Shown here: positions 1 to 64,000 of the stretch, piece by piece
Position numbering within the stretch: the stretch's first letter is position 1
Layout: the number at the start of each line of letters is the position of its first letter
NCBI RefSeq assembly: GCF_028369105.1
Contig: NZ_JAQNDO010000001.1
Coordinates: 8,216,501 to 8,280,500 of the forward strand
DNA length: 64,000 nt
Source of the DNA: Polyangium mundeleinium
Lineage (GTDB): Bacteria > Myxococcota_A > Polyangia > Polyangiales > Polyangiaceae
Direction: 5' to 3'
Program-made: the position numbers and the translations under genes
The notes under the pieces: model-generated
The model's input: the letters and a program-made list of their open reading frames with translations, nothing else
What the model was told of the DNA's origin: nothing
The model's database searches: none

Positions 1-149
1 CCGATCTTGTCCAGCTGAAACGATACTGGAGCCCGCCGCACCTGGATAACGTTACCGTCGCGACCGCAGCCGGCGAGGCGCCCAATCGCATCAATCATTG
101 GCCAGCCGCGCCGGGAGCCCGCGTGCGTGGTGTCAGGAGGGCTTCATGA
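1..149 (+). CDS. 3' end of a secreted-type protein (partial)
   Basis: The reading frame starting at base 3 is open from the window edge to a TGA at 147-149. It reads DLVQLKRYWSPPHLDNVT, then ATAAGEAPNRINHW. The YWS-x-x-x-x-DN-x-TxATAxGE pattern resembles a repeat seen in secreted proteins of actinomycetes and myxobacteria that normally continues into AGY-F-R-EG. Here that continuation is replaced by unrelated residues, so the end may be eroded. The stop codon overlaps the P450 start as ATGA, which would allow translational coupling. The rest of the gene lies outside the window, and the family assignment is from memory only. Confidence 0.4.
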   Translation, partial: DLVQLKRYWSPPHLDNVTVATAAGEAPNRINHWPAAPGARVRGVRRAS

Positions 150-1345
150 ACCCTCCTGCGCCGCTGCCTCCGGAGGTGCTCGGGTCCGCTTCCACGATTC
201 GGAACCCATACCCGGTTTATCGCGCCCTCCAGCATGCCTCGCCTGTGTGCTACACGCGGTTGCACGTTGCATCGCGCGAAGGCCGAAGCGAGCCGCCCTA
301 TGTCTGGATGCTGCTCCGCCACAGGGAGGTGCTCGCCGCCCTCCGCGACCCTACCGCGTTCTGCGCGGCCACGCCACAGCTTCGGGAAGGCATCCCCCGG
401 TTGATGCGTGTCCGGAGCACGCGGCCCCACCGCACGCATCTGTGGAGCCTGGTGAGCGAAGTATGCTCTCCGCAGCGGCTCAGCGCGCTCGCGGACCAGA
501 TCCAGCAGATCGCAGGCGCGCTACTGGACACGGTGGGGCGAGGACCCGTGGAGTTCATGACGGCTTATGCCGCCCCTCTGTCCACGCGCATGATGGTCGC
601 GGCGCTCGGCTTCCCGAGCGACGATGCGCCCCTGTTCAAGCCGTGGTGCGAAGCCGGCGTCGCCTACTCCAGCATGCCGTTGAAGGAGCGGCCTCAGGCA
701 CTCCAGCAATTCACGGCTTACCTCCGGCAGGCGATCGCCGCACGCCGGGCCGAGCCGGCCGATGACCTCCTCTCCGCGATGATCGCGGCCGACATCGAGG
801 GCGAGTCCCTCCCGGATGACGAGATCCGCGGCGCGATCGCGGGGGCGGTGATCTCCAGCAGCGAGGGTTCGGCCAACCTCCTCGGCAACATGATGGCCCT
901 GCTCGGGGATCGCCCGGAGCTTTGGCGGCGAGCGCGCGAGGACAGGTCGCTCGTCGAGCCCATCGTCGAGGAGGCATTGCGCTACGAAAGCCCAATGCAG
1001 AGCTTCAGCCGGGTGACGACACGAGCGATCGTGGTCAGCGGCATGGAAATCCCGGAAGGTGAGCTCGTCGATCTGTGCTGCGGTGCGGCGAACCGGGACC
1101 CGGAGGTGTTCGAAGCCCCGGACGATTTCCGGCCCGAGCGCCCGACGAACCGCGAGCACCTGAGCTTCGGCCGGGGATCACGCTATTGCGCGGGCGCGCC
1201 GCTGATTCGCCTCGTGGCACGCACCACGCTCCATGCATTCCTCGATCGCTTCCCCACGCTGGGCCGGGGAGCGGCGGCGCCGGTCCGCCAGCAAGTGGCT
1301 CGGGTGGCTCTGGGCTACACATCGCTGCCGCTGGTGCTGGGCTAA
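146..1345 (+). CDS. cytochrome P450
   Basis: A 399-residue soluble bacterial class-I type P450, a haem monooxygenase needing ferredoxin partners that are not encoded here. The haem-ligand loop FGRGSRYCAG places the axial Cys at residue 348, and the K-helix ExxR is E276-R279. The start ATG at 146 has AGGAGG at 135-140 and fits the family length better than the upstream in-frame codon at 98. The I-helix is odd: where families carry A/G-G-x-D/E-T, this protein reads SSSEGSAN (237-244), so the acid E240 is kept but the oxygen-activating Thr is Gly241, followed by Ser242. The gene converges on the aminopeptidase-like gene at 1468, with 122 bp between. Its neighbourhood of small paired peptides suggests a tailoring role on a peptide, which is inference. 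Confidence 0.93.
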   Translation: MNPPAPLPPEVLGSASTIRNPYPVYRALQHASPVCYTRLHVASREGRSEPPYVWMLLRHREVLAALRDPTAFCAATPQLREGIPRLMRVRSTRPHRTHLWSLVSEVCSPQRLSALADQIQQIAGALLDTVGRGPVEFMTAYAAPLSTRMMVAALGFPSDDAPLFKPWCEAGVAYSSMPLKERPQALQQFTAYLRQAIAARRAEPADDLLSAMIAADIEGESLPDDEIRGAIAGAVISSSEGSANLLGNMMALLGDRPELWRRAREDRSLVEPIVEEALRYESPMQSFSRVTTRAIVVSGMEIPEGELVDLCCGAANRDPEVFEAPDDFRPERPTNREHLSFGRGSRYCAGAPLIRLVARTTLHAFLDRFPTLGRGAAAPVRQQVARVALGYTSLPLVLG

Positions 1346-1467
1346 CGGGCAGCGTAGGCGCGCGGCAGCTTAGCAGGATCATCGCCCCCCGGCGAACGGG
1401 CGGCAGGCAAACGCGGCTGCATGCCGCACGGTCGCGACAGGCGCCGTCAAGGCCGGCGTGGGGGCGT

Positions 1468-2454
1468 TCAGGGGATGATTCTGGCGTCGGTCGCGATGAA
1501 GTCGATATGCGCCGCGCTGATTCCATCGCCGACGGCGACATGAACCCCCGCGCAGCCCTCGTTCATGACGGAGTTGATGCTCCAGTCGATGGTCTGGCTG
1601 GACGTGCTAGCGTTGCTGCTCATTGACAGTTCCAGGAGCACCATGTCCGTGTGCTCACCTGATAGCCGTCGCACCTCCTTGTAAATGTCCTTGCCGCCTT
1701 GCGTCCGGATCTCCTTGATGCGCGAGTCCTCCACGCTCAGCGTGAGGGGGAACTGACCATCCTCACGCAAGTCATGCGCGAGCTCGCGTGCCTCGCGGTG
1801 GAGATGGGCTCTGGCCTCCGGCATCGTCTGGTGGCGAGCGATGGACGTCCCCCGGGCAAGGAACTGCCCCTTCACGAGGTAGCCCGAGCGCTGGATGTTG
1901 CCTCCGTTCGGGATCAACCCCACCTCGAGCCACTGTCCTATAGCGCCCCATTCTCTTGGCTGGAGGAAGGGATCCTCGATGGGCTGCATCACGGTGATCT
2001 CGTCGGCCAACTGCACGAGAAGATCGCACCCATCGCCCTGGATACGAAATGAATCCTGGTGCGCTCCGATGAAATTTATCAATTGCCTGCTGTTCTCTGC
2101 CGCTCGCGCAAAGTCAGACTGGGCGATGCGCTCCAGCGCATACATGGCAGCCCGCAGGGAAGGCTCGAAAGGGCGCAGTGGGATCATCAGCACCCTGCTA
2201 TTGCCGAACGCGTCGTCGTAGAAACGCGGTGGATTATCGCGTTCCGTGAACAGAAGGACGGCGTTGGCCCGGAGCTCCTCCGGCAGGCTTGCCGGATCGT
2301 CTCCAGCCGCCAGGTAATGACAGCGGCACCCCGTGGATCGCAGAAAGTCGTAGACCTCCAGCGAGTCTGCAAAGTACGTGGGGCGTACACCGAAGACCGG
2401 GTGAAGGCTGCGATCCAGCTGCTCTCCCAGCGATACATGGTCCTTGGGCTTCAT
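1468..2454 (-). CDS. aminopeptidase T / M29-like protein, possible RiPP peptide-handling protein
   Basis: A 328-residue protein whose C-terminal half resembles M29 aminopeptidases (AmpS/AmpT fold): GDGCDLL (the GxDL strand), ELSMSSN, NEGCAGVHVAVGDG and the terminal AHIDFI. The HxD pair and the preceding GVHVAVG His are kept. The Glu normally found in the P-x-x-E loop appears as PNGGN, and the Tyr downstream of the first His is not evident, so the metal site looks incomplete and it may bind rather than hydrolyse peptides. ATG 2454 was chosen (protein start MKPKDHVSLG) because the N-terminal extension in the longer frame is Arg/Pro-rich and unlike the rest. It lies 68 bp downstream of the small peptide gene on the same strand and probably shares its transcript. 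The specific substrate is unknown. Confidence 0.7.
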   Translation of the reverse strand: MKPKDHVSLGEQLDRSLHPVFGVRPTYFADSLEVYDFLRSTGCRCHYLAAGDDPASLPEELRANAVLLFTERDNPPRFYDDAFGNSRVLMIPLRPFEPSLRAAMYALERIAQSDFARAAENSRQLINFIGAHQDSFRIQGDGCDLLVQLADEITVMQPIEDPFLQPREWGAIGQWLEVGLIPNGGNIQRSGYLVKGQFLARGTSIARHQTMPEARAHLHREARELAHDLREDGQFPLTLSVEDSRIKEIRTQGGKDIYKEVRRLSGEHTDMVLLELSMSSNASTSSQTIDWSINSVMNEGCAGVHVAVGDGISAAHIDFIATDARIIP

Positions 2455-2522
2455 GGGGGAACGAACTCCAATCGAAACCGGGAGCGCTTCCGGTACGGAA
2501 GGCTCCCGGGCTGGCTGCGCGT

Positions 2523-2714
2523 CTAGAACGTGTTGCAGGGGCAGGAGACGCCTACCTCCTCCGCATCCTTCGTCTGGATGTAGTTCTCGTACCAGAAGAG
2601 GTGATGCGGCTTCCTGTGGGTCAGGCGCGGCTCCTGCCGGTTGTGGCCACTTCCGCCGTCCTGGAACCAGATGGTGCGCACAGGGGCGCGGGCGAGTTGC
2701 TCGATTCGTTGCAT
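2523..2714 (-). CDS. small peptide A, putative RiPP precursor
   Basis: A 63-residue peptide starting MQRIEQLARAPVRTI and ending VGVSCPCNTF. ATG 2714 is preceded by GAGGAG at a 6-base spacing, which supports this start over the longer frame. Residues 24-43 contain HNRQEP, LTH, KPHH and FWYENY, and the same block recurs in peptide B (3684-3860) as HNRPEP, LTHEKPHH and VFNY. A conserved Pro/His-rich segment followed by a divergent tail, here with two Cys and an aromatic cluster, is the layout of a leader plus core. No hydrophobic signal is present. The next gene downstream on the strand is the M29-like protein. I do not recognise the family, and a precursor role is inferred from paralogy and context. 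Confidence 0.6.
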   Translation of the reverse strand: MQRIEQLARAPVRTIWFQDGGSGHNRQEPRLTHRKPHHLFWYENYIQTKDAEEVGVSCPCNTF

Positions 2715-2966
2715 GGAGTCTCCTCGATGCGGTTGATGGGCGTTCGATGGCGTAGCCGAATGCTGCGAATCCTCCGACCACCCGCTCGCCGAAGGTACAA
2801 TGAACGCGCCAAGCGCCGTGTCCGCCGTATGCTCGTCAGTGTTCAATAATGTAACGTCACATCGCTCCTTGACACGCTGACTCGACGGTTCACGTTCCCC
2901 TTGTCTCGTTTCAGGCGGCGCGCTGCGAAAACGAGGCCCGCCGCCTCGCCGTGAAGGAGGCACGCC
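2715..2966. promoter_or_regulatory. divergent promoter region of the two peptide units
   Basis: These 252 bases separate the minus-strand peptide A/M29-like unit from the plus-strand GNAT/peptide B unit. Bases 2838-2875 are clearly more AT-rich than their surroundings. They contain an imperfect palindrome at 2850-2861 (TGTAACGTCACA) and a TTGACA at 2869-2874. No matching -10 box is obvious at the usual spacing, so the palindrome is the better candidate for a shared operator. Calling it regulatory is inference. Confidence 0.4.
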
Positions 2967-3557
2967 ATGCGCAGGACTCTATTTCCGGACTATCCGTCCG
3001 TCATGCCGACGCTTCAATTCCGCGCCAATGCGCACTTGACGTCGCTTTGGACTGCCGCTCCAGGCGAAGTGCTCGATCTGTTCGATCGCGACCGTGAGCG
3101 TTTGCGTGCGTGGTGCCCGTGGGTGGACGGGTGTCGGAGCCTGGAATCCCTGCAGGAGGTGATGGCGGCGGCGCGGCGCGACTTCGATGAGCAGAAGGCG
3201 TTGTGGTTCGTGATCCGGCACCGCGACGCGGTGGTGGGTGTGATGGGTCTGTACGACTTACGCGCCTCCGATCGTCGCAGCTCAATCGCCTGCATGGTGG
3301 AAGAGGCGCACGAGGGGCTGGGGCTGGTGTACGACGCAGGCGCTGCGCTGACGTGCTATGGCATGGATGCACTCGGGCTCATCCGTATCGAGGCCCAGAC
3401 TGCCGCTGAAAATCGGCGCGGCATCAAGACGATGGAGCGCCTCGGCTTCCGGCGCGAGGGCGTGCTCCGGTGCGCTCAATGGTTGCACGACCGCCCGGTC
3501 GATAATGTGGTTTACTCGCTCACGGCGCAAGATCCACGACCGCGCCGGATCGGATAG
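2967..3557 (+). CDS. GNAT family N-acetyltransferase, RimJ/RimL type
   Basis: A 196-residue acetyltransferase, likely acetylating an N-terminus or amine with acetyl-CoA. The GNAT core is visible: FVIRHRDAVVGVMGLYDL (strands 2-4), GLGLVYDAG in place of the classical pyrophosphate loop Q/RxxGxG/A, and ENRRGIKTMERLGFRREGVLR, the typical RimJ/L C-terminal signature. The start is set by GAAGGAGG just upstream; a later ATG at 3003 is possible. It begins the plus-strand side of the divergent peptide locus and is followed after 126 bp by peptide B, so it may modify one of the peptides or give self-resistance. Neither role can be shown from sequence alone. Confidence 0.85.
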   Translation: MRRTLFPDYPSVMPTLQFRANAHLTSLWTAAPGEVLDLFDRDRERLRAWCPWVDGCRSLESLQEVMAAARRDFDEQKALWFVIRHRDAVVGVMGLYDLRASDRRSSIACMVEEAHEGLGLVYDAGAALTCYGMDALGLIRIEAQTAAENRRGIKTMERLGFRREGVLRCAQWLHDRPVDNVVYSLTAQDPRPRRIG

Positions 3558-3683
3558 AAAAGAATTTGCATGAGCAGCCTGAGCGCATCCTCCTGGCATG
3601 CTCCTTGTGTCTCCAAACGTGCGGGGGGTGAAAGGTCTTGCGGCATCCGGCGCCGCAACACCCCACCACGACACGGAGGCATC

Positions 3684-3860
3684 ATGGAACCGCGTGAACA
3701 ATCGAGCAGCAACCAGGTCCGTATCGTTCGGCTCCAGGGCAACGGCACCAGGCACAATCGTCCGGAGCCGCACCTGACCCACGAAAAGCCTCACCACGTC
3801 TTCAACTACGCCGAGGTCACCCACATGCCTGACGAGGAGGACACGCAGGAATCGGCATAG
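3684..3860 (+). CDS. small peptide B, paralogue of peptide A
   Basis: A 58-residue peptide with start ATG 3684 and GGAGG 5-6 bases upstream. Residues 22-42 (TRHNRPEPHLTH, then EKPHHVFNY) align with peptide A without gaps: HNR-x-EP-x-LTH-x-KPHH-x-F-x-Y. The N-terminal parts also share VR-x-x-x-x-Q. The tail (AEVTHMPDEEDTQESA) is acidic and lacks the Cys and Trp of peptide A. It follows the GNAT gene on the same strand with its own strong ribosome site. It could be a second precursor with another core, or a leader-like partner protein. I know of no named family that matches. Confidence 0.6.
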   Translation: MEPREQSSSNQVRIVRLQGNGTRHNRPEPHLTHEKPHHVFNYAEVTHMPDEEDTQESA

Positions 3861-4012
3861 GCGCCGCCTACTGCGCACTAGCACTCCTCTGCCACCACCA
3901 ACCACACCTTCATATCGGCACGAGCGCCCGCACCGTCGCTCCGCACCGCGCGCATCTCATGGGCGCAGCGAGCCTTTGAATCAGTCGCCGCCGGATCTCC
4001 GGTAGCGACGGT

Positions 4013-4779
4013 TCAGGCGGTGAGCCGCTGTGTCCAAGCGTTTTTTTCGGCGTTGCGTAGGTGCTGAAGGAAGGCGAAGGCCATCATCGTCAGGAGCGCG
4101 TGATGATGCAGCGCGTGCCAGGAGCGGCACTCGACATGGTCGAGCCCGAGCTCCTCTTTCATCTGCTGATGTGCTTGCTCGCAAGCCCAGCGCGCCTTGA
4201 TCACCGAGGCGAGCGTTCCGAGTTCGGTGTCGGGCGGGTAGTTCGAAAGGTAATACTTCCGCACGCCGTTCGCGCGCTTTTCGCAGACGAGCCAGGCTTC
4301 TTCGCCTGGCCCACGATTGTGTCCGATGACCTTCGGTCCGTCGGCCACGCGCACGCGGATGGCGGCGAACGACGCGGAGAGATGGCCTTTCGTCCCGTCC
4401 CGCCATTGCACTTCCTTGAAGCCGTTCTTTGCGCGCGTCGAAGAGAGCCTGGCAGTTGGCGTTCTTGCCGAGTTGCCCGCAGTACTGATGCGCGACGCCG
4501 ACCGAGTGCGTTCCCTTCTTTGGAATTGCGGTGTCGTCAATGATGAGGTGGGCGTTCTTGCCGCCGACGAGCGCTCCAGCCTTCTCGAGGAGCACGCGCT
4601 CGTGCCCGGCCGTGTCCCAGCGAGAGGTCGAGATGAAGTGGTGAAGCTGCTGCGTCTCACCTGGGCAAACTCGCGCGGCCATCGGCTCGATGCTCTTGCG
4701 GTCGCCTGGCCCGAGCAGCCCACGTAGGTAGACCGGCCCCCACTTCTGCTGGGACGGGTAGCCGAACTCGTGCAGGAAC
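4013..4779 (-). pseudogene. IS701-like DDE transposase remnant
   Basis: Read on the minus strand, the sequence starts [20 protein letters not shown] at 4779 with a stop just upstream and no start codon. It continues through [15 protein letters not shown], the first acidic motif [14 protein letters not shown], and [16 protein letters not shown] frameshift near 4410-4440 moves to the frame ending at 4013, which carries [20 protein letters not shown] (the C-terminal Glu region) and a typical tail. The middle of the enzyme, including the second Asp motif, is missing, so the element is internally deleted as well as frameshifted. IS701 transposases are usually about 400 residues or more, and only about 250 are recoverable here. 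I could not define terminal inverted repeats. Confidence 0.8.
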
Positions 4780-4947
4780 CGTGGCCGCCGCGATGAGCCC
4801 CCGCGTGAAACGTAATGTCATGGCCAGCTCTCCCTTTATTGCGCTCGAGGCGGTGCGGGCGGAGGTCCTGAACGCACCCGCGTGGGTGGTGAAACGATGC
4901 ACCACCCAACCACGGCCAGGTCGACCCCTCCCGCCCCCGCTCCTCAC

Positions 4948-5307
4948 CTATGAGCAGATGCTCCACCTGTGCGACGAGACGACGTCGTTCCAGCCTGGCA
5001 GCATGCGGGCCCACCTCTGGCCGTTCTTGAGGCACGTCCCACGCCCCCTGTAGTTGGGGTGCTCGTAAAAGATCACGTCGCGGTTGCCGCTATTGTACCC
5101 GTTGTTCCATGCGCTGGAAACCATGTCGTGTCCGCAGAACGACGCATAATCACTGACATTGCCCTCCGTGGAGCAAACTCGCCCCCCGTAGTTGATGTGC
5201 TCATAGACGTAGACCCTCCCGTCGGCAGCGCTGGCAGGCGCTGCGAGAGCGACCCCCATGAGACCGATTGCCGCGATGATTGCCCTTGCCGTTCCTGTTC
5301 TTCGCAT
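4948..5307 (-). CDS. secreted peptidase-inhibitor I36 / beta-gamma-crystallin-like protein
   Basis: A 119-residue secreted protein: an Arg-rich start, a hydrophobic stretch, then APASAA and a mature part beginning DGRVYVYEHINYGG. Two crystallin-like motifs, VYVYEHINYGGR and VIFYEHPNYRGRG, each lead into a Cys-containing strand and end in SSAWNNG or SSHRW. This is the pattern of the I36/crystallin-fold secreted proteins common in actinomycetes. Start 5307 is preferred over 5313 because GAGGAGGG then sits about 6 bases upstream. The gene lies directly beyond the transposase remnant and may have been acquired with it. Function (inhibition or calcium binding) is not testable from sequence alone. 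Confidence 0.8.
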   Translation of the reverse strand: MRRTGTARAIIAAIGLMGVALAAPASAADGRVYVYEHINYGGRVCSTEGNVSDYASFCGHDMVSSAWNNGYNSGNRDVIFYEHPNYRGRGTCLKNGQRWARMLPGWNDVVSSHRWSICS

Positions 5308-5395
5308 CTCCATCCCTCCTCGTTCCGCCCTCGATCGGACGATCTCTTGAAGCCCGGGCGCGATTGTCGGGGCACGTCTTCGGACCGCTGCGCCC

Positions 5396-6355
5396 CTAGG
5401 ATCCCCCGGCGGTGATCTCTCGGGCTCGCGGGAGCGCGGCGTGCTGCATGCGCCGCTCGGCTTCGATCTGAGACCGGTATTTCTCGCGGACGCGGTCCCC
5501 GTAAACCCGGTCGAGCTCCTCCACGGTCGCTGCAAGCGCGGTGTCGCGAGCACAGGTGGCTTCGGCGACCGCCAGGCGGACCTCGACGTCGTGTGCCTCG
5601 GCGGGGCCGAGGCCTTTGGTGAGATCATCGAGCGCGGAGCGGAGATCCCTGGGGCTCGGGTACGGATGCCCGGCCCCGCTCATGCACCGGGCCCAATCCT
5701 CCACCGCCTTCGTGAACCGCGCGTCCTGCTCGACCTCGGCGACATACAAGGGCGCGAGGTTTCCCACGATGGTGGTCGCCTGAAACCAGGCCTCGAGATC
5801 ACCATAGAGGCGACGTTGCGCGTCCGCGCGGCAGCTCCGGTCGCTGGCCGTGATGACCCCGCCCATCGGCATCGCCACGGACAGTCCGTCCGGCCGCTCC
5901 CCGTTCAGGGCCGCCAGGGCGGCGAGTTGCTCGCCCGGGGCCAGCGCATCAAAATACTGCTGGTTGGGGTTCGGCCGCATGGCCTGCGCCCTTCCTCGCG
6001 TGCCTCCGTCACCGAAGCCGTGCTCTCGGGCCCACACCACATCATCGATGACGTAACGAAAGGACGGGCGCTCGCTCGGCGGCGTGCAGACAGGAACGAA
6101 GGTGAAGCCGTGCGCCTTCATGCACCGGCTGATCAAGATCTGTTCGGCCAGATCGAGCATTGCGATCTCTACCGCAGAGACCTGCCGAGGGGGTGTTGGG
6201 CTGTCCCCGTCCGGTGTCGCCGATCCACAGCCTCCACAGCCGGTGAGGAGGGCGGGCAGGCAGGCAACCATCGCCTGGATGGCCCTGCCAAACAACGAAC
6301 CGCCCCGATATGGCGTTCCACCTCCCCGGGCCCGCGAAAACTGCTCGCTGGCCAT
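5396..6355 (-). CDS. hypothetical lipoprotein
   Basis: A 319-residue predicted lipoprotein with hydrophobic segment VACLPALLTGC (lipobox LLTGC) after an unusually long 28-residue N-region. The start ATG at 6355 has GGAGGGG at a 5-base spacing. The mature part is mostly helical, with ISRCMKAHGF near the start and DWARCMSGAGHPYPSPRDL in the second half. This pair of RCM-type segments, with a Cys-containing linker (SCRADAQRRLYG) between them, is familiar from uncharacterised actinomycete lipoproteins. No enzyme motif is visible. It stands alone on the minus strand, 88 bp from the crystallin-like gene, and a co-transcript with that gene is possible. Confidence 0.75.
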   Translation of the reverse strand: MASEQFSRARGGGTPYRGGSLFGRAIQAMVACLPALLTGCGGCGSATPDGDSPTPPRQVSAVEIAMLDLAEQILISRCMKAHGFTFVPVCTPPSERPSFRYVIDDVVWAREHGFGDGGTRGRAQAMRPNPNQQYFDALAPGEQLAALAALNGERPDGLSVAMPMGGVITASDRSCRADAQRRLYGDLEAWFQATTIVGNLAPLYVAEVEQDARFTKAVEDWARCMSGAGHPYPSPRDLRSALDDLTKGLGPAEAHDVEVRLAVAEATCARDTALAATVEELDRVYGDRVREKYRSQIEAERRMQHAALPRAREITAGGS

Positions 6356-7195
6356 GAACCCCTCCGTGACGGCTCGACCGACCAGTTGCAGGATGAAAAC
6401 TTGCCGATAGAATCCCGTCGCATTGAATGTCGACGACCGCTCTCGTCAGAACGTAAGGCGACGGCCGGTCGCGTCGAGGGGGCTGGACGCGCGTGCCATG
6501 GCAGCGTCACCGGAAAAATCTCGCAGCCGACTCCCTGCCATATCCCCGGCCGGCCCGAGCCCCCTCCGCTGAGGCCGGCCACCGGACGGCGTTCGACGTC
6601 ACCATGGCGGCGCGAGCTTCAGCAGCCGGGCATGAGGAGCGGCCGGGTTAGGGTGTCTCCGCCGCAGATACGACGGCTTTCCCTATTCCACTCACTATCG
6701 CGGCCGCGCATGAGCAGCCCCCCTGACGGAGGCAGGTGGTGGTGGCCGGCCTGATCTGGCATGAATCAATTGCCGGATGCGGAAATCGGGAGCGGAAACG
6801 GAAGCGGCAGCGGCATCAGGCGCCTGCCCCGACTTGCCCTCTCACCCGGTCTCATCCTCCACACCACCCACCCGGCCCGCGCGCGGCACTGTGCTCATGG
6901 TGCCCCTGGAGGTACTGCGGGATCCCGATCGCCCTGTCAGGGCCCGAACCCTCGCGTGCAGAGCGCGGCGCGCTCCTCGAGATCGAGGCCCGGCGCGCAG
7001 CGAGGCTGTTTGCCAGCGCGGCCCCTCCCGGCTCTGCAGAATTCGACAGATCGCGTCAGGATGCGCTCACATCACGGCCCATCTCGCCGGACGTGTTTTG
7101 ACGATGCCGTCGTTGGCCTCGGTCTCGACCGTCGCGTAGAGCCAAGGCTCCCGGCCCGTCTGAAAGCGCTTTATGCTTGAGCTAGGAGGGACGCC
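6356..7195. other. 840-bp stretch without a convincing gene
   Basis: No frame here has both a ribosome site and protein-like composition; the open frames are short and Arg/Pro-rich. The only protein-like stretch is on the minus strand at about 7067-7165 (FQTGREPWLYATVETEANDG, then IVKTRPARWAVM), which could be the tail of a lost gene. Bases around 6780-6820 hold a short GGAAGC/GGCAGC-type repeat. The last 30 bases contain the ribosome site of the chitosanase gene. Confidence 0.5.
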
Positions 7196-7918
7196 ATGCC
7201 AGGAACTCGTATTCCTTCCGCGGGCGGCATCGTGGCCATTGCTGCGATCTTGCTGGCGAGCGCGCTGCGGAGCGCGATGGTGGCGAGCTCCGGCGAATAC
7301 GACGACGCCGCCCCAGCTCCAGCGCCGGGCCCTGAGCCCGTGCCTGCCGATCTCGTCGCGAAACTGACGAATTGCCATCAGCTCGCGGGGACGACGAAAT
7401 TCGCACATGACGCAGGTGGCGCAAAGACCGTACCCCTGTGCGCGCTCAATGGCGCGATCTGGTGGACCTCGGACCTCGACATCGACTGCGACGGCGGCCG
7501 AGGCGCGGAATGCAAGGCCGACCCGTATTATCAGGCAGAGACGTCCGCCGTGGACTCGGCGGGCAACCCGCTGGACGCGTCTACGCTCCCTTTCGTCGTC
7601 TTGCCCCTGCCGAGCAACGGCTTCGATTACAAGGCCCACGGCCTGGAGCTCGGGAGCGTGGTCGGCGTCATCCACCAAGGGAAGATACTCTACGGCATCC
7701 TCGGCGATCTCGGCCCGAAGGGCGTGATCGGCGAGGCCTCGTACGCCATGGCCCAGATGCTCGGCATCGACCCGAGCCCGACCTTTGGCGGCGTCGACGG
7801 CGGCGTCACGTACGTGGCATTCACCGGGACGAGCGCGGTGGTGACGAGGAACGAAGATACGGCGCAGGCGGCGCAAATCGGGAAGGCGCGAACGGCGGCG
7901 GTGATCGGCGCGAATTGA
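7196..7918 (+). CDS. glycoside hydrolase family 75 chitosanase-like protein
   Basis: A 240-residue secreted enzyme expected to cut chitosan. After a short basic start and hydrophobic helix (GIVAIAAILLASAL) and a Pro/Ala linker, the GH75 fold begins at about residue 60. The motifs visible are SDLDIDCDGG (92-101, the acidic motif of the family), VLPLPSNGF, GILGDLGPKGVIGEAS (167-182, the GD-x-GP-x-x-x-IGE signature with the second acidic residue) and FTGTSAVV near the end. The start is supported by AGGAGGG upstream. The next plus-strand gene, 169 bp on, encodes a NodB-type deacetylase, so the pair could convert chitin to chitosan and then cleave it. That pathway is inference. Confidence 0.87.
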   Translation: MPGTRIPSAGGIVAIAAILLASALRSAMVASSGEYDDAAPAPAPGPEPVPADLVAKLTNCHQLAGTTKFAHDAGGAKTVPLCALNGAIWWTSDLDIDCDGGRGAECKADPYYQAETSAVDSAGNPLDASTLPFVVLPLPSNGFDYKAHGLELGSVVGVIHQGKILYGILGDLGPKGVIGEASYAMAQMLGIDPSPTFGGVDGGVTYVAFTGTSAVVTRNEDTAQAAQIGKARTAAVIGAN

Positions 7919-8087
7919 GCGCTGCATCCTGTCGGAGAAGCCCCGCGATCTTGCCGTGCGCTGAAGCTTCTCCCCCTCACCATCATCATCGCAGCCATTG
8001 ACGGTTGGGTCTGGCCGTCTGATGACTTGCGAGGAATGGCGCTGATCGCCTCGGAATGGCGGGCCGCGTCGATGGGGAGGTGGCATC

Positions 8088-8963
8088 ATGCGCAGCGAAG
8101 GTGCAACGGATACCATTCGGGCCCTCCTCCTGGGGGCCTTCGCAGTATCCGCGGGGCTCTCCGCGCATGCGACTCACGTCACGCCCGAGCGTCACACGCC
8201 CGCGGGCCCGGCGGCGTCTCGCACGCTCGAGGCGTGCGAGGAGGCCCCAGAAATTCCCTTCGATCTGCGGCCGGCGTATCTCACGCCCGATACCATCGGG
8301 CTCACCTTCGACGACGGCCCGGATCTGGTCAATACCCCCAAGGTGCTCGACGTGCTGGCGCGTGAGGGGGTCCACGCGACATTCTTCATCAATACGGAAA
8401 ACTGGTCATCCCTGAGCACGAACGAGAACGCCCGCGCCATCGTGCGTCGAATCGTGGAGGAAGGGCACGCGCTCGGCAACCACACGGTGCACCACTGGCG
8501 CCTTTCCTCGCTGTCACCCGAACGAATCGAGCATGAAATCGCGAGCGTCGAGCAGACCGTACGGGAGATCCTGGGCGACGAGGCGCCGCGCCTCACGCTC
8601 TTCCGGGCGCCTTACGGCGATCCTTACGTGGGGGGCCGGCGCGGCCGGGGCTATCAGAAGGTGGCCCCCATCGTCGCGCGGCACGCAGTCCACATCGGAT
8701 GGAATATCGCCATCGCCGACGGCCGGTGCCCCCGGGGCGACGCGGAATGCGTGCTCTCCGCGGTGAAGCGGAACCTCGATCGAGGCTTTTACGGCATCAT
8801 CCTGCTCCATAGCACCCACGCGCAGACCGCCAGGGCGCTGCCAGCGATCATCGAAGAGATCCGGCGACGGGGGATGCATTTCGTGTCGGTCGAGGACGTC
8901 GTCCGGGCGCGCTTCGGGCGATCGTCGGCGGAATTGGTGGACGATCCGTGCAAGGAAGGCTAG
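8088..8963 (+). CDS. secreted polysaccharide deacetylase (NodB domain)
   Basis: A 291-residue CE4-type deacetylase acting on chitin, peptidoglycan or a related N-acetyl glycan outside the cytoplasm. A signal-like segment (LLLGAFAVSAGLSAHA) is followed by the NodB motifs: TFDDGPD at 73-79 with the metal Asp and catalytic base, the H132-x-x-x-H136 pair in NHTVHHW, RAPYG at 173-177, and the C-terminal ILLHSTH. All catalytic positions are present, so it should be active. GGGAGGT lies upstream of ATG 8088. It follows the GH75 gene in the same direction but with a 169-bp gap, so it may have its own promoter. Confidence 0.92.
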   Translation: MRSEGATDTIRALLLGAFAVSAGLSAHATHVTPERHTPAGPAASRTLEACEEAPEIPFDLRPAYLTPDTIGLTFDDGPDLVNTPKVLDVLAREGVHATFFINTENWSSLSTNENARAIVRRIVEEGHALGNHTVHHWRLSSLSPERIEHEIASVEQTVREILGDEAPRLTLFRAPYGDPYVGGRRGRGYQKVAPIVARHAVHIGWNIAIADGRCPRGDAECVLSAVKRNLDRGFYGIILLHSTHAQTARALPAIIEEIRRRGMHFVSVEDVVRARFGRSSAELVDDPCKEG

Positions 8964-9053
8964 CTCGACGCATGAGGGCGCCTACGGTGGCAACCCGTTC
9001 GCTTCCACTCGATCCGTAGCTTCCCGAGCCGCGTCACGGGCAGCGGAAACGCA

Positions 9054-9074
9054 GGCGCGCCCCTGCGGCGCGCC
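9054..9074. terminator. GC hairpin after the deacetylase gene
   Basis: GGCGCGCC at 9054-9061 and again at 9067-9074 are self-complementary 8-mers separated by 5 bases, able to form a strong stem. No T-run follows. It lies 90 bp after the deacetylase stop and may end that transcript, but this is weak. Confidence 0.3.
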
Positions 9075-9177
9075 ACCCCGCGGCCCACGGAGCGCCTAGC
9101 TCCGCTGCCGATGCGGTTGACGACGTGCCGGTCAGCGACGATGTTTACCGCCGGTCACGCCCCAGGAAGAAGCACGG

Positions 9178-9471
9178 TCAGGAGTTCCTTCCTTTTGGCA
9201 TCCTTCCCGAAGAGGTCCGCATACAAGAGCGCGACCCGGCCCTCCTCGCGGCATATGCCTCTGACGCCTTCGCCTGCACCGCGGCGATGTACGCCGCCCG
9301 CAGGTCCCTCGGCATCGCGGCGCTCGACGGCTGCGGCGAAGCTTGCGTCGGGGAAGGCTCGACCGGCGCCGGCTGGCCATCGGGGAGGGCGTCGCGGCCG
9401 CAAGACGCGGCAAGCAGGATCAACACGGCGGCGGTGGAGGCGCGGCGATGGAGCAGTTGCCTCTGAGTCGC
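9178..9471 (-). pseudogene. possible remnant of a small lipoprotein gene
   Basis: On the minus strand one frame reads RRASTAAVLILLAASCGRD (a lipoprotein signal with lipobox), a Pro/Ser-rich linker, then MPRDLRAAYIAAVQAKASEA. Just after YAARR the protein-like character moves to another frame (EEGRVALLYADLFGKDAKRK, ELLTVLLPGA, ending at 9155). No good start codon or ribosome site precedes the signal. This looks like a frameshifted or truncated gene. It may equally be a chance high-GC frame. The bases from here to 9729 hold nothing else recognisable. Confidence 0.3.
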
Positions 9472-9729
9472 CGAAGGCCGGGGCGACCGCTTTCCCGCAG
9501 CACAGGAAGCCGCCCACGACGCCCGCCCTGGAGCCGGCCTTCGACTGCTAGGCGAGCCTCCCACGCCTAGCCCGGACGCGCCCGCGTCCGGGGTCAAAAG
9601 CGCCCGCAAACGCTGATCATAGGCGCGCTCCACACCCCGGGACGAGCGGCGCCGCCGCCTCTGAGCTTCACGAGATTCGGCGGCGAGCGTGGGGAGCTTG
9701 AACAAACCCGAGCAGCTCGGTGATACCGC

Positions 9730-9837
9730 GTGCTGAGGCTGTACCGCGCCGCGGGCTACCGCGAGGTCGAGCCGTTCAACGGGGAGCCGTACGCGCACCA
9801 CTGGTTCGAGAAGGAGCTGGCCACTCCGCGCACGTAA
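9730..9837 (+). pseudogene. GNAT acetyltransferase C-terminal fragment
   Basis: Thirty-five codons read VLRLYRAAGYREVEPFNGEP, YAHHWFEKELATPRT and a stop. YRxAGYxEVxPFNGEPYAHHWFEK is the well-known C-terminal end of one GNAT acetyltransferase group. A TGA sits immediately upstream in frame (9721-9723), and no other GNAT motif precedes it, so only the tail survives. It overlaps the 3' end of the isochorismatase-family gene on the other strand, marking a rearrangement junction. Confidence 0.7.
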
Positions 9838-10351
9838 GGATTTCCGCTCCCCTGCTGGGAAAGACAGTGTTGACGAGGAGCTCGTGCACCGCCGGATCCT
9901 GGTCAGCGCACCCGTCGCGGAGCACGGTCAGCCTGTAGCCCCGGTCCGACGCGTCGTATAGCGTGGCCGCGACCATGGCGCTCGTCGCGACTCCGGTGAG
10001 CGCGAGCGAGTCCACGCCGCGGGCGCGGAGCACCAGATCGAGATCCGTTCCCGCGAACGCGCTCGTGCGCCGCTTGAGCACGACGACGTCGTCCGCGGTG
10101 ACCTCCAGCGCGACCTCCGTACCCGGCGAACCCTCGTGGAACAGGTCACCGGCTCGGTAGAAGGCCGCGAAGACCTCACCCGCCAGGTCCGCCCCGTTGG
10201 CCCGAAACGCGGTACGCACGAACACGACCAGCGCCCCGGCCGCGCGCGCACGCGGCAGCAGTTCAGTCACCGGTGGCACCACGGCCTTCGTGAATGGGTA
10301 GTTGTCGAGAATCCCGGCCTGGAGGTCACCGACGATCAGCGCGCTTCTCAT
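9776..10351 (-). CDS. isochorismatase-family (cysteine hydrolase fold) protein, catalytic Cys absent
   Basis: A 191-residue protein of the isochorismatase/nicotinamidase fold. The first catalytic Asp (D9 in IVGDLQAG) and the Lys (K93 in VVVLKRRTSAF) are in place. The nucleophile segment reads GVATSAMVAATLYDA, putting Met126 where hydrolases have Cys. Members with this substitution are known and are thought not to use the Cys mechanism. The last 20 or so residues (after CAEWPA) are the antisense of a GNAT fragment, so the natural end was probably replaced. Its ATG overlaps the stop of the 94-residue upstream gene (ATGA), implying coupling. Substrate is unknown. Confidence 0.8.
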   Translation of the reverse strand: MRSALIVGDLQAGILDNYPFTKAVVPPVTELLPRARAAGALVVFVRTAFRANGADLAGEVFAAFYRAGDLFHEGSPGTEVALEVTADDVVVLKRRTSAFAGTDLDLVLRARGVDSLALTGVATSAMVAATLYDASDRGYRLTVLRDGCADQDPAVHELLVNTVFPSRGAEILTCAEWPAPSRTSGARTAPR

Positions 10352-10632
10352 GGCGCGAGCTTCTCCATCCGGCGGCCCACCGTCAACAGCACACCGAGGC
10401 CGCCACGATCGAGCGCTCCCTCCTTTGTCTTCCAGACAGCACGAGCGGCGATGCGTAGCGCCTCGACGGCGGGTGGCAGGACGCCCGTCGCCTGCGCCCT
10501 GACGGCGAGCTCGCGCGGCGGACGCTCGCGCAGGCGGATCTGTCGGAGTTCCCGGCGGAACCTGGCCAGGTGTTCGTCATTGCTCGACCCGCAGGGCACT
10601 CGCGCCTCCGCTTCCGCTACGGGTTCCGGCAC
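10348..10632 (-). CDS. hypothetical protein upstream of the isochorismatase gene
   Basis: A 94-residue frame with GTG start at 10632 and a weak ribosome site. The sequence is helix-prone and basic (LARFRRELRQIRLRERPPRE, then ALRIAARAVWKTKEG). The stop overlaps the next gene by 4 bases, which argues that it is, or was, translated. It may be the C-terminal part of a larger regulator or binding protein, but I recognise no family. The N-terminus is uncertain. Confidence 0.45.
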   Translation of the reverse strand: MPEPVAEAEARVPCGSSNDEHLARFRRELRQIRLRERPPRELAVRAQATGVLPPAVEALRIAARAVWKTKEGALDRGGLGVLLTVGRRMEKLAP

Positions 10633-10674
10633 CCCTGCAGGCGCGCAGCAGCTTGTCAGACCGAGCTGCGGCCC

Positions 10675-11013
10675 TTACCCAGCGGCCTTCACGTCCAGCC
10701 AATAGTTCTGGCCGTAGCGGCTATCCCAGGTCGAGCAGCCCGTGTGATCCGTATTGTTGAACCATAGCTCGATCCGGCTGGTGTTCGCGGGCACGTTCAC
10801 CTGGCAGGCTCCTGAGGAGACATCGCCGGCTTGCTCCTGTCCGCTCGGGTGAAATCGGAGGTTGACGCGGATACTCCACGCCTTCTGCCCATAACGCTCC
10901 GCCCGGCACTGACACAACCTGTCCGTGGCGTATTCGATCTGCAAGGGCTCCCCGGCTCGAATGTCGCCGCTCTGCTTATGAGACCAGTCTGACGAAAAGC
11001 TCACTGTAGCCAT
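10675..11013 (-). CDS. small beta-rich protein (DUF6209-like)
   Basis: A 112-residue protein without signal peptide or membrane segment. Short beta-prone stretches alternate: VSFSSDWSHKQSGDI, LQIEYATDRLCQCRAERYG, WSIRVNLRFHPSGQEQAG, RIELWFNNTDHTGC and WDSRYGQNYWLDV. This order (a W-x-x-SG start, an RL-x-x-CR strand, then ELWF-x-NTD-x-x-GC-x-x-WDSRYGQNY) matches my memory of DUF6209, a small family of unknown function. The start has AAAGGA upstream. It is 41 bp upstream of the 94-residue gene on the same strand, so the three may form one transcript. Confidence 0.65.
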   Translation of the reverse strand: MATVSFSSDWSHKQSGDIRAGEPLQIEYATDRLCQCRAERYGQKAWSIRVNLRFHPSGQEQAGDVSSGACQVNVPANTSRIELWFNNTDHTGCSTWDSRYGQNYWLDVKAAG

Positions 11014-11110
11014 TGCTTTTTCCTTTCAGGGACACTTGCGGGCCCGCTCAGGGCTTCGCCTCGGGCTGCTCCACATACAAGAGCCGCGACGTTCCGTGTC
11101 GCCCCAGATA

Positions 11111-11149
11111 AGCTCCATCGGGCCACGTGCGCCATGGGACCAAAGTCCT
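11111..11149 (+). repeat. dispersed intergenic repeat, copy 1
   Basis: Bases 11129-11149 match the reverse complement of 20024-20044 perfectly over 21 bases, with further similarity back to 11111. The core contains CCATGGGACCAAAGTCC. It lies about 145 bp before the propeller kinase start, in the same orientation relative to its gene as copy 2. Confidence 0.75.
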
Positions 11150-11292
11150 ACTCCGGCAGCTCCCGGCGGGGGCGCCCCGGGGCGCCGGCGAACAACCCCC
11201 GCGCCTCTTCCCTTATGTCTGGCGCTTCCTGTGCGCCGGCCAGGTCGAACAAGACTGCGACCGGGAGCGAGCGCGCGTAAGATGCGCGGCGC

Positions 11293-14200
11293 ATGACCAT
11301 CCGGTCTTCCTTTCGCCCTCGACATGCGCTCTCCTGCCTCGCCTTGGGGCTCCTCCTTTCTCTTGCGGGTCCCGCCTCCGCCGCCGACATCGCGGATCTC
11401 GGCGTGCCCATGATCCGCTCCTTCGGCGCGGACGACGGGCTCCCCCAGAACAGCGTCAATGCCATCGCCTTCGAGCCGGGCGGGCGAATGTGGATCGGCA
11501 CCCAGGCCGGCACCGCCTCCTACGACGGACAGCGGTTCACGCCGCTCGAGCTGCCGCGCGGCGTAACCTCGTCGAGCTGGGTGACGGCCCTTGCGGTGAC
11601 GCATGACGGCGCCGTCTGGTTCGGGCTGGAGACGGGCGAAATCTTTCGTTATGCGAGCGAGCGGTTCACGCGCATCGAGGCGGTCGAGGGCCCCACGAAG
11701 CTCGTGCGCACCATCGTCGAGACGCGCGAGGGGGAAGGCCACGCGCTCTGGGTGGGCACCGTGGGCGGCCTCCACCGCCTCGACGCGGGCGAGCGCTTGC
11801 GTCGGATCGAGCTCGGGCCCGGTTTCGAGCGCGCAGGCGTCGATGCCGTGCGCGAAGGCCATGGGCCGAACGGTGAGAGGACGCTCTGGGTGGGCACGAC
11901 CGCCGGGCTCTTGCATTGCGAGGCCGAGCGCTGCGCCCCGTTCGCCACCAAGGCGAACGGATTGCCTCATGATATCGTCACCGCTCTGCTCACCACCGTC
12001 GGCGAGGGGGGCCGGCCGGAGCTCTGGGTCGGCACGATGGGCGGCCTCGCCCATCACGCGGACGGGCGCTGGGAGCCGTTCACGAAAGCGAACTCGCCTC
12101 TGCCCGCGGAGTTCGTACGGACGCTCGGCGAGACGGTGAGCGGCGCGGGAAAACGTGCGCTCTGGATCGGCACCATGGGCGGGGGCCTGGTGCGCTTGCA
12201 GGACGGCGTGTGGACGGTGCTGGCCAAGGCGCGCTCGACCCTCCCGGACGATTACGTCATCGCCCTCGCGCCGACCAGCCGCGCACACGGCGCGCAGGTG
12301 CTGTGGATTGGCACCACCAACGGCGGCCTCTCACGCTTGCGGCACGACGGGTGGACGGCGTTCACGCCGCGCAACTCGCCCCTCTCGGGCGCCGTGTACG
12401 CCATCACGGAGGTGCGCCCCGAGGGCGGCGCGCCCGAGCTTTGGTTCGGCATGGATGGCAACGTGATCCGGCGGTCCGCGGGAGGCTTCTCGCCGCTCAC
12501 TTCGCCCGATACGCCGGGGGGGCTCGGCAATAGCATCACCACGCTCCTCGCCTCCCGGCGCGAGCCCGGCGTGGTCTGGATCGGCAGCGCCAGCGGCGAG
12601 CTCCATCGCTGGCAGGACGGGCGCTTCACCACGTACACCCCGCGCAACTCCCCGATGCCGCGCGGCAATGTCACCGACCTGCGCGAGTCGCTGGACGGGC
12701 ACGGGTTATGGGTCACCACGCTGGGCAGCGGCGCCGCGCGCCTCGACGACCAGGGCGCCTGGCAGGTCGTCAAGCAGGAGAACACGCAGCTCCTCGACAA
12801 CGGGGTGACGTCCGTCCTCGAGAGCACGCGCCCGGGCGACAAGGTGGCCACGTGGTTCGGCACGCGCCGAGGGTTGTCCCGGCTCGAGGACGGTCGATGG
12901 ACGAACTACACGTCGGCGAACGCGCCGCTCGGTGGGGACTTCGTCGCCACGCTGACCGAGCTGCGCGATATGCGCGGCGCGCGTGTGCTCTGGATCGGCA
13001 CCCTGGGCGGCGGCGTCGCGCGGTATGACCTCGACGCCAACGTGTGGCGTTCGCCTCTCGGCACGAAGAGCCGCCCGTCGCTGCCGGACGACACCATCTA
13101 TCAGGTGCGCGCGGACGCGCGGGGCCGCATCCATCTCTTCACCAACCGCGGCGTCGCGCGCCTCTCACCCCGCGCGCCCACGCCGGACGACCCCGCCGAG
13201 TTTTCTCTCTACACCTTCACCACCGAGGATGGGCTGCCGAGCAACGAATGCAACATGAACGGCTCGTTCGTCGACAGCCGCGGCCGCATCTGGGCGGGCA
13301 CCGCCGGCGGCGCCGCCGTCTTCGATCCGGCAGACGAGGTCGAAGCGACGACGCCCAAGCCGCTCGTCCTCTCCGCGGCGCGCGCGGCGGGCGGGGCGCT
13401 GCTGCCCGGGATGGGCATCGCGTGGGACGAGAACACCGTCGCCTTCGATTACGCGCTCCTCTCCTTCTTCCGGGACCGCGACACGCGTTATCGCACGCAG
13501 ATGGCCGGCTTCGACCCTTCGCCGAGCGACTGGAGCACGGACGCCAAGGCGAGGTACACGAACCTCTCCGCGGGCGCGTACACCTTCCAGGTCTGGGGGC
13601 GCGACCATGCCGGCAACGTGGCGGGGCCCGTCTCGATTGCATTCCAGGTAAAGCCCGCGCCGTGGCGGACGTGGTGGGCCTACCTCGGCTATACGCTCGC
13701 GCTCTTCGGGCTCGTCTGGAGCGGGGTGCGCGTGCGGCTGCGCGCGCTGCGGCGGCGGACCCTCGAGCTCGAGCAGCAGGTCGAGTCGCGCACCGCCGAG
13801 CTCAAGGCGGCCAAGGAGGCAGCCGACCAGGCGAACCGCGCCAAATCGGCCTTCCTCGCCAGCATGAGCCACGAGCTGCGCACGCCGCTCAATGGGATTC
13901 TCGGCTACACGCAGCTCGTCGCCCGCATGCCGGGGCTCCCCCGGGAGGGCAAGGACGGGCTCGGCGTCGTGCAAAGGTCGGGCGAGCACCTGCTTTCGCT
14001 CATCGACGACGTCCTCGACCTCGCCCGCATCGAGGCGGGCAAGCTGGAGATTGTTCCGAGCGATGTCCATCTGCCCCTGCTCGTGCAAAGCGTGGTGGAC
14101 CTCTGCCGGGTGCGGGCGGAGGGCAAGGGGCTCGCATTTCATTACGTGCCCGCGAAGGATGCGCCTTCCTGGGTGCGCGCGGACGAAAAGCGGCTCACGC

Positions 14201-15195
14201 AGGTGCTCGTCAATCTCGTCGGCAATGCGGTCAAGTTCACCCGGGAGGGGAGCGTCACCTTGCGCGTCGAGGGCCGGGGCGAGGAGGTTTCCTTTCACGT
14301 CGAGGACACCGGGCCGGGGATTGCACCTGCGGATCTGGCGCGCATCTTCCAGCCCTTCGAGCAATCGGGCGACCGGCGCGCGCGTATCGAGGGCACCGGG
14401 CTCGGGCTTTCGATCACCCAGCGCATCGTGGCGCAGATGGGCGGCCGGATCGAGGTGCAGAGCGCTCCGGGCGCGGGAAGCACGTTCACGGTGACCCTGC
14501 GCCTGCCCGCCCTTCCGGAGCGTGCGACAGCGGGCGAAGAGCACCTCTCCGAGGAGATCACGGGCTACGAGGGCGCGCGGCGGGTGGTGGTCGTCGTCGA
14601 TGACAACGACCATAACCGTGCCTTCTTGCGCGACGCGCTGGGGCCGCTCGGGTTCGAGGTCGAGGAGGCCGAGGAAGGCGGGAAGGCCCTTGCGCTCTGT
14701 GAGGAGCGGCGGCCCGATCTGGTGATCCTGGACCTCACCCTGCCGGACATCCCTGGCGACGAGGTCGCGCGCCGTCTGCGCCAGACGCCTGCGCTCACGG
14801 GATTGCCCATCGTGGCCTCCTCCGCGAGCGTGGACGAGGAGCAACAGAGGCGCGCCAGGGACGCCGGCTGCGACGAGTTCCTCCCCAAGCCCGTGCGCTT
14901 GCCGGCGCTCTTCGAGGTGCTCGCGCGGCGGCTCGCGCTCACCTGGAGCCACGCGCCGCGTGCAATGGAAGCGGCGCCAGGGGAGGCGGCGCCTGCGCCC
15001 CGGATCGAGCCGCCCGCGGAGGTACGCGCGCGCCTTCTGGACCTCGCCGAGCGAGGGCGTATCCCGGAGCTGCTGCAAGCGTTGCAGGCGATCGAGGCGG
15101 AGGACGCGCGGCTCTCCGCTTGGGTGGGCGAGGTGCGCGCGCTGGCCGAGGGCTACCGCCTGGGCGAGCTTTGCGAGATGCTCGCGCCCGGATGA
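11293..15195 (+). CDS. hybrid sensor histidine kinase with two-component propeller, Y_Y_Y, HisKA, HATPase and receiver domains
   Basis: A 1300-residue membrane sensor kinase. An N-terminal signal (LALGLLLSLAGPASA) precedes a large periplasmic region of about 14 Reg_prop blades with recurring ALWVGT/LWIGT strands. A Y_Y_Y Ig-like domain follows near 735-785, one membrane helix at about 793-815, and a short coiled coil. The HisKA box SHELRTPLN carries phospho-His at about 860. The ATPase has NLVGNAVKF and DTGPGI motifs and GTGLGLS. A receiver domain (VVVVDDND; acceptor Asp about 1147 in VILDLTLP) and a C-terminal helical tail complete it. It looks fully functional. The ligand sensed by the propeller is unknown; relatives in gut bacteria sense glycans. 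No partner regulator gene is adjacent. Confidence 0.96.
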   Translation: MTIRSSFRPRHALSCLALGLLLSLAGPASAADIADLGVPMIRSFGADDGLPQNSVNAIAFEPGGRMWIGTQAGTASYDGQRFTPLELPRGVTSSSWVTALAVTHDGAVWFGLETGEIFRYASERFTRIEAVEGPTKLVRTIVETREGEGHALWVGTVGGLHRLDAGERLRRIELGPGFERAGVDAVREGHGPNGERTLWVGTTAGLLHCEAERCAPFATKANGLPHDIVTALLTTVGEGGRPELWVGTMGGLAHHADGRWEPFTKANSPLPAEFVRTLGETVSGAGKRALWIGTMGGGLVRLQDGVWTVLAKARSTLPDDYVIALAPTSRAHGAQVLWIGTTNGGLSRLRHDGWTAFTPRNSPLSGAVYAITEVRPEGGAPELWFGMDGNVIRRSAGGFSPLTSPDTPGGLGNSITTLLASRREPGVVWIGSASGELHRWQDGRFTTYTPRNSPMPRGNVTDLRESLDGHGLWVTTLGSGAARLDDQGAWQVVKQENTQLLDNGVTSVLESTRPGDKVATWFGTRRGLSRLEDGRWTNYTSANAPLGGDFVATLTELRDMRGARVLWIGTLGGGVARYDLDANVWRSPLGTKSRPSLPDDTIYQVRADARGRIHLFTNRGVARLSPRAPTPDDPAEFSLYTFTTEDGLPSNECNMNGSFVDSRGRIWAGTAGGAAVFDPADEVEATTPKPLVLSAARAAGGALLPGMGIAWDENTVAFDYALLSFFRDRDTRYRTQMAGFDPSPSDWSTDAKARYTNLSAGAYTFQVWGRDHAGNVAGPVSIAFQVKPAPWRTWWAYLGYTLALFGLVWSGVRVRLRALRRRTLELEQQVESRTAELKAAKEAADQANRAKSAFLASMSHELRTPLNGILGYTQLVARMPGLPREGKDGLGVVQRSGEHLLSLIDDVLDLARIEAGKLEIVPSDVHLPLLVQSVVDLCRVRAEGKGLAFHYVPAKDAPSWVRADEKRLTQVLVNLVGNAVKFTREGSVTLRVEGRGEEVSFHVEDTGPGIAPADLARIFQPFEQSGDRRARIEGTGLGLSITQRIVAQMGGRIEVQSAPGAGSTFTVTLRLPALPERATAGEEHLSEEITGYEGARRVVVVVDDNDHNRAFLRDALGPLGFEVEEAEEGGKALALCEERRPDLVILDLTLPDIPGDEVARRLRQTPALTGLPIVASSASVDEEQQRRARDAGCDEFLPKPVRLPALFEVLARRLALTWSHAPRAMEAAPGEAAPAPRIEPPAEVRARLLDLAERGRIPELLQALQAIEAEDARLSAWVGEVRALAEGYRLGELCEMLAPG

Positions 15196-15663
15196 GCGCT
15201 CGGCCCTGCAATGCCCCTCCTCGGTATGGCCGGGCTGCCACATGAACTCGAATCCCGGCCAGAAGGCCTAGACGAGGCGTGCGTGCCCCCTTCCGCTGTT
15301 CCACAGACCTGGCCATTGCCATGGCGCAGCCGAGCGCGCGACGGCGCCCCGTCTTCGAGCGACGAGCAAGAAAAAACCTTCCCCTCCCGGGTCCGCGTCC
15401 GGCCCTCTCTTTTGGTCTTGGTGCGCGAGCAGGCGTCCGACGCCAGAATCGGCCCGGGAAGGGGAAGGCTGGGGGCCAACAAGCGACCCCCAGGAGAGGG
15501 CGATGGGAAAACGCATGCCCAAAAAAGCATCTCCCCACCGCCCCCTCCTGCGAGTCGCTTGTGCTTGTCCCTCAAGACAAACAACGCGTCGGAGAGGCAG
15601 CGGGTAACGATGCTCGTTGCTGATTTGTACGAAGATGTCGTACCTGCGGTGCGCGCCCGAGGT
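15196..15663. other. 468-bp intergenic region with a long inverted repeat
   Basis: This convergent gap separates the kinase from a minus-strand lipoprotein gene and holds no convincing gene. Bases 15377-15394 and 15451-15468 are near-perfect reverse complements (17 of 18 positions with one slip), enclosing 56 bases. Near 15630 a small perfect hairpin, GTACGA-AGATG-TCGTAC, lies just before the lipoprotein stop. No T-rich terminator was seen. Confidence 0.55.
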
Positions 15664-16824
15664 CTACTCGTCAAACATGTACGAGGGTCGACAGCAGAAC
15701 GTCACAGCGTTCTCCTCATCCTCGACCGCCTCGCCGATAGGCTCCCCACCGCCCGCCTCGCACGTGCCCTTGACGTAGACGTTTTCCGTGACGGACTTCC
15801 CGCCGATGGCTCGGCCCGCGGGGAGGATGGGATCGCAGGGGCTGTCCTCGGACGTGACGATCCTCTGGTGGAACTCGTTCGAGCAGACACCATCGTCGAA
15901 GAGGCGCACGGTTGCCATGCACATGCCCCCTTGCGGCGCGCCGCACATGCATTCTGTGCACTCGCGCGATTCCTTGGGCTGAAACGGGTACATGACCCGA
16001 GGCCCCTCATAATCGTAGGGCTTGGGGCACTTGGTGTGCTTCCCCTCCCGCCACAAGCATTGACGGTGGGGATAATGAACCTTGGGAATGCACAGTTGAT
16101 CCCCCGCGCCGCAAAGCGACGAATCGAGGCTCGACCGACATGCAAGCGCGCCCGTCTCCCATTCCGTGCTCTTCGTCCCGCCCACCTTGATGATCTGCGA
16201 CGGCTTGACGCCGCACGTCTCGTTGGCCGGAGGCGGAAGCGCCGAGAACGTGATCGACTGCGCGCACGGGACGCCGCTCCCCGGGGGGCACTGCGCCCCC
16301 GCGGGCAGCGCGTTCGCGCCCGTGCAGCTCCCCTCCCACCCCCCCGGGCCGTCAAAAGGGAGCGACGGCGCCCCCCCTGCGCCGCACATGCCAGCTCCGA
16401 TCGTGATCGCCCCTGGAACGCCGCTGCATTGCCCCGTGGCTTCCTGGCATTCGCAGGGGTCGCACTGCGCGGGGGGAGCGGTAAGGCCGGCGTAAAGCCT
16501 GAGCTGCTCGCCCCCGACGAAGGGGCACTCCTTCGGCATGTCCGCGGCCGGGCCGAACCAGACGGCCCACGGAACCTGGCTCCAGAAGCCGGCCTCGGGA
16601 TCGTCGGGAATCTCGACGCATTCCCCGCCTTGCGATGTGCAGGCGGCTTGGGGCTCGGCGTCCGGCGCGTCGGATCCGGCGTCCGTGCCCCCGTCGATGC
16701 ACTCGGGCGCGGGGAAAAACGAGTCCGGATCACACTCGACCGGTACGAAGGATGGTGGCGCCGTGCAGGATACGCCAATCACACCGGTGGACGACACGAA
16801 CATAACAAGAAAAAACCTGCGCAT
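15664..16824 (-). CDS. Cys-rich secreted lipoprotein
   Basis: A 386-residue predicted lipoprotein: MRRFFLVMF, then VSSTGVIGVSC with the lipid-attachment Cys. An acidic linker (DGGTDAGSDAPDAEP) leads to a Cys-rich body with at least 25 Cys in patterns such as CDPCECQEATGQC and CTECMCGAPQGGMC. No enzyme domain is recognisable. Start 16824 was chosen because it begins the signal peptide and lies only 2 bases after the stop of the upstream envelope gene. It is therefore the last gene of a sigma factor - PEGA protein - lipoprotein unit and probably works at the same outer-membrane site. Proteins of this style are typical of large myxobacterial genomes. Confidence 0.85.
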   Translation of the reverse strand: MRRFFLVMFVSSTGVIGVSCTAPPSFVPVECDPDSFFPAPECIDGGTDAGSDAPDAEPQAACTSQGGECVEIPDDPEAGFWSQVPWAVWFGPAADMPKECPFVGGEQLRLYAGLTAPPAQCDPCECQEATGQCSGVPGAITIGAGMCGAGGAPSLPFDGPGGWEGSCTGANALPAGAQCPPGSGVPCAQSITFSALPPPANETCGVKPSQIIKVGGTKSTEWETGALACRSSLDSSLCGAGDQLCIPKVHYPHRQCLWREGKHTKCPKPYDYEGPRVMYPFQPKESRECTECMCGAPQGGMCMATVRLFDDGVCSNEFHQRIVTSEDSPCDPILPAGRAIGGKSVTENVYVKGTCEAGGGEPIGEAVEDEENAVTFCCRPSYMFDE

Positions 16825-16826
16825 GT

Positions 16827-18032
16827 TCAAAACTCCCAACCTCCGCCGATCTGGGCGCCGACCATGACCGCCGGCTGCTCCGAAAGGATCGTTGGTCCAA
16901 CAACCACCATCACACCGCTCGATAAGCCGAGAATATCGGCCGCTGCCTGAACCGTGAAGGATTGCGTAAGTCGAACCCTGGCGCCGACGCGGCCTCCCAC
17001 GCCGGGCTTGACAAACGAAAAACTCGCGGGGGTGTAGCCCTGACTCGTGATGTCGACGTTGAGCACCCCGAGATGCCCAATCCCGCAGCCGTAGAACCAC
17101 TTGTAGTGCCCGCACACGCTCGCGATCGCACCTGCCGTCATCGCATTGATCGGTCGATCCGCGACGCCCGTCGTCAGCCACGCCGCGCGCGCCTCGATCC
17201 CCAGCGACACGTGCTCATTCGGCCGGATTCCCCCACCCACCGCCAAACCTACCGCGGGGCTCCACGACGCCACGCCAAACACCACCACCGGCCCCGCCTC
17301 GACATAACCCCGCATTCCCTTCTTGTCTGCTTCCGCGAACGGGTCTTCCTGTTTCGTAAATCCAGGCCCCGAAACCACCACGGGCAACGTCACGATCGGG
17401 GCCTTCTCGGGGACATGGATCGCCGGCGCCTCTTCCACCGTGCGCGCCGTCAGGGGGACGGAAACCTTCATGTCCTTCCCCTTCACGGCCGTGAACGTCA
17501 CGACCGCCTCTTCGAAGCCGTCGAGGGTCGCGCGGATCTCGTGCTCTCCCCCCGCCACGAACGTCCAGAAGGCCGAACGCCCCACAGCATTCCGATCGAC
17601 GCCGTCCACCGTCACACGCGCACCCGCGTGGGAGACGATCACCTCGACCCACGAGCCATGCGCGCGCGCCACCTCGTGCGCCTCGAAAAAGCGCCTGCGC
17701 TCGGCTCGCTCCGCGGGCGTCGTGGCGGGGGCCTGATGGAGCGCGTAGAGCAGAAGCTCGGTCGCATCCTCGGGCCTACCGCCCTCGACCAGCACGAGCC
17801 CGAGACGCCCCGCGACGAGCGGATCGGACCGCACGTTGAGCGCCTGGCGGTAGGCCCGGGCGGCTTCGCGCAGCCGGCCCGCGACGCGCTCGTGATCCCC
17901 GAGCTGCGCGAACGCCTGGAACTCCAGGTCCCTGTCCGCCTCGGGGCTCTCGTCGGTGGCGCTCGGGAGGCTCTGCGCCCGCGCCGCGGGCGACGCGAGA
18001 AGCAGGATCGAACAGCATACGATCGCGCGCAT
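16827..18032 (-). CDS. envelope protein with TPR, PEGA-like and beta-barrel-like regions
   Basis: A 401-residue exported protein (signal ASPAARAQS). Residues about 35-125 are TPR-like helices (FAQLGDHERVAGRLREAARA, YRQALNVRSDP). Residues about 128-195 are PEGA-like: VEVIVSHAGARVTVDGVDRN, then GGEHEIRATLDGFEEAVVTF. The C-terminal 150 residues alternate Gly/aromatic strands (GYVEAGPVVVFGVASWSPAV, VSLGIEARAAWLTTG) as in small outer-membrane barrels. It is the middle gene of a three-gene unit, 36 bp after the sigma factor and 2 bases before the lipoprotein. PEGA proteins coupled to sigma factors are a recurring myxobacterial arrangement. The function is structural or sensory by inference. Confidence 0.82.
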   Translation of the reverse strand: MRAIVCCSILLLASPAARAQSLPSATDESPEADRDLEFQAFAQLGDHERVAGRLREAARAYRQALNVRSDPLVAGRLGLVLVEGGRPEDATELLLYALHQAPATTPAERAERRRFFEAHEVARAHGSWVEVIVSHAGARVTVDGVDRNAVGRSAFWTFVAGGEHEIRATLDGFEEAVVTFTAVKGKDMKVSVPLTARTVEEAPAIHVPEKAPIVTLPVVVSGPGFTKQEDPFAEADKKGMRGYVEAGPVVVFGVASWSPAVGLAVGGGIRPNEHVSLGIEARAAWLTTGVADRPINAMTAGAIASVCGHYKWFYGCGIGHLGVLNVDITSQGYTPASFSFVKPGVGGRVGARVRLTQSFTVQAAADILGLSSGVMVVVGPTILSEQPAVMVGAQIGGGWEF

Positions 18033-18068
18033 GGGTTGGTTCTTTTAGCACACTCGGAGGCTCGGATC

Positions 18069-18980
18069 CTAGAAGGACGCGTTCGCGGACGAACCCTTCT
18101 GGTCCGCGGACAAACCGAACGTGGGGAAACCTTGCTTGTCGCTATCGACCCGCCGACGACGCGGGGCGAGCATCTGCCTCTTCGGCGTGGACGGCACCAG
18201 GACGGGCGCGGATGCGGCAGCGAAATCCGACGAGGGCACCGGCTCCGCGGCGTGCGTAACGTCCGCGGCCGAAGCTGCCATGACGCGCGCCACGCCGGTC
18301 GCCACAGCGTGGAGCAAGGGAGCGGGCTCGCGAGGCGAGACCACCAACGACGCGAACACCATGGCCATGAAAAAGGCCCAAAGGTGTCCGAGCAAGGGAG
18401 CGCAGTCGGAGAGCAGCGCGAGCAGGGGAGGCGGGACCGTGAAGAGATCGTCGCCGAACCGAGCTTTGAGGAACCTCCGCGCGCGCGAAAGCGCCATCTT
18501 CGCGGCGTCCTCGGAGATCCCGAGCGCCACGCCGGCCTCCTCGTGCGACCGCTCTTCGACGCAAACCATCCAGAGCACCGCGGCTTGCGAGGGGGGCATG
18601 TCTCGGAAAGCGGACATCACCTTCTCCAGGGCCTGCTTCAGCTCCACCGCGCGCTCGGGCGAGACCTCCGGCGTCTCGGCTCTGTCGACGTGCCCGTCGT
18701 CAGGCTCGAACACCCGCTCATGACGTTGCGTCTCGCGGTGCGCGTCGCTCATCACGTTGCGGGTGATGGTCAGGAGCCAGGGCTTCATGCCGTCGGGGTG
18801 CGGCTCGTAGTCGGGGAGGTGGCGGTACGCCTTGTCGTACACGCGTTGGACTTGGTCCTCCGCGGAGTCGCGGGTGTATGCATCGTCATCGCTCATGACG
18901 ATGCGCTGGATCTCGGGGCGCAGGCCGAGGAGCTCGGCAAGACGATCGAGGAAGGGCGCAGGCGATCGAGAGGGTCCCAT
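18069..18980 (-). CDS. RNA polymerase sigma factor, ECF-like, with C-terminal membrane extension
   Basis: A 303-residue sigma-70-family factor. Region 2 is represented by AEDQVQRVYDKAYRHLPDYE, then GMKPWLLTITRNVMSDAHR; region 4 by MPPSQAAVLWMVCVEERSHE, then GISEDAAKMALSRARRFLK. The two are joined by a short acidic linker. About 110 extra residues follow, with one hydrophobic segment (LGHLWAFFMAMVFASLVV) and an Ala/Pro-rich tail, suggesting membrane anchoring as a self-contained control device in place of a separate anti-sigma factor. ATG 18980 is used; a TTG two codons earlier is possible. It is the first gene of the unit with the PEGA protein and the Cys-rich lipoprotein, its likely targets. 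Confidence 0.87.
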   Translation of the reverse strand: MGPSRSPAPFLDRLAELLGLRPEIQRIVMSDDDAYTRDSAEDQVQRVYDKAYRHLPDYEPHPDGMKPWLLTITRNVMSDAHRETQRHERVFEPDDGHVDRAETPEVSPERAVELKQALEKVMSAFRDMPPSQAAVLWMVCVEERSHEEAGVALGISEDAAKMALSRARRFLKARFGDDLFTVPPPLLALLSDCAPLLGHLWAFFMAMVFASLVVSPREPAPLLHAVATGVARVMAASAADVTHAAEPVPSSDFAAASAPVLVPSTPKRQMLAPRRRRVDSDKQGFPTFGLSADQKGSSANASF

Positions 18981-19085
18981 ACCCAAATCAACGCTGGGCT
19001 CCGGGCAAGGTAACGAAAAAAGTGACGGACCTGCGGGCGCCCCGGCGTTTGGCGGGACGGTCGGTGGCGCGGAAAGGCCGTGATT

Positions 19086-19958
19086 CTAGCGACTTGACGG
19101 ACGCCTAACGACCGGAGGGGAATTCGCCTCCGCTTCCGCCTCCGCCTCCGCCTCCGCCTCCGCCTCCGCCGCCGCGCCCGCAATCCGCTTCCGCTTCCGC
19201 TTCCGCGACGCGCCCGCTTCCTCCGCCGCCCGCATGCCCCGCGACGCCCCGCGGATCACGCTCGAGAGCCGCTTCCGGAGCGCGTCGTGTTTCCTCGCTC
19301 GGCGCCGCACGACCCAGGGGAAAATCAGGCGCGGCAGCAGGAACGCGAACGCCAGGCAAGCGACCGCGGCCAGGACGGCGGACAAGCCGCTCTTCGTCGC
19401 AGCCGCGATGGTCGCTGCGGCGGGCAGGCCCACGCCGAGCCCCGCGCCGAGCCCGATGCCCAGGTACAAGGCCAGGGCGAGGTTCGTGAACCGCTCCTCG
19501 ACCCGCACGAGCGTCTTTCCATTGCGGGAGCGCACCGTGACCGACAGTTGCCTCGGCTGCGACTGCGGGTTCACCGTGGGCGTCCAGGTCAGGGTTTTTC
19601 CCACGATCTGCACCTGCCCCGCGTCGCCCATCACGCTGCGGATCACGTCGACGAGATCCTCGTGCACATCGGACGAGATCTCGCCGTCGATTTCCTCCTC
19701 GGCGAGCGTCCGCGTCGGCGCGCCGAGCCACCCGCCCCGGATCTTCACTTCCTCGGGCGGCGCCTGCTCGGCCGTCGCGCTCCGGATGGCTGTGCGTGGA
19801 ATCCCGAGCTCGCCCGCGTGACGGACGAGCTCGGCCTCGGTCATCGAGGTCTCAGCCGCCTGCGTCTCGGCGTCCTGCTCGGCGAGCTCCAGGGCCCGGC
19901 GCAGGATGCGGCGCACCTCGGCCGGAGGGAGCCGTCGCTCGCGAAAGGGATCGTCCAT
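19086..19958 (-). CDS. hypothetical two-helix membrane protein
   Basis: A 290-residue protein. Residues 1-60 are helical (PPAEVRRILRRALELAEQDA, then MTEAELVRHAGELGI). They are followed by a beta-rich domain with VQIVGKTLTWTPTV and RQLSVTVRSRNGKTLVRVEE, two adjacent membrane helices (ALYLGIGLGAGLGVGL and SAVLAAVACLAFAFLLP), and a basic tail with KRKRKR and an Ala-Glu alternation encoded by a hexamer repeat. The N-terminal helical start resembles short regulator-like N-termini widely seen in Myxococcota and Gemmatimonadota, with no assigned role. ATG 19958 is supported by a GGA-rich leader. A 37-base repeat lies 66 bp upstream. Confidence 0.7.
   Translation of the reverse strand: MDDPFRERRLPPAEVRRILRRALELAEQDAETQAAETSMTEAELVRHAGELGIPRTAIRSATAEQAPPEEVKIRGGWLGAPTRTLAEEEIDGEISSDVHEDLVDVIRSVMGDAGQVQIVGKTLTWTPTVNPQSQPRQLSVTVRSRNGKTLVRVEERFTNLALALYLGIGLGAGLGVGLPAAATIAAATKSGLSAVLAAVACLAFAFLLPRLIFPWVVRRRARKHDALRKRLSSVIRGASRGMRAAEEAGASRKRKRKRIAGAAAEAEAEAEAEAEAEANSPPVVRRPSSR
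19125..19210. repeat. hexanucleotide simple-sequence repeat
   Basis: A run of the hexamer CGCCTC (at least six copies, 19125-19173) is followed by three CCGCTT units near 19187-19207, inside the 3' end of the membrane protein gene. On the coding strand it makes the Ala-Glu and Lys-Arg repeats. Unit length is a multiple of three, so copy-number changes alter length but not frame. Confidence 0.85.
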
Positions 19959-20269
19959 GGCCGCGGAGGATACACGCTCGCCCCGGGCGGTTCATGGGGG
20001 AACGCCGGTCCATGCGCTCGTGCAGGACTTTGGTCCCATGGCGCCAGGGCCGGATGAGCTGTAGAAGGGGAAAAACGAGCGAGGTCCGGGTCGAGAAGAA
20101 CCTCGGTGCCGGATTGGGCGGCGTCTTGTTCCAAATCATCGGCCACGAGGTGTCGGCGGACTCCCCCGTGCTCGGGGAGGTCACCCTCGCCCAGAACGAC
20201 ATCGACACGGCCCCGTTGAGGCCGCTCGAACTCATCGGCCAGTTGCCACCCAAGTTCAGCAACACGCTC
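19959..20269. other. 311-bp intergenic region with an ambiguous frame
   Basis: Besides the repeat at 20024-20060, the plus frame from ATG 20054 (VEKNLGAGLGGVLFQIIGHE, then TLAQNDIDTAPLRPLELIG) has coding-like position bias: high GC at third positions and low at second positions. It then runs antisense into the 227-residue gene. It may be a gene fragment. No ribosome site or family match is evident. Confidence 0.35.
20024..20060 (-). repeat. dispersed intergenic repeat, copy 2
   Basis: Bases 20024-20044 are the exact reverse complement of 11129-11149, and similarity continues to 20060. It sits 66 bp upstream of the minus-strand gene starting at 19958, in the same orientation relative to the gene as copy 1. 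Confidence 0.75.
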
Positions 20270-20953
20270 TCAGGGCCCTTCGCTTTCGGCTTCGGCGCCC
20301 GCGTCCATATCGCCGTCTTCGCCCTTGGCCCCGTCGGGCTTTCGGAAGAAGGACTCGACCCACGACTTGGGAAACTTCTTCGTGGTCGCGATCTTGAGCA
20401 GCTCCGCGTAGGTCGTCGTGCGCAGGGCGTTGATGCCCTCTTTCCATTCGTCGGTCTCGTTCGAGACGATTTGCCGATTCCCTTTGGCCTTGGTGCGGAC
20501 GTCGAGCGCGGCGAGCGCGGCGTTGCTGACCGGGTCGAGTGGGGCCGCGAAGGGGGTGAGCTCGTGATGCGGGCCGAGCTTCTTGGCCTCGGGGAGCAGC
20601 ACGTCGCGCGTCTTCTCGCATTGCGCGCGCAGCCCCTTGCGCACGAATTGCCCCGGGGCCGCGCCGCCGAAGAACTTCCCGAGCAGCTCCGGCGCGAACG
20701 CGCGCACGGCGGCGCCGAAGCGCTTCGTGAGCGAATCGAGCCGCTCGTTGCGGACCGCGACCACCGCCTCGGCCCGGGTCACCCCGCGACGCGCCGCGCG
20801 CTCCTGCGCGAAGAGGCCCTCCCACTCGCCGATGGCTTCGGTGAACGGCGGGGCGAGGAGGGCGGCGTCCTCGTCAGCAGCGAGCGCAGCCTCGGTGAAT
20901 TCGAGATCGTCGAGGAAGTAGAGCAAGCCATAGGAGAGCGGAATCTGGCGCAT
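20270..20953 (-). CDS. hypothetical soluble protein
   Basis: A 227-residue, mostly helical protein with no signal or membrane segment. It begins MRQIPLSYGLLYFLDDLEFT and continues through LFAQERAARRGVTRAEAVVA and RFGAAVRAFAPELLGKFFGG. The middle has a basic, KGNRQIVSNETDEWKEGI-type segment, and the end is an acidic low-complexity tail. Codon-position GC bias supports this strand. I do not recognise the family. It has no close operon partner: the next minus-strand gene starts 311 bp downstream, and the upstream gene is divergent. Confidence 0.65.
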   Translation of the reverse strand: MRQIPLSYGLLYFLDDLEFTEAALAADEDAALLAPPFTEAIGEWEGLFAQERAARRGVTRAEAVVAVRNERLDSLTKRFGAAVRAFAPELLGKFFGGAAPGQFVRKGLRAQCEKTRDVLLPEAKKLGPHHELTPFAAPLDPVSNAALAALDVRTKAKGNRQIVSNETDEWKEGINALRTTTYAELLKIATTKKFPKSWVESFFRKPDGAKGEDGDMDAGAEAESEGP

Positions 20954-21412
20954 ACGAGGTGTGCTACTGGACTGCGCACGACCACGTCAAGAAAAAGGAG
21001 GCAGAACACCTCGCCTGCCCCCGTGCGCTTCGTCGAGGGGGTCGGATCACGCGTTGCCTGACCCCGCGCGCGTCGTGACCAGGGGAGGGACGGGGCGTCG
21101 TGCTGGGGAACATGGCGTGACCACGGGAGGATCACGGCTCGGCTGGGTGCGCGCGGCGGCGGCGCGGGGGAGGATCGGGGCGTCCTTTCTGTGGGGTGGA
21201 CGCGGAGCGAGGGGGAGACGGGGTCGCCTTATGCCTTTCGTCCGAAGAGCGGAGGTGGATCACGCCTCCGGCGCCCGCGGGGGGCTCCTGTCGCCACCCG
21301 CGCACGGCGCCGCGCCGGGTTGGAACGGCGTGACGGCGGCATCACCGAGGAAGAACACGAAGCGGCCGGCCTGTGGTAAACTCTCGCCACGGGGGCCTGG
21401 GAGGGTTGAGCG
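20954..21412. other. 459-bp divergent intergenic region
   Basis: No gene is seen. The octamer GGATCACG occurs three times, near 21046, 21130 and 21256, and could be a weak binding-site repeat. A TAAACT at about 21378-21383 and GGGAGGG just before 21413 are plausible promoter and ribosome sites for the SUMF1-fold gene. Confidence 0.35.
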
Positions 21413-22189
21413 ATGAAGCGGCAATGGATCGGTGGAATCGTCGTGTGGAGCTTTGCGGCGGTCGGGTGGCTCGCGTCGAACGGACCTGACGAGGCCCTTG
21501 CGCAACCGAAACCGGCTCCCGCAAAACCCACCACGTCCCCGGCGAAAGCCCCGAGTGTCGTGGAGGTGCGCCTCGAGGGCGGGACGTTCCAGATGGGCGA
21601 CCGCTATGACACCGTGACCGTCGCGCCATTTTTCCTCGACGACATCGAGGTCACCGTCGGCGCGTATGGCGCATGCGTGGACGCAGGACAATGCACCACG
21701 CCGAACACCGGCAAGTACTGCAACTGGGGGGAGGCGGATCGGCAGAACCACCCCATCAACTGCGTGGATTGGTTTCAGGCGGAAGCTTATTGCAAATCGC
21801 AACAGAAGCGACTCCCGACGGAAGAGGAATGGGAGTGGGCAGCACGCGGAGGGAGCCGCGCCAATACGTATCCCTGGGGTGAAGACACGCCTCTCAAGCA
21901 ACTGTGCTGGAATGGGCCGGGCAACGACAAGGGCGAGATGAAGCGTGCCTCGACGTGCCCCGTCGGCAGCTACCCTCGAGGAAATACGCCGCAAAAGATC
22001 AAGGACCTCGGCGGGAACGTGTGGGAATGGACGTCGAGCAAATATCGGCCCGAGGAAGAACACCTCGTCATCCGAGGCACGAGCTGGCTCGACGATCTCG
22101 CCTCGGCCGTTCGTGTCGCCTTTCGCGTGAAGAACATGCCGAAGGACCGCTACAGCAACATCGGTTTCCGCTGCGCCCGATCCCCCTGA
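21413..22189 (+). CDS. SUMF1/formylglycine-generating-enzyme-fold protein, secreted
   Basis: A 258-residue exported protein. After a signal-like helix (IGGIVVWSFAAVGWLAS) and an Ala/Pro/Lys linker, the SUMF1 fold covers about residues 50-256: GGTFQMGDRYD, FFLDDIEVTVGAYGACVDAG, INCVDWFQAEAYCKSQQKRL, PTEEEWEWAARGG, DLGGNVWEWTSS, VIRGTSWLDD and NIGFRCARSP. The Cys pair that true formylglycine-generating enzymes use (C-x4-C before YR) is absent; the region reads LASAVRVAFR. It is therefore likely a binding or other non-sulfatase-activating member. GGGAGGG lies upstream of ATG 21413. It converges on the Cys-rich lipoprotein gene. Confidence 0.9.
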   Translation: MKRQWIGGIVVWSFAAVGWLASNGPDEALAQPKPAPAKPTTSPAKAPSVVEVRLEGGTFQMGDRYDTVTVAPFFLDDIEVTVGAYGACVDAGQCTTPNTGKYCNWGEADRQNHPINCVDWFQAEAYCKSQQKRLPTEEEWEWAARGGSRANTYPWGEDTPLKQLCWNGPGNDKGEMKRASTCPVGSYPRGNTPQKIKDLGGNVWEWTSSKYRPEEEHLVIRGTSWLDDLASAVRVAFRVKNMPKDRYSNIGFRCARSP

Positions 22190-22361
22190 TATCGCTTTCG
22201 CCTCCGCAGGACCCTCAGGGGTCGTCGTCCGCGGCATGGACGCGGCCCCCGAGGGACGCGGTATCTATGGGACGGCCGTCCTGGGCTCCGGAGCTCACCG
22301 CGGATGAGCCGAAGCTTCACCACGAGCGAGCGGAGGCGAGGTCACGCACGCCCGGCCAGAT

Positions 22362-23264
22362 TCACAGGCAGGTGCCCTGGTTGCAAGAGCCGACGCCTCC
22401 CGAGCAGCATTCATAGTCATCCCAGCAGGTACTACCGGTAGGCTTGCAGCATCCCCCCGAGTGGCACTCGCCTTCACAACAGTCCTCGTCCACACCACAT
22501 GCATACCCGATCAGCCTGCACGTCGCGCAGACATCGTCCCAGCACACCTCGCTGTCGCAGGTCTCGCTGAATTCATTGGACGGAGCGCACGGAGCACCGA
22601 TCGGGAGGCCACACGTGCCAATGGTAGCCGGAGCGTTGATGGTACAGACGGCAGGGGAACAGCAATCCGAATCCTTGGTGCACCCCCAATCCGAAGGCCA
22701 CAGGCACTGGCAAATGCCCTGGTCGCAACCATAGCTGAGGCTGGGTCCGATGCAGCAGTCATAGTCCGAGTCGCACGCACCACCGGGAGGCTGGCAGCAT
22801 CCCCCCGAGCGGCACTCGCCTTCACAACATTCCTCAGTCCCGCTACACACGTTCCCGATCAGCTCGCACTCCGCGCAGACACCGTCCCAGCACACCTCGC
22901 TGTCGCAGGTCTCGCTGAATTCATTGGACGGAGCGCACGGAGCACCGAGCGGGAGGCCACACGTGCCAACGGTGGCCGGAGCGTTGATGGTACAGACGGC
23001 AGGGGAACAGCAATCCGCGTCCTTGGTACACCCCCAATCCGAAGGCCACAGGCACTCGCAGGTGTTCCCCCAGCACTGGTTCGTGCAGCAGTCCGCGTCG
23101 ATGCTGCACGAATTCCCCACGTCGGTGCAAAGAAGCTGCTCGGCACTGGCCACATTCTCATTGGCCCGCTCGTCGAACACCGGCGCACTGTCGCAAGCGC
23201 TGATGATGGCAGCGCAAGACGCGAAGAGCGCAACAACTTTTAAAACCACGTTTCGTTGGGTCAC
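22362..23264 (-). CDS. Cys-rich repeat lipoprotein
   Basis: A 300-residue predicted lipoprotein: VVALFASCAAIISAC, then two near-identical Cys-rich modules of 116 residues. Each module contains ECLWPSDWGCTKD or QCLWPSDWGCTKD, DCCSPAVCTINAPAT, GTCGLPLGAPCAPSNEFSET and CDSEVCWD, plus further CCEGEC units. The spacing resembles disulfide-knotted Dickkopf-like or insect-toxin-like repeats, but I make no specific claim. Start GTG 23264 was chosen because GGAGG stands 5-6 bases upstream; longer frames lack this. It is preceded by an AT-rich divergent promoter region shared with the DUF2934 gene. Role unknown; surface display is likely. Confidence 0.83.
   Translation of the reverse strand: MTQRNVVLKVVALFASCAAIISACDSAPVFDERANENVASAEQLLCTDVGNSCSIDADCCTNQCWGNTCECLWPSDWGCTKDADCCSPAVCTINAPATVGTCGLPLGAPCAPSNEFSETCDSEVCWDGVCAECELIGNVCSGTEECCEGECRSGGCCQPPGGACDSDYDCCIGPSLSYGCDQGICQCLWPSDWGCTKDSDCCSPAVCTINAPATIGTCGLPIGAPCAPSNEFSETCDSEVCWDDVCATCRLIGYACGVDEDCCEGECHSGGCCKPTGSTCWDDYECCSGGVGSCNQGTCL
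22447..23056. repeat. 348-bp direct duplication inside the Cys-rich gene
   Basis: Bases from 22447 and from 22795 repeat with a period of 348 (116 codons) and remain near-identical for about 260 bases. For example, the segments starting at 22528 and 22876 differ at only scattered positions. This indicates a recent in-frame tandem duplication within the lipoprotein gene. Confidence 0.85.
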
Positions 23265-23581
23265 AAATTCCTCCGTGCGTACTCGATCAAAAGACGCCAA
23301 CCCTGCAAATACACACGTGAAACTCATTGGTCAAGATCTATCATTGGCAGGATTACAACACAAAGTTACACCCACACTGTCTGAGCGCCGCGCTGCGCTT
23401 CGGTCAACCCCCCGGCTTCATCGCAGGAGCAGGAGCCCCGGAACTCCGCCTCCGCCTCCGCGACGCCAAGCCACGCGGCGCCGCCTCGGTGGACACGGAC
23501 ACTCCTGCCAGAACTTTGCCCTCCCCCTTCCTCCAGGATAGGAGCCGCCTCGCCCGGACGAAACCACCGAGGAGAGGATCG
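23265..23581. other. 317-bp divergent promoter region
   Basis: It is markedly more AT-rich than the surroundings between 23260 and 23385, as expected for promoters of the Cys-rich lipoprotein (minus) and the DUF2934 gene (plus). No gene is seen. GAGGAGAGG near 23570 is the ribosome site of the gene at 23582. Confidence 0.45.
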
Positions 23582-23923
23582 ATGAAGACGAAAGGCAAGA
23601 AGGCAGCGAAGAAGAGCGAGGCAGGCAAGAAGAGCGCGAAGGCCGCCGTGGCCACCGCCGCCGCCGTCGCCGCGCCCCTCGCGCCGCCGCCCGTCGCCGC
23701 CACGCCCGCGCCCGAAGCGCCCGCCGTGATCGACGAGGATTTCAAAGCGCCCGCCGCCTCCGAGCGCAGGCCCATCTCGATCGAGGAGCGCCGCCGGCTG
23801 ATCGCGCTCACCGCGTATCGCCGCGCCGAGACGCGCGGCCTTGGCACGACCGACCCCGTGGAGGATTGGCTCGTCGCCGAGCGTGAGATCGACGCCATGC
23901 TGGTCGGCGGAGTCCACATCTGA
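23582..23923 (+). CDS. DUF2934 family protein
   Basis: A 113-residue protein: a Lys/Ala-rich, disordered start (MKTKGKKAAKKSEAGKKSAK), an Ala/Pro linker, and a C-terminal DUF2934 helix pair (ISIEERRRLIALTAYRRAET, then DPVEDWLVAEREIDAML). The basic tail could bind DNA or RNA. DUF2934 proteins are small cytoplasmic proteins of unknown function. ATG 23582 has GAGGAGAGG upstream. The stop lies 62 bp before the annotated start of the chromate transporter, so the two are probably co-transcribed. Confidence 0.82.
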   Translation: MKTKGKKAAKKSEAGKKSAKAAVATAAAVAAPLAPPPVAATPAPEAPAVIDEDFKAPAASERRPISIEERRRLIALTAYRRAETRGLGTTDPVEDWLVAEREIDAMLVGGVHI

Positions 23924-23985
23924 ACGAGGAGGCAAAGCCTCCCCCGGCGCCATCCGCCGCGGCCGTTCCGGGCCGGCTGCGCGAG

Positions 23986-25125
23986 GTGGCGCTCTTGTTT
24001 TTTCGCCTCGGATGCACCTCGTTCGGCGGCCCCGCCGCGCACGTCGCGCTCATGGAGGCCGAGGTCGTCGTCCGCCGCAAATGGGTGACGCGCGAGGAGT
24101 TTCTGGATCTCTTCGCCGCGACGAACCTGATCCCGGGGCCGAACTCCACCGAAATGGCGATCCACCTCGGGTATCGCCGCGCCGGCACGCCGGGGCTCGT
24201 CGTCGCGGGGGCTTGCTTCATCCTGCCGGCCGCGTTGATCACGGCCGGATTCGCGATCGCCTACCAGCGCCTGCGCACGCTCCCCGCCCTCGAAGGGCTG
24301 CTTTATGGCCTCAAGCCCGCGATGCTCTCGATCGTGCTCGCAGCCATGGCGCGGCTCGTCCTGCCTCGCAAGAAGGATTTTTTCTTCCTTTCGCTCGGCC
24401 TCGCCGCGGCCGCAGCGAGCGTGCTCGGGGTGAATGAAATTGGCGTGCTCTTCGGAGGCGCGGCGCTCGGCGCGATCGTCCCGGGCTCGAAGAAGCCCCC
24501 CGAGAAGCCGCCCTCCGCACCGAACAAGGCGGGCGCGTCGGCCGCCACGCTCATGGTTCCGGTTACCGCGTCCGTCGCGACCACAGGGGGAAAACTCGTC
24601 CCGCTCGGGCTGTTTTTCCTGAAGGTCGGGAGCATTCTCTACGGCAGCGGATACGTGCTGATCGCGCTGCTCCGCGCAGGGCTCGTGACCGAGCGGGGCT
24701 GGCTCACCGAGGCGGAGCTGCTCGACGCGGTCGCGATCGGTCAGTTCACGCCGGGCCCCGTGCTCTCCACCGCGACATTCATTGGATACCTGATCGAAGG
24801 CCCCGCCGGCGCGGCCGTCGCCACGCTCGCCATCTTCCTGCCGAGCTTCGTCTTCGTCCGCGCGAGCGCGCCGCTCCTGCCGAAGATGCGCGCCGCGCCC
24901 CGCCTCGCGGGTCTGCTCGACGGCGCCGCCGCCGCCTCGCTCGGCCTGCTCGCCGCCGCGACGATCGCCCTCGGCCGCGGCGCGCTCGTCGATGTCCCCG
25001 CGTGGCTGCTCCTCGCCGCCGCCTTGCCCGTCGCGATGCAGCCGAAGATCAATGCGACGTGGATCGTGGTGGGCGGCGCGCTCGCCGGCCTCGTGGTTCG
25101 CGCTGCGCTCGGACATTCACCGTAA
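23986..25125 (+). CDS. chrA: chromate transporter, long (two-domain) CHR family
   Basis: A 379-residue inner-membrane protein predicted to export chromate or a similar oxyanion. Both CHR halves are present: FFRLGCTSFGGPAAHVAL with IPGPNSTEMAIHLGY in the first, and FFLKVGSILYGSGYVLIA with GQFTPGPVLSTATFIGYLI in the second. They are joined by a hydrophilic Lys/Pro linker. The only standard start in frame is GTG 23986, which removes the usual 10-15 residues before LLFFRLG. The frame stays open upstream (GRLREVALLF), so a non-standard start near 23920 or a lesion at the start codon is possible. It follows the DUF2934 gene closely. Confidence 0.9.
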   Translation: MALLFFRLGCTSFGGPAAHVALMEAEVVVRRKWVTREEFLDLFAATNLIPGPNSTEMAIHLGYRRAGTPGLVVAGACFILPAALITAGFAIAYQRLRTLPALEGLLYGLKPAMLSIVLAAMARLVLPRKKDFFFLSLGLAAAAASVLGVNEIGVLFGGAALGAIVPGSKKPPEKPPSAPNKAGASAATLMVPVTASVATTGGKLVPLGLFFLKVGSILYGSGYVLIALLRAGLVTERGWLTEAELLDAVAIGQFTPGPVLSTATFIGYLIEGPAGAAVATLAIFLPSFVFVRASAPLLPKMRAAPRLAGLLDGAAAASLGLLAAATIALGRGALVDVPAWLLLAAALPVAMQPKINATWIVVGGALAGLVVRAALGHSP

Positions 25126-25236
25126 ACTCGGAATTCCGTTCGCCTGGCCTCACCGGCAAAGCCCGACGCGCGGGGCCCCCAAACCCCGGAAAAACCGGCT
25201 GCACGTTTCGACGCACTGCGCTACCGTCCGGCCGCC

Positions 25237-26565
25237 ATGATCGTCATGAAGTTCGGCGGCAGCTCCGTCGCCAACCGCAAGCAGATCGAGAAGGTGCTCG
25301 CGATCGTCCGCGGGCGCGCGGCGCGGACGCCGCTCGTCGTGAGCTCGGCCCACAAGGGCATGACCGACGCGCTGCTCTCGGGCGCGCGCGAGGCCGCTCG
25401 CGGCGTCTACGCCCCCGAGCGCGTGATCGAGCGCCAGGCCGCGATCGCCCGCGAGCTCGGCTGCGACGACGCCCTGCTCACGCCCTTTTACGAAGAGATC
25501 GCGGCCCTCTATCGGGGCCTGTCGCTCGTGCGGGAGCTCAGCTCGCGCAGCCTCGACTACGCCGCGAGCTTCGGCGAGCGCATGGCCGTGCGGGTCATCG
25601 CCGATTTCTTCACGCGAGAAGGCCTGCCCGCCCAGGCGTTCGACGTCTGGGATCTCGGTTTCCTCACGGACAGCACGTTCGGCTCGGCGCGCCCCCTGCC
25701 CGGCTACGAGGCCGCGATGCAACGCGCGATGCGCGAGCGCGTGCCGGCCGGCGTCGTGCCCGTCGTGACGGGTTTCGTCGGGAAGACCGAGGCCGGCGAC
25801 ATCACGACCGTCGGCCGCAACGGCAGTGATCTCACGGCGACGCTCGTCGGCGCCGCGATCGCCGCCGAGGAGGTCGAGATCTGGTCCGACACCGACGGCG
25901 TGATGACCGCCGATCCGAGCGTCGTGAAGAAGGCCCGCTCGATCTCCGAGATGCGCTTCGACGAGGCCGCGGAGCTCGCCTACTTCGGCAGCCGCGTGCT
26001 GCACCCCTCGACGCTCGTGCCGGCGATGCAAAAGAACATCCCGGTCCGCGTGCTCAACACGAACCGGCCCGAGCACCCCGGCACGGTCATCCGCGAGGCC
26101 GCGCCCCCGAGCGAGCTTTCAGCGACGAGCATCGCCTACAAGGAAGGGCAGTTCGCCGTGACGATCCGTTCGACGCGGATGTTCGGCGCCGCGGGTTTCC
26201 TCGGCGAGGCGTTCCAGGCGCTCGGGCGGCACGAGGTCGTGGTCGACATGATCGCGACCTCCGAGGTCAGCGTGTCGTTCACGACGGACCGCCGTGAGCC
26301 GCTGGATCGCGCCCTGCCGGACCTCGAGCGGCTCGGCGAGGTGCGGGTCGAGGCGGGAAAGACGCTGATGGTGGTCGTGGGCCGAAGGCTCGCGGCGCAA
26401 GCGGGCCTCGGCGCGGCGATCTTGCAGGCCGTCGCGGACGCAGGCGTGAACGTGGAAATGGTGAGTTACGGCATGAAGAGCATCAGCCTGACGATGCTCG
26501 TGGCCGACAAGGACGTAGGCGCCGCGTCGGCGGTGCTGCACGAGAGGCTCTTCGAGCGCGCTTGA
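25237..26565 (+). CDS. lysC: aspartate kinase
   Basis: A 442-residue monofunctional aspartokinase catalysing the first step of lysine, threonine and methionine synthesis: aspartate plus ATP to aspartyl phosphate. The kinase domain opens with [11 protein letters not shown] and contains [15 protein letters not shown] and [14 protein letters not shown]. The C-terminal part holds two ACT-like domains ([17 protein letters not shown] and [16 protein letters not shown]), the allosteric site for end-product control. Length and order match the ASK class with feedback regulation. ATG 25237 or, nine bases later, ATG 25246 may be used. No other amino-acid synthesis gene adjoins it. Confidence 0.95.
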
Positions 26566-26603
26566 CGCCGGCCGGCACGTAGTCGATGCCTTCGTTCCAC
26601 GAT

Positions 26604-26646
26604 GGGGGCTACGCTCGGACGGGCCGAGCTACGCCCCCAAACCCCC
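26604..26646. repeat. 43-bp palindromic dispersed repeat, copy 1
   Basis: An imperfect hairpin with GCTCGG/CCGAGC arms flanked by GGGGG and CCCCC runs. It differs from the copy at 42918-42960 at three of 43 positions. It ends 3 bases before the start codon of the isomerase-like gene. Confidence 0.85.
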
Positions 26647-26649
26647 ACG

Positions 26650-28170
26650 ATGAAAAAGATCGCCCTGTTCTGGCCCGGCGACGCACGGGCCAAGCCGAAC
26701 GAGGTCGCCGTCCCCAGCATCACGGCCGCGACGATCCAGCTCGAACGAGCGCTGCAAAAGCTCGGTCATTCGCCCTATCGCATCGAGGGGTTCCTCTCGA
26801 AGCCCCACGAGTCGATCGAGAAGCTCGGGCCGGTCGACGACCCGATGATCGGCGTGTGTGTGCACTGGTTTTACGGGCCACACACGACGGACGGCGTGGT
26901 CAGCAAGGAAAACCCCTTGCTCCTGGCGTCGAATTTCTCGGGTCGCTGGCCCGGCCTCGTGGGCCTGCTCAACACGGGGGCCTGCCTGGAGAGCCTGGAT
27001 CGGCCGTTCTCGCGGATCTGGACGGACGCCGAGGACTGGACGACGGACAAGGCGTTCATGGATCGGCTCGACATGTGGTGCCAGACGGGCCGGCTCGCCT
27101 GGCCCGAGGACGCGATCCGCGAGCCTGGCCCGATCGCCCCGGCCGCGGCGGCGATCGCCCGCAAGGTGGCCGAGGAGATCCACAAGCGGCGTGTGCTCCT
27201 GCTGATGCTCGGCGACACCTCGATGGGCATGATCAACGGGTATTTCGGCCCGCGGCTCCTGAACAAGCACGGGTTCACGGAGCACAAGATCGATCAGGCG
27301 TGGATCATCGATCGGGGCCGGGGCATCGCCGAGAAGCGAATCGACGACGCGCTCCGGTTCGTGAAGGATCGGGGCCTGACGTTCCACTGGGGCGAAAATG
27401 GCGCGGCCGATTTCGACGAGCGCGCGACGCGCGAGCAGCTCCGCGATTACCTCGTGGTGCTCGACCTGGTGAACGAATACAAGGCCGATTGCCTGGGCTG
27501 GCAATACCAGCTCGGGCTCATCCCGCTGCGCCCGCCCTCGGACCTCGCCGAGGGCCTGTTCAATTCGGCGTGTCGCCCCGAGTCGAATGGCACGACGATC
27601 GCCTGCGCGACCGAGGCCGACCAGGGGAACGCGATTCCCATGGAGCTGATGAAGCGGCTCCTGCGGGAAAAAGGGCTGCACGAGGCCGTGATGTTCCACG
27701 ACGTGCGCTGGGGCGGCGAGCACGACGGCCGGTTCTTGTGGGTGCTCTTGAATTCGGGTTCGTGCGGCGCCTACGCGTTCAACCACGACAAGGACACGCT
27801 GCGCGGCGCGCACAGCTACCGGCAGCCGGCGATGTATTTCCCGACGCCGGGCGGCTCGCTCGCCGGCGAGAGCCTGCCAGGGGCCATGACCTGGGCGCGG
27901 ACGTACATCAAGGAAGGCGCGCTCTGGATGGATATCGGCAAGGGCGAGGTGGTCAAACTGCCGCCCGCGGTGCGTGACGCCTGGTGGGAGGGCACGACGC
28001 GCGAATGGCCATTCATGGCCGCGGACATGGGGATCGGGCGCGATACGCTCATGGCGCATTACCTCTCGAATCACGTGGCCGTGGCCTACGGCGACGTGTT
28101 CGACGAGATGGTCGCGCTGTCACGCGAGCTCGGCTTCAAGGTGCGCATTCTCGCCGACCGAGCGGGCTGA
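26650..28170 (+). CDS. L-fucose/L-arabinose isomerase-fold protein
   Basis: A 506-residue cytoplasmic protein starting MKKIALFWPGDARAKPNEVA. It has the length and general layout of the FucI/AraI-type isomerase fold: an N-terminal Rossmann-like region, GDTSMGMINGYFGPRLLNKH, TFHWGENGAADFDERAT, ADCLGWQYQLGLIPL and a C-terminal beta-rich domain with YRQPAMYFPTPGGSLAGESL. It is probably a sugar isomerase or a non-catalytic relative; I could not verify the metal-binding Glu/Asp/His set. No sugar kinase or transporter adjoins it; the nearest is the 36-41 kb cluster. There is no clear ribosome site, because the 43-bp palindrome occupies the leader, which is odd. Confidence 0.75.
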   Translation: MKKIALFWPGDARAKPNEVAVPSITAATIQLERALQKLGHSPYRIEGFLSKPHESIEKLGPVDDPMIGVCVHWFYGPHTTDGVVSKENPLLLASNFSGRWPGLVGLLNTGACLESLDRPFSRIWTDAEDWTTDKAFMDRLDMWCQTGRLAWPEDAIREPGPIAPAAAAIARKVAEEIHKRRVLLLMLGDTSMGMINGYFGPRLLNKHGFTEHKIDQAWIIDRGRGIAEKRIDDALRFVKDRGLTFHWGENGAADFDERATREQLRDYLVVLDLVNEYKADCLGWQYQLGLIPLRPPSDLAEGLFNSACRPESNGTTIACATEADQGNAIPMELMKRLLREKGLHEAVMFHDVRWGGEHDGRFLWVLLNSGSCGAYAFNHDKDTLRGAHSYRQPAMYFPTPGGSLAGESLPGAMTWARTYIKEGALWMDIGKGEVVKLPPAVRDAWWEGTTREWPFMAADMGIGRDTLMAHYLSNHVAVAYGDVFDEMVALSRELGFKVRILADRAG

Positions 28171-28207
28171 GGCGCCTCCGCGTCGGTACATCACGACAAA
28201 CGCTTCC

Positions 28208-28246
28208 GCCCGGTCGGTCCGCTTTTCAAAGGAGATCGACCGGGCG
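28208..28246 (+). terminator. hairpin after the isomerase-like gene
   Basis: CGCCCGGTCG at 28208-28217 is perfectly complementary to 28237-28246, enclosing a 19-base loop. It lies 38 bp after the stop. No T-run follows, so it could also be a regulatory stem for the downstream kinase. Confidence 0.4.
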
Positions 28247-28351
28247 TGGGCGAGCAGCGCGAGATGGCGGTGCACGTTGCGAACGCGCTTCCATCCCGTT
28301 AGCCTTGTCAGGACGGGTGTACCCTGGTTCCGCCGTTCCGAGCGAGGGTCG

Positions 28352-30880
28352 ATGCAAACAGCCGACGAATGCCGCGAAGCGCGGCTCGAGGCCCCCCGGA
28401 GTGGTCGTCTAGGTCCGGGGAAGGCGCTCCACGCCTACGGGCTCACCATCGCCGTGATGCTCGTGATCGTCCTCGTCCGGTTCTCCCTGGAGCCGTGGCT
28501 GGATGGCAATGCGCCCCTGCTCGCCCTGCTGCTGCCCGTGGCCATCGCCGCTGTGTATGGGGGAATCCTCGCAGGCCTCCTCGCCACGGCCCTCTCCGCG
28601 TTGCTCGGCGCAGCGCTCTTCCTGTGCCCGATCGGCAGCCTGACCATCTCCTCCGGCGCGGATCAGGCGCGCCTCGGCTTCTTCGTGGCCGTGGGCGTGG
28701 CCATCAGCGTGCTAAACGAGCGCGCGAGGCGTGCGCGTGAAGCCGCCCTCGCGCGAGACCTCGAAGCCCGCATTTGCGCCGAGGCCGAGGTTCGTCGTCG
28801 CAATGCCGAGCTCGAGCAGCGGATCGCCGAACGAGCCGCCGCGCTGGAGGCGAGCGAGCGCGAGGTGTTGGTGTCGCTGGAGGCCGCGCGGCGGGCCGAG
28901 GAGGCGCAGCGGGAGAGCGAGGCGGTCGCGCGCCGGCAGCTCGCCGAGCTCGAAGCGACGTACGCGGCCGCGCCGATCGGGCTTTGCGTGATCGACCGGA
29001 ATTTCCGCTGGGTGCGAATCAACCAGAGGCTCGCCGAGATCAATGGCTTCACGCCGGCCGCGCACATCGGCCGCTCGGTGCGCGAGATACTGCCGGGGCT
29101 CGCCGACAAGGCCGAGCCCATGTTCCGGAAGATCTTCGAGACGGGCGAGCCACTCCGGAACGTGGAGCTCGTCGGCGAGACGCCCGCGCAGCCCGGCAAG
29201 ACGCGGGTATGGCTGGAGAGCTTCTTCCCGCTTCGCGACGCGTCCGGCGTGATCGTCGGCGTGAACGTGGTCTGCGAGGAGGTGACCGAGCGCAGGGAGG
29301 CCGCCGCGGCGCTCGCCGAAAGCGCGGATCGGCTTCGCATGGCCCTCGACGGGGCGCAGGCCGGGTGGTGGGAGTACGACGTCGCGAGCGACCTCTACAC
29401 GTGGTCCGAGGTCCAGTACGACATGTTCGGCTTCGATCCGAAGAACCGGACGGTGCACCTCGCCGACTGGGTCCGAGGGGTGCATCCGGACGATCTCACG
29501 CGCGCGAACGCCTACATGGAGCAACGCATGGCGCAGCGGATCCCGGATTTCTCGCACGAGTTCCGGTTCTCGCACCCGAAGCAAGGCGAGCGGTGGATCC
29601 ACACGCTCGGCCGCATCACCTACGACGAGGCAGGCAAGACCCTCCGCATCGTGGGGATCTGCCGCGACGTGACCAAGGAGAAGCAGGTGGAGATCGAGCG
29701 CGCCTTCCTGCTCGAGAGCGAGCGCACGGCGCGGGCGGAGGCCGAGCGGGCGAGCCGGATGAAGGACGAGTTCCTCGCGACCTTGTCCCACGAGCTGCGC
29801 ACGCCGCTGAACGCGATCCTCGGCTGGTCGCAGCTCGTGCAACGGCCCGGGATCCGGCCAGAGCAGCTCGCCAAGGGGCTCGCCGTGATCGAGCGAAACA
29901 CGCACCTGCAAGCGCAGCTCATCAACGATCTGCTCGACGTGAGCCGGATCGTCGCAGGCAAGATCCACGTGGAGCTCGAGCCGACACAACTCGCGCCCGT
30001 GATCGAGGCCGCGATCGAGGCCTGCCGCGCCTCCGCGGAGGCCAAAGGCGTCACGCTGCGCGGGCCCCGCGATCCGGCGCGCGTCGCGGTGCGCGGGGAC
30101 CCGGCGCGCCTGCAGCAGGTCGTCTGGAACCTGGTTTCGAACGCCATCAAGTTCACGCCCAAGGGCGGCCAGGTCGAGGTGATGCTGGCGCAAGAGGGCA
30201 AGGACGCCGTGATCACCGTGCGCGACACGGGAGAAGGCATCAGGCCCGACTTCCTTCCGTTTCTATTCGAACGATTCCGCCAAGCCGACTCCTCGATGGC
30301 GCGGCAGCACGGCGGCCTCGGTCTCGGGCTCTCGATCGTGAAGCGGCTCGTGGAGCTGCACGGGGGCGCGGTGCGCGCCGAGAGCGAAGGCCAAGGAAAA
30401 GGCGCGACGTTCACCGTCAAGCTGCCCTGCGAAGTCGGCGAGCGCATCCGCATGCCCACGCGGCTGCCCCCGAGCGTGCCCGCAAACGATCCACGGCACC
30501 TGCACGGCGTGGCGGTGCTCGTGGTCGACGACGAGGCCGATTCACGCGAGCTCGTGAAGCGCGTGCTGGAGGAGCACGAGGCGGTCGTATGCACGGCAGC
30601 CTCGGCCGCAGAAGCGCTCGACGTCTCGGCGTCACGGTCGATCGACCTCATCGTGAGCGACATCGGGATGCCAGGGATGGATGGATACGCGCTCCTCCAG
30701 GAGATCCGAGCGCGGCACAACGGCCAGGGGAAAGACGTCGTCGCAGTAGCGGTCACCGCATTCGCGCGGCCCGAGGACCGAGAACGCGCGCTCGCCGCAG
30801 GCTACAAGGCGCACCTCGCAAAGCCGTTCGAGCCGTCGGAGCTGGTGTCGCTGCTCGCGGGGCTGCGGGAGGCGAGTTAG
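28352..30880 (+). CDS. membrane hybrid sensor histidine kinase with two PAS domains and receiver
   Basis: An 842-residue kinase. Residues 30-115 form a DUF4118-like four-helix membrane domain (LTIAVMLVIVLVRFSLEPWL, LLALLLPVAIAAVYGGIL). A coiled coil follows, then PAS1 from about 200 (YAAAPIGLCVIDRNFRWVRI) and PAS2 from about 327 (AGWWEYDVASDLYTWSEVQY). HisKA has phospho-His 480 in LSHELRTPLN. The ATPase shows NLVSNAIKF, DTGEGI and GLGLGLS. A receiver (VLVVDDEADSR) has acceptor Asp 770 in IVSDIGMPGMDG. All catalytic residues are present. No cognate regulator adjoins it. The stop codon TAG is also the first three bases of a dispersed element. Confidence 0.96.
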   Translation: MQTADECREARLEAPRSGRLGPGKALHAYGLTIAVMLVIVLVRFSLEPWLDGNAPLLALLLPVAIAAVYGGILAGLLATALSALLGAALFLCPIGSLTISSGADQARLGFFVAVGVAISVLNERARRAREAALARDLEARICAEAEVRRRNAELEQRIAERAAALEASEREVLVSLEAARRAEEAQRESEAVARRQLAELEATYAAAPIGLCVIDRNFRWVRINQRLAEINGFTPAAHIGRSVREILPGLADKAEPMFRKIFETGEPLRNVELVGETPAQPGKTRVWLESFFPLRDASGVIVGVNVVCEEVTERREAAAALAESADRLRMALDGAQAGWWEYDVASDLYTWSEVQYDMFGFDPKNRTVHLADWVRGVHPDDLTRANAYMEQRMAQRIPDFSHEFRFSHPKQGERWIHTLGRITYDEAGKTLRIVGICRDVTKEKQVEIERAFLLESERTARAEAERASRMKDEFLATLSHELRTPLNAILGWSQLVQRPGIRPEQLAKGLAVIERNTHLQAQLINDLLDVSRIVAGKIHVELEPTQLAPVIEAAIEACRASAEAKGVTLRGPRDPARVAVRGDPARLQQVVWNLVSNAIKFTPKGGQVEVMLAQEGKDAVITVRDTGEGIRPDFLPFLFERFRQADSSMARQHGGLGLGLSIVKRLVELHGGAVRAESEGQGKGATFTVKLPCEVGERIRMPTRLPPSVPANDPRHLHGVAVLVVDDEADSRELVKRVLEEHEAVVCTAASAAEALDVSASRSIDLIVSDIGMPGMDGYALLQEIRARHNGQGKDVVAVAVTAFARPEDRERALAAGYKAHLAKPFEPSELVSLLAGLREAS

Positions 30881-31020
30881 AGCGTCGAGATCGCGCAGTG
30901 ATCCCGCCTCGGAGGGGTGAATCGGCCGGGGATTCGCTTGGCCGAGAGGGGGACGCGAGGCTTCCCCCTCGGGACAACCGAGCTCGAACATCCAGCCGTT
31001 CCACGAACGGATTGATATTC
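30878..31020 (+). repeat. 143-bp dispersed structured element, copy 1
   Basis: It begins TAGAGCG, contains a GAGAGGGGGACGCGAGG core, and ends in a degenerate hairpin (30986-31000 with 31006-31020, 12 of 15 paired). The same order occurs inverted at 41415-41574. It starts within the kinase stop codon. Confidence 0.75.
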
Positions 31021-31342
31021 AGGAAGAGGCTCTCTGCCATTCCATAAATCTAGAATCCCACGCGCTACACCGCGTGAAGAACGCAACCTTGTCCGCCCGA
31101 CGAGAGGGCCCTCACCGTACAACGGATCGATATCTCGACTCGATGGCAAATTCGTCTCCGTTTTGCGCATCCAGTCCGCCAACTAAAATTTCACTTGCAA
31201 CTCCGTTGCTGTTACCGTAGGTCAGCGCGGTGGATGTCGGTCCCCCGTGGCAGCAGCGGTGCCTCGGGGCTTTGCGACGTCCGCGTGGGAGGAGCCCGTG
31301 CGCGCGCCGCGCGGCGGGCCCATTCCGACACGAGGAGAGGTC
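31021..31342. other. remainder of a 462-bp intergenic region
   Basis: Together with the preceding element this separates the kinase from the first lipoprotein of the HxCxH group. It has AT-rich patches at 31040-31060 and 31170-31210 that could hold promoters. No gene is seen. Confidence 0.4.
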
Positions 31343-31900
31343 ATGAAAAACGTGTATCTGTGGGCGAGTTCCATCGTCATTTGCTGCCTCGTCGGTTGCG
31401 CGGGAGAGCCCATGCAAGAGGGCGGCGTGGGGGAGGCCGTGCAGCGCCTCGCGACGGCCGAGGACATCGAGCATGCATGCAGCCATGCGCAGTCGCCGCC
31501 GGGCGGCGCATATACGAACGTCACCGCCGTCACCTCCGGCACGGCGCCGCTCCTCGTCGAGCACGGGGCTTACAACGTCACGCTGCCCGGCTCGGGCTCG
31601 AGTTATGCGGGCAAAGTCGCCTTCGAGGCCGATGAGGACGCCGAGCACGCTTTCTATACCGATCCCAGCGTGACGGTCACGGTCAAGCTCGGCACGACGG
31701 TCCTCACGCCGGTCTGGTCCACGACCCTGACGGCGGAAGTCTGCGCCGGCTCGAACAATACGAGCCTGCCGGATTACGGCACGGACGCGGCGCTGTCGTA
31801 CGTGAAGACGTACGACCTCGAGTCGGGCGAGACCTACTCGGTCGAGTTCACGAACACCTCCGCGGCTCTGCTCGTCATCCCGGAGAACCTCGAAGAATAA
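31343..31900 (+). CDS. lipoprotein with HxCxH domain (member A)
   Basis: A 185-residue predicted lipoprotein (CLVGC, Cys19). The mature domain starts with EHACSHAQ (H44, C46, H48), then TNVTAVTSGTAPLLVEHGAY, NVTLPGSGSSYAGKVAFEAD, EDAEHAFYTDPSVTVTVKLG and a later single Cys. The same order of motifs is found in the genes at 33416 and twice in 34405. The paired Cys and flanking His could form a disulfide or a metal site, and the fold looks like a beta sandwich. The start has GAGGAGAGG upstream. I know no named family for it. A strong GC hairpin follows the stop. Confidence 0.78.
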   Translation: MKNVYLWASSIVICCLVGCAGEPMQEGGVGEAVQRLATAEDIEHACSHAQSPPGGAYTNVTAVTSGTAPLLVEHGAYNVTLPGSGSSYAGKVAFEADEDAEHAFYTDPSVTVTVKLGTTVLTPVWSTTLTAEVCAGSNNTSLPDYGTDAALSYVKTYDLESGETYSVEFTNTSAALLVIPENLEE

Positions 31901-31914
31901 CGCGCTCGCACGGG

Positions 31915-31944
31915 GCCGCCGCGCGGGGCAAGGTGCGCGGCGGC
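31915..31944 (+). terminator. strong GC hairpin after the member A lipoprotein gene
   Basis: GCCGCCGCGC at 31915-31924 pairs perfectly with 31935-31944 across a 10-base loop and is followed by TTCGTTCTCGCATTT. This is consistent with an intrinsic terminator. Confidence 0.6.
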
Positions 31945-31987
31945 TTCGTTCTCGCATTTCGAAGGGACCGTTTGTCACGGAGGTCAA

Positions 31988-33403
31988 ATGATGCGCCGAG
32001 CAGGATGGGTCGCGCTGGCGTGCGCCTCGCTGGGCTCGCTCGGGCCCTGGGGCTGTGCGGACGGAGCTGAAAAGGAGCCCGTGGATCCGACGCCGGTCGA
32101 CGCCGGAGTCGACGCAGCGGGAGGAATGGGCGGCGGGTCGATCGGGACGGGTGGGCAAGGAGCGCAAGGCGGCGGAGGCCAAGGCAGCGGAGGCCAAGGC
32201 GGCGCAGCACCGGAGCTCGTCGCCGCGAAAATGGCTGCGGGCGACGCGCACGGCTGCGCGATCGGACCACAGGGTACGCTGCGATGCTGGGGCTCGAACG
32301 AGTTTGGCCAGCTCGGCCAGGGGAATACGAGCCACCTCGGCGACGAGCCCGGCGAGCTGCCGCCCGCCGACGTGCCGCTCGGCGAGCCTGTGCTCGAAGT
32401 GGCGCTCGGCGGCGCGCACACATGCGTGAGGCTCGAGGGCGGCTCCGTGCGCTGCTTCGGATACAACGAATTCGGGCAGCTCGGCCAGGGGAACACGAGC
32501 CACATCGGCGACGAGCCCGGCGAATTGCCGCCCCCCGTGGTCGACGTGGGCGGAACGGTCATGCAGCTCGTCGCGGGCGGGCGGCATACCTGCGCGTTGC
32601 TCTCGACCGGCGGCGTGCGCTGCTGGGGTGACAACGATTATGGCCAGCTCGGGCAAGGCCATACGAGCCCGATCGGCGACGAGCCGGGCGAGATGCCGCC
32701 GCCGGAGGTGCCGCTCGGCGGAGCGGCCACGTACCTCTTCGCCGGCTACGACCATACCTGTGCCCGCATGGAGACGGGCGCGCTGCGCTGCTGGGGCAAG
32801 AACGAGTCCGGGCAGCTCGGGCTCGGCTCGACGAACAGCGTCGGCGACGAGCCGGGCGAAATGCCGCCGCCCGACGTGCTCCTGGGAGGGACAATCGCCA
32901 TGGGCGGCGCCGGCGACGAGCACACCTGCGCGCTCTTGACGTCGGGCGCCGTGCGCTGCTGGGGGACGAACAAGCGATTTCAGCTCGGCCATCCGGACGT
33001 CGATGGAATCGGAGACGCCCCGGGGGAGATGCCGCCGCCCGACGTGGCGATCGGCGAGGGCACACCGACGGGGATCGGGTCGGGCCATCGATTCAATTGC
33101 GTTCGAACGGCGGAGGGCTCGCTGCGCTGCTGGGGCCACAACAGCGCAGGCCAATGTGGTAGCGGCGCGACGACGTACGTGGGCGACATGCCGGGCGAGC
33201 TGCCGCCTCCCGACGTCGCCGTGGGCGGAGCGTCGCCGGTGAGCGAGGTGGCGGCGGGGTATTCGCACGTCTGCGTCAGGCTCGAATCCGCGGCGATACG
33301 GTGCTGGGGCAAGGGCCAGAACGGCGCGCTCGGCTCGGGCTCGACCGACGACGTCGGCGACGACGAATCTCCGGCATCGATGGCCGACGTCACCGTATTT
33401 TGA
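31988..33403 (+). CDS. RCC1-repeat lipoprotein
   Basis: A 471-residue exported protein. A signal with a late Cys (LGPWGCAD) and a Gly/Gln-rich linker precede seven RCC1-like repeats. Each has a G-x-HxC strand and a RCWG or RCFG strand, for example HTCVRLEGGSVRCFGYNEFG, QLGQGNTSHIGDEPGELPPP and HTCALLSTGGVRCWGDNDYG. Seven blades would close a beta-propeller on the cell surface; a paired Cys per blade suggests disulfides. RCC1 lipoproteins are abundant in myxobacteria, with unknown partners. GGAGG precedes the start. It sits between two HxCxH-domain genes and is probably expressed with the gene at 33416, 12 bp downstream. Confidence 0.9.
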   Translation: MMRRAGWVALACASLGSLGPWGCADGAEKEPVDPTPVDAGVDAAGGMGGGSIGTGGQGAQGGGGQGSGGQGGAAPELVAAKMAAGDAHGCAIGPQGTLRCWGSNEFGQLGQGNTSHLGDEPGELPPADVPLGEPVLEVALGGAHTCVRLEGGSVRCFGYNEFGQLGQGNTSHIGDEPGELPPPVVDVGGTVMQLVAGGRHTCALLSTGGVRCWGDNDYGQLGQGHTSPIGDEPGEMPPPEVPLGGAATYLFAGYDHTCARMETGALRCWGKNESGQLGLGSTNSVGDEPGEMPPPDVLLGGTIAMGGAGDEHTCALLTSGAVRCWGTNKRFQLGHPDVDGIGDAPGEMPPPDVAIGEGTPTGIGSGHRFNCVRTAEGSLRCWGHNSAGQCGSGATTYVGDMPGELPPPDVAVGGASPVSEVAAGYSHVCVRLESAAIRCWGKGQNGALGSGSTDDVGDDESPASMADVTVF

Positions 33404-33415
33404 GGAGCGGCGGCC

Positions 33416-34375
33416 ATGCGCGGACGAACCCATACGAAAAACCATTGGCTCGGACATCTGGTCGTCATTCTCGCGAGCGTGCTCGTCGCCGGCTGCGGCG
33501 ACGGCGCGGAGCCGACGGGCGACGCTGGTGCTCCCGACGCCGCCGTGGAGGAGCCTCGGCCCTTCGTGAAGACCACGGATCCGCCGCACGGCGCGGTGGC
33601 GGTCTACCCATTCGAGCTCTACCGCGACGACGCAGTCACGCTGCGGCGCAAGATCGTCCGCGTGACGTTCAGCGTGCCCATGGACACGAGCGTCGAGACC
33701 GCTTCAATCACCGGCTCGGGAGGCGCTTCGCGGACGGTTCCGGCGCAATGGTCCGAGGACGCGCGTGAGCTCGTTCTCGCGGTCGGTCCACCCGATCCTT
33801 CCGACGGAGGCTCGCTGCCATTCGATTACGAGTCGACGTACGCGGTGGACCTCGGCGCGCTGCGCAGCGCCTCGGGCGTGCTGCTCGACGACACGCACGA
33901 TGGGCTCGATGCAGGCCGGCTCGTGTTCTCGACGGCGGCAAAGGACGCGCTCCTCGAACACGCTTGCGGGCATACGTTCGAGGAGCCCCACGCAAACATC
34001 GTCGCCACCGAGACGCCTGCGTCCGCGCCCGCGGTAGGGACGACGCACAAGCTGTACGTGGTTCACCTGCCGTCGTCGGGGATGGCTGGATCCTACGCGG
34101 GGCACGCGTCGCAGAAGGTCCCTCTCGCAGGCAATACCATCGACGCGTACACGTATACGTTCTTCCTGAGCGCCGACGTCGGGCTCGGGATCGTCGACGT
34201 CGGCTCGGCCGAGGACGTCCCGGTGAGCGTGCGCGAGGCGCCGCCCGTGTGCGCGCGCATCCGGAACGCGCGGGCGGCCGTGCTCGGCGAGGATCACGAA
34301 TACTCGCTGCGCTTCTCCGCCGGGGGCGAGCCGACCTTCGAGGTCATCTTCGAGCGCGAGATCGTGGTGCCATGA
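33416..34375 (+). CDS. lipoprotein with Big_5-like domain and HxCxH domain (member B)
   Basis: A 319-residue lipoprotein (VLVAGC, Cys27). Residues about 50-175 resemble a bacterial Ig-like Big_5 domain: TTDPPHGAVAVYPFELY, VRVTFSVPMDTSVETASI, ELVLAVGPP, SGVLLDD. From residue 181 the HxCxH domain begins (EHACGHTFEEPHANIVATET), continuing through HKLYVVHLPSSGMAGSYAGH to a late Cys (VCARIRNA) and HEYSLRFSAG. The start has GAGGAG upstream, and the stop overlaps ATG 34372. It is tightly linked to the RCC1 gene before and the MopE-like gene after, so the three likely form one envelope operon. Confidence 0.82.
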   Translation: MRGRTHTKNHWLGHLVVILASVLVAGCGDGAEPTGDAGAPDAAVEEPRPFVKTTDPPHGAVAVYPFELYRDDAVTLRRKIVRVTFSVPMDTSVETASITGSGGASRTVPAQWSEDARELVLAVGPPDPSDGGSLPFDYESTYAVDLGALRSASGVLLDDTHDGLDAGRLVFSTAAKDALLEHACGHTFEEPHANIVATETPASAPAVGTTHKLYVVHLPSSGMAGSYAGHASQKVPLAGNTIDAYTYTFFLSADVGLGIVDVGSAEDVPVSVREAPPVCARIRNARAAVLGEDHEYSLRFSAGGEPTFEVIFEREIVVP

Positions 34376-34404
34376 CGCGCTCGCGCACGAAAGGAACGGT
34401 TGAA

Positions 34405-36129
34405 ATGGCGACGATCACGCGACGCTCGTCGCGGCGCCGCGGCGCGTACCTCTTCGCGGGGCTGTCGGCGCTGCTCTGTCCGCATGCAGCCTCGGCCGAC
34501 CTGCCTCCGGATTGCAAAGAGCTCGGCCCCGCGCTCGTGGGGCATTCGTGCTTCCACGCCGAGCATGGCCCCTACGAGGCCGTCGAAGCCGCGCCGGGGC
34601 TCACCGAAATCGCCTCGGCGCCGGACGTGGACGACGTGCACACCCTCTACGAGATCACGCTGCCCACGCCGCTCGAAGCGAATACGGTGACGTACCGCGT
34701 GGCCGACGAGAGCCGCGCCGGCCCGTGGGCGTTCTTCTCGGACCCCGACGTCACGCTGCGCGTCTTCGATCCGGCGGGCAACGAGCTCGCGCCGCTCCTG
34801 CTCCACGATATCACCCCCTGCGGGCCCCTCGAACGCACGGCGGTTTACGAGCTCGATTTCGTCCGCTATCGGGTGGTGCTCGGCCCGTCCTCCAGGGCCA
34901 AAGCCCCGCTCGTCATCGAGAGCGTGGAGGATTTCGTCACGTTCAACGGGCGCGACGTCGACGGCGACGGATTTGGCGATCCGAGCGATACGGTGGTGAC
35001 GATGTGCGCCCCGCCCGAAGGATACGCGCCGAACGACAACGATTGCGACGACGCGAATCCCTCGATTCACCCCGGCGCGACCGAGGTCTGTGAAGGGGTC
35101 GATACGAACTGCAACGGCGTCCCCGACGACGTCGGCCTCCCTTGTGACGCGGGCGCTGGCGCTTGCAAGGCGAGCGGGACGTACGCCTGCGAGGAAGACG
35201 GCGCGCCGGTCGTATGCTCGGCCGTACCGAAAGAGCCCTCCACCGAGTTGTGCGACGGCGTCGACGAAGATTGCGACGGCGTGCCGGACGGAGACGAAGA
35301 AGAGATATGCAATGGCGACGCTGGCGGGGCGCGGTGCGTCTCGGTGCTGGGCTCGTCCCATTGCGGCTGCGCGACCGACGCCGATTGCACGGAGGGCTCC
35401 CATTGCGACGCTGCACAGGCGCGCTGCGCGGCGGACGTTGCCCTCGACGGAGACCGAGAGGTCGAATCCGGCTGCGGTTGTCGCGTGGGCGCGCAGGACG
35501 GCGAGGGAGCTCGCTTCGCTCTGGCCGCGCTGGCGCTCTCGATGGCGCGGCGCCGTCGCCGCTCATCGGCCGCGCCCTCGCGGCTCGCGCTCGTCGCGGC
35601 GCTCCTCCTGCTCGCCGGATGCGGCAGCCACGTGGTGGTCGAGCAGGGCGAGAAGGCTTGTGTTCCTCGCCTGGGCGAGCTCCCCGTGGCCCACGCTTGC
35701 AGCCACGTCGAGCACGGCGAGCCGACGGACGTCGTGGCGGCGAAAGACGATGCGGCGGCGCTGCCGAGCGTCGACGACGTCCACGATGCATTTCGCGTGG
35801 CGCTGCCGTCGCAGGGGGGCGAGAGCTCGGGCGTCGTCGGCTATCTGGCGACGCGCGACGGCGAGCACGCCATCTTCGTGCATCCTGCGGTCCCCTTGCG
35901 CGTCGAGCGGGCCGCGAGCGGCGAGACGTTGCCGATCGTCGAGACGACGACGCCGACCTCGTGCGCGTTTTTTTCCGAGGCCCCGGTGGTCGATCTCCGG
36001 AAGGACGAGCAGCACCGCGTGTATTTCGGTCCCACGGACGCGGCGAAAGTAGAGCTCTTCATCGAGCACCTCGGCTCCTTCGCGGACGAGGCATGGGCCG
36101 TCCGCTGCCCCAGCTCCTCCGGACCATGA
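34405..36129 (+). CDS. apparent fusion: HxCxH + MopE-like + MYXO-CTERM protein joined to an HxCxH lipoprotein
   Basis: A 574-residue frame without internal stop. Part one has a signal, an HxCxH domain (GHSCFHAEHGP), MopE-like Cys repeats (NDNDCDDANPSIHPGATEVC and ELCDGVDEDCDGVPDG), and a MYXO-CTERM-like tail (SGCGCRVGAQDG, helix FALAALALS, then MARRRRR at 380). Part two continues directly with SRLALVAALLLLAGC (lipobox, Cys406) and a second HxCxH domain (AHACSHVEHGEP). In other words a sorting tail flows into a lipoprotein signal. ATG 35542 (residue 380) would be a natural start for the second protein but has no ribosome site. ATG 34405 has AAAGGAA upstream; ATG 34372 overlaps the previous stop. 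Loss of a stop codon between two adjacent genes is the simplest reading. Confidence 0.8.
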   Translation: MATITRRSSRRRGAYLFAGLSALLCPHAASADLPPDCKELGPALVGHSCFHAEHGPYEAVEAAPGLTEIASAPDVDDVHTLYEITLPTPLEANTVTYRVADESRAGPWAFFSDPDVTLRVFDPAGNELAPLLLHDITPCGPLERTAVYELDFVRYRVVLGPSSRAKAPLVIESVEDFVTFNGRDVDGDGFGDPSDTVVTMCAPPEGYAPNDNDCDDANPSIHPGATEVCEGVDTNCNGVPDDVGLPCDAGAGACKASGTYACEEDGAPVVCSAVPKEPSTELCDGVDEDCDGVPDGDEEEICNGDAGGARCVSVLGSSHCGCATDADCTEGSHCDAAQARCAADVALDGDREVESGCGCRVGAQDGEGARFALAALALSMARRRRRSSAAPSRLALVAALLLLAGCGSHVVVEQGEKACVPRLGELPVAHACSHVEHGEPTDVVAAKDDAAALPSVDDVHDAFRVALPSQGGESSGVVGYLATRDGEHAIFVHPAVPLRVERAASGETLPIVETTTPTSCAFFSEAPVVDLRKDEQHRVYFGPTDAAKVELFIEHLGSFADEAWAVRCPSSSGP

Positions 36130-36139
36130 GCTCCAAGGA

Positions 36140-36158
36140 GGAGCACGCGGGGTGCTCC
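36140..36158 (+). terminator. hairpin between convergent genes
   Basis: GGAGCAC at 36140-36146 pairs with GTGCTCC at 36152-36158 around a 5-base loop, 11 bp after the fusion gene stop and before the convergent permease gene. No T-run follows. Confidence 0.35.
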
Positions 36159-36277
36159 CGCCGCGGCGAGCGACATCGCCAGGCTTGGCGCTGCGGCGCA
36201 AGAAATCCACGATCTCTGCGTCGTGGCAAACCGCTTGATGTTCCAGCTCTTCGAGCGGCGAGGCGCTCCCGAGCCGC

Positions 36278-37237
36278 TCACCTCCGCGTTTCGCCCGCGC
36301 GACGTGCGCGATCGAGCGCGACCGCCGTCACGACGATCCCGCCGGTCACGATGTCCTGCACCCAGTTGTCGATCCCGAGGTAGGTCGATCCCGTACGGAT
36401 CACGGTCATGAGGAGCGCGCCAAAGAGCGCGCCCGCGACCGAGCCTTCGCCGCCCGCAAGCGAGCCGCCGCCAATCACCACAGCCGCAATCACCTCGAGC
36501 TCGAGACCCACCGAGTCCGTCGGATCGCCGACCGTGAGCGTCGAGAACTCCATGACGCCCGCGAGCCCGGCGAAGAGCCCCGCGAGCCCGTAGACGAGCC
36601 ATTTCACGCGCTCGACGCGCACGCCGCAGAGCCGCGCCGTGGCCTCGTTCGACCCAATGGCCACGATGTGCCGCCCGCCCTTCGTGTACACGAGCATCGC
36701 CGCCACGAGCCCCGACGTGGCCAGCATGATCCACACGCCCGGCGGAAACAGGGCCCAGCCATACCCAGGCGGGAGCGGCGCGACGAGGGCGTCGAGGCCC
36801 GAGGAGGGCGCGTCGATCTTCTGCTCGTCCGCGAGCCCCTTCGCGAGGCCCCGGAGCGCCCGCATCGTGCCGAGCGTGACGATGAACGGCGTGATCCGCA
36901 GCGTCGTGACGAGCGCGCCGTTCACGAGCCCCGCCAGAAGGCCACTCGCCATGGCAGCCGCAGCGGCGAGGATCGCAGGCGCGCCCGCGCGCATGCAAAG
37001 CGCGCAGACGACCGTGGAGAGCGCGACGTTCGAGCCGACCGAGAGATCGATCCCGCCGAGCAGCATCACGAGCGTCATGCCACTCGCCGCGATGCCCACG
37101 ACCACGGTCTGGCCGGCCATCGTCGTGAGGTTCTCCGCCCGGGTGAACGAGCCAGGCGCGACGCTCGCGAAGATCACGTAGACGACGACGACGGCCACGA
37201 GGGGGCCGAGAAACGGGTACTTACGCAAGTACTTCAT
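36278..37237 (-). CDS. sugar ABC transporter permease (RbsC/AraH type)
   Basis: A 319-residue inner-membrane permease of the CUT2 class. About eight to ten helices are visible, starting FLGPLVAVVVVYVIFASV. The family signatures are GQTVVVGIAASGMTLVMLLG with GGIDLSVGSNVALS, TPFIVTLGTM, GRHIVAIGSNEATARLCGV and GSLAGGEGSVAGALFGALLM. Its ATG overlaps the stop of the ATPase gene (ATGA at 37234-37237), so it is the third gene of a binding protein - ATPase - permease operon. CUT2 systems import pentoses, hexoses or polyols. The divergent FGGY kinase suggests a pentulose or pentitol. Confidence 0.92.
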   Translation of the reverse strand: MKYLRKYPFLGPLVAVVVVYVIFASVAPGSFTRAENLTTMAGQTVVVGIAASGMTLVMLLGGIDLSVGSNVALSTVVCALCMRAGAPAILAAAAAMASGLLAGLVNGALVTTLRITPFIVTLGTMRALRGLAKGLADEQKIDAPSSGLDALVAPLPPGYGWALFPPGVWIMLATSGLVAAMLVYTKGGRHIVAIGSNEATARLCGVRVERVKWLVYGLAGLFAGLAGVMEFSTLTVGDPTDSVGLELEVIAAVVIGGGSLAGGEGSVAGALFGALLMTVIRTGSTYLGIDNWVQDIVTGGIVVTAVALDRARRAGETRR

Positions 37238-38736
37238 GAGGCCCCTGCCTGCTCCAGCATCACCGCGCGGACGTCGAGCTCACCCACCGGCCGCGCCGGG
37301 CCAAGCTCGCCCTTGTGCATGACCGCGATGCGGTCCGCGATCCCCACGAGCTCCTCGGCCGAGCTCGACACCACGAGGACGGCCTTGTTCGATTCGCACG
37401 CGAGCCTGTCGATGAGCGTGTAGATCGCGGCGCGGGCGCCCACGTCCACGCCACGCGTGGGCTCGTCGAGCAGGAGCACGTCGACGTCGTGGTAGAGCAG
37501 CCGCGCGAGCGCGACCTTCTGCTGGTTGCCGCCCGAGAGCGATCCGACGGGCGCGTCGGGCCCAGCGCAAACGACGCCGAGTTTCTCGATGAACCGCGCG
37601 GCCGCCGCGCGCATCCGCGCAGGCACGACGAACCCGAGCGGTCCGAGGCCCGAGAGTCGCGAGAGCGTGACGTTGTCCGCGATCGTGAGCCCGAGCGCGA
37701 GGCCTTCGCCGCCACGATCCTCGCTGAGCAGGCCCACGCCCTGCGCGAGCCGGGCCGCAGGCGAAGCCGGGCCCACGTACGCGCCCACGCGCACCTCGCC
37801 GCGGCGCACACGATCGAGGCCGAAGATCGCGCGCAAAAGCTCGGTGCGGCCGGAGCCGACGAGGCCAGCGATGCCGAGCACCTCGCCGCGGCGAAGCACG
37901 AGGCTCGCGCGCACGGGCAACCCCGCGCCGGCGAGATCCTGCGTCGAGAGGACGACGTCACCGGGGACACGCGGCGATCGTGGATAGAGGTCCTCGATGG
38001 ATCGACCGGCCATCATGGTCACGATGTCCGCAGGCGTGGCCTCGGCGACGCGCCCGGTCCCGGCCGTGCGGCCGTCGCGGATCACCGTGAAGCGGTCGGC
38101 GATGCGGCGGATCTCGTCGAGGTGGTGCGAGATGTACACGATGGCGAGGCCAGCCTCGCGCAGGCGGGAGACCACGGCGAAGAGGGCTTCGACGTCGTCG
38201 GCGCCGAGGCTCGACGTGGGCTCGTCGAGCAGGAGCAAGCGGCAACGAGGCTCGGTGATGGCGCGGGCGATCTCCACGAGTTGCCGCTCCCCCGGGCCGA
38301 GGTCCCGCACGAGCACGTCCGGCCGCAGGCGATGTTTCTTCGCGCCCGAAGGATCGATCGCGAGGAGCGCGCGCGCCGCGATCGCCCGTGCTTCCTCGCG
38401 CTTGAGCACGCCGAGCCGCGTGGGCTCGCCGCCGAGCAGGACGTTCTCCTCCACGGTCATGTGCGGGCAAAGCGCGCGCTCCTGGCTGACGAGGCGCACG
38501 CCGGCCGCGCGCGCGGCGGCGGGATCTTTCGGAGCGAACGGCGCGCCGTCGAGCGTGAGGCGCCCGCCGTCCGGCCGCACCGCGCCGGCCAGGATCTTCA
38601 CGAGCGTGCTCTTCCCTGCCCCGTTCTCGCCGAGCAGCGCGTGCACCTCCCCGGCGCGGACCTCGAGATCCACGCCGGCGAGCGCGATCGTCGCGCCGTA
38701 CGCCTTGGTCACGCCGCGCGCGGCGACGCCGGTCAC
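37234..38736 (-). CDS. sugar ABC transporter ATP-binding protein, two NBDs (RbsA/MglA type)
   Basis: A 500-residue cytoplasmic ATPase with two fused nucleotide-binding domains. The N-terminal NBD has Walker A GENGAGKST and signature-like LGPGERQLVEIARA, with LLLLDEPTSSL. The C-terminal NBD has a degenerate Walker A (GLVGSGRTE), signature SGGNQQKVALARLL and VLLLDEPTRGVDVGA. The degenerate second Walker A is normal for this family. GTG 38736 overlaps the stop of the binding-protein gene (GTGA), implying tight coupling; longer upstream frames are antisense-type noise. It energises uptake with the permease at 36278. Confidence 0.93.
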   Translation of the reverse strand: MTGVAARGVTKAYGATIALAGVDLEVRAGEVHALLGENGAGKSTLVKILAGAVRPDGGRLTLDGAPFAPKDPAAARAAGVRLVSQERALCPHMTVEENVLLGGEPTRLGVLKREEARAIAARALLAIDPSGAKKHRLRPDVLVRDLGPGERQLVEIARAITEPRCRLLLLDEPTSSLGADDVEALFAVVSRLREAGLAIVYISHHLDEIRRIADRFTVIRDGRTAGTGRVAEATPADIVTMMAGRSIEDLYPRSPRVPGDVVLSTQDLAGAGLPVRASLVLRRGEVLGIAGLVGSGRTELLRAIFGLDRVRRGEVRVGAYVGPASPAARLAQGVGLLSEDRGGEGLALGLTIADNVTLSRLSGLGPLGFVVPARMRAAAARFIEKLGVVCAGPDAPVGSLSGGNQQKVALARLLYHDVDVLLLDEPTRGVDVGARAAIYTLIDRLACESNKAVLVVSSSAEELVGIADRIAVMHKGELGPARPVGELDVRAVMLEQAGAS

Positions 38737-39722
38737 TTCCCGAGCCACGGCGCGAGATCGGGCGCGACGATCGCCTTCGTCTCGGGCTTGTCGAGGCTCG
38801 CCTTGTCGACGACCACCGCGCCCGTATCGATGCGCGGCGCGACGGGCTTGCCCGCGAGGACCTCGGCCATCACGCGCACCGCCTCGTAGCCGATCTTGAA
38901 GGGATCCTGGACGACGAGCGCGTCCACGTGCCCATCCCGAAGCGCGCCGACGAGCTTCTCCGACGCGTCGAACCCGACGAACTTGATCTTCCCGGCGAGC
39001 CCCGCCTTCCGCAGCGCGAGCAGCATCCCGAACGTGGTCGATTCGTTGGGACAGAAAACACCGTCCACGCCGCCGCTGCCGGCGTTCTGCGCGGCGAGCA
39101 GGCTCTCGGCCTTCTCGAAGGCGCTCTCCGTGGTGGCGCCGCCGTACTGGTTGTCGCTCACGATCTTGATCTCGGGCATCTTCCGGATGGCCTCCAGAAA
39201 CCCCTCCTCGCGCTTCTGCGTGCTCGCCGAGCCCTCCTGGTAGCGGAGCACCGCGATCTTGCCCTTCTGCCCGAGCAGCGCAGCGAGCTTCTCGCCGGCG
39301 AGCCGGCCAGCCGCGAGGTTGTCGGTCGCGACGAAGCTCTTGTGGGCGCTCCCCGCGAGATCCGAGTCGAAGATCACGACGGGGATGTTCGCCTTCACGG
39401 CGCCCTCGACCGGCTTTTCGAGGGCCTTGTCGTTGAGCGGCGCGAGCACGATGCCGCTTACGCCCTGGGCGACGAAGCTCTGCACGACGTCGATCTGGCC
39501 CTTGAGGTCGTCCTCCGCGAGCGGGCCCTTCCACACGATCTCCACGCCGATCTCGCGCGAAGCCTTCACGGCGCCCGCGTGCACGGCCTTCCAGAACTCG
39601 TGCGTCGTGCCCTTGGGGATGACGGCGATCTTGGTCGCGCCTCCCTCCTTGCTTCGATTGCACGAGAGCAGGAGCAGCGCGGCGACGAGCGTGAGGGCGA
39701 AACGAAGGGTCCGGCCAAACAT
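38733..39722 (-). CDS. sugar ABC transporter substrate-binding lipoprotein
   Basis: A 329-residue periplasmic-binding-protein-family lipoprotein (VAALLLLSC). The type-I fold is visible: KIAVIPKGTTHEFWKAVHAG, GVSGIVLAPLNDKAL, IPVVIFDSDLAG, FVATDNLAAGRLAGEKL, GVDGVFCPNESTTFGML, KFVGFDASEKLVGAL and ALVVQDPFKIGYEAVRVM. It captures the sugar for the CUT2 transporter. It is the first gene of the minus-strand operon, and its start lies 24 bp from the divergent kinase start, so both must share a compact promoter region. Confidence 0.93.
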   Translation of the reverse strand: MFGRTLRFALTLVAALLLLSCNRSKEGGATKIAVIPKGTTHEFWKAVHAGAVKASREIGVEIVWKGPLAEDDLKGQIDVVQSFVAQGVSGIVLAPLNDKALEKPVEGAVKANIPVVIFDSDLAGSAHKSFVATDNLAAGRLAGEKLAALLGQKGKIAVLRYQEGSASTQKREEGFLEAIRKMPEIKIVSDNQYGGATTESAFEKAESLLAAQNAGSGGVDGVFCPNESTTFGMLLALRKAGLAGKIKFVGFDASEKLVGALRDGHVDALVVQDPFKIGYEAVRVMAEVLAGKPVAPRIDTGAVVVDKASLDKPETKAIVAPDLAPWLGK

Positions 39723-39746
39723 GGGCGCCGAGTATAATCGGCCAGG

Positions 39747-41411
39747 ATGCAAGACCGTCACTATCTCGGGATCGACGTGGGCACGGGCAGCGTACGCGCC
39801 GCCCTCTTCGACGGCCAAGGACGCAAGCTCGGGATCGGTGTACGACCGATCTCGCTGCATCGCCCCGCGCCGGACTTCGTCGAGCAGTCGTCCGACGAGA
39901 TCTGGACGGCCGCGTGCGAGGCCACGCGAAGCGCGCTCCGCGAGGCGGGTGATCGCCCTGAATTCGTGGTCGGCGTGGGGTTCGACGCGACGTGCTCGCT
40001 CGTGCTGCTCGACGAGGGCGATCGACCCGTGACCGTGAGCCCCACGGGCGACGATCGGTGGAACGTGATCGTGTGGATGGATCACCGCGCGATCGAGGAG
40101 GCCGCGCGCATCAACGCAGGGGGCCACGAGGTCCTGCGCTACGTGGGCGGCGTGATCTCGCCGGAGATGCAGACGCCGAAGCTGCTCTGGCTCCGGGCGC
40201 ACCTCGGCGCGAGCTACAAGCGCGCCGCGCGTTTCCTGGATCTGCCGGATTTTTTGGCCTATCGCGCGACCGGGAGCGACGTGCGTTCGCTCTGCACGAC
40301 GGTGTGCAAGTGGACCTACCTCGGGCACGAGCCGGGCGCAGACGGGAGCATCGGGCGCTGGGACAGCTCGTATTTCAGGTCGATCGGCCTCGGCGATCTC
40401 GTCGACGAGGGGTTTGCCCGCATCGGCAAACGCGTGCGGCCCATGGGCGAGCGCGCCGGAGGGTTGACCGAGCGCGCCGCGGCCGAGCTGGGCCTCCGCG
40501 CAGGGACGGCCGTGGCGGTGCCGATCATCGACGCGCACGCCGGCGGGCTCGGGTTGCTTGGGATACCAACGAAGGGCGCGACGCCCGACGAGGCCGCGAT
40601 GGAGGAGCGGCTCGCCCTCATCGGCGGGACATCGACGTGCCACATGGCGTCGTCCCGCGAAGCGCGCTTCGTGCCGGGCGTGTGGGGCCCCTACAACTCG
40701 GCCATGATCCCGGGCCTCTGGCTCACGGAGGGCGGGCAAAGCGCGACGGGCGCGTTGATCGATCACGTCGTGCATGCGCACGCGCGGGGGCCCGAGCTCG
40801 CGGAGGAAGCGCGTCGGCGCGGGACGACGGTGTACGCGCTGCTCAACGAGCGGCTCGACGCGCTCGCCGCGAACCACGCGTTCCCGGCAGCCATCACGCG
40901 CGACGTGCACGTGCTGCCGGACCACCACGGCAACCGCTCCCCGCGGGCCGATCCGACGCTCAAGGGCATGGTGAGCGGGCTCGGGCTCGCGGACGACGTC
41001 GACGCGCTCGCGGTCCTGTACCTCGCGTCGATCCAGGCGCTCGCGCACGGGACGCGGCACATCCTCGCGGCGATGAACCAGGCGGGCTACCGGATCGAGG
41101 CGCTCTACGCGACGGGCGGGGACACGAAGAACCCGGTCTTCGTGCGGGAACACGCGGACGTGACGGGCTGCCGCGTGATCCTGCCCCGCGAGCCCGAGGC
41201 GGTCCTGCTCGGCGCGGCGATCCTCGGCGCCGTGGCCTCGGGCGATCAGCCGACGGTGCTCGCGGCGATGGGCGCGATGAGCGAGGCGGGCGCGGTCGTC
41301 ACGCCCACGGGCGGCGAGGTCGCGCGTTTCCACGACCGGAAACACCGGGTCTTTTTGCGAATGTACGAAGATCAGATGGCGTATCGCGCGCTCATGCGCG
41401 AAAACGCGTGA
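39747..41411 (+). CDS. FGGY-family carbohydrate kinase (pentulose kinase)
   Basis: A 554-residue ATP-dependent sugar kinase, probably phosphorylating a pentulose such as ribulose. The N-terminal ATPase-fold motif is LGIDVGTGSVRAALFD. GVGFDATCSLVLLD, NVIVWMDHRAIEEAARIN and CTTVCKWTYL are typical of the ribulokinase-like branch. The catalytic Asp is D262 in VPIIDAHAGGLGLLG. The C-terminal domain has LWLTEGGQSATGALIDH and ALYATGGDTKNPVFVREHAD. It is divergent from the CUT2 transporter operon and so likely acts on the imported sugar. A perfect-looking intrinsic terminator follows 3 bases after the stop. Confidence 0.93.
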   Translation: MQDRHYLGIDVGTGSVRAALFDGQGRKLGIGVRPISLHRPAPDFVEQSSDEIWTAACEATRSALREAGDRPEFVVGVGFDATCSLVLLDEGDRPVTVSPTGDDRWNVIVWMDHRAIEEAARINAGGHEVLRYVGGVISPEMQTPKLLWLRAHLGASYKRAARFLDLPDFLAYRATGSDVRSLCTTVCKWTYLGHEPGADGSIGRWDSSYFRSIGLGDLVDEGFARIGKRVRPMGERAGGLTERAAAELGLRAGTAVAVPIIDAHAGGLGLLGIPTKGATPDEAAMEERLALIGGTSTCHMASSREARFVPGVWGPYNSAMIPGLWLTEGGQSATGALIDHVVHAHARGPELAEEARRRGTTVYALLNERLDALAANHAFPAAITRDVHVLPDHHGNRSPRADPTLKGMVSGLGLADDVDALAVLYLASIQALAHGTRHILAAMNQAGYRIEALYATGGDTKNPVFVREHADVTGCRVILPREPEAVLLGAAILGAVASGDQPTVLAAMGAMSEAGAVVTPTGGEVARFHDRKHRVFLRMYEDQMAYRALMRENA

Positions 41412-41414
41412 CGA

Positions 41415-41448
41415 GAACATCGATCGGTTTGACAACCGCTCGATGTTC
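41415..41448 (+). terminator. intrinsic terminator of the FGGY kinase
   Basis: Bases 41415-41429 pair with 41434-41448 (14 of 15 positions) around a TGAC loop, followed by TCGCTCTTTTGT. It is also the outer hairpin of the dispersed element, copy 2. Confidence 0.8.
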
Positions 41449-41574
41449 TCGCTCTTTTGTCCCGAGGGAGACGCCTCGCGTCCCCCTCTCGCCCGGGCAA
41501 AGCCCGGTCGATTCACCCCCCGAGGCGAGCTCGCTTCGCGATCTCGCAGAGCGCCGAACGGGTCGGCGCTCTAG
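41415..41574 (-). repeat. 160-bp dispersed structured element, copy 2
   Basis: Read on the minus strand it starts CTAGAGCG at 41574, has the GAGAGGGGGACGCGAGG core, and ends with the 15-bp hairpin at 41415. It matches the order of copy 1 (30878-31020). It has two additional perfect stems: 41549-41557 with 41563-41571, and CCGGGC-AAA-GCCCGG near 41492-41506. Confidence 0.75.
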
Positions 41575-41589
41575 ATGGCAGGGAACGGA

Positions 41590-42900
41590 ATGGATTGGCG
41601 TGAGCGTTTCGCGGACAAGGTCACGACAGCCGAAGGCGCCATCCGAGCGATCCCGCCGGGGCGCCGCATCCTCATCGGCTCGGGCGCGGCGGAGCCGGCG
41701 CGGCTCGTCGAGGCGATGACCGAACAAGGGACGCACCTCGAAGGCAACGAGATCGTCCACCTGCTCACGCTCGGCCCCGCGCCGTACGTGAAGCCGGGCC
41801 TCGAAAAACGCTTCCGTCACACGGCATTTTTCATCGGCGCGAACGTGCGCGACGCGGTGGCCGAGGGGCGCGCCGACTTCATGCCGGTGTTCCTGTCGGA
41901 GATCCCGCAGCTCATCTGCTCGGGCCGCGTGAAGATCGACGTCGCGCTCGTGCAGGTCTCGCCGCCGGACGAGCACGGCTACGTGAGCCTCGGCGTCTCG
42001 GTGGACATCGTGCGCGCCGCGATCGACACGGCCGATCTCGTGCTCGCCGAGGTGAACCCGCGCATGCCGCGGACCCACGGGGACTCGTTCCTGCACGTGG
42101 ATCGGATCGCCCACCTCGTGCCCGTCGACGACGAGCTGCCGGAGCGCCAGGCGGAGCCGCTCGACGATGTCGACCGGGCGATCGGCCGCCACGTGGCGAG
42201 CCTGGTGCCGGACGGCGCGACGTTGCAGATGGGCATCGGCAAGATCCCGGACGCGGCGCTCGCGGCGCTCGACGGGCACCACGATCTCGGCATCCACACG
42301 GAGATGTTCTCCGACGGCGTGATGCAGCTCGTGCAACAAGGCGTGATCACCTGTCGCAAGAAGACGCTCTTGCCGGGGAAGATCGTGACCTCGTTCGTGA
42401 TGGGCAGCCACGCGCTCTACCGCTGGGTGCACGACAACCCCTTCGTGGAGATGCGCTCGTCGAGCTTCACGAACGACCCGTTCACCATCGCGCGCAACGA
42501 TCAGATGATCGCGATCAACGCGGCCCTGGCGATCGATCTGACGGGCCAGGTCGCGGCCGACACGCTCGCGGGGCGGTTCTTCTCGGGCATCGGCGGCCAG
42601 GTGGATTTCATCCGCGGAGCTGCGCGGAGCCGCGGGGGCAAGCCGATCATCGCGATGCGCTCGACGGCGAAAAAAGGCGCCGTGAGCCGCATCGCGGCGA
42701 CGCTGGAGGCCGGCGCGGGCATCGTGACGAGCCGCGGCGACGTCCATTACGTGGTGACCGAGCACGGCATCGCGGATCTTTGGGGCAAAAACATTCGCCA
42801 GCGTGCGCTCGCGCTCATCGACATCGCGCATCCAGACCACCGCGCGGATCTGCTCGCGGCCGCGAGGCAACGTCGCTACGTTTTCCTGGATCCCGCCTGA
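41590..42900 (+). CDS. acetyl-CoA hydrolase/transferase family protein (4-hydroxybutyrate CoA-transferase-like)
   Basis: A 436-residue class-I CoA-transferase fold enzyme moving CoA between acetyl-CoA and a carboxylate, or hydrolysing it. Visible are RILIGSGAAEPARLVEAM, ICSGRVKIDVALVQVSPPDE with HGYVSLGVSVD, PRTHGDSFLHVDRIAHLV, GATLQMGIGKIPDAAL and the catalytic Glu238 in GIHTEMFSDG. The C-terminus has GQVDFIRGA and VVTEHGIADLWGK. Start 41590 (MDWRERF) is preferred: AGGGA lies upstream and it matches the usual family start. ATG 41575 directly abuts a hairpin with no ribosome site. It is separated from the kinase by the structured element and is transcribed on its own. Confidence 0.92.
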   Translation: MDWRERFADKVTTAEGAIRAIPPGRRILIGSGAAEPARLVEAMTEQGTHLEGNEIVHLLTLGPAPYVKPGLEKRFRHTAFFIGANVRDAVAEGRADFMPVFLSEIPQLICSGRVKIDVALVQVSPPDEHGYVSLGVSVDIVRAAIDTADLVLAEVNPRMPRTHGDSFLHVDRIAHLVPVDDELPERQAEPLDDVDRAIGRHVASLVPDGATLQMGIGKIPDAALAALDGHHDLGIHTEMFSDGVMQLVQQGVITCRKKTLLPGKIVTSFVMGSHALYRWVHDNPFVEMRSSSFTNDPFTIARNDQMIAINAALAIDLTGQVAADTLAGRFFSGIGGQVDFIRGAARSRGGKPIIAMRSTAKKGAVSRIAATLEAGAGIVTSRGDVHYVVTEHGIADLWGKNIRQRALALIDIAHPDHRADLLAAARQRRYVFLDPA

Positions 42901-42917
42901 TTTCTCTCGAAGCGCTT

Positions 42918-42960
42918 GGGGGCTACGCTCGGACGAGCCGAGCTGCGCCTCCAAACCCCC
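42918..42960. repeat. 43-bp palindromic dispersed repeat, copy 2
   Basis: Forty of 43 bases match the copy at 26604-26646, with the hairpin arms conserved. It lies 17 bp after the CoA-transferase stop, so here it is in a terminator-like position, unlike copy 1. Confidence 0.85.
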
Positions 42961-43047
42961 CGCTGGCGAGGCGCCGCCCTCTGGAATTTGGCCCGCCTCC
43001 GGCGGCACGACTAGGCTCGGCGCACTTCCTGCTCCGCAGGGGATCAC

Positions 43048-43509
43048 ATGCGTGGAACAAGGCGAGCCATTCGTATTGCGGTGCTCTTCGCCGCGCTCGG
43101 GACGATGTCCGGGACGATCGACGTGGCCTCTGCGGGCCAGGTCCGCGGCCCCATCGACAGCGACGGCGACGGCATTTCGGACATGTCCGACAACTGCCCG
43201 CAGGTCGCGAATCCGTCGCAATCCGATTGCGACGGCGACGGGAGCGGCGACGCGTGCGACGCGGCGAGCGTGATTTCCGAGCAAAAGGTGAACGTCACGC
43301 CCGACATGGAGAGCTGCCTGCAGTACAAGTTCCACGGCTGCGCCGGGTCGAAGCGGGCGATGGTGCAATACCAGTGTCTCGCGCGCGGGACGTCCTGGAC
43401 CGAGAATCGCTGGTGCACGAGCGGGCAGGTGCAGCGGAGCAACACGTCGAACTTCCAGACGTGGGAGTATTACCTCCGCAACGTGCCGTGGCCCTCGTGC
43501 GCGGAGTGA
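43048..43509 (+). CDS. secreted protein with thrombospondin type-3 repeats
   Basis: A 153-residue exported protein (signal IRIAVLFAALGTMSG to about residue 30). Residues 37-71 are calcium-binding TSP3 repeats: DSDGDGISDMSDNCPQVANP and CDGDGSGDACD. The rest is a Cys-containing domain (MESCLQYKFHGCAGSKRAMV, then YQCLARGTSWTENRWC). AGGGG precedes the start. The gene ends 9 bp from the convergent beta-helix gene, and a GGCTC/GAGCC stem spans the gap. A surface or matrix role is likely but not shown. Confidence 0.83.
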   Translation: MRGTRRAIRIAVLFAALGTMSGTIDVASAGQVRGPIDSDGDGISDMSDNCPQVANPSQSDCDGDGSGDACDAASVISEQKVNVTPDMESCLQYKFHGCAGSKRAMVQYQCLARGTSWTENRWCTSGQVQRSNTSNFQTWEYYLRNVPWPSCAE

Positions 43510-43518
43510 AGGCTCGGA

Positions 43519-44844
43519 TCAGAGCCCGGGGACGATATCCTCAGGCTTGATCCCTTGCATGAACCAGCCGCCCATGGCGCCGCCGAACGCGCCGGGCTCG
43601 GGGCTCGCGTTTTCCATGTTGTGAAGGCCCTCGATGGGGCAGCCGAGGCCGGCCGCGCCGAGGTCGACGCCGAGGCGGAAATCGTTATCGTCGGGCGAGG
43701 GGAACGCCGGATCGAGGATCACGTTGCCATCCTTGCCGAGGACGACACGTTCGCCGACCTCGTCCACGTCGAAGAAGACGTTGCAACGAATACGCCCGGT
43801 CTGGACGGCCTCGTGATCGACGCCGAAGCTCGACTTGACGACGATGTTGTTGAGGATGTCGAGGTACGCGGCCTGGCTGCCGATGGAGAGCTGGGGGTTG
43901 TCGTAAAAGACGTTGTTCGCGAGGAGCGCGTAATCCTGCAGGTGATTGCCGGCGAAGGCCACGCGGTTGCCGAGGAAGAGGTTGTTGTGGACGATGCCGC
44001 GGGCGTGGAAATAGAGCATCACGCCGATGTCGTTGCCCTCGATGATGTTCTGCGTGACCTGGATGCTCGTCTCGGCGCAGGGGCCGGGCTCCCCGAACGT
44101 GTCGGCGGACGAGCCGTGGCCATCGCCGTAGATCGCGGCGCGATACCAATCGCCGGAGCATGCGAAGGGATCGTCAGGCTGCCCGCAGCCCTCGCCTTGC
44201 CCCACGTTGCGTAGGGTGAAGCCGCGGACGACGACGTCCTCGGCGCCCGTGAAATCGATGAGGTTCTGCAGAAGGCCGTCGCCGTCGAGGATGGTCTGAA
44301 ACGCGCCCGCACCGACGAGGCGAACGCCTGAGCGCAGGCGAAGGTGCTCGTGATACGTGCCCGGGTGGACGTACACGCGATCGCCGGGCGCGGCGGCGTC
44401 GATCGCGGCCTGGATCGTGGCGAACGCGGTCGGGACTTCGAGGACCTCGGGCACCCCCTTGCCGATCGGCGGCAAGCAATACGAGGACGCGCCATGCGAC
44501 TCGAAGAGGGTGCCCTGGGTGCCGAGGACGGAGAACGAGAGGGCGCCGGCCTGCGCGAGCGGGAGGGTGATCGAGCTCTTGTCCGCGGAGACCGGGAGGA
44601 TCTCTTCGACGGCGGGTTGGTCCGGGAAGAGGCGGACGATATCGAGGACGCCGTCGTGACCGTGGAGGAGGTCGGCGATGGGGAGGGTGATTTCGGTGAG
44701 GGGCTCGGGGCCGGGCGGATTCGGCACGGGCCCGGGGCCATCGCCGGGGGACACGCCCCCGGTGCCGCCGGGGTCACAAGCGGCGGAGGCGAGCGCGAGA
44801 GAAGTGAGGAGGATGAGGAAGGAAGTACGAGAAGAAGGAAGCAT
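43519..44844 (-). CDS. right-handed beta-helix lipoprotein
   Basis: A 441-residue exported protein with a signal and lipobox (LALASAAC, Cys23) and a Gly/Pro linker. After a beta-rich domain with SITLPLAQAGALSFSVLGTQ, the parallel beta-helix begins: FATIQAAIDAAAPGDRVYVH, PGTYHEHLRLRSGVRLVGAG, DVVVRGFTLRNVG, ITQNIIEGNDIGVMLYF-type coils, NNLFLGNRVAFAGNHL and NNVFYDNPQLSIGSQ. The fold is that of pectate-lyase-like and NosD-like proteins. I do not see a convincing set of catalytic residues, so substrate binding or lyase activity is open. It converges on the TSP3 gene. Confidence 0.85.
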   Translation of the reverse strand: MLPSSRTSFLILLTSLALASAACDPGGTGGVSPGDGPGPVPNPPGPEPLTEITLPIADLLHGHDGVLDIVRLFPDQPAVEEILPVSADKSSITLPLAQAGALSFSVLGTQGTLFESHGASSYCLPPIGKGVPEVLEVPTAFATIQAAIDAAAPGDRVYVHPGTYHEHLRLRSGVRLVGAGAFQTILDGDGLLQNLIDFTGAEDVVVRGFTLRNVGQGEGCGQPDDPFACSGDWYRAAIYGDGHGSSADTFGEPGPCAETSIQVTQNIIEGNDIGVMLYFHARGIVHNNLFLGNRVAFAGNHLQDYALLANNVFYDNPQLSIGSQAAYLDILNNIVVKSSFGVDHEAVQTGRIRCNVFFDVDEVGERVVLGKDGNVILDPAFPSPDDNDFRLGVDLGAAGLGCPIEGLHNMENASPEPGAFGGAMGGWFMQGIKPEDIVPGL

Positions 44845-44922
44845 GCGGTCAGGATAACACGAGGGGCTGAGGCGGAGCTCCTCGCCGTCGTCCCCGCCCC
44901 CTCCCAGGTTATCCTCCCCCTC

Positions 44923-45678
44923 GTGCACGACCTCACCGGCCTGCTCCGCAACGGCATCGGCGTCGGCATCCCCGTCCTCGTCGGCGTGGCGTTTGCCCTC
45001 GCGTCGTTCCGTGAATCCAAGCGCGTCCAGCGCGAAAACGAGCGGCGCGCCAAGGTCGGCAACGAAGTCCGCGTGCCCGGCGATCTCAGCCCGGGCTTCG
45101 CGCGTCTCCGCGTCCGCGTCATCGACGCCGGCAGCGCTGCGCGCGTCAACCTGGGCACTTCCGTCGAGTCTGCCGAGGACCTCTCGGGCGCACCCGAGCT
45201 CGAAACCGTGGACGTCCTCCTCGCCGACGACAGCGGCCGCACGTTTCGACTGCCCGCCGGCCATCGCCTCAAGGTCTACGCCTTCGGCGGCGCGCGCCGC
45301 CATCTGACCGAGTCGGTCACCACCGAGGACGGGGGCGTCCATCAGCGCTTCTCCTTCGAGGTCGGCCCCGCGCAAAGCTTCGTCCTCGCCTGCAAGCTCC
45401 CCGAAGCCTCGGCCGGCAACCATCCCTTTCGGCAGGCCGACGACGCGGCGGTGCTGCTCCCGGTGGGGGATCGATTCGAGATCAACCCTCCGCCGGAAAA
45501 GGCGCAGACGAGCGACGTCGGCTGCATCGTGGTTCCGTGCCTCGTCGTAGGCGTCGTCGCCGCGACGGTCCCTGAGCACACGGGATGGCGCGTCGCCGGA
45601 TGGGTCGTTTGGCTGATGTGTGTGCTGCTCGGGCTCGTCGGACGCTCGGTCGCGAACGACACCCTGCCGAAGGCGTAG
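44923..45678 (+). CDS. hypothetical membrane protein
   Basis: A 251-residue protein with an N-terminal membrane helix (GIGVGIPVLVGVAFALASF), a soluble beta-rich middle (ETVDVLLADDSGRTFRLPAG, VHQRFSFEVGPAQSFVLACK) and two adjacent C-terminal helices (GCIVVPCLVVGVVAATV and VAGWVVWLMCVLLGLVG). GTG 44923 is the only reasonable start after an upstream non-coding stretch, 78 bp from the divergent beta-helix gene start. No family is recognised. It ends just before the 124-bp palindrome. Confidence 0.72.
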   Translation: MHDLTGLLRNGIGVGIPVLVGVAFALASFRESKRVQRENERRAKVGNEVRVPGDLSPGFARLRVRVIDAGSAARVNLGTSVESAEDLSGAPELETVDVLLADDSGRTFRLPAGHRLKVYAFGGARRHLTESVTTEDGGVHQRFSFEVGPAQSFVLACKLPEASAGNHPFRQADDAAVLLPVGDRFEINPPPEKAQTSDVGCIVVPCLVVGVVAATVPEHTGWRVAGWVVWLMCVLLGLVGRSVANDTLPKA

Positions 45679-45691
45679 AGGCGGGGATATC

Positions 45692-45813
45692 AGCAGGGGG
45701 CTGAGAAGCGCAGCGAGCGCCTCGAAGCTAGGGAGGGCGACGCAGGAATACTCCCGTATTCCGAGGAGCCCGACCGACGATTCGAGGCGCGCAGCAAGCT
45801 TATCAGCCCCCTG

Positions 45814-45815
<2 letters not shown>
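45692..45815. repeat. 124-bp symmetrical palindrome
   Basis: AGCAGGGGGCTGA at 45692-45704 is the exact reverse complement of 45803-45815. The centre is GGAATAC-TCCC-GTATTCC at 45745-45762. Both pairs share the same midpoint (45753.5), and matching CCTCGAA and GGGC blocks lie between. It fills the gap between convergent genes, and its right end covers the stop codon of the RND gene. Confidence 0.92.
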
Positions 45816-49002
<3,187 letters not shown>

Positions 49003-49005
49003 GGG

Positions 49006-50235
49006 TTACTTCGCTCCGGACGCAGCGACGTTCACGTCGGCGCCGTCCTGCAAGAGGTCGACTCGCTCGGTCGCGACCTCGTCGTTCGGGCCGACGTTGC
49101 CGCGGATCTCCACCTCGCCGTCGATCTCGCGGCCGAGCGTCACGATGCGCTCGACGACGCGGTTGCCCGAACGAACGAAGACGCGGCTCGCGCTGCCGCT
49201 GGATCCGACGGCGGCGCGGGGGACGAAGATCGCGTTCGTGTCGGCCTCGCCGAGCTCGACGTACGCGCGCGCGAAGTAGCCGGGCTTGAGCTGGCCGTCC
49301 GCGTTCGCGACCTCCGCCTCGATCGGCAGCGTGCGCGACTGCGCCTTGAGGCTCGCGCCGACGCGCTTGACGGTGCCCTTGAAGGTCTTGCCCGGGTGCG
49401 CCGAGACGGTGAGCGTCACCTCCTTGCCAGCCGTGACCTTCGACGCGTCCGTCTCCGGCACGTCGATACGCAGCCGCAGGGTCTCGTCGCGCACGACGAC
49501 GGCGACGACCTTGCCCATCGGCGCGAACTCGCCGACCGTGGCGCGGCGCTCGGCGACGGCGCCGTCGAAGGGTGCGCGGATGCTCGTGTCGGCGACCGAT
49601 TTGCGCGCGAGGTTCGCCTGGGACTGCGCGGCCGCGAGCCCTGCCCAGCCTTGCATCGCGCCGTTCAGCGCGCCCTCGTACTGCGCGCGGGCCTGCTCGG
49701 CGCGGGATCGCGCCTGATCCCACTGCGAGGCAGAGATGGATCCGCCCTCGTAGAGCTTCTTCGTCCGGTCGGCCTCGGACACGGCGAGGTCCATGCCCTC
49801 CTTCGCGGCGCGGACCTCGGCGACGTTGTTCGGATCGAACTTCTGGCCCGCCTTCACGCCGAGCTTGGCCAATGCCTGGGTCGCGGACGCGTCGGCGGCT
49901 TGCGCGCGCAGGGCCGGATCGCGGCTGTCGAGTTGCACGAGGATGTCGCCCTTCTTCACGCGCGTGCCGACGTCGATCTCGACCTTCGTGACGATGCCGG
50001 AGGTCGCGGAGGCGACCTCGCTGGTCTCGTCGGCGGCGAGCGTGCCGGTCAGCTCGAGCGTGGGCGAGAGCTTGCGCTCGGTGACCTTCGCGAACTTGAC
50101 CGCCGGCGCGGGCTCGGCGGTGGCGCTCTCCGCGGGTTTGGCCTTCTGCTCGGCGTTCTTCTTGGCGCACGAGGGCGTGAGCGAAAGAAGCAGCGCGAGC
50201 GCGGCGGCGTACGCGGGTTGATCAAGACGCATCAT
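49006..50235 (-). CDS. RND periplasmic adaptor lipoprotein, system 1
   Basis: A 409-residue membrane-fusion protein (AcrA type). Lipoprotein signal: AAALALLLSLTPSC. The barrel-sandwich halves are GTLAADETSEVASATSGIVT with KVEIDVGTRVKKGDILVQLD, and SIRAPFDGAVAERRATVGEF. The helical hairpin between them is a typical Ala/Gln-rich coiled coil (QARSRAEQARAQYEGA). A beta-barrel and membrane-proximal domain follow. Its start codon overlaps the TetR stop (ATGA). It bridges the pump at 45814 to an outer-membrane channel encoded elsewhere. Confidence 0.94.
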   Translation of the reverse strand: MMRLDQPAYAAALALLLSLTPSCAKKNAEQKAKPAESATAEPAPAVKFAKVTERKLSPTLELTGTLAADETSEVASATSGIVTKVEIDVGTRVKKGDILVQLDSRDPALRAQAADASATQALAKLGVKAGQKFDPNNVAEVRAAKEGMDLAVSEADRTKKLYEGGSISASQWDQARSRAEQARAQYEGALNGAMQGWAGLAAAQSQANLARKSVADTSIRAPFDGAVAERRATVGEFAPMGKVVAVVVRDETLRLRIDVPETDASKVTAGKEVTLTVSAHPGKTFKGTVKRVGASLKAQSRTLPIEAEVANADGQLKPGYFARAYVELGEADTNAIFVPRAAVGSSGSASRVFVRSGNRVVERIVTLGREIDGEVEIRGNVGPNDEVATERVDLLQDGADVNVAASGAK

Positions 50236-50921
50236 CGTTCTCCAAGATCGCTTTCATCACGCGGGCGCTCGGGGCGATCGGCCCTGCCCGCGCCGTTCAA
50301 ATAAAGATCCACGAGGAGCGAGGCCTCGGCTTCGAGGTTCGGATGGCTCTGCTCCATGACCATGCCGATGGAGGAGGCGCGGATCAGGCCGCCGAGCATG
50401 CGCGCGAGCGGCACAGGATCCATCTGCCGGAGCGCGCCGCACGTGATCCCGTCGTTCACGAGGGCGAACGTGGTGGCGCGGAGCTTTTCGAAGTGCTCCA
50501 CGGCTTTTTCCTTGAGGATGCTCGACGCCGAGGCCGTGCCTTTCGCGAAGAGCCCGCAGTCGAGCGCGACCTGATGGAAGTCGCGGTGCTCGTCGACGAA
50601 CCGCAGCGTCCGGACGATGCAGCACCGGAGCTTTTGTTCGAAGGGCTCGGGATCCGTGGGATGCGGCCGCAGGCTCCCGATCATCTGCTCGAGGCGCACT
50701 TCGAGCAGCGCGTGGAGCACGTCTTCTTTCTGCTCAAAGTGGTTGTAGACGGTGCCGACGGCGATCCGCGCATGGTCGGCGATGTCCTGGATGCGCGCGC
50801 CGTGGAAGCCCTGCTTGGCGAAGACGTGCTCGGCGGCGTCGAGGATCGCGTTGCGGAAGAGCGCTTTGGCCTCGTCGCGGCGACGTGGAAGCGTTGTTCG
50901 TCGTGCGGACGAGTTGCTCAC
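50232..50921 (-). CDS. TetR-family regulator of RND system 1
   Basis: A 229-residue repressor. The N-terminal helix-turn-helix is AILDAAEHVFAKQGFHGARI then QDIADHARIAVGTVYNHFEQ; the C-terminal ligand-binding part is helical (LRCCIVRTLRFVDEHRDFHQ). It is the promoter-proximal gene of its own efflux operon, so autoregulation by pump substrates is likely. GTG 50921 is the start in frame; no good ribosome site is visible. An imperfect inverted repeat GAACG...CGTTC at 50946-50966 just upstream is a candidate operator. Confidence 0.92.
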   Translation of the reverse strand: MSNSSARRTTLPRRRDEAKALFRNAILDAAEHVFAKQGFHGARIQDIADHARIAVGTVYNHFEQKEDVLHALLEVRLEQMIGSLRPHPTDPEPFEQKLRCCIVRTLRFVDEHRDFHQVALDCGLFAKGTASASSILKEKAVEHFEKLRATTFALVNDGITCGALRQMDPVPLARMLGGLIRASSIGMVMEQSHPNLEAEASLLVDLYLNGAGRADRPERPRDESDLGER

Positions 50922-51009
50922 GGGATGAACCGTCGCTCATCTTTTGAACGAAGGCAACGAGCGTTCGCAGCAAATCTGTGTATTTGGGGGGATAACTAAC
51001 GAGATGGGG

Positions 51010-52071
51010 TCAGGATGCTGCGGAGCGTCGACGGCGAAGCCGTGAAGCACCCCACATCAGGCCAAGGAGTCCGAGTCCCGCGACCCCGGAACGCGCGTCG
51101 CCCGGGGCGCTGACCGCGCAGGACCCGTCGTCGCCGCTGCTACTGCCGCCGCTTCCACCTCCGCCGCCGCTTCCACCTGCGCCTCCGTTTCCACCTCCGC
51201 CGCCGCTTCCGCCTCCGCCGCCGCTCCCGCTTTCGTCGCAGACGCCGCCGGGGTGGACGTCGGCCGCGGTCCACATCGGCTCGTCGGGGGTCCACTGCGT
51301 CATGCCGGGCGGGTCGACGCGCACGTGGCAAGGCTGCGAAACCACAATGGATCCGCTGGATTGTCCCGCCGCGTCGTGGGTCGTCACGCGGAACGTGAAG
51401 GCCGTCGCGGGCTCCGCGCCTTTGAGTTCCTGGGCGAGTTTGTAGAACCGGAGCGCGCTGCCCGCGAACACCGAGCGGGTGAATGCGAGGTCCTGCATCG
51501 CCGCGTCCCGGAACGCCTCGATGCGCCACACCTCGGGCGCCGCATCCGCCGCTGCCGTGGCCGCGTCGGCGTGCAGAAAATACGCGAGATCACTGTCGGA
51601 CTGGCAATCGCCGACGCTCGCCTTGAAATCGGGGTAGTCGTAGACGTTGAAGAGCAGGCCCTTCACGGGCTCCGGCGCCGTCGTGTCCGGCGCGCTCGTC
51701 GTGAACGAAATCGATACCGGTTCACACGTTGCGCCCGGGGTGCAGAAATCGCCGCTGACCTTCACGACCTGGCCGATCGATGGGGTCGGGTCGATGCGCA
51801 CGACGAACCCGCCGAGGCCCTGGAGCGCCGCGTCCGCGACTGGCACGAACGACGCGGGGTAGCCGTCGACGGTGACCGTGACGGCGTCGAGCGAGATCGA
51901 ATGACCTGAAAAGAACAGCGCCGCGTTCACGGGGTACGTTGCCCCGTTCTCGGGGATGTGGTTGTAGAGGCCCGGCAGCGGGGGCGTGCAGGCGTCGGCA
52001 GGCTGTGGGGCCGCGAAGACGAGCGCAAAAGCCGCCGCGAGACCAAGCGACAAACGGGGGAGCATACGCAT
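51010..52071 (-). CDS. secreted protein with MYXO-CTERM-like tail
   Basis: A 353-residue exported protein. Signal peptide RLSLGLAAAFALVFAAPQPA; then an Ig-like start (YNHIPENGATYPVNAALFFS), a second beta domain (DTTAPEPVKGLLFNVYDYPD), a Gly/Ser-rich spacer, and a C-terminal sorting tail with a single Cys (GSCAVSAPGDARSG), hydrophobic helix (VAGLGLLGLMWGAS) and RLRRRR. This tail is the MYXO-CTERM architecture for lipid-anchored surface display after trimming. GAGGAGG stands 7 bases before ATG 52071. It is divergent from the TetR gene of RND system 2 and between the two pump operons, but no functional link is visible. Confidence 0.88.
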   Translation of the reverse strand: MRMLPRLSLGLAAAFALVFAAPQPADACTPPLPGLYNHIPENGATYPVNAALFFSGHSISLDAVTVTVDGYPASFVPVADAALQGLGGFVVRIDPTPSIGQVVKVSGDFCTPGATCEPVSISFTTSAPDTTAPEPVKGLLFNVYDYPDFKASVGDCQSDSDLAYFLHADAATAAADAAPEVWRIEAFRDAAMQDLAFTRSVFAGSALRFYKLAQELKGAEPATAFTFRVTTHDAAGQSSGSIVVSQPCHVRVDPPGMTQWTPDEPMWTAADVHPGGVCDESGSGGGGGSGGGGGNGGAGGSGGGGGSGGSSSGDDGSCAVSAPGDARSGVAGLGLLGLMWGASRLRRRRSAAS

Positions 52072-52166
52072 GGGAAGCCTCCTCGGAGAAGCAAGGACGC
52101 CCCATCGTATCGCGGAAGCCGAGGGGGCCCGAGCCCTCTTGACCGGAAAGAGGCATCCCCCCATAG

Positions 52167-52180
52167 TGACCCACCGGTCA
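52167..52180. promoter_or_regulatory. candidate TetR operator
   Basis: TGACCCACCGGTCA has perfect 5-base arms (TGACC/GGTCA) around 4 bases and ends 3 bases before the TetR start codon at 52184. Similar TGACC-N4-GGTCA sites occur at TetR-controlled efflux promoters. Binding here would block transcription of the operon. Confidence 0.65.
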
Positions 52181-52183
52181 GTA

Positions 52184-52879
52184 ATGCCTCGTATCGCCGA
52201 TCCACGCGCGCGCATCGACCTCCTCCGGGCCGCTGAAGCGATCTTCGCCGAGAACGGCCTCGCCGCAGCCAAGGTCGAAGACATCACGATCCGAGCAGGC
52301 GTGTCGAAAGGCGCGTTCTACCTGCATTTCAAGAGCAAGCAGGACTGCTTCCGGCAGATCGTGGAGGGCGTCGTGGCGCGGCTCGCGTCGTGCGTGGAGG
52401 GCGGGCGCTTCGACGTGTGTCCGCCGGCCGAGAGCCTCGAGGTGCTCCTCGAGAGCCGCCTCGCCCACGTCGTCGAGCTGCTCGAGTTTTGCTGGCAAAA
52501 CCGTGGGATCCTGGGGATGATCCTGACCGGGGGAGGCGGGACGCCGTACGCGTATCTGATCGACGCGTTCACCGATCGAATCGAGCGGCAGAGCGAGACG
52601 TGGCTGCGGCACAGCGTGGAGGTGGGGCTCTACCGTGACGACATCGAGCCGGCGATCTGCGCGCGGCTCATCGCAGGCACGCACGAGCGGCTGGTGCGCG
52701 AGATCATCAAGCAGCCGCGGCGCCCGGACATCGAGGGCTGGGCGCGTCAAGCGCAGGATTTGCTCACGCGCGGGCTCTTCTCCGTGGCGGCGAGCGCGGT
52801 AGTTGACCGGACGGTCACGAAGAACCGGGAGCGGGAAGAAGGCCCGCGAGAACCCAGGTCGAGGGCGAAGGCAGGATGA
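52184..52879 (+). CDS. TetR-family regulator of RND system 2
   Basis: A 231-residue regulator. The DNA-binding domain is IDLLRAAEAIFAENGLAAAK then VEDITIRAGVSKGAFYLHFK; the C-terminal domain is helical (VVELLEFCWQNRGILGMILT). ATG 52184 starts directly after the palindrome at 52167-52180, consistent with autorepression. The stop overlaps the adaptor ATG (ATGA), so the regulator, adaptor and pump are one unit. It is not a close duplicate of the system 1 regulator. Confidence 0.93.
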   Translation: MPRIADPRARIDLLRAAEAIFAENGLAAAKVEDITIRAGVSKGAFYLHFKSKQDCFRQIVEGVVARLASCVEGGRFDVCPPAESLEVLLESRLAHVVELLEFCWQNRGILGMILTGGGGTPYAYLIDAFTDRIERQSETWLRHSVEVGLYRDDIEPAICARLIAGTHERLVREIIKQPRRPDIEGWARQAQDLLTRGLFSVAASAVVDRTVTKNREREEGPREPRSRAKAG

Positions 52880-54072
52880 GCACCGTGGCAACGACGGGTA
52901 CGACGAAAAAGTTTGGCGCCGGCAAGCTGATCGCCCTTGCGATCGTGCTGGGCACCGGGGGGCTGATCGGGGTCCGGGTCAAGGCCAAGATGGACCAGAA
53001 AAAGGCCATCGAGGCGCAATCGGCCGTGACGGCCGAGCACGCCGCGGCGCCCGGCAATCCAGCGGCGCCTCCGAAGGTGACGGCGCGCGGAGGCACGCTG
53101 ATCGCGAAGCCCGAGGCGATGCGCTGGCAGCCGAGGGTCGCCGTGACGGGCACGCTGGAGCCGATTCAGCAGGCCGACGTGGGCTTCAAAGCCGGCGGGC
53201 GGCTGCTCGCGATCAAGGCGAAGATCGGCGACGTCGTGAAGACGGGGCAGGTCCTCGGCGTGGTCGACGCGTCGGAGTCCTCGGCGCAGGCGAACGTCGC
53301 GCAGACGGGCGTACGCGTGGCCGAGGTCTCGCTCGAAATGGCGAAGGACGCGCAAAGGCGCTCGGATACGCTCTTCCAGCAGAACGCGGTGCCCGAGGCG
53401 GAGAAGACGACGGCGACGCAGCGGGCGCTGCTCGCGGCGGCGCAGCTCGAACAGGCACGCGCGCAGGCGCGGCTCGCGTCGGTGTCGATCGGCAATGCGA
53501 CGCTCACGGCGCCCTTCGGCGGGCTCGTGACGCGCGCGCCGAACGGCATCGGCAAGATCGTCGCGCCGGGCGAGCCGCTGTATCACGTCGAAGACACGTC
53601 GGTGCTGAAGCTCTCGGCCTCGGTCTCCGAGAACGACGCGAACGTGTTCGAGGTCGGCGCCGCGGTGTCGATCGACGGCGCGCCGAAGGCCACGGGCAAG
53701 GTGACGGCGGTGCTCGGCTCGCTCGATCCGCAGACGCGCAGGGTGCCGGTGATCGCGGAGATCCCGAATGGGCCCGAGGTCGGGATGCTCTCGGGCTCGT
53801 TCGTTCGCGCGCAGATCGTGGCCGCAGAGACGATCGAGGTGCTGCGGCTCCCCGCTTCGGCGCTTCGGCCCGGGGCGCAGGACGAGATCGTCGTGGTGCA
53901 GGACGGCAAGGCGCACCTCGTGCGCGTTTCGTTCACGATCGCGCCCGACGGCTCGCTCTACGTGCGCAAGGGGCTCGAGGCCGGGGCGTCCGTCGTGGCG
54001 AACCCGAGCCCCGAGGTGAAGGAAGGCGAAGCGCTCGATCTCGGACCCGCGGCGGCGGCGCCCGCGAAGTGA
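52876..54072 (+). CDS. RND periplasmic adaptor, system 2
   Basis: A 398-residue membrane-fusion protein anchored by one N-terminal helix (GKLIALAIVLGTGGLIGVRV) instead of lipid, unlike the system 1 adaptor. The core has VAVTGTLEPIQQADVGFKAG with GRLLAIKAKIGDVVKTGQVL, an Ala-rich hairpin, and SIGNATLTAPFGGLVTRAPN. The barrel and membrane-proximal domains follow (LSASVSENDANVFEVG, VLRLPASALRPGAQDEIVVV). It lies between the TetR gene (4-base overlap) and the pump gene (33 bp). Confidence 0.93.
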   Translation: MSTVATTGTTKKFGAGKLIALAIVLGTGGLIGVRVKAKMDQKKAIEAQSAVTAEHAAAPGNPAAPPKVTARGGTLIAKPEAMRWQPRVAVTGTLEPIQQADVGFKAGGRLLAIKAKIGDVVKTGQVLGVVDASESSAQANVAQTGVRVAEVSLEMAKDAQRRSDTLFQQNAVPEAEKTTATQRALLAAAQLEQARAQARLASVSIGNATLTAPFGGLVTRAPNGIGKIVAPGEPLYHVEDTSVLKLSASVSENDANVFEVGAAVSIDGAPKATGKVTAVLGSLDPQTRRVPVIAEIPNGPEVGMLSGSFVRAQIVAAETIEVLRLPASALRPGAQDEIVVVQDGKAHLVRVSFTIAPDGSLYVRKGLEAGASVVANPSPEVKEGEALDLGPAAAAPAK

Positions 54073-54105
54073 TCGGCTGAATTACCAGGCGAACGAGGAC
54101 ATCTC

Positions 54106-57100
54106 ATGAACCTCTCGGCGATCGCCATCAAGCGTCCCGTTTTCACGGTGATGGTCGCGGTGGCGCTGCTCGTGCTCGGCGTCGTGGGCTACAAGCGCCT
54201 TGGCACGGATCTCTTCCCGGACGTCTCTTTCCCCGTCGCAAGCGTGACGATCGTGTATCCGGGCGCGAGCCCGGCCGAGATCGAGACGCAGATCTCGAAG
54301 CCGATCGAGGACGCGGTCGTGTCGCTGAACGGCATCGATCGCGTGCGCTCGTTCTCGCGGGAAGGCGTGTCGACCACGGTCGTGATCTTCAAGCTCGACG
54401 TGGATATTCAGGAGGCCGCGCAGCTCGTGCGCGAGCGCGTGGCGCAAGCCCGCTTCAAGCTGCCCAAGGACATCGAGGAGCCAGTCATTTCGCGCCTCGA
54501 CACGGGCGCGGCGCCGGTCCTCGTCTACACGCTCCGCGGCAAACGATCCCTGAGCCAGATCCGGGATTTTGCCGACGACGTGATCCGGCCGTCCCTCGAA
54601 CAGGTCGACGGCGTGGCGGCAGTGAACATCCGCGGCGGCGCCGAGCGCGAGGTGAAGGTGCTGCTGGATCGGGCGCGGATCGACGCGCTCGGCGTGCAAC
54701 CTTCGCAGATCGTGGCGGCGATCCGGGGCGCGAACCTGACGGTGCCCGCGGGGCGCTACGAGCAGGGGACGCGCGAGATCAGCGTGCGCGCGATGGGCGA
54801 GCTCGAAGCGGTCGATACGCTGCGTGATCTCGTGGTGTCGATGGCCCGCGACGGCTCGTCGGTGCGGCTGCGCGACGTGGCCGACGTGCAAGACGGCTTC
54901 GAGGACATGCGCACGCGCATTCGCGTGAACAACGAGGAAGCCGTGGCCTTCGAGGTCGTCAAGCAGAGCGGCCGCAACACGGTCGAGATCTGCCAGGGCA
55001 TCCGGACCCGGCTCGCGACGCTCGAAAAGCAGTTCCCCGAGGATCTCAAGACGTCGCTGATCATGGATCAGTCGACGTTCATCGAGGAGAACGCGCACGA
55101 GGTGCAGATCGCCATCTGGTTCGGCGGCGCGATGGCGATCCTGATCATCCTGATCTTCATGCTCGATCTGCGCTCGACGCTGATCAGCGCGGTCGCATTG
55201 CCGACGAGCGTCGTGGCGACGTTCTTCCTGATGTACGTGCTCGGCTTCACGCTGAACATGATGACGCTGCTCGGCCTGTCCTTGGCGATCGGCCTGCTCA
55301 TCGACGACGCGGTCGTGGTGCGCGAGAACATCTTCAAGCACCTGGAGCGCGGTGAACCACCCATGGAAGCCGCGCTGAACGGCACGAAGGAGATCGCGCT
55401 CAGCGTGCTCGCGACGACGTTGACCATCGTGGCGGTCTTCGTGCCCGTGGCGTTCATGGGCGGCATCGTGGGCCAGTTCTTCCGTCAGTTCGGGCTCACG
55501 GTCTCGGGGGCGGTTTTGGTGTCGCTCTTCGTGGCCTTCACGCTCGATCCGATGCTCTCGTCGCGGTTCTCGAAATCGATCGAGCACGGGGCAAAGGATC
55601 CATTCGCCTGGCTCAAGCGGCCGTTCGAGTGGGTCTTCCGCGCGATGGACGATTCCTATCGAGGGCTCCTCGGCTGGGTCGTGAAGCACAAGCTCGTGGT
55701 GGGGCTGCTCGCGTTCGGCACGCTCATCGGCTCGGGGCAGCTCATGGCGCTCATGGGCTCGGACTTCGTGAACCCCGAGGATCGCGGCGAGATGATGGTC
55801 GAGATCGAGCTGCCCGCGGGGACGGCGCTCGACGAGCTCGCCGCGCAATCGCTCGAAGCCGAAAAGAAGCTGCTCGCGCACCCGCAGGTCAAGACGCTCT
55901 ACGTGACGCTCGGGCCAGGCGGCGAGGTGAACAAGGCGCATTACCGCATCCTGACCACGAAGAAACACGAGCGGTCGATGCACATCGACCACATCAAGGA
56001 CGAGGTCCGCGCGATTGCGAAGAGCGTGCCGGGGGCGAACGTCGTCATCACGGATCCCGAGTTCGTGGAGGGCGCGGGCGTGCAGGCGCCGATCATGATC
56101 CTGGTGCGAGGCGATTCGTACGACGACATCCGCACCCTCGCCGATCAGGTCGCCGGCGCCCTTCAGACCACGGCGGGCGTGACGGACGTGCAGGTGAAGT
56201 TCTCGCCCGGCAAGCCCGAGATGCGGGTGAAGGTGGATCGGCAGCGCGCGGCCGATCAGGGCATCAGCGTGGCGCAGGTGGCGATGACGCTGCGCACCGC
56301 GATCGAGGGCGAGGAGGCGAGCAAGCTCCGGCAAGGCAAGGACGAGGTGCCGATTCGCGTGCAGATGCGCGAGGAGGATCGGGCGTCTCCGGCCGAGCTT
56401 TCGCGGCTGACGTTGTGGTCGCCGCGGGGCGCGGTGGCGCTCGCGGATGTCGCGCGGCTCGAAATGGGCGAGGGTCCGCAAGTGATCGAGCGCGAGGATC
56501 GGCAGCGGCAGATCGCCGTGTGGGCGTCGCCGCGGGGCCGCTCGCTCGGCGAGATCGTGGGCGAGCTCATGCCGAAGATCGACGCCCTGCAGAAGCCGAA
56601 GGGCACGTCGCTCGCCTACGACGGGCAGATCGAGCAGATGAACGACACGAACAGCTCGATGGGGACGGCGCTCTTGCTCGCGGTGATCTTCATCTACCTC
56701 GTGCTCGCGTCGCAGTTCGAGAGCTTCATCCACCCGCTGACGATCATGATGACCCTGCCGCTCGCGCTCGTCGGCGCGATCCTGGGGCTCTTCCTGATGG
56801 ATACGTCGATGGCCATGGGCGCGATGATCGGGATCATCCTGCTCATGGGCCTGGTCACGAAGAACGCGATCTTGCTCGTCGACCGGGCGATCGTGCGCGT
56901 GCGCGAGAACAACGAGACGCCGCTGCAGGCCATCCTGGAGGCGGGGCCGGAGCGGCTCCGTCCGATCCTGATGACGAGCGCCGCGATGGTGCTCGGCATG
57001 CTGCCGACCGCCCTCTCGAACGGCGAAGGCAGCGAGTTCCGCGCGCCAATGGCCATCGCGGTCATCGGCGGCGTCGTGAGCTCGACGTTGCTCTCGCTGA

Positions 57101-57204
57101 TCGTGATCCCCGCGCTGTACCTCGCCATCGAGAATGCGAAAGCGTGGCTCCGGGCGCGCGGCATCGTGAAGGGCGACGCCGAGCCCGCGCCCGCTGCCGA
57201 ATGA
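54106..57204 (+). CDS. RND efflux transporter permease, system 2
   Basis: A 1032-residue AcrB-like pump: IKRPVFTVMVAVALLVLGVV at the start, porter loops, the relay Asp pair in AIGLLIDDAVVVREN, and [20 protein letters not shown]. The second half repeats the layout (VIFIYLVLASQFESFIHPLT, GIILLMGLVTKNAILLVDRA). It lacks the His-rich insert of system 1. GCGAACGAGGACATCTC precedes the start. A GC hairpin follows the stop, and no outer-membrane factor is encoded. Confidence 0.95.
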   Translation: MNLSAIAIKRPVFTVMVAVALLVLGVVGYKRLGTDLFPDVSFPVASVTIVYPGASPAEIETQISKPIEDAVVSLNGIDRVRSFSREGVSTTVVIFKLDVDIQEAAQLVRERVAQARFKLPKDIEEPVISRLDTGAAPVLVYTLRGKRSLSQIRDFADDVIRPSLEQVDGVAAVNIRGGAEREVKVLLDRARIDALGVQPSQIVAAIRGANLTVPAGRYEQGTREISVRAMGELEAVDTLRDLVVSMARDGSSVRLRDVADVQDGFEDMRTRIRVNNEEAVAFEVVKQSGRNTVEICQGIRTRLATLEKQFPEDLKTSLIMDQSTFIEENAHEVQIAIWFGGAMAILIILIFMLDLRSTLISAVALPTSVVATFFLMYVLGFTLNMMTLLGLSLAIGLLIDDAVVVRENIFKHLERGEPPMEAALNGTKEIALSVLATTLTIVAVFVPVAFMGGIVGQFFRQFGLTVSGAVLVSLFVAFTLDPMLSSRFSKSIEHGAKDPFAWLKRPFEWVFRAMDDSYRGLLGWVVKHKLVVGLLAFGTLIGSGQLMALMGSDFVNPEDRGEMMVEIELPAGTALDELAAQSLEAEKKLLAHPQVKTLYVTLGPGGEVNKAHYRILTTKKHERSMHIDHIKDEVRAIAKSVPGANVVITDPEFVEGAGVQAPIMILVRGDSYDDIRTLADQVAGALQTTAGVTDVQVKFSPGKPEMRVKVDRQRAADQGISVAQVAMTLRTAIEGEEASKLRQGKDEVPIRVQMREEDRASPAELSRLTLWSPRGAVALADVARLEMGEGPQVIEREDRQRQIAVWASPRGRSLGEIVGELMPKIDALQKPKGTSLAYDGQIEQMNDTNSSMGTALLLAVIFIYLVLASQFESFIHPLTIMMTLPLALVGAILGLFLMDTSMAMGAMIGIILLMGLVTKNAILLVDRAIVRVRENNETPLQAILEAGPERLRPILMTSAAMVLGMLPTALSNGEGSEFRAPMAIAVIGGVVSSTLLSLIVIPALYLAIENAKAWLRARGIVKGDAEPAPAAE

Positions 57205-57210
57205 GCAAGC

Positions 57211-57227
57211 GGGGCCCACGCGGCCCC
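57211..57227 (+). terminator. hairpin after the RND system 2 operon
   Basis: GGGGCC at 57211-57216 pairs with GGCCCC at 57222-57227 (7 pairs with the flanking C-G), followed by GGTTGTTG. It is 7 bp after the pump stop. Confidence 0.5.
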
Positions 57228-57297
57228 GGTTGTTGACGTCCCTCCCCGAAAGCCCAAAGGAGCCGCTGCCCTGCTGCGAGAGGAGGCGCGCGCGCTC

Positions 57298-57771
57298 ATG
57301 GTCGGCAAGCTCAGCTCGGACGAGATCGAACGGGTCCTTGGGACTGAAATGATCGCCCACCTCGGCTGCCATGCCAGCGGCCGGACGTACGTCGTGCCCA
57401 TCACGTACGCGTACGAGGACGACTACATCTACGGCCACACGGGCGAGGGCCTGAAGCTCGCGATGATGCGCGAAAACCCGGAGGTCTGCGTCGAGGTCGA
57501 GAAGATCGACGGGCCCGCGCACTGGCGGAGCGTGATCGCGTGGGGCACGTTCGAGGAGCTCGCCGGGCGGGACGCTGCGCATGCGCTGCAGGTCCTCCTG
57601 GAGCGGTATTTCTCGCGTGAGGCGAGCGAGACCGCGCGCGGACCTCTCGGGCCTCATCGTCAAGGCGCGGTTCACCCGGACGCACACCTCTTTCGCATCC
57701 ACCTCACCGAAAAGACCGGGCGGTTCGAGGATGGCGCGCGAAAGCGGCCGCGACCGACCCTCGTTCGTTAA
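57298..57771 (+). CDS. pyridoxamine 5'-phosphate oxidase-fold flavoprotein (NimA-like)
   Basis: A 157-residue FMN-binding split-barrel protein. Visible are LSSDEIERVLGTEMIAHLGC, YVVPITYAYEDDYIYGHTGE with GLKLAMMRENPEVCVEVEKI, and SVIAWGTFEELAG. This order matches small PNPOx-like proteins, including NimA-type nitroimidazole reductases and haem-degrading relatives. The C-terminal 35 residues are more Arg/Pro-rich and may be slightly eroded. GAGAGGAGG lies about 11 bases upstream of ATG 57298. It follows the RND operon but after a hairpin, so it probably has its own promoter. Confidence 0.85.
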   Translation: MVGKLSSDEIERVLGTEMIAHLGCHASGRTYVVPITYAYEDDYIYGHTGEGLKLAMMRENPEVCVEVEKIDGPAHWRSVIAWGTFEELAGRDAAHALQVLLERYFSREASETARGPLGPHRQGAVHPDAHLFRIHLTEKTGRFEDGARKRPRPTLVR

Positions 57772-57940
57772 GTTTGTCACAGTGCAAACCGCCAAAAACA
57801 TGGCTCCGAACAGGTTTCACCAGGGACATGCGGGCGGTTCGTCCTTCTGCGTGCCGATCGGGTGAAGTCGCTCGGGGCGTCTCTGGTTTTGCGTTCGTCC
57901 CGGCGTGCCTCCGTGGTAGACGCGGCGCAGAGGGACAATC

Positions 57941-60900
57941 ATGCGCAGGACCACGAAGCTGACCTTGATGGCATTCGCCCTCCTTTCCACCGGCACAGGC
58001 TGTGAGATCATCGCCGCGGTGGATCGGAGCCAGATCGACCAGTCGACGGGCACCGGCACGGGAGGGACCGGGGGCGTTGGCGGCATGGGCCCCGGCTCCG
58101 GCGGCATGGGCCCGGGTTCGGGCGGCATGGGCGGCGGCGGCATGGGCGGCGGCGGCATGGGCGGCCTCGGCGGTATGGGCGGCGGCGGCATGGGCGGCCT
58201 CGGCGGTATGGGCGGCGGCGGCATGGGCGGCCTCGGCGGTATGGGTGGCACCGGTGGTATGGGCGGCGCCGGTGGTATGGGTGGCGCCGGTGGTATGGGC
58301 GGCACCGGCGGTATGGGCGGCACCGGCGGTATGGGCGGCTCCGGCGGTATGGGTGGCGCCGGTGGTATGGGCGGCGCCGGCGGGGCCGGCGGCGGCAGCC
58401 CGCAGTGTACCGTCCCTGCAAATTGCCCTCCCACGGGGAGCGAATGCGTGGTCGCCACCTGCGATGCGGGGACGTGCGGCACGGCGTTCGTGAATGCCGG
58501 CACGCAGGTCGCGACCCAGCAAGACGGCAATTGCAAGGTCGATGAATGTGACGGCGCCGGGAATGTGGTCAGCGTCTCCGACGACACCGACCTGCCCGAC
58601 GACGACAACGAGTGCACGAGCGATTCCTGCGCGAATGGCACACCGACCTACATGAACGTGATGGCGGGCGCGGCGTGCGGCGCCGGCATGAACCTGCTTT
58701 GCGACGGAATGGGCGCGTGTGTCGGCTGCGTGACCACGGCCGATTGCCAGGGCCAGGACACGGCCTGCCAGACCCGCACCTGCACGACCGGCGTTTGCGG
58801 CGTCAACAACGCCTCGCAGGGCACGGCCGCGGGGGATCCGACGGACGGCGATTGCAAGCGGGATATCTGCGACGGCAATGGCAACATCGTCCCCGTGGAC
58901 GACGCCACGGATCTGCCGGCCGAGGACAACAACGCATGCACCGTGGCGGCGTGTGATCCGACGAATGGACCGGTGCAGAATCCGGTTGTCGTCAACGACA
59001 ACGACCTTTGCACGACCGACGCGTGTGATCCGGTGACCGGCGTCTCCCACACGCCCGTCAACATCAACGACAACGACCTTTGCACGGCCGACGCGTGTGA
59101 TCCGGCGACCGGCGTCTCCCACACGCCCGTCACCATCGACGACAACAACGTTTGCACGACCGACACGTGCGACCCGGCGACCGGCGTCTCCCACACGAAT
59201 CTGCCGGCGGGCTCGGACTGCGGCAATGGCAACCAGTGCAACGGCATGGGCCAGTGCGTCGGCTGCACCACGGCCGCGGATTGCCCCGGCCAGGTCACCG
59301 AGTGCGGCGCGCCGGTTTGCAATGCCGGCGTCTGCGGTATGACGTTCGCGCCTTCCGGCACGCCACTCGTGACGCAGATGCCCGGTGATTGCACGTCGGC
59401 GGTCTGCAACGGCATGGGCGGGACGACAACGGTGCAGGACAACGCCGACCTGCCGGACGACGGGAACCAGTGCACGCTCGACGTCTGCACCAACGGCATA
59501 CCGTCGAACCCGCCCGTCCCCGTGGGTACGGCGTGCAATCAAAATGGGGGCACGCAATGCGACGGCGCGGGGATCTGCGTCGCGCCGGTGGCGCCGACAG
59601 TCACGGCGACGACGCCCGCGGATGGGGCGCTCGACGTGCCGGTGGGCTCGACGATCGCCGTGACTTTCAGCACCGCGATGAACCCGGCCACGCTGACGGC
59701 AGCGACCGAGACCGGGGCTTGCACCGGGTCGATCCAGATCTCGACGGACAATTTTGCCTCGTGCCTCGGATTCGCGTCGGCCACGCCGACGATGAGCATG
59801 GGCAACACCGTCGCGACGCTCGTCCCGGCGCCGGCCCTCTCGTACTTCTCGGCATACAAGATCCGCGTGACGACGGGCGCGCAGAATGCAGCGGGTACGC
59901 CGCTCGCCGCCGCGTATACGACACCAGACGGGTTCTTGACGGCGGAGCCGGCGAATTCGTGTGTGGGTTCGATCGTGATCAGCCAGGTGTATGGTGGCGG
60001 CGGAAACGCGAACGCCCAGTACAACCACGATTTCGTGGAGCTGCACAACCGTGGAGCGACGCCCGTGAACCTCACGGGGTGGAGCTTGCAATACACGAGC
60101 GCGACGGGCACGACCTGGTCGAACAACAACCTGGCGCTCAGTGGGACGATCCAGGCTGGCGGATATTTCCTGGTGCAACTCGCCACGGGCGGAGCGGTGG
60201 GAGCGGCCCTCCCCACCCCCGATCAGACAAACAGCACCATGAACCTGTCCGGCACGACCGGGAAGCTGGCGCTCGTGAGCAATACGACGGCGCTTTCGGG
60301 GGCCTGCCCGATCGGCGGGGCCGTCGTGGACTTCATTGGGTTCGGTCCCACCGCGAACTGCTCGGAGACCGCCGTGGCCTCGGTCCTGTCCAATGCGCAA
60401 TCGGCGCAGCGCAATGGCGCAGGTTGCACGGACACGGGCAACAACTCGGCCGACTTCACGGCGGCCGCGCCGGCCCCCCGCAACTCCGCGTCGGCTGTGC
60501 TCGTTTGTGGCTGCCCCATCGTGGGGACGGCGAACGAGTCGGGCGCCACGACGGAAATCGATTATTGCAACGTCCAGTTCCCGGCGAGCGCCACCGTAGC
60601 CGCCGGTCAAGTGAGCCCGACGATTTACGGTCGTGTCTTCGACGCCGGCTTCACGGAGGCAGCCGGCGCGAACGCCGCCATCGTGGCCGAGCTCGGGTTT
60701 GGCCCGGCGAACGTGAACCCGACGACGCAGAGCGGGTATAACTTCGTCCCGGCGACGTTCAACATCCAGGTGGGCAACGACGACGAGTACCAGGCCTCGT
60801 TCACGGCGCCTGCGACGCCCGGCTCGTACCGGTACGTCTATCGCTTCAGCCACAACGCCGGGTCGAGCTGGACCTATTGTGATCTCAATGGTGCCGGTTC

Positions 60901-60958
60901 AAACGCCGGTCTCACCTTCGAGGTCACCGAGCTGCCCATCCTCAGCGTCATCCCCTGA
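57941..60958 (+). CDS. large lipoprotein with Gly-Gly-Met repeats, Cys repeats, SbsA-Ig and lamin-tail domains
   Basis: A 1005-residue surface lipoprotein (LLSTGTGC, Cys21). Residues about 35-150 are Gly/Met repeats: an 11-residue unit (GGGGMGGLGGM) three times, then a 6-residue unit (GG-x-GGM) about eight times. Residues 150-545 are Cys-rich, including three 24-residue repeats with LCTTDACDPVTGVSHTPV. Residues about 550-660 are SbsA/Big_5 Ig-like (TATTPADGALDVPVGSTIAV). Residues about 673-850 are a lamin-tail domain (GSIVISQVYGGGGNANAQYN, FVELHNRGATPVNLTGW). A further beta-rich domain ends the protein. Modular surface proteins of this kind are typical of Polyangiales. A strong hairpin follows. 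Confidence 0.9.
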   Translation: MRRTTKLTLMAFALLSTGTGCEIIAAVDRSQIDQSTGTGTGGTGGVGGMGPGSGGMGPGSGGMGGGGMGGGGMGGLGGMGGGGMGGLGGMGGGGMGGLGGMGGTGGMGGAGGMGGAGGMGGTGGMGGTGGMGGSGGMGGAGGMGGAGGAGGGSPQCTVPANCPPTGSECVVATCDAGTCGTAFVNAGTQVATQQDGNCKVDECDGAGNVVSVSDDTDLPDDDNECTSDSCANGTPTYMNVMAGAACGAGMNLLCDGMGACVGCVTTADCQGQDTACQTRTCTTGVCGVNNASQGTAAGDPTDGDCKRDICDGNGNIVPVDDATDLPAEDNNACTVAACDPTNGPVQNPVVVNDNDLCTTDACDPVTGVSHTPVNINDNDLCTADACDPATGVSHTPVTIDDNNVCTTDTCDPATGVSHTNLPAGSDCGNGNQCNGMGQCVGCTTAADCPGQVTECGAPVCNAGVCGMTFAPSGTPLVTQMPGDCTSAVCNGMGGTTTVQDNADLPDDGNQCTLDVCTNGIPSNPPVPVGTACNQNGGTQCDGAGICVAPVAPTVTATTPADGALDVPVGSTIAVTFSTAMNPATLTAATETGACTGSIQISTDNFASCLGFASATPTMSMGNTVATLVPAPALSYFSAYKIRVTTGAQNAAGTPLAAAYTTPDGFLTAEPANSCVGSIVISQVYGGGGNANAQYNHDFVELHNRGATPVNLTGWSLQYTSATGTTWSNNNLALSGTIQAGGYFLVQLATGGAVGAALPTPDQTNSTMNLSGTTGKLALVSNTTALSGACPIGGAVVDFIGFGPTANCSETAVASVLSNAQSAQRNGAGCTDTGNNSADFTAAAPAPRNSASAVLVCGCPIVGTANESGATTEIDYCNVQFPASATVAAGQVSPTIYGRVFDAGFTEAAGANAAIVAELGFGPANVNPTTQSGYNFVPATFNIQVGNDDEYQASFTAPATPGSYRYVYRFSHNAGSSWTYCDLNGAGSNAGLTFEVTELPILSVIP

Positions 60959-60973
60959 CGTCCCTCCCTCCCC

Positions 60974-60998
60974 GAGGAAGGCCCGCGCGGCCTTCCTC
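60974..60998 (+). terminator. strong hairpin after the lamin-tail gene
   Basis: GAGGAAGGCC at 60974-60983 pairs perfectly with 60989-60998 around CGCGC and is followed by a CT-rich tract (CTCCTTCCTCGC). A likely transcription terminator. Confidence 0.7.
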
Positions 60999-61087
60999 CT
61001 CCTTCCTCGCGGACAAGCCCTTCTCGCCGCGTCCCTGATGGGGTATCCATCGGGCTTGCCTCTATGCTTTTGCAGCGCGAGGGATCG

Positions 61088-62098
61088 ATGCGCAGAGACC
61101 TTCTACGTCGTGCCCTGATCCTGGGCTTCGCCACCCTGCCCGTCGCCATCGTGGCGAGCCAGACCGCCGCGGGGTGCGGCTCCAAGGAACCCCCCGACGT
61201 CATCGGACAAGCCACCACGTCGTCCTCCACGACCGGCACGGGCGGCACAGGCGGCAGCGGCGGCAACGGTGGCAACGGCGGCGCGAGTTCGTCCTCGTCC
61301 TCCTCGGGCACGGGCGGCGCGGGCACGGGCGGCGCGGGCAACGGCGGCATGGGCGGCGCCGGCGGCATGGGCGGCGCCACGAGCTCCAGCAGCAGCGGGA
61401 TGTTCATCGACGACGCAGGCGCGAAGGCGTGCCCCTCCATCACGAACACGGCGGCCATGGTCGCCGTGCCGGGGTGGGACGGGAAGGCGTATTGCATCGA
61501 CGCCACCGAGGTGACGAACGCTCAATACGCGAGCTGGCTCGAAAGCAGTCCGAGCCTCGCGAACCAGAGCGCGCTCTGCGCGTCGAACGTCTCGTTCACG
61601 CCCTCCTCCGGCGTCCCGCCGAAGGACGTTTATCCGGTCGGATCCGTCGACTGGTGTGACGCCTTCGCGTATTGCAAGGCCGTGGGCAAGCGGCTCTGCG
61701 GTCGCATCGGCGGCGGCCCGGCGCCTTATTACGCGCACGATGACGCCTCGCGCAACCAGTGGTTCAGCGCGTGCAGCCACGGCGACACGCAGGCGTTTCC
61801 TTATGGTCCGGCGTACGACGCGAACGCCTGCAACGTGAAGGACGCGGCCTATGGCGCGGTCCTGCCCGTGGGCACGCTCGCGAGCTGCGGGGGCGGGTTC
61901 GACGGGCTCGTCGACATGAGCGGCAACGTGTGGGAATGGGAGGATTCGTGTATCCCCGCGGAGGGCGGCGTGGACGTCTGCCGTCGCCGCGGCGGATCGT
62001 TCTCGAGCTCGGCGGACAACGTCGATTGTGACGTCGCGAGCTCGCGGCCGCGCGACGCCGCGGAGGCGAACACGGGCTTCCGATGCTGCGCCGATTGA
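61088..62098 (+). CDS. SUMF1-fold lipoprotein, first of tandem pair
   Basis: A 336-residue lipoprotein (SQTAAGC, Cys30) with a Gly/Ser/Thr spacer (about 46-104) and a SUMF1-fold domain at about 110-335. Motifs: YCIDATEVTNAQYASWLESS, VDWCDAFAYCKAVGKRLCGR, DMSGNVWEWEDSC, CRRRGGSFSSS and NTGFRCC. The formylglycine-generating Cys pair is not present (VDCDVASSRP), so sulfatase activation is unlikely; the fold may bind ligands or carry out another reaction. Start 61088 begins the signal. The stop is inside the next gene (16-bp overlap), indicating co-translation. Confidence 0.9.
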   Translation: MRRDLLRRALILGFATLPVAIVASQTAAGCGSKEPPDVIGQATTSSSTTGTGGTGGSGGNGGNGGASSSSSSSGTGGAGTGGAGNGGMGGAGGMGGATSSSSSGMFIDDAGAKACPSITNTAAMVAVPGWDGKAYCIDATEVTNAQYASWLESSPSLANQSALCASNVSFTPSSGVPPKDVYPVGSVDWCDAFAYCKAVGKRLCGRIGGGPAPYYAHDDASRNQWFSACSHGDTQAFPYGPAYDANACNVKDAAYGAVLPVGTLASCGGGFDGLVDMSGNVWEWEDSCIPAEGGVDVCRRRGGSFSSSADNVDCDVASSRPRDAAEANTGFRCCAD

Positions 62099-62886
62099 TC
62101 CTCGCCGCCTCGGCGCTCGGGCTCGTCGCCGCGGCCCTTGGCTGCGAGGGCGGAACGGAAGCGAGCGGCGGGACGACGGGCACGTTCGTCGACGACGCGG
62201 GCGCCTTGACGTGCCCGGACGTACCCGGGACGCCGCCCATGATCGCGCTCGGCGGCTGGGACGGCCGGGCGTATTGCATCGACACGATCGAGGTGACGAA
62301 CGCACATTATGCCGCGTGGCTGGAGACGTCTCCAGACACGAGCGGACAGCGCCCCGATTGCGCCGGGAATGCGACGTTCGTGCCTTCGTCAGGGGCGCCG
62401 CCGAAGAACGACTATCCCGTGGTGAATGTCGATTTCTGCGACGCGGTCGCCTTCTGCGCGGCCTTCGGCAAGCGCCTCTGCGGGCGCATCACCGGCGGGC
62501 CCACGCCTTATTTCGGGCACGACGACCCCGCGCAGAGCCAGTGGCACAGCGCCTGCACGCACGGCGGTGAGATGCCCTTCCCGTACGGCTCGACCTACGA
62601 TCCGAATGCGTGCAATGGCGGCGATGCCAAATACGGAGCCCCCCTCGTCGCGTTCGTGCTCCCGGGCTGCGGGGGCGGTTCGGAGGGGCTCGTCGACATG
62701 AGCGGCAACGTATGGGAATGGGAAGACGCGTGTATTCAGGGCGACGGCGGCGTCCCCGAATGCCGGCGGCGCGGCGGATCGTTTTCGAGCTCGGCGAAAT
62801 ACATGAGCTGCGACGCGAGGAGCTCTCGGCCCATCGATGCGGCCGAGGACAACACGGGCTTCCGTTGCTGCACGGGGGGCTCGTGA
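62083..62886 (+). CDS. SUMF1-fold lipoprotein, second of tandem pair
   Basis: A 267-residue paralogue of the preceding gene with a shorter spacer: lipobox VAAALGC (Cys21), then YCIDTIEVTNAHYAAWLETS, VDFCDAVAFCAAFGKRLCGR, DMSGNVWEWEDAC, CRRRGGSFSSS and NTGFRCC. The two share most conserved positions across the whole domain, so they arose by duplication. As in its partner, a single Cys stands where true formylglycine-generating enzymes have two. It overlaps the gene before (16 bp) and the gene after (GTGA). Confidence 0.9.
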   Translation: MLRRLILAASALGLVAAALGCEGGTEASGGTTGTFVDDAGALTCPDVPGTPPMIALGGWDGRAYCIDTIEVTNAHYAAWLETSPDTSGQRPDCAGNATFVPSSGAPPKNDYPVVNVDFCDAVAFCAAFGKRLCGRITGGPTPYFGHDDPAQSQWHSACTHGGEMPFPYGSTYDPNACNGGDAKYGAPLVAFVLPGCGGGSEGLVDMSGNVWEWEDACIQGDGGVPECRRRGGSFSSSAKYMSCDARSSRPIDAAEDNTGFRCCTGGS

Positions 62887-63875
62887 ACCGGGCCGCCCTT
62901 CCGATCGTCCTTGCCTGTGTCGCCGGGTGTGGCGGCGGAGGAGGGAGCCTGCCTCCACACGCATGGGCCACGCGGCCCGCGCCACCTCCCGCGACGCAAG
63001 GCGAGCGGACGAACACGGGGTCGAGCGACGCGGAGGACGACGACAAGTCCGCCTGGCGGCCCGGTCGATTCATGACGCAGGCCGTCGGGCTCGTGACGGG
63101 CGCCGCGCAACGATTCGAGCGGCAATCACGCTTCGGCTTCGACGAGGACGCCTCCTGCGTGCTCGGCGCATTCCTCGAAAATGGCCGCGAGGTGTCGGTC
63201 ACGCGCCCGCTCCGGGCCGGGGTGCGTTACGTGATTCTCGGCGGCGGCTCGGACGGCGTCGAGGATCTCGATCTCGCCGTGGAGAGCCCCGAAGGCAAGG
63301 TCATCGCGGCCGATACGATGGACGACGCGCAGCCGGTCGTCGAGCTCACGCCGCCCGTGGACGGCAAATACCGCATTCGCCTGGCGAACGCGAGAAAAGG
63401 CGAAGGCGGCGGGTTCGGCGTCGTCGCCATCATGCGGGAGGGCGGCCAGTCGATCTCGGTGCGTCGTTTCGTCGACTCGTTCGGCCAGACCCTCTCGAAC
63501 GCGGCGCGCGCCTCGCACCTCGTCGCGCGGAAGATGGAGGGCTCGCAGGGCCTCGCGTTCCACGCCGACGGCGAGTGGTCGTTCTTCGGGACGATCCTCG
63601 CCGAGGAAGAGGGCATCCAGACGGGCGGGCTCGAGCTCGAAGCGCCGCTCAGCGTGGTCCTCGCGGGCGCCGATGGTCGGACCGATGACATCAATCTGGA
63701 GGTCCTCGACGTGACGACGAACGAGATCGCCGGCCGCGACGAGGCCGAGGACGCGTCGCCCGTCGTCGCGCTCAAACCCACGAAAGGGCACACGTACAAG
63801 GTCTCGGTGACGAACGTGAAGGGCCGTGGGCCCTCGCTCGTGGCGATGCTCATCCTCGACCTCGACGTCCCGTGA
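62883..63875 (+). CDS. beta-rich lipoprotein downstream of the SUMF1 pair
   Basis: A 330-residue predicted lipoprotein (ALPIVLACVAGC). Two similar beta-domains each have a DxDLxVxSP-type strand: VEDLDLAVESPEGKVIAADT with DDAQPVVELTPPVDGKYRIR, and DDINLEVLDVTTNEIAGRDE with DASPVVALKPTKGHTYKVSV. This resembles bacterial pre-peptidase C-terminal-like beta sandwiches. GTG 62883 overlaps the upstream stop (GTGA), so it is the third gene of the tandem SUMF1 unit and may be its partner at the surface. No catalytic motif was found. Confidence 0.82.
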   Translation: MNRAALPIVLACVAGCGGGGGSLPPHAWATRPAPPPATQGERTNTGSSDAEDDDKSAWRPGRFMTQAVGLVTGAAQRFERQSRFGFDEDASCVLGAFLENGREVSVTRPLRAGVRYVILGGGSDGVEDLDLAVESPEGKVIAADTMDDAQPVVELTPPVDGKYRIRLANARKGEGGGFGVVAIMREGGQSISVRRFVDSFGQTLSNAARASHLVARKMEGSQGLAFHADGEWSFFGTILAEEEGIQTGGLELEAPLSVVLAGADGRTDDINLEVLDVTTNEIAGRDEAEDASPVVALKPTKGHTYKVSVTNVKGRGPSLVAMLILDLDVP

Positions 63876-63957
63876 CGAGCGGCGCGGCTCGGGGTATAGC
63901 TTGCCCCGCCGTGGCGCCGGGAAGACGACCGCGCCGCCCACGCGTCTGACGTGCCGC

Positions 63958-64000
63958 ATGTCGCCCCTGCTCGTTTCTTTGATCCGCCGCGCCGCTCCGG
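63958..64000 (+). CDS. possible start of a gene cut by the window end
   Basis: ATG 63958 opens MSPLLVSLIRRAAP and runs off the window. There is no clear ribosome site, and the preceding 80 bases are uninformative. This is offered only as a possibility. Confidence 0.2.
   Translation, partial: MSPLLVSLIRRAAP

Follow-up and report, generated by a model that had tools for sequence, protein, structure and literature searches.

A probable CgnB-family RiPP-type locus in Polyangium mundeleinium with a Cys-Pro-Cys-tailed candidate precursor peptide

Introduction

What is made by a bacterial locus in which two short paralogous peptides are encoded on opposite strands among a metallopeptidase-like protein, an acetyltransferase and a cytochrome P450? 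We examined this question for a locus of Polyangium mundeleinium within a window of 64,000 nucleotides, the whole stretch of DNA that was analysed, and positions below are those of the window. The original prediction had read the locus as a RiPP-type system with an M29/aminopeptidase-T-like partner outside any known RiPP. We concluded that a RiPP-type locus is supported, but the M29-like partner belongs to a described family, that of CgnB and CgnE, which bind peptides in the biosynthesis of the RiPP crocagin.

Gene Organization of the Locus

Table 1. Features of the locus, with window coordinates and the evidence for each assignment.
Feature	Position	Strand	Evidence or sequence features
Cytochrome P450, 399 aa	146..1345	+	Pfam p450 E 1.6e-22; haem Cys in FGRGSRYCAGAP; I-helix SSSEGS
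CgnB/CgnE-family protein, 328 aa	1468..2454	-	phmmer 6zsv CgnB E 7.3e-11, 6zsu CgnE E 7e-4
Peptide A, candidate precursor, 63 aa	2523..2714	-	HNR..KPHH block, FWYENY, C-terminal SCPCNTF
RimJ/RimL-type GNAT acetyltransferase, 196 aa	2967..3557	+	Pfam Acetyltransf_3 E 1.2e-16
Peptide B, paralogue of A, 58 aa	3684..3860	+	FNYAE, acidic tail, no CPC

The P450 gene converges with the CgnB-like gene, and the peptide A gene lies 68 bp upstream of the latter on the same strand. The GNAT gene is divergent from peptide A and precedes peptide B, with which it shares its strand; a transposase remnant, split between frames, is found 3' of peptide B. The RimJ/L-type acetyltransferase named in the original prediction was confirmed by Pfam, and a RimJ/RimL-family enzyme is among its three closest relatives of solved structure. 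The usual P450 I-helix motif is AGxET/S. The second enzyme, described earlier as a P450 with an unusual I-helix, is indeed a P450 that keeps the haem Cys and, as read from the sequence, has SSSEGS in place of AGxET/S; it is a possible tailoring enzyme of the locus. Among the neighbours scanned with Pfam (five plus six proteins, selected ORFs of a region that starts ~2.4 kb ahead of the window and covers its first 9 kb) there was no CgnC-type dioxygenase or N-methyltransferase. Promoter- or terminator-like sites were not found in 1300-4000, and 0/5 proteins matched defence-system models.

The CgnB-Like Protein and Its Metal Site

The protein formerly described as M29-like was identified by phmmer as a relative of CgnB and CgnE. 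The match to CgnB (PDB 6zsv) covers residues 80-324, CgnE (PDB 6zsu) was matched as well (Table 1), and the similarity to CgnB/CgnE is full-length without extra domains. No Pfam or NCBIfam family, Pfam M29 included, scored above cut-off. In a fold search with a low-confidence predicted model (mean pLDDT 58.7, built on a three-row alignment) the best four matches were CgnB/CgnE, followed by M29 peptidases, with ~320 columns aligned; these matches are consistent with the sequence result but strengthen it little.

The Zn ligands of CgnB given in the available text of PMC10070186 are E161, E252, E274, H280, H291 and D293. When aligned with CgnB, the window protein has E176, E274, E298, H304, H315 and D317 at the six positions, which are invariant in a three-sequence alignment. 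Judged from these alignments, all six zinc-ligand positions are kept and the metal site does not look incomplete, contrary to the first description. The same text reports an intact metal site in all single-copy genomes. In P. mundeleinium, three own-genome searches (7, 15, and 7 first-look candidates scored) gave one match, the CgnB-like protein of the window.

The CgnB-like family is rare in the genome samples searched, which overlap. A single-sequence query detected it in 2/282 Myxococcota; it was found in 5/144 relatives (two full-length, those of P. mundeleinium and G1100, and three partial) and in 5/317 class genomes, including one partial match (G1334). Further counts were 3/396 genomes in the phylum of G282 (G282 counted), 1/398 in the phylum of G283 (G283 itself), and 1/39 in both the order and the class of the actinobacterium G336 (each time G336 itself). 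Of two genome-contig scans the first was empty and the second returned two distant relatives. Viral contigs contained no relative of the CgnB-like proteins (62 candidate stretches), and phages gave no match to the CgnB-like protein of Deinococcus.

Candidate Precursors Beside Related Proteins

The three closest relatives found are encoded on a Deinococcus plasmid, on a Thermus plasmid and in G336. Together with the window protein, which is 34-39% identical to them, they form one clade (support 89/89; present in 90% of 200 bootstrap trees), a moderate support outside the starred class in a tree with long branches. The tree sets the window protein apart from the CgnB/CgnE clade.

In all three relatives the ORF directly upstream of the CgnB-like gene encodes a candidate precursor that contains F-x-Y and whose C-terminal Cys-Pro-Cys (CPC) tail resembles the SCPCNTF of peptide A. 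The Deinococcus peptide has three EVKFxYAPE repeats and ends in VGCPCGTF; the Thermus peptide reads ...FSYSYS...LTCPCGVGI; that of G336 has three FSYxNW motifs, an internal duplication and the end APCPCASSVLS. The G336 locus was a forward test in that the CPC pattern had been noted before this locus was found. CPC within the last 12 residues occurred in 5/1058 ORFs of 40-160 aa from nine stretches and in 5/1300 from 13 stretches. Because peptide A lies in two overlapping stretches, the five rows represent four distinct ORFs in both counts, and all four are directly upstream of a CgnB-like gene. After addition of ORFs of 20-39 aa, seven rows (five distinct) were counted among 2112; the extra one, presumably a chance ending, is a 31-aa frame antisense inside the CgnB-like gene of the window (1623-1718, + strand). 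Six loci outside the clade (L009, L010, L020, L021, L029, and L036) had no CPC-ending ORF of 40-160 aa.

As far as sequence comparison goes, the similarity between precursors of different loci is weak. In a search of 1362 ORFs with a profile of A plus B, the best match was the G336 precursor (E 0.038), and the same profile without tails did not have it among the 13 matches listed. When the other precursors were used as queries against 466 window ORFs, A and B ranked 7 and 54 with Deinococcus, 3 and 2 with G336, and 33 and 23 with Thermus, none of them significant; a leader-plus-core profile of these three precursors did not have A or B among the 11 matches listed. Leader conservation by profile search across the precursors was not significant. 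A pattern R-x-hydrophobic...G..H.R, written after the peptides had been viewed, is found in all five peptides and in 1/464 other window ORFs.

The surrounding genes differ from locus to locus. In Thermus and in a gammaproteobacterium an ABC ATPase and permease follow directly downstream, the Deinococcus locus has a methyltransferase, and the G336 locus has an AMP-ligase, an aldehyde dehydrogenase and a TPP enzyme. No P450 or GNAT was annotated near either plasmid relative (from an incomplete gene table) or found among six genes scanned beside the G336 CgnB-like gene, and no enzyme common to all four loci was seen beyond the peptide and CgnB-like gene. The proposed co-occurrence was borne out for the peptide and the CgnB-like gene, which recur together in three other organisms and so at four loci in all, but not for the P450 and GNAT. 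Likewise, the proposed leader-plus-core precursors have counterparts upstream of the relatives, but the recurring features are F-x-Y and CPC rather than HNR..KPHH.

Peptides A and B

As originally described, the window encodes two peptides on opposite strands that share HNR-x-EP-x-LTH-x-KPHH-x-F-x-Y; their overall identity is 41%, and in A the block stands together with G..H.R. The tails differ as claimed (...EVGVSCPCNTF in A and the acidic ...MPDEEDTQESA in B), and each gene has a good ribosome site, GAGGAG 5 nt ahead of the start for A and GGAGG 4 nt ahead for B. Peptide A has a GC3 of 0.86 and peptide B one of 0.78. An own-genome search with peptide B (15/15 first-look candidates scored) recovered only B and A, the latter at E 9.9e-9. 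A and B are genuine paralogous peptides. Constraint is suggested for the shared block but not for the tails, since dN/dS between A and B was 0.29/0.85 for residues 12-42 and 1.03/1.07 for residues 43-58.

The expectation that the HNR..KPHH leader recurs elsewhere did not hold: the block was not found as a leader outside its own genome among 317 class genomes. At E <= 0.01 four of the 317 gave matches, P. mundeleinium itself (A and B) and G1122, G1126, and G1193 (up to 19 first-look candidates scored per listed genome). The last three were rejected as spurious because the matched stretches read as frames that are not those of a peptide gene; by eye, two of these frames overlap genes for TetR-like regulators. 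We rejected HNR..KPHH as a widespread leader. In plasmid searches peptide B gave chance matches only (best E 0.4), peptide A and the G336 precursor gave no match, and the Deinococcus precursor found only itself.

Discussion

We consider it likely that this is a small CgnB-family RiPP-type biosynthetic locus of a sub-type distinct from crocagin, in which peptide A is the precursor bound by the CgnB-like protein; the gene set probably makes a modified peptide using this CgnB relative. Peptide A, and probably also B, would serve as a precursor, with its N-terminal part bound by the CgnB-like protein, which is present as a single copy. This protein would have a shortened M29-aminopeptidase fold, probably retaining two zinc ions, and may bring the F-x-Y segment, the Cys-Pro-Cys tail or both to its metals. 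The metals would serve as a Lewis acid in the formation or cleavage of a bond, a role other than that of an aminopeptidase. In this genome, oxidation of the aromatic segment FWYENY by the P450 is possible, and the GNAT may either cap the peptide or shield the host; leader removal and export may belong to the pathway as well. Several observations count against the proposal: there are four loci only, they show no common enzyme beyond the peptide and CgnB-like gene, the precursors resemble each other weakly, the clade support is moderate with long branches, the predicted model is poor, one further CPC ending appears among very short frames, no promoter- or terminator-like site was found in 1300-4000, and peptide B has no CPC.

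The role of peptide B is less certain than that of A. It is quite possible, if not the expected outcome, that only A belongs with the CgnB-like gene and that B is a decoy, a regulator or an immunity peptide, or else a degenerating copy that accompanies the GNAT gene next to the broken transposase. Its acidic tail without CPC, the unconstrained tails and the transposase remnant 3' of the gene point in this direction; however, the block of residues 12-42 looks constrained between A and B, and multiple units recur elsewhere, as three repeats in Deinococcus, as an internal duplication in G336, as two tandem paralogous peptides in G433 and as two units in G216. Such a role for B is compatible with the precursor role proposed for peptide A.

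Alternatively, the CgnB-like protein could be a true metallopeptidase that trims or matures the peptide, with A and its relatives as substrates, the CPC tail being a cysteine ligand that keeps the zinc site inactive until cleavage. A cysteine switch of this kind is known from matrix metalloproteases. The six intact ligand positions, the M29 peptidases as next matches of the predicted fold, and a CPC that is single and C-terminal, whereas F-x-Y is repeated in Deinococcus and G336, would fit such an enzyme. However, CPC is missing from peptide B, with a maturation protease alone no modifying enzyme would remain among the annotated neighbours in Thermus, and the available text of PMC10070186 reports no observed aminopeptidase activity of CgnB/CgnE, so we regard this alternative as unlikely. 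The same text regards CgnB as a probable repurposed aminopeptidase and leaves open by exactly which mechanism crocagin assembly begins. The M29 aminopeptidases (AmpT, PepS, and AmpS) have a probable ancestral fold and dinuclear metal-site layout in common with the window protein (fold search and, in the part available, PMC10070186), but they are ~400 aa long versus ~328 aa and the window protein has no Pfam M29 match.

A chance neighbourhood of ordinary small proteins and an unrelated metallo-protein would account for the small number of loci, for peptides A and B having no family in Pfam or NCBIfam, and for the one chance CPC ending among very short frames. It is quite improbable when the CPC tail is present in 4/4 clade members, is absent from all the remaining ORFs of 40-160 aa in the set of 1300, and occurs in none of the six loci outside the clade.

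Crocagin biosynthesis (PMC10070186; PDB 6zsv and 6zsu) resembles the window locus in protein family and fold, in the intact Zn-ligand positions of CgnB and in the short precursor gene upstream. The crocagin-like clusters of Myxococcota (G216, G1273, and G1100) likewise have CgnB-family proteins with a nearby short precursor, doubled in G216, but their CgnB/CgnE proteins come in two copies and their cores end in YW; the window shows neither feature. In the positive control G1100, a 21-residue peptide ending ...GNIYW lies with CgnB and CgnE homologues and fits every CgnA residue number given in the available text of PMC10070186. Despite the common protein family, a crocagin locus proper, forming a pyrroloindoline from a C-terminal Tyr-Trp, was rejected as extremely improbable: A ends SCPCNTF with F-x-Y and B ends DTQESA, the genome has one CgnB-like match instead of two near each other, the protein is in its own clade, and the neighbours are a P450 and a GNAT, the scanned genes encoding neither a CgnC-type dioxygenase nor a methyltransferase. 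The best reading of the single copy, the missing YW core and the lack of a dioxygenase among those genes is a new sub-type within CgnB-family RiPPs. The biarylitides and myxarylin, P450-modified RiPPs, also have a short precursor close to a P450, and FWYENY is aromatic-rich; here, in contrast, the recurring partner is the CgnB-like protein, and no P450 was observed at the other three loci.

In our literature search no description of CPC-tailed RiPP precursors was found, although the RiPPER-predicted precursors in the supplement of PMC10070186 may include some of these peptides. Judged by titles, PMC10070186 was the only paper that concerns CgnB, and there was no report linking M29 with a RiPP precursor peptide, or Thermus thermophilus or Deinococcus with a CgnB-type RiPP. 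We tentatively suggest, as a possibility short of our main proposal, a new RiPP class across Myxococcota, Deinococcota and Actinomycetota in which a lone CgnB-type dizinc protein works with no need for a dioxygenase. Its precursors would consist of one to three F-x-Y(-x-N-W/Y) cores followed by one Cys-Pro-Cys tail, which would either dock on the metal site or feed it. If so, the simplest form of this class would be that of Thermus, with three parts: peptide, CgnB-like protein and ABC exporter. In this clade a single intact CgnB-like protein goes together with a readily recognisable candidate precursor, and the activity of the family may therefore be tested without a dioxygenase or an inactive twin. 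In Thermus only an ABC transporter is annotated beside this pair, and the Thermus homologue, expected to be heat-stable and provided with a defined candidate substrate, would be a practical entry point.

CgnB-like protein and its metal site

The window protein P0001, called "M29-like" in the original prediction, matched no family in Pfam or NCBIfam (one Pfam entry fell below threshold, E 0.07). Against solved structures its top match was CgnB (6zsv, E 7.3e-11), a protein from the crocagin pathway, followed by CgnE (6zsu); a fold search with a low-confidence P0001 model (mean pLDDT 58.7) also placed CgnB and CgnE first (E 1e-10 to 1e-11), ahead of the M29 peptidases AmpT, AmpS, and PepS. We concluded that P0001 is, as judged from its sequence, a CgnB/CgnE-family protein. 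PMC10070186 reports homologues in about 100 genomes and an intact metal site in every genome with a single copy. Since the six CgnB metal ligands given there align with P0001 E176, E274, E298, H304, H315, and D317, positions invariant across three aligned sequences, the proposal of an incomplete-looking metal site finds no support. P0001 belongs to the same protein family as crocagin CgnB and CgnE, whereas the window locus differs from the crocagin class in precursor core, CgnB/CgnE copy number, and the neighbor genes scanned, and on these points falls outside it. A separate Pfam M29 match, barely above cut-off in a ~520-residue frame, lies elsewhere in the same genome, distant from the window.

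Coordinates of features in the window and in fetched stretches (L numbers; G numbers are compared genomes). Candidate precursors outside the CPC-associated clade were picked by position and are unproven.
Stretch	Feature	Position	Strand	Remark
Window	P450 gene	146-1345	+	at window start
Window	CgnB-like protein, 328 residues	2454-1468	-	after peptide A
Window	Peptide A	2714-2523	-	68 bp ahead of CgnB-like gene
Window	GNAT	2967-3557	+	precedes peptide B
Window	Peptide B	3684-3860	+	after GNAT
Window	Transposase remnant	4013-5035	-	adjoins peptide B
Window	Small protein	4957-5307	-	apparently secreted
L022 (own genome)	M29 match	G000:C1:9549894-9550343	-	
L019 (G336)	Flavoprotein-family gene	4601-5161	+	~1.7 kb upstream of precursor
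L008 (Thermus)	ABC ATPase + permease	8970-10672	+	after CgnB-like gene
L009 (gammaproteobacterium)	ABC ATPase + permease	3903-5526	+	after CgnB-like gene
Gammaproteobacterium	Candidate precursor			ends ISRYLTY
Streptomyces apricus	Candidate precursor			ends VKAYVY
L020 (G433)	Two tandem paralogous short peptides	8377-8460, 8613-8804	-	ahead of CgnB-like gene; end EGVWPERY and AVWMEWR
L021 (G216)	Crocagin-like cluster	7979-8179, 8281-9210, 10677-11573		candidate precursor with two NRYW units
L036 (G1273)	Crocagin-like cluster	2925-2990 (-), about 3295-4182 (+), 13997-14908 (+), 16275-17129 (+)		single candidate precursor, ends NRYW
G1100	Candidate precursor			single, ends NIYW
L041 (G1076)	Peptide, M29-like, radical SAM	7786-7974, 6591-7691, 5267-6403	-	
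L042 (G1079)	Same gene order as L041	5526-5714, 5819-6919, 7359-8243	+	

Peptides A and B

The small paralogous peptides A and B are 41% identical and have in common the block HNR-x-EP-x-LTH-x-KPHH-x-F-x-Y, and a search of the whole genome (13.25 Mb) with B returned only B and A, the latter at E 9.9e-9. The block appears constrained over residues 12-42 (dN 0.29, dS 0.85); constraint is not apparent over residues 43-58 (dN 1.03, dS 1.07). Paralogy, genome search, and this dN/dS contrast together show that the predicted pair, with a common block and differing tails, is real and beyond chance. Recurrence of the common block elsewhere was not found: only four of 317 class genomes matched HNR..KPHH, namely the own genome and three spurious cases. 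Precursor copies or units are multiple beside the CgnB-like gene in the window, G433, G336, Deinococcus, and G216, a recurrence that makes a stray peptide the less likely reading of B and a second precursor the more likely one. The P450 or the GNAT had been expected to co-occur with the peptides; the identified neighbor enzymes differ in all four loci, so these two look like local additions or mere neighbors. The transposase remnant is a weak DDE_Tnp_1 match below cut-off, broken over two frames, and the small protein at 4957-5307 matches peptidase inhibitor I36 and, weakly, beta-gamma crystallin.

CPC-tailed peptides upstream of related genes

A plasmid tblastn search gave two P0001 relatives, one in Deinococcus sp. 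QL22 (39% identity) and the other in Thermus thermophilus AA2-2 (34%). Directly upstream of the CgnB-like gene, Deinococcus carries a 98-residue peptide annotated as hypothetical protein (three EVKFxYAPE, end VGCPCGTF), and Thermus an 85-residue ORF (FSYSYSVSYSW, end LTCPCGVGI) absent from the annotated gene table, itself incomplete. Both resemble peptide A (FWYENY ... VSCPCNTF). A third close relative (34% to P0001), from the actinobacterium G336, came from a search of 396 genomes of the phylum of Streptomyces apricus (G282), made once the FxY/CPC pattern was already on record; its 148-residue upstream ORF contains FSYSNW, FSYGNW, and FSYSNW, holds two copies of a 45-residue unit, and ends APCPCASSVLS. 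The Flavoprotein-family gene upstream of it (Pfam Flavoprotein, E 1.1e-21) is possibly a decarboxylase.

A CPC in the last 12 residues was present in 5/1058 ORFs of 40-160 residues from nine stretches and in 5/1300 from 13 stretches; the five rows are four distinct ORFs, because A falls in both the window and L002. Inclusion of ORFs down to 20 residues (7/2112 rows) added one 31-residue frame, antisense within the window's CgnB-like gene and presumably due to chance. F-x-Y alone occurred in eight window ORFs, A and B among them, out of 262 with 50-160 residues. No description of CPC-tailed CgnB-associated precursors was found in the literature searched, which excluded the supplementary precursor list of PMC10070186.

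Similarity among the precursors is limited. Used as queries against 466 window ORFs, the others did not single out A/B (ranks 7/54 with Deinococcus, 3/2 with G336, 33/23 with Thermus). An A+B profile placed the G336 precursor at the top of 1362 ORFs (E 0.038; it appears twice because L030 overlaps L019), and the Deinococcus and Thermus precursors were absent among the 13 matches listed; with A alone they scored E 1.3 and E 12, respectively. R-x-hydrophobic ... G..H.R near the N-terminus was seen by eye in all five peptides, as a pattern written post hoc.

Loci outside the CPC-associated clade

In a 12-protein tree the four CPC-associated proteins form one clade with moderate support (89/89; 90% of 200 bootstrap trees), separate from the clade (100/100) that holds the CgnB/CgnE proteins encoded in crocagin-like clusters. 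No CPC-ending ORF of 20-160 residues was found in the six loci outside the clade. As a positive control, the G1100 locus has CgnB and CgnE homologues and a 21-residue peptide agreeing with all CgnA residue numbers taken from PMC10070186. The tandem G433 peptides share EFVD[IV][NT]VSxTSDxSAExVW and differ in their ends. The G216 cluster encodes two CgnB/CgnE homologues and a precursor whose two N[GA]NRYW units could give two cores from a single precursor. In G1273, a 21-residue peptide (MKKTIKTITVADRKLNTNRYW) accompanies two CgnB/CgnE homologues ~10 kb apart, farther than the 2.1 kb that PMC10070186 gives, and a 284-residue ORF follows the second copy. G1076 and G1079, two species of one genus, carry another M29-like RiPP-type set: a 62-residue peptide (...VETPEWSINFGCSVKEA) immediately ahead of a diverged M29-like protein, then a radical SAM protein.

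Proposed working and export

We infer a working scheme by analogy with CgnA-CgnB-CgnE, in which the N-terminal part of the precursor would serve as recognition sequence and its core would lie in the aromatic F-x-Y segment(s). The CPC tail occurs once per precursor, at the C-terminus, regardless of F-x-Y unit count; a repeated core is less likely for it than a docking/follower element or a thiol-bearing end meeting the zinc site. The Thermus locus groups the peptide, CgnB-like gene, ABC ATPase, and permease (the permease from annotation, with no Pfam match), and in the gammaproteobacterium an ABC ATPase gene comes after the CgnB-like gene, together with a permease scoring slightly below the Pfam ABC-2 cut-off. 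This pair is a likely export module for single-copy CgnB loci. The two groupings suggest that the first step may need no protein beyond the CgnB-like one, and they point to export of the product.
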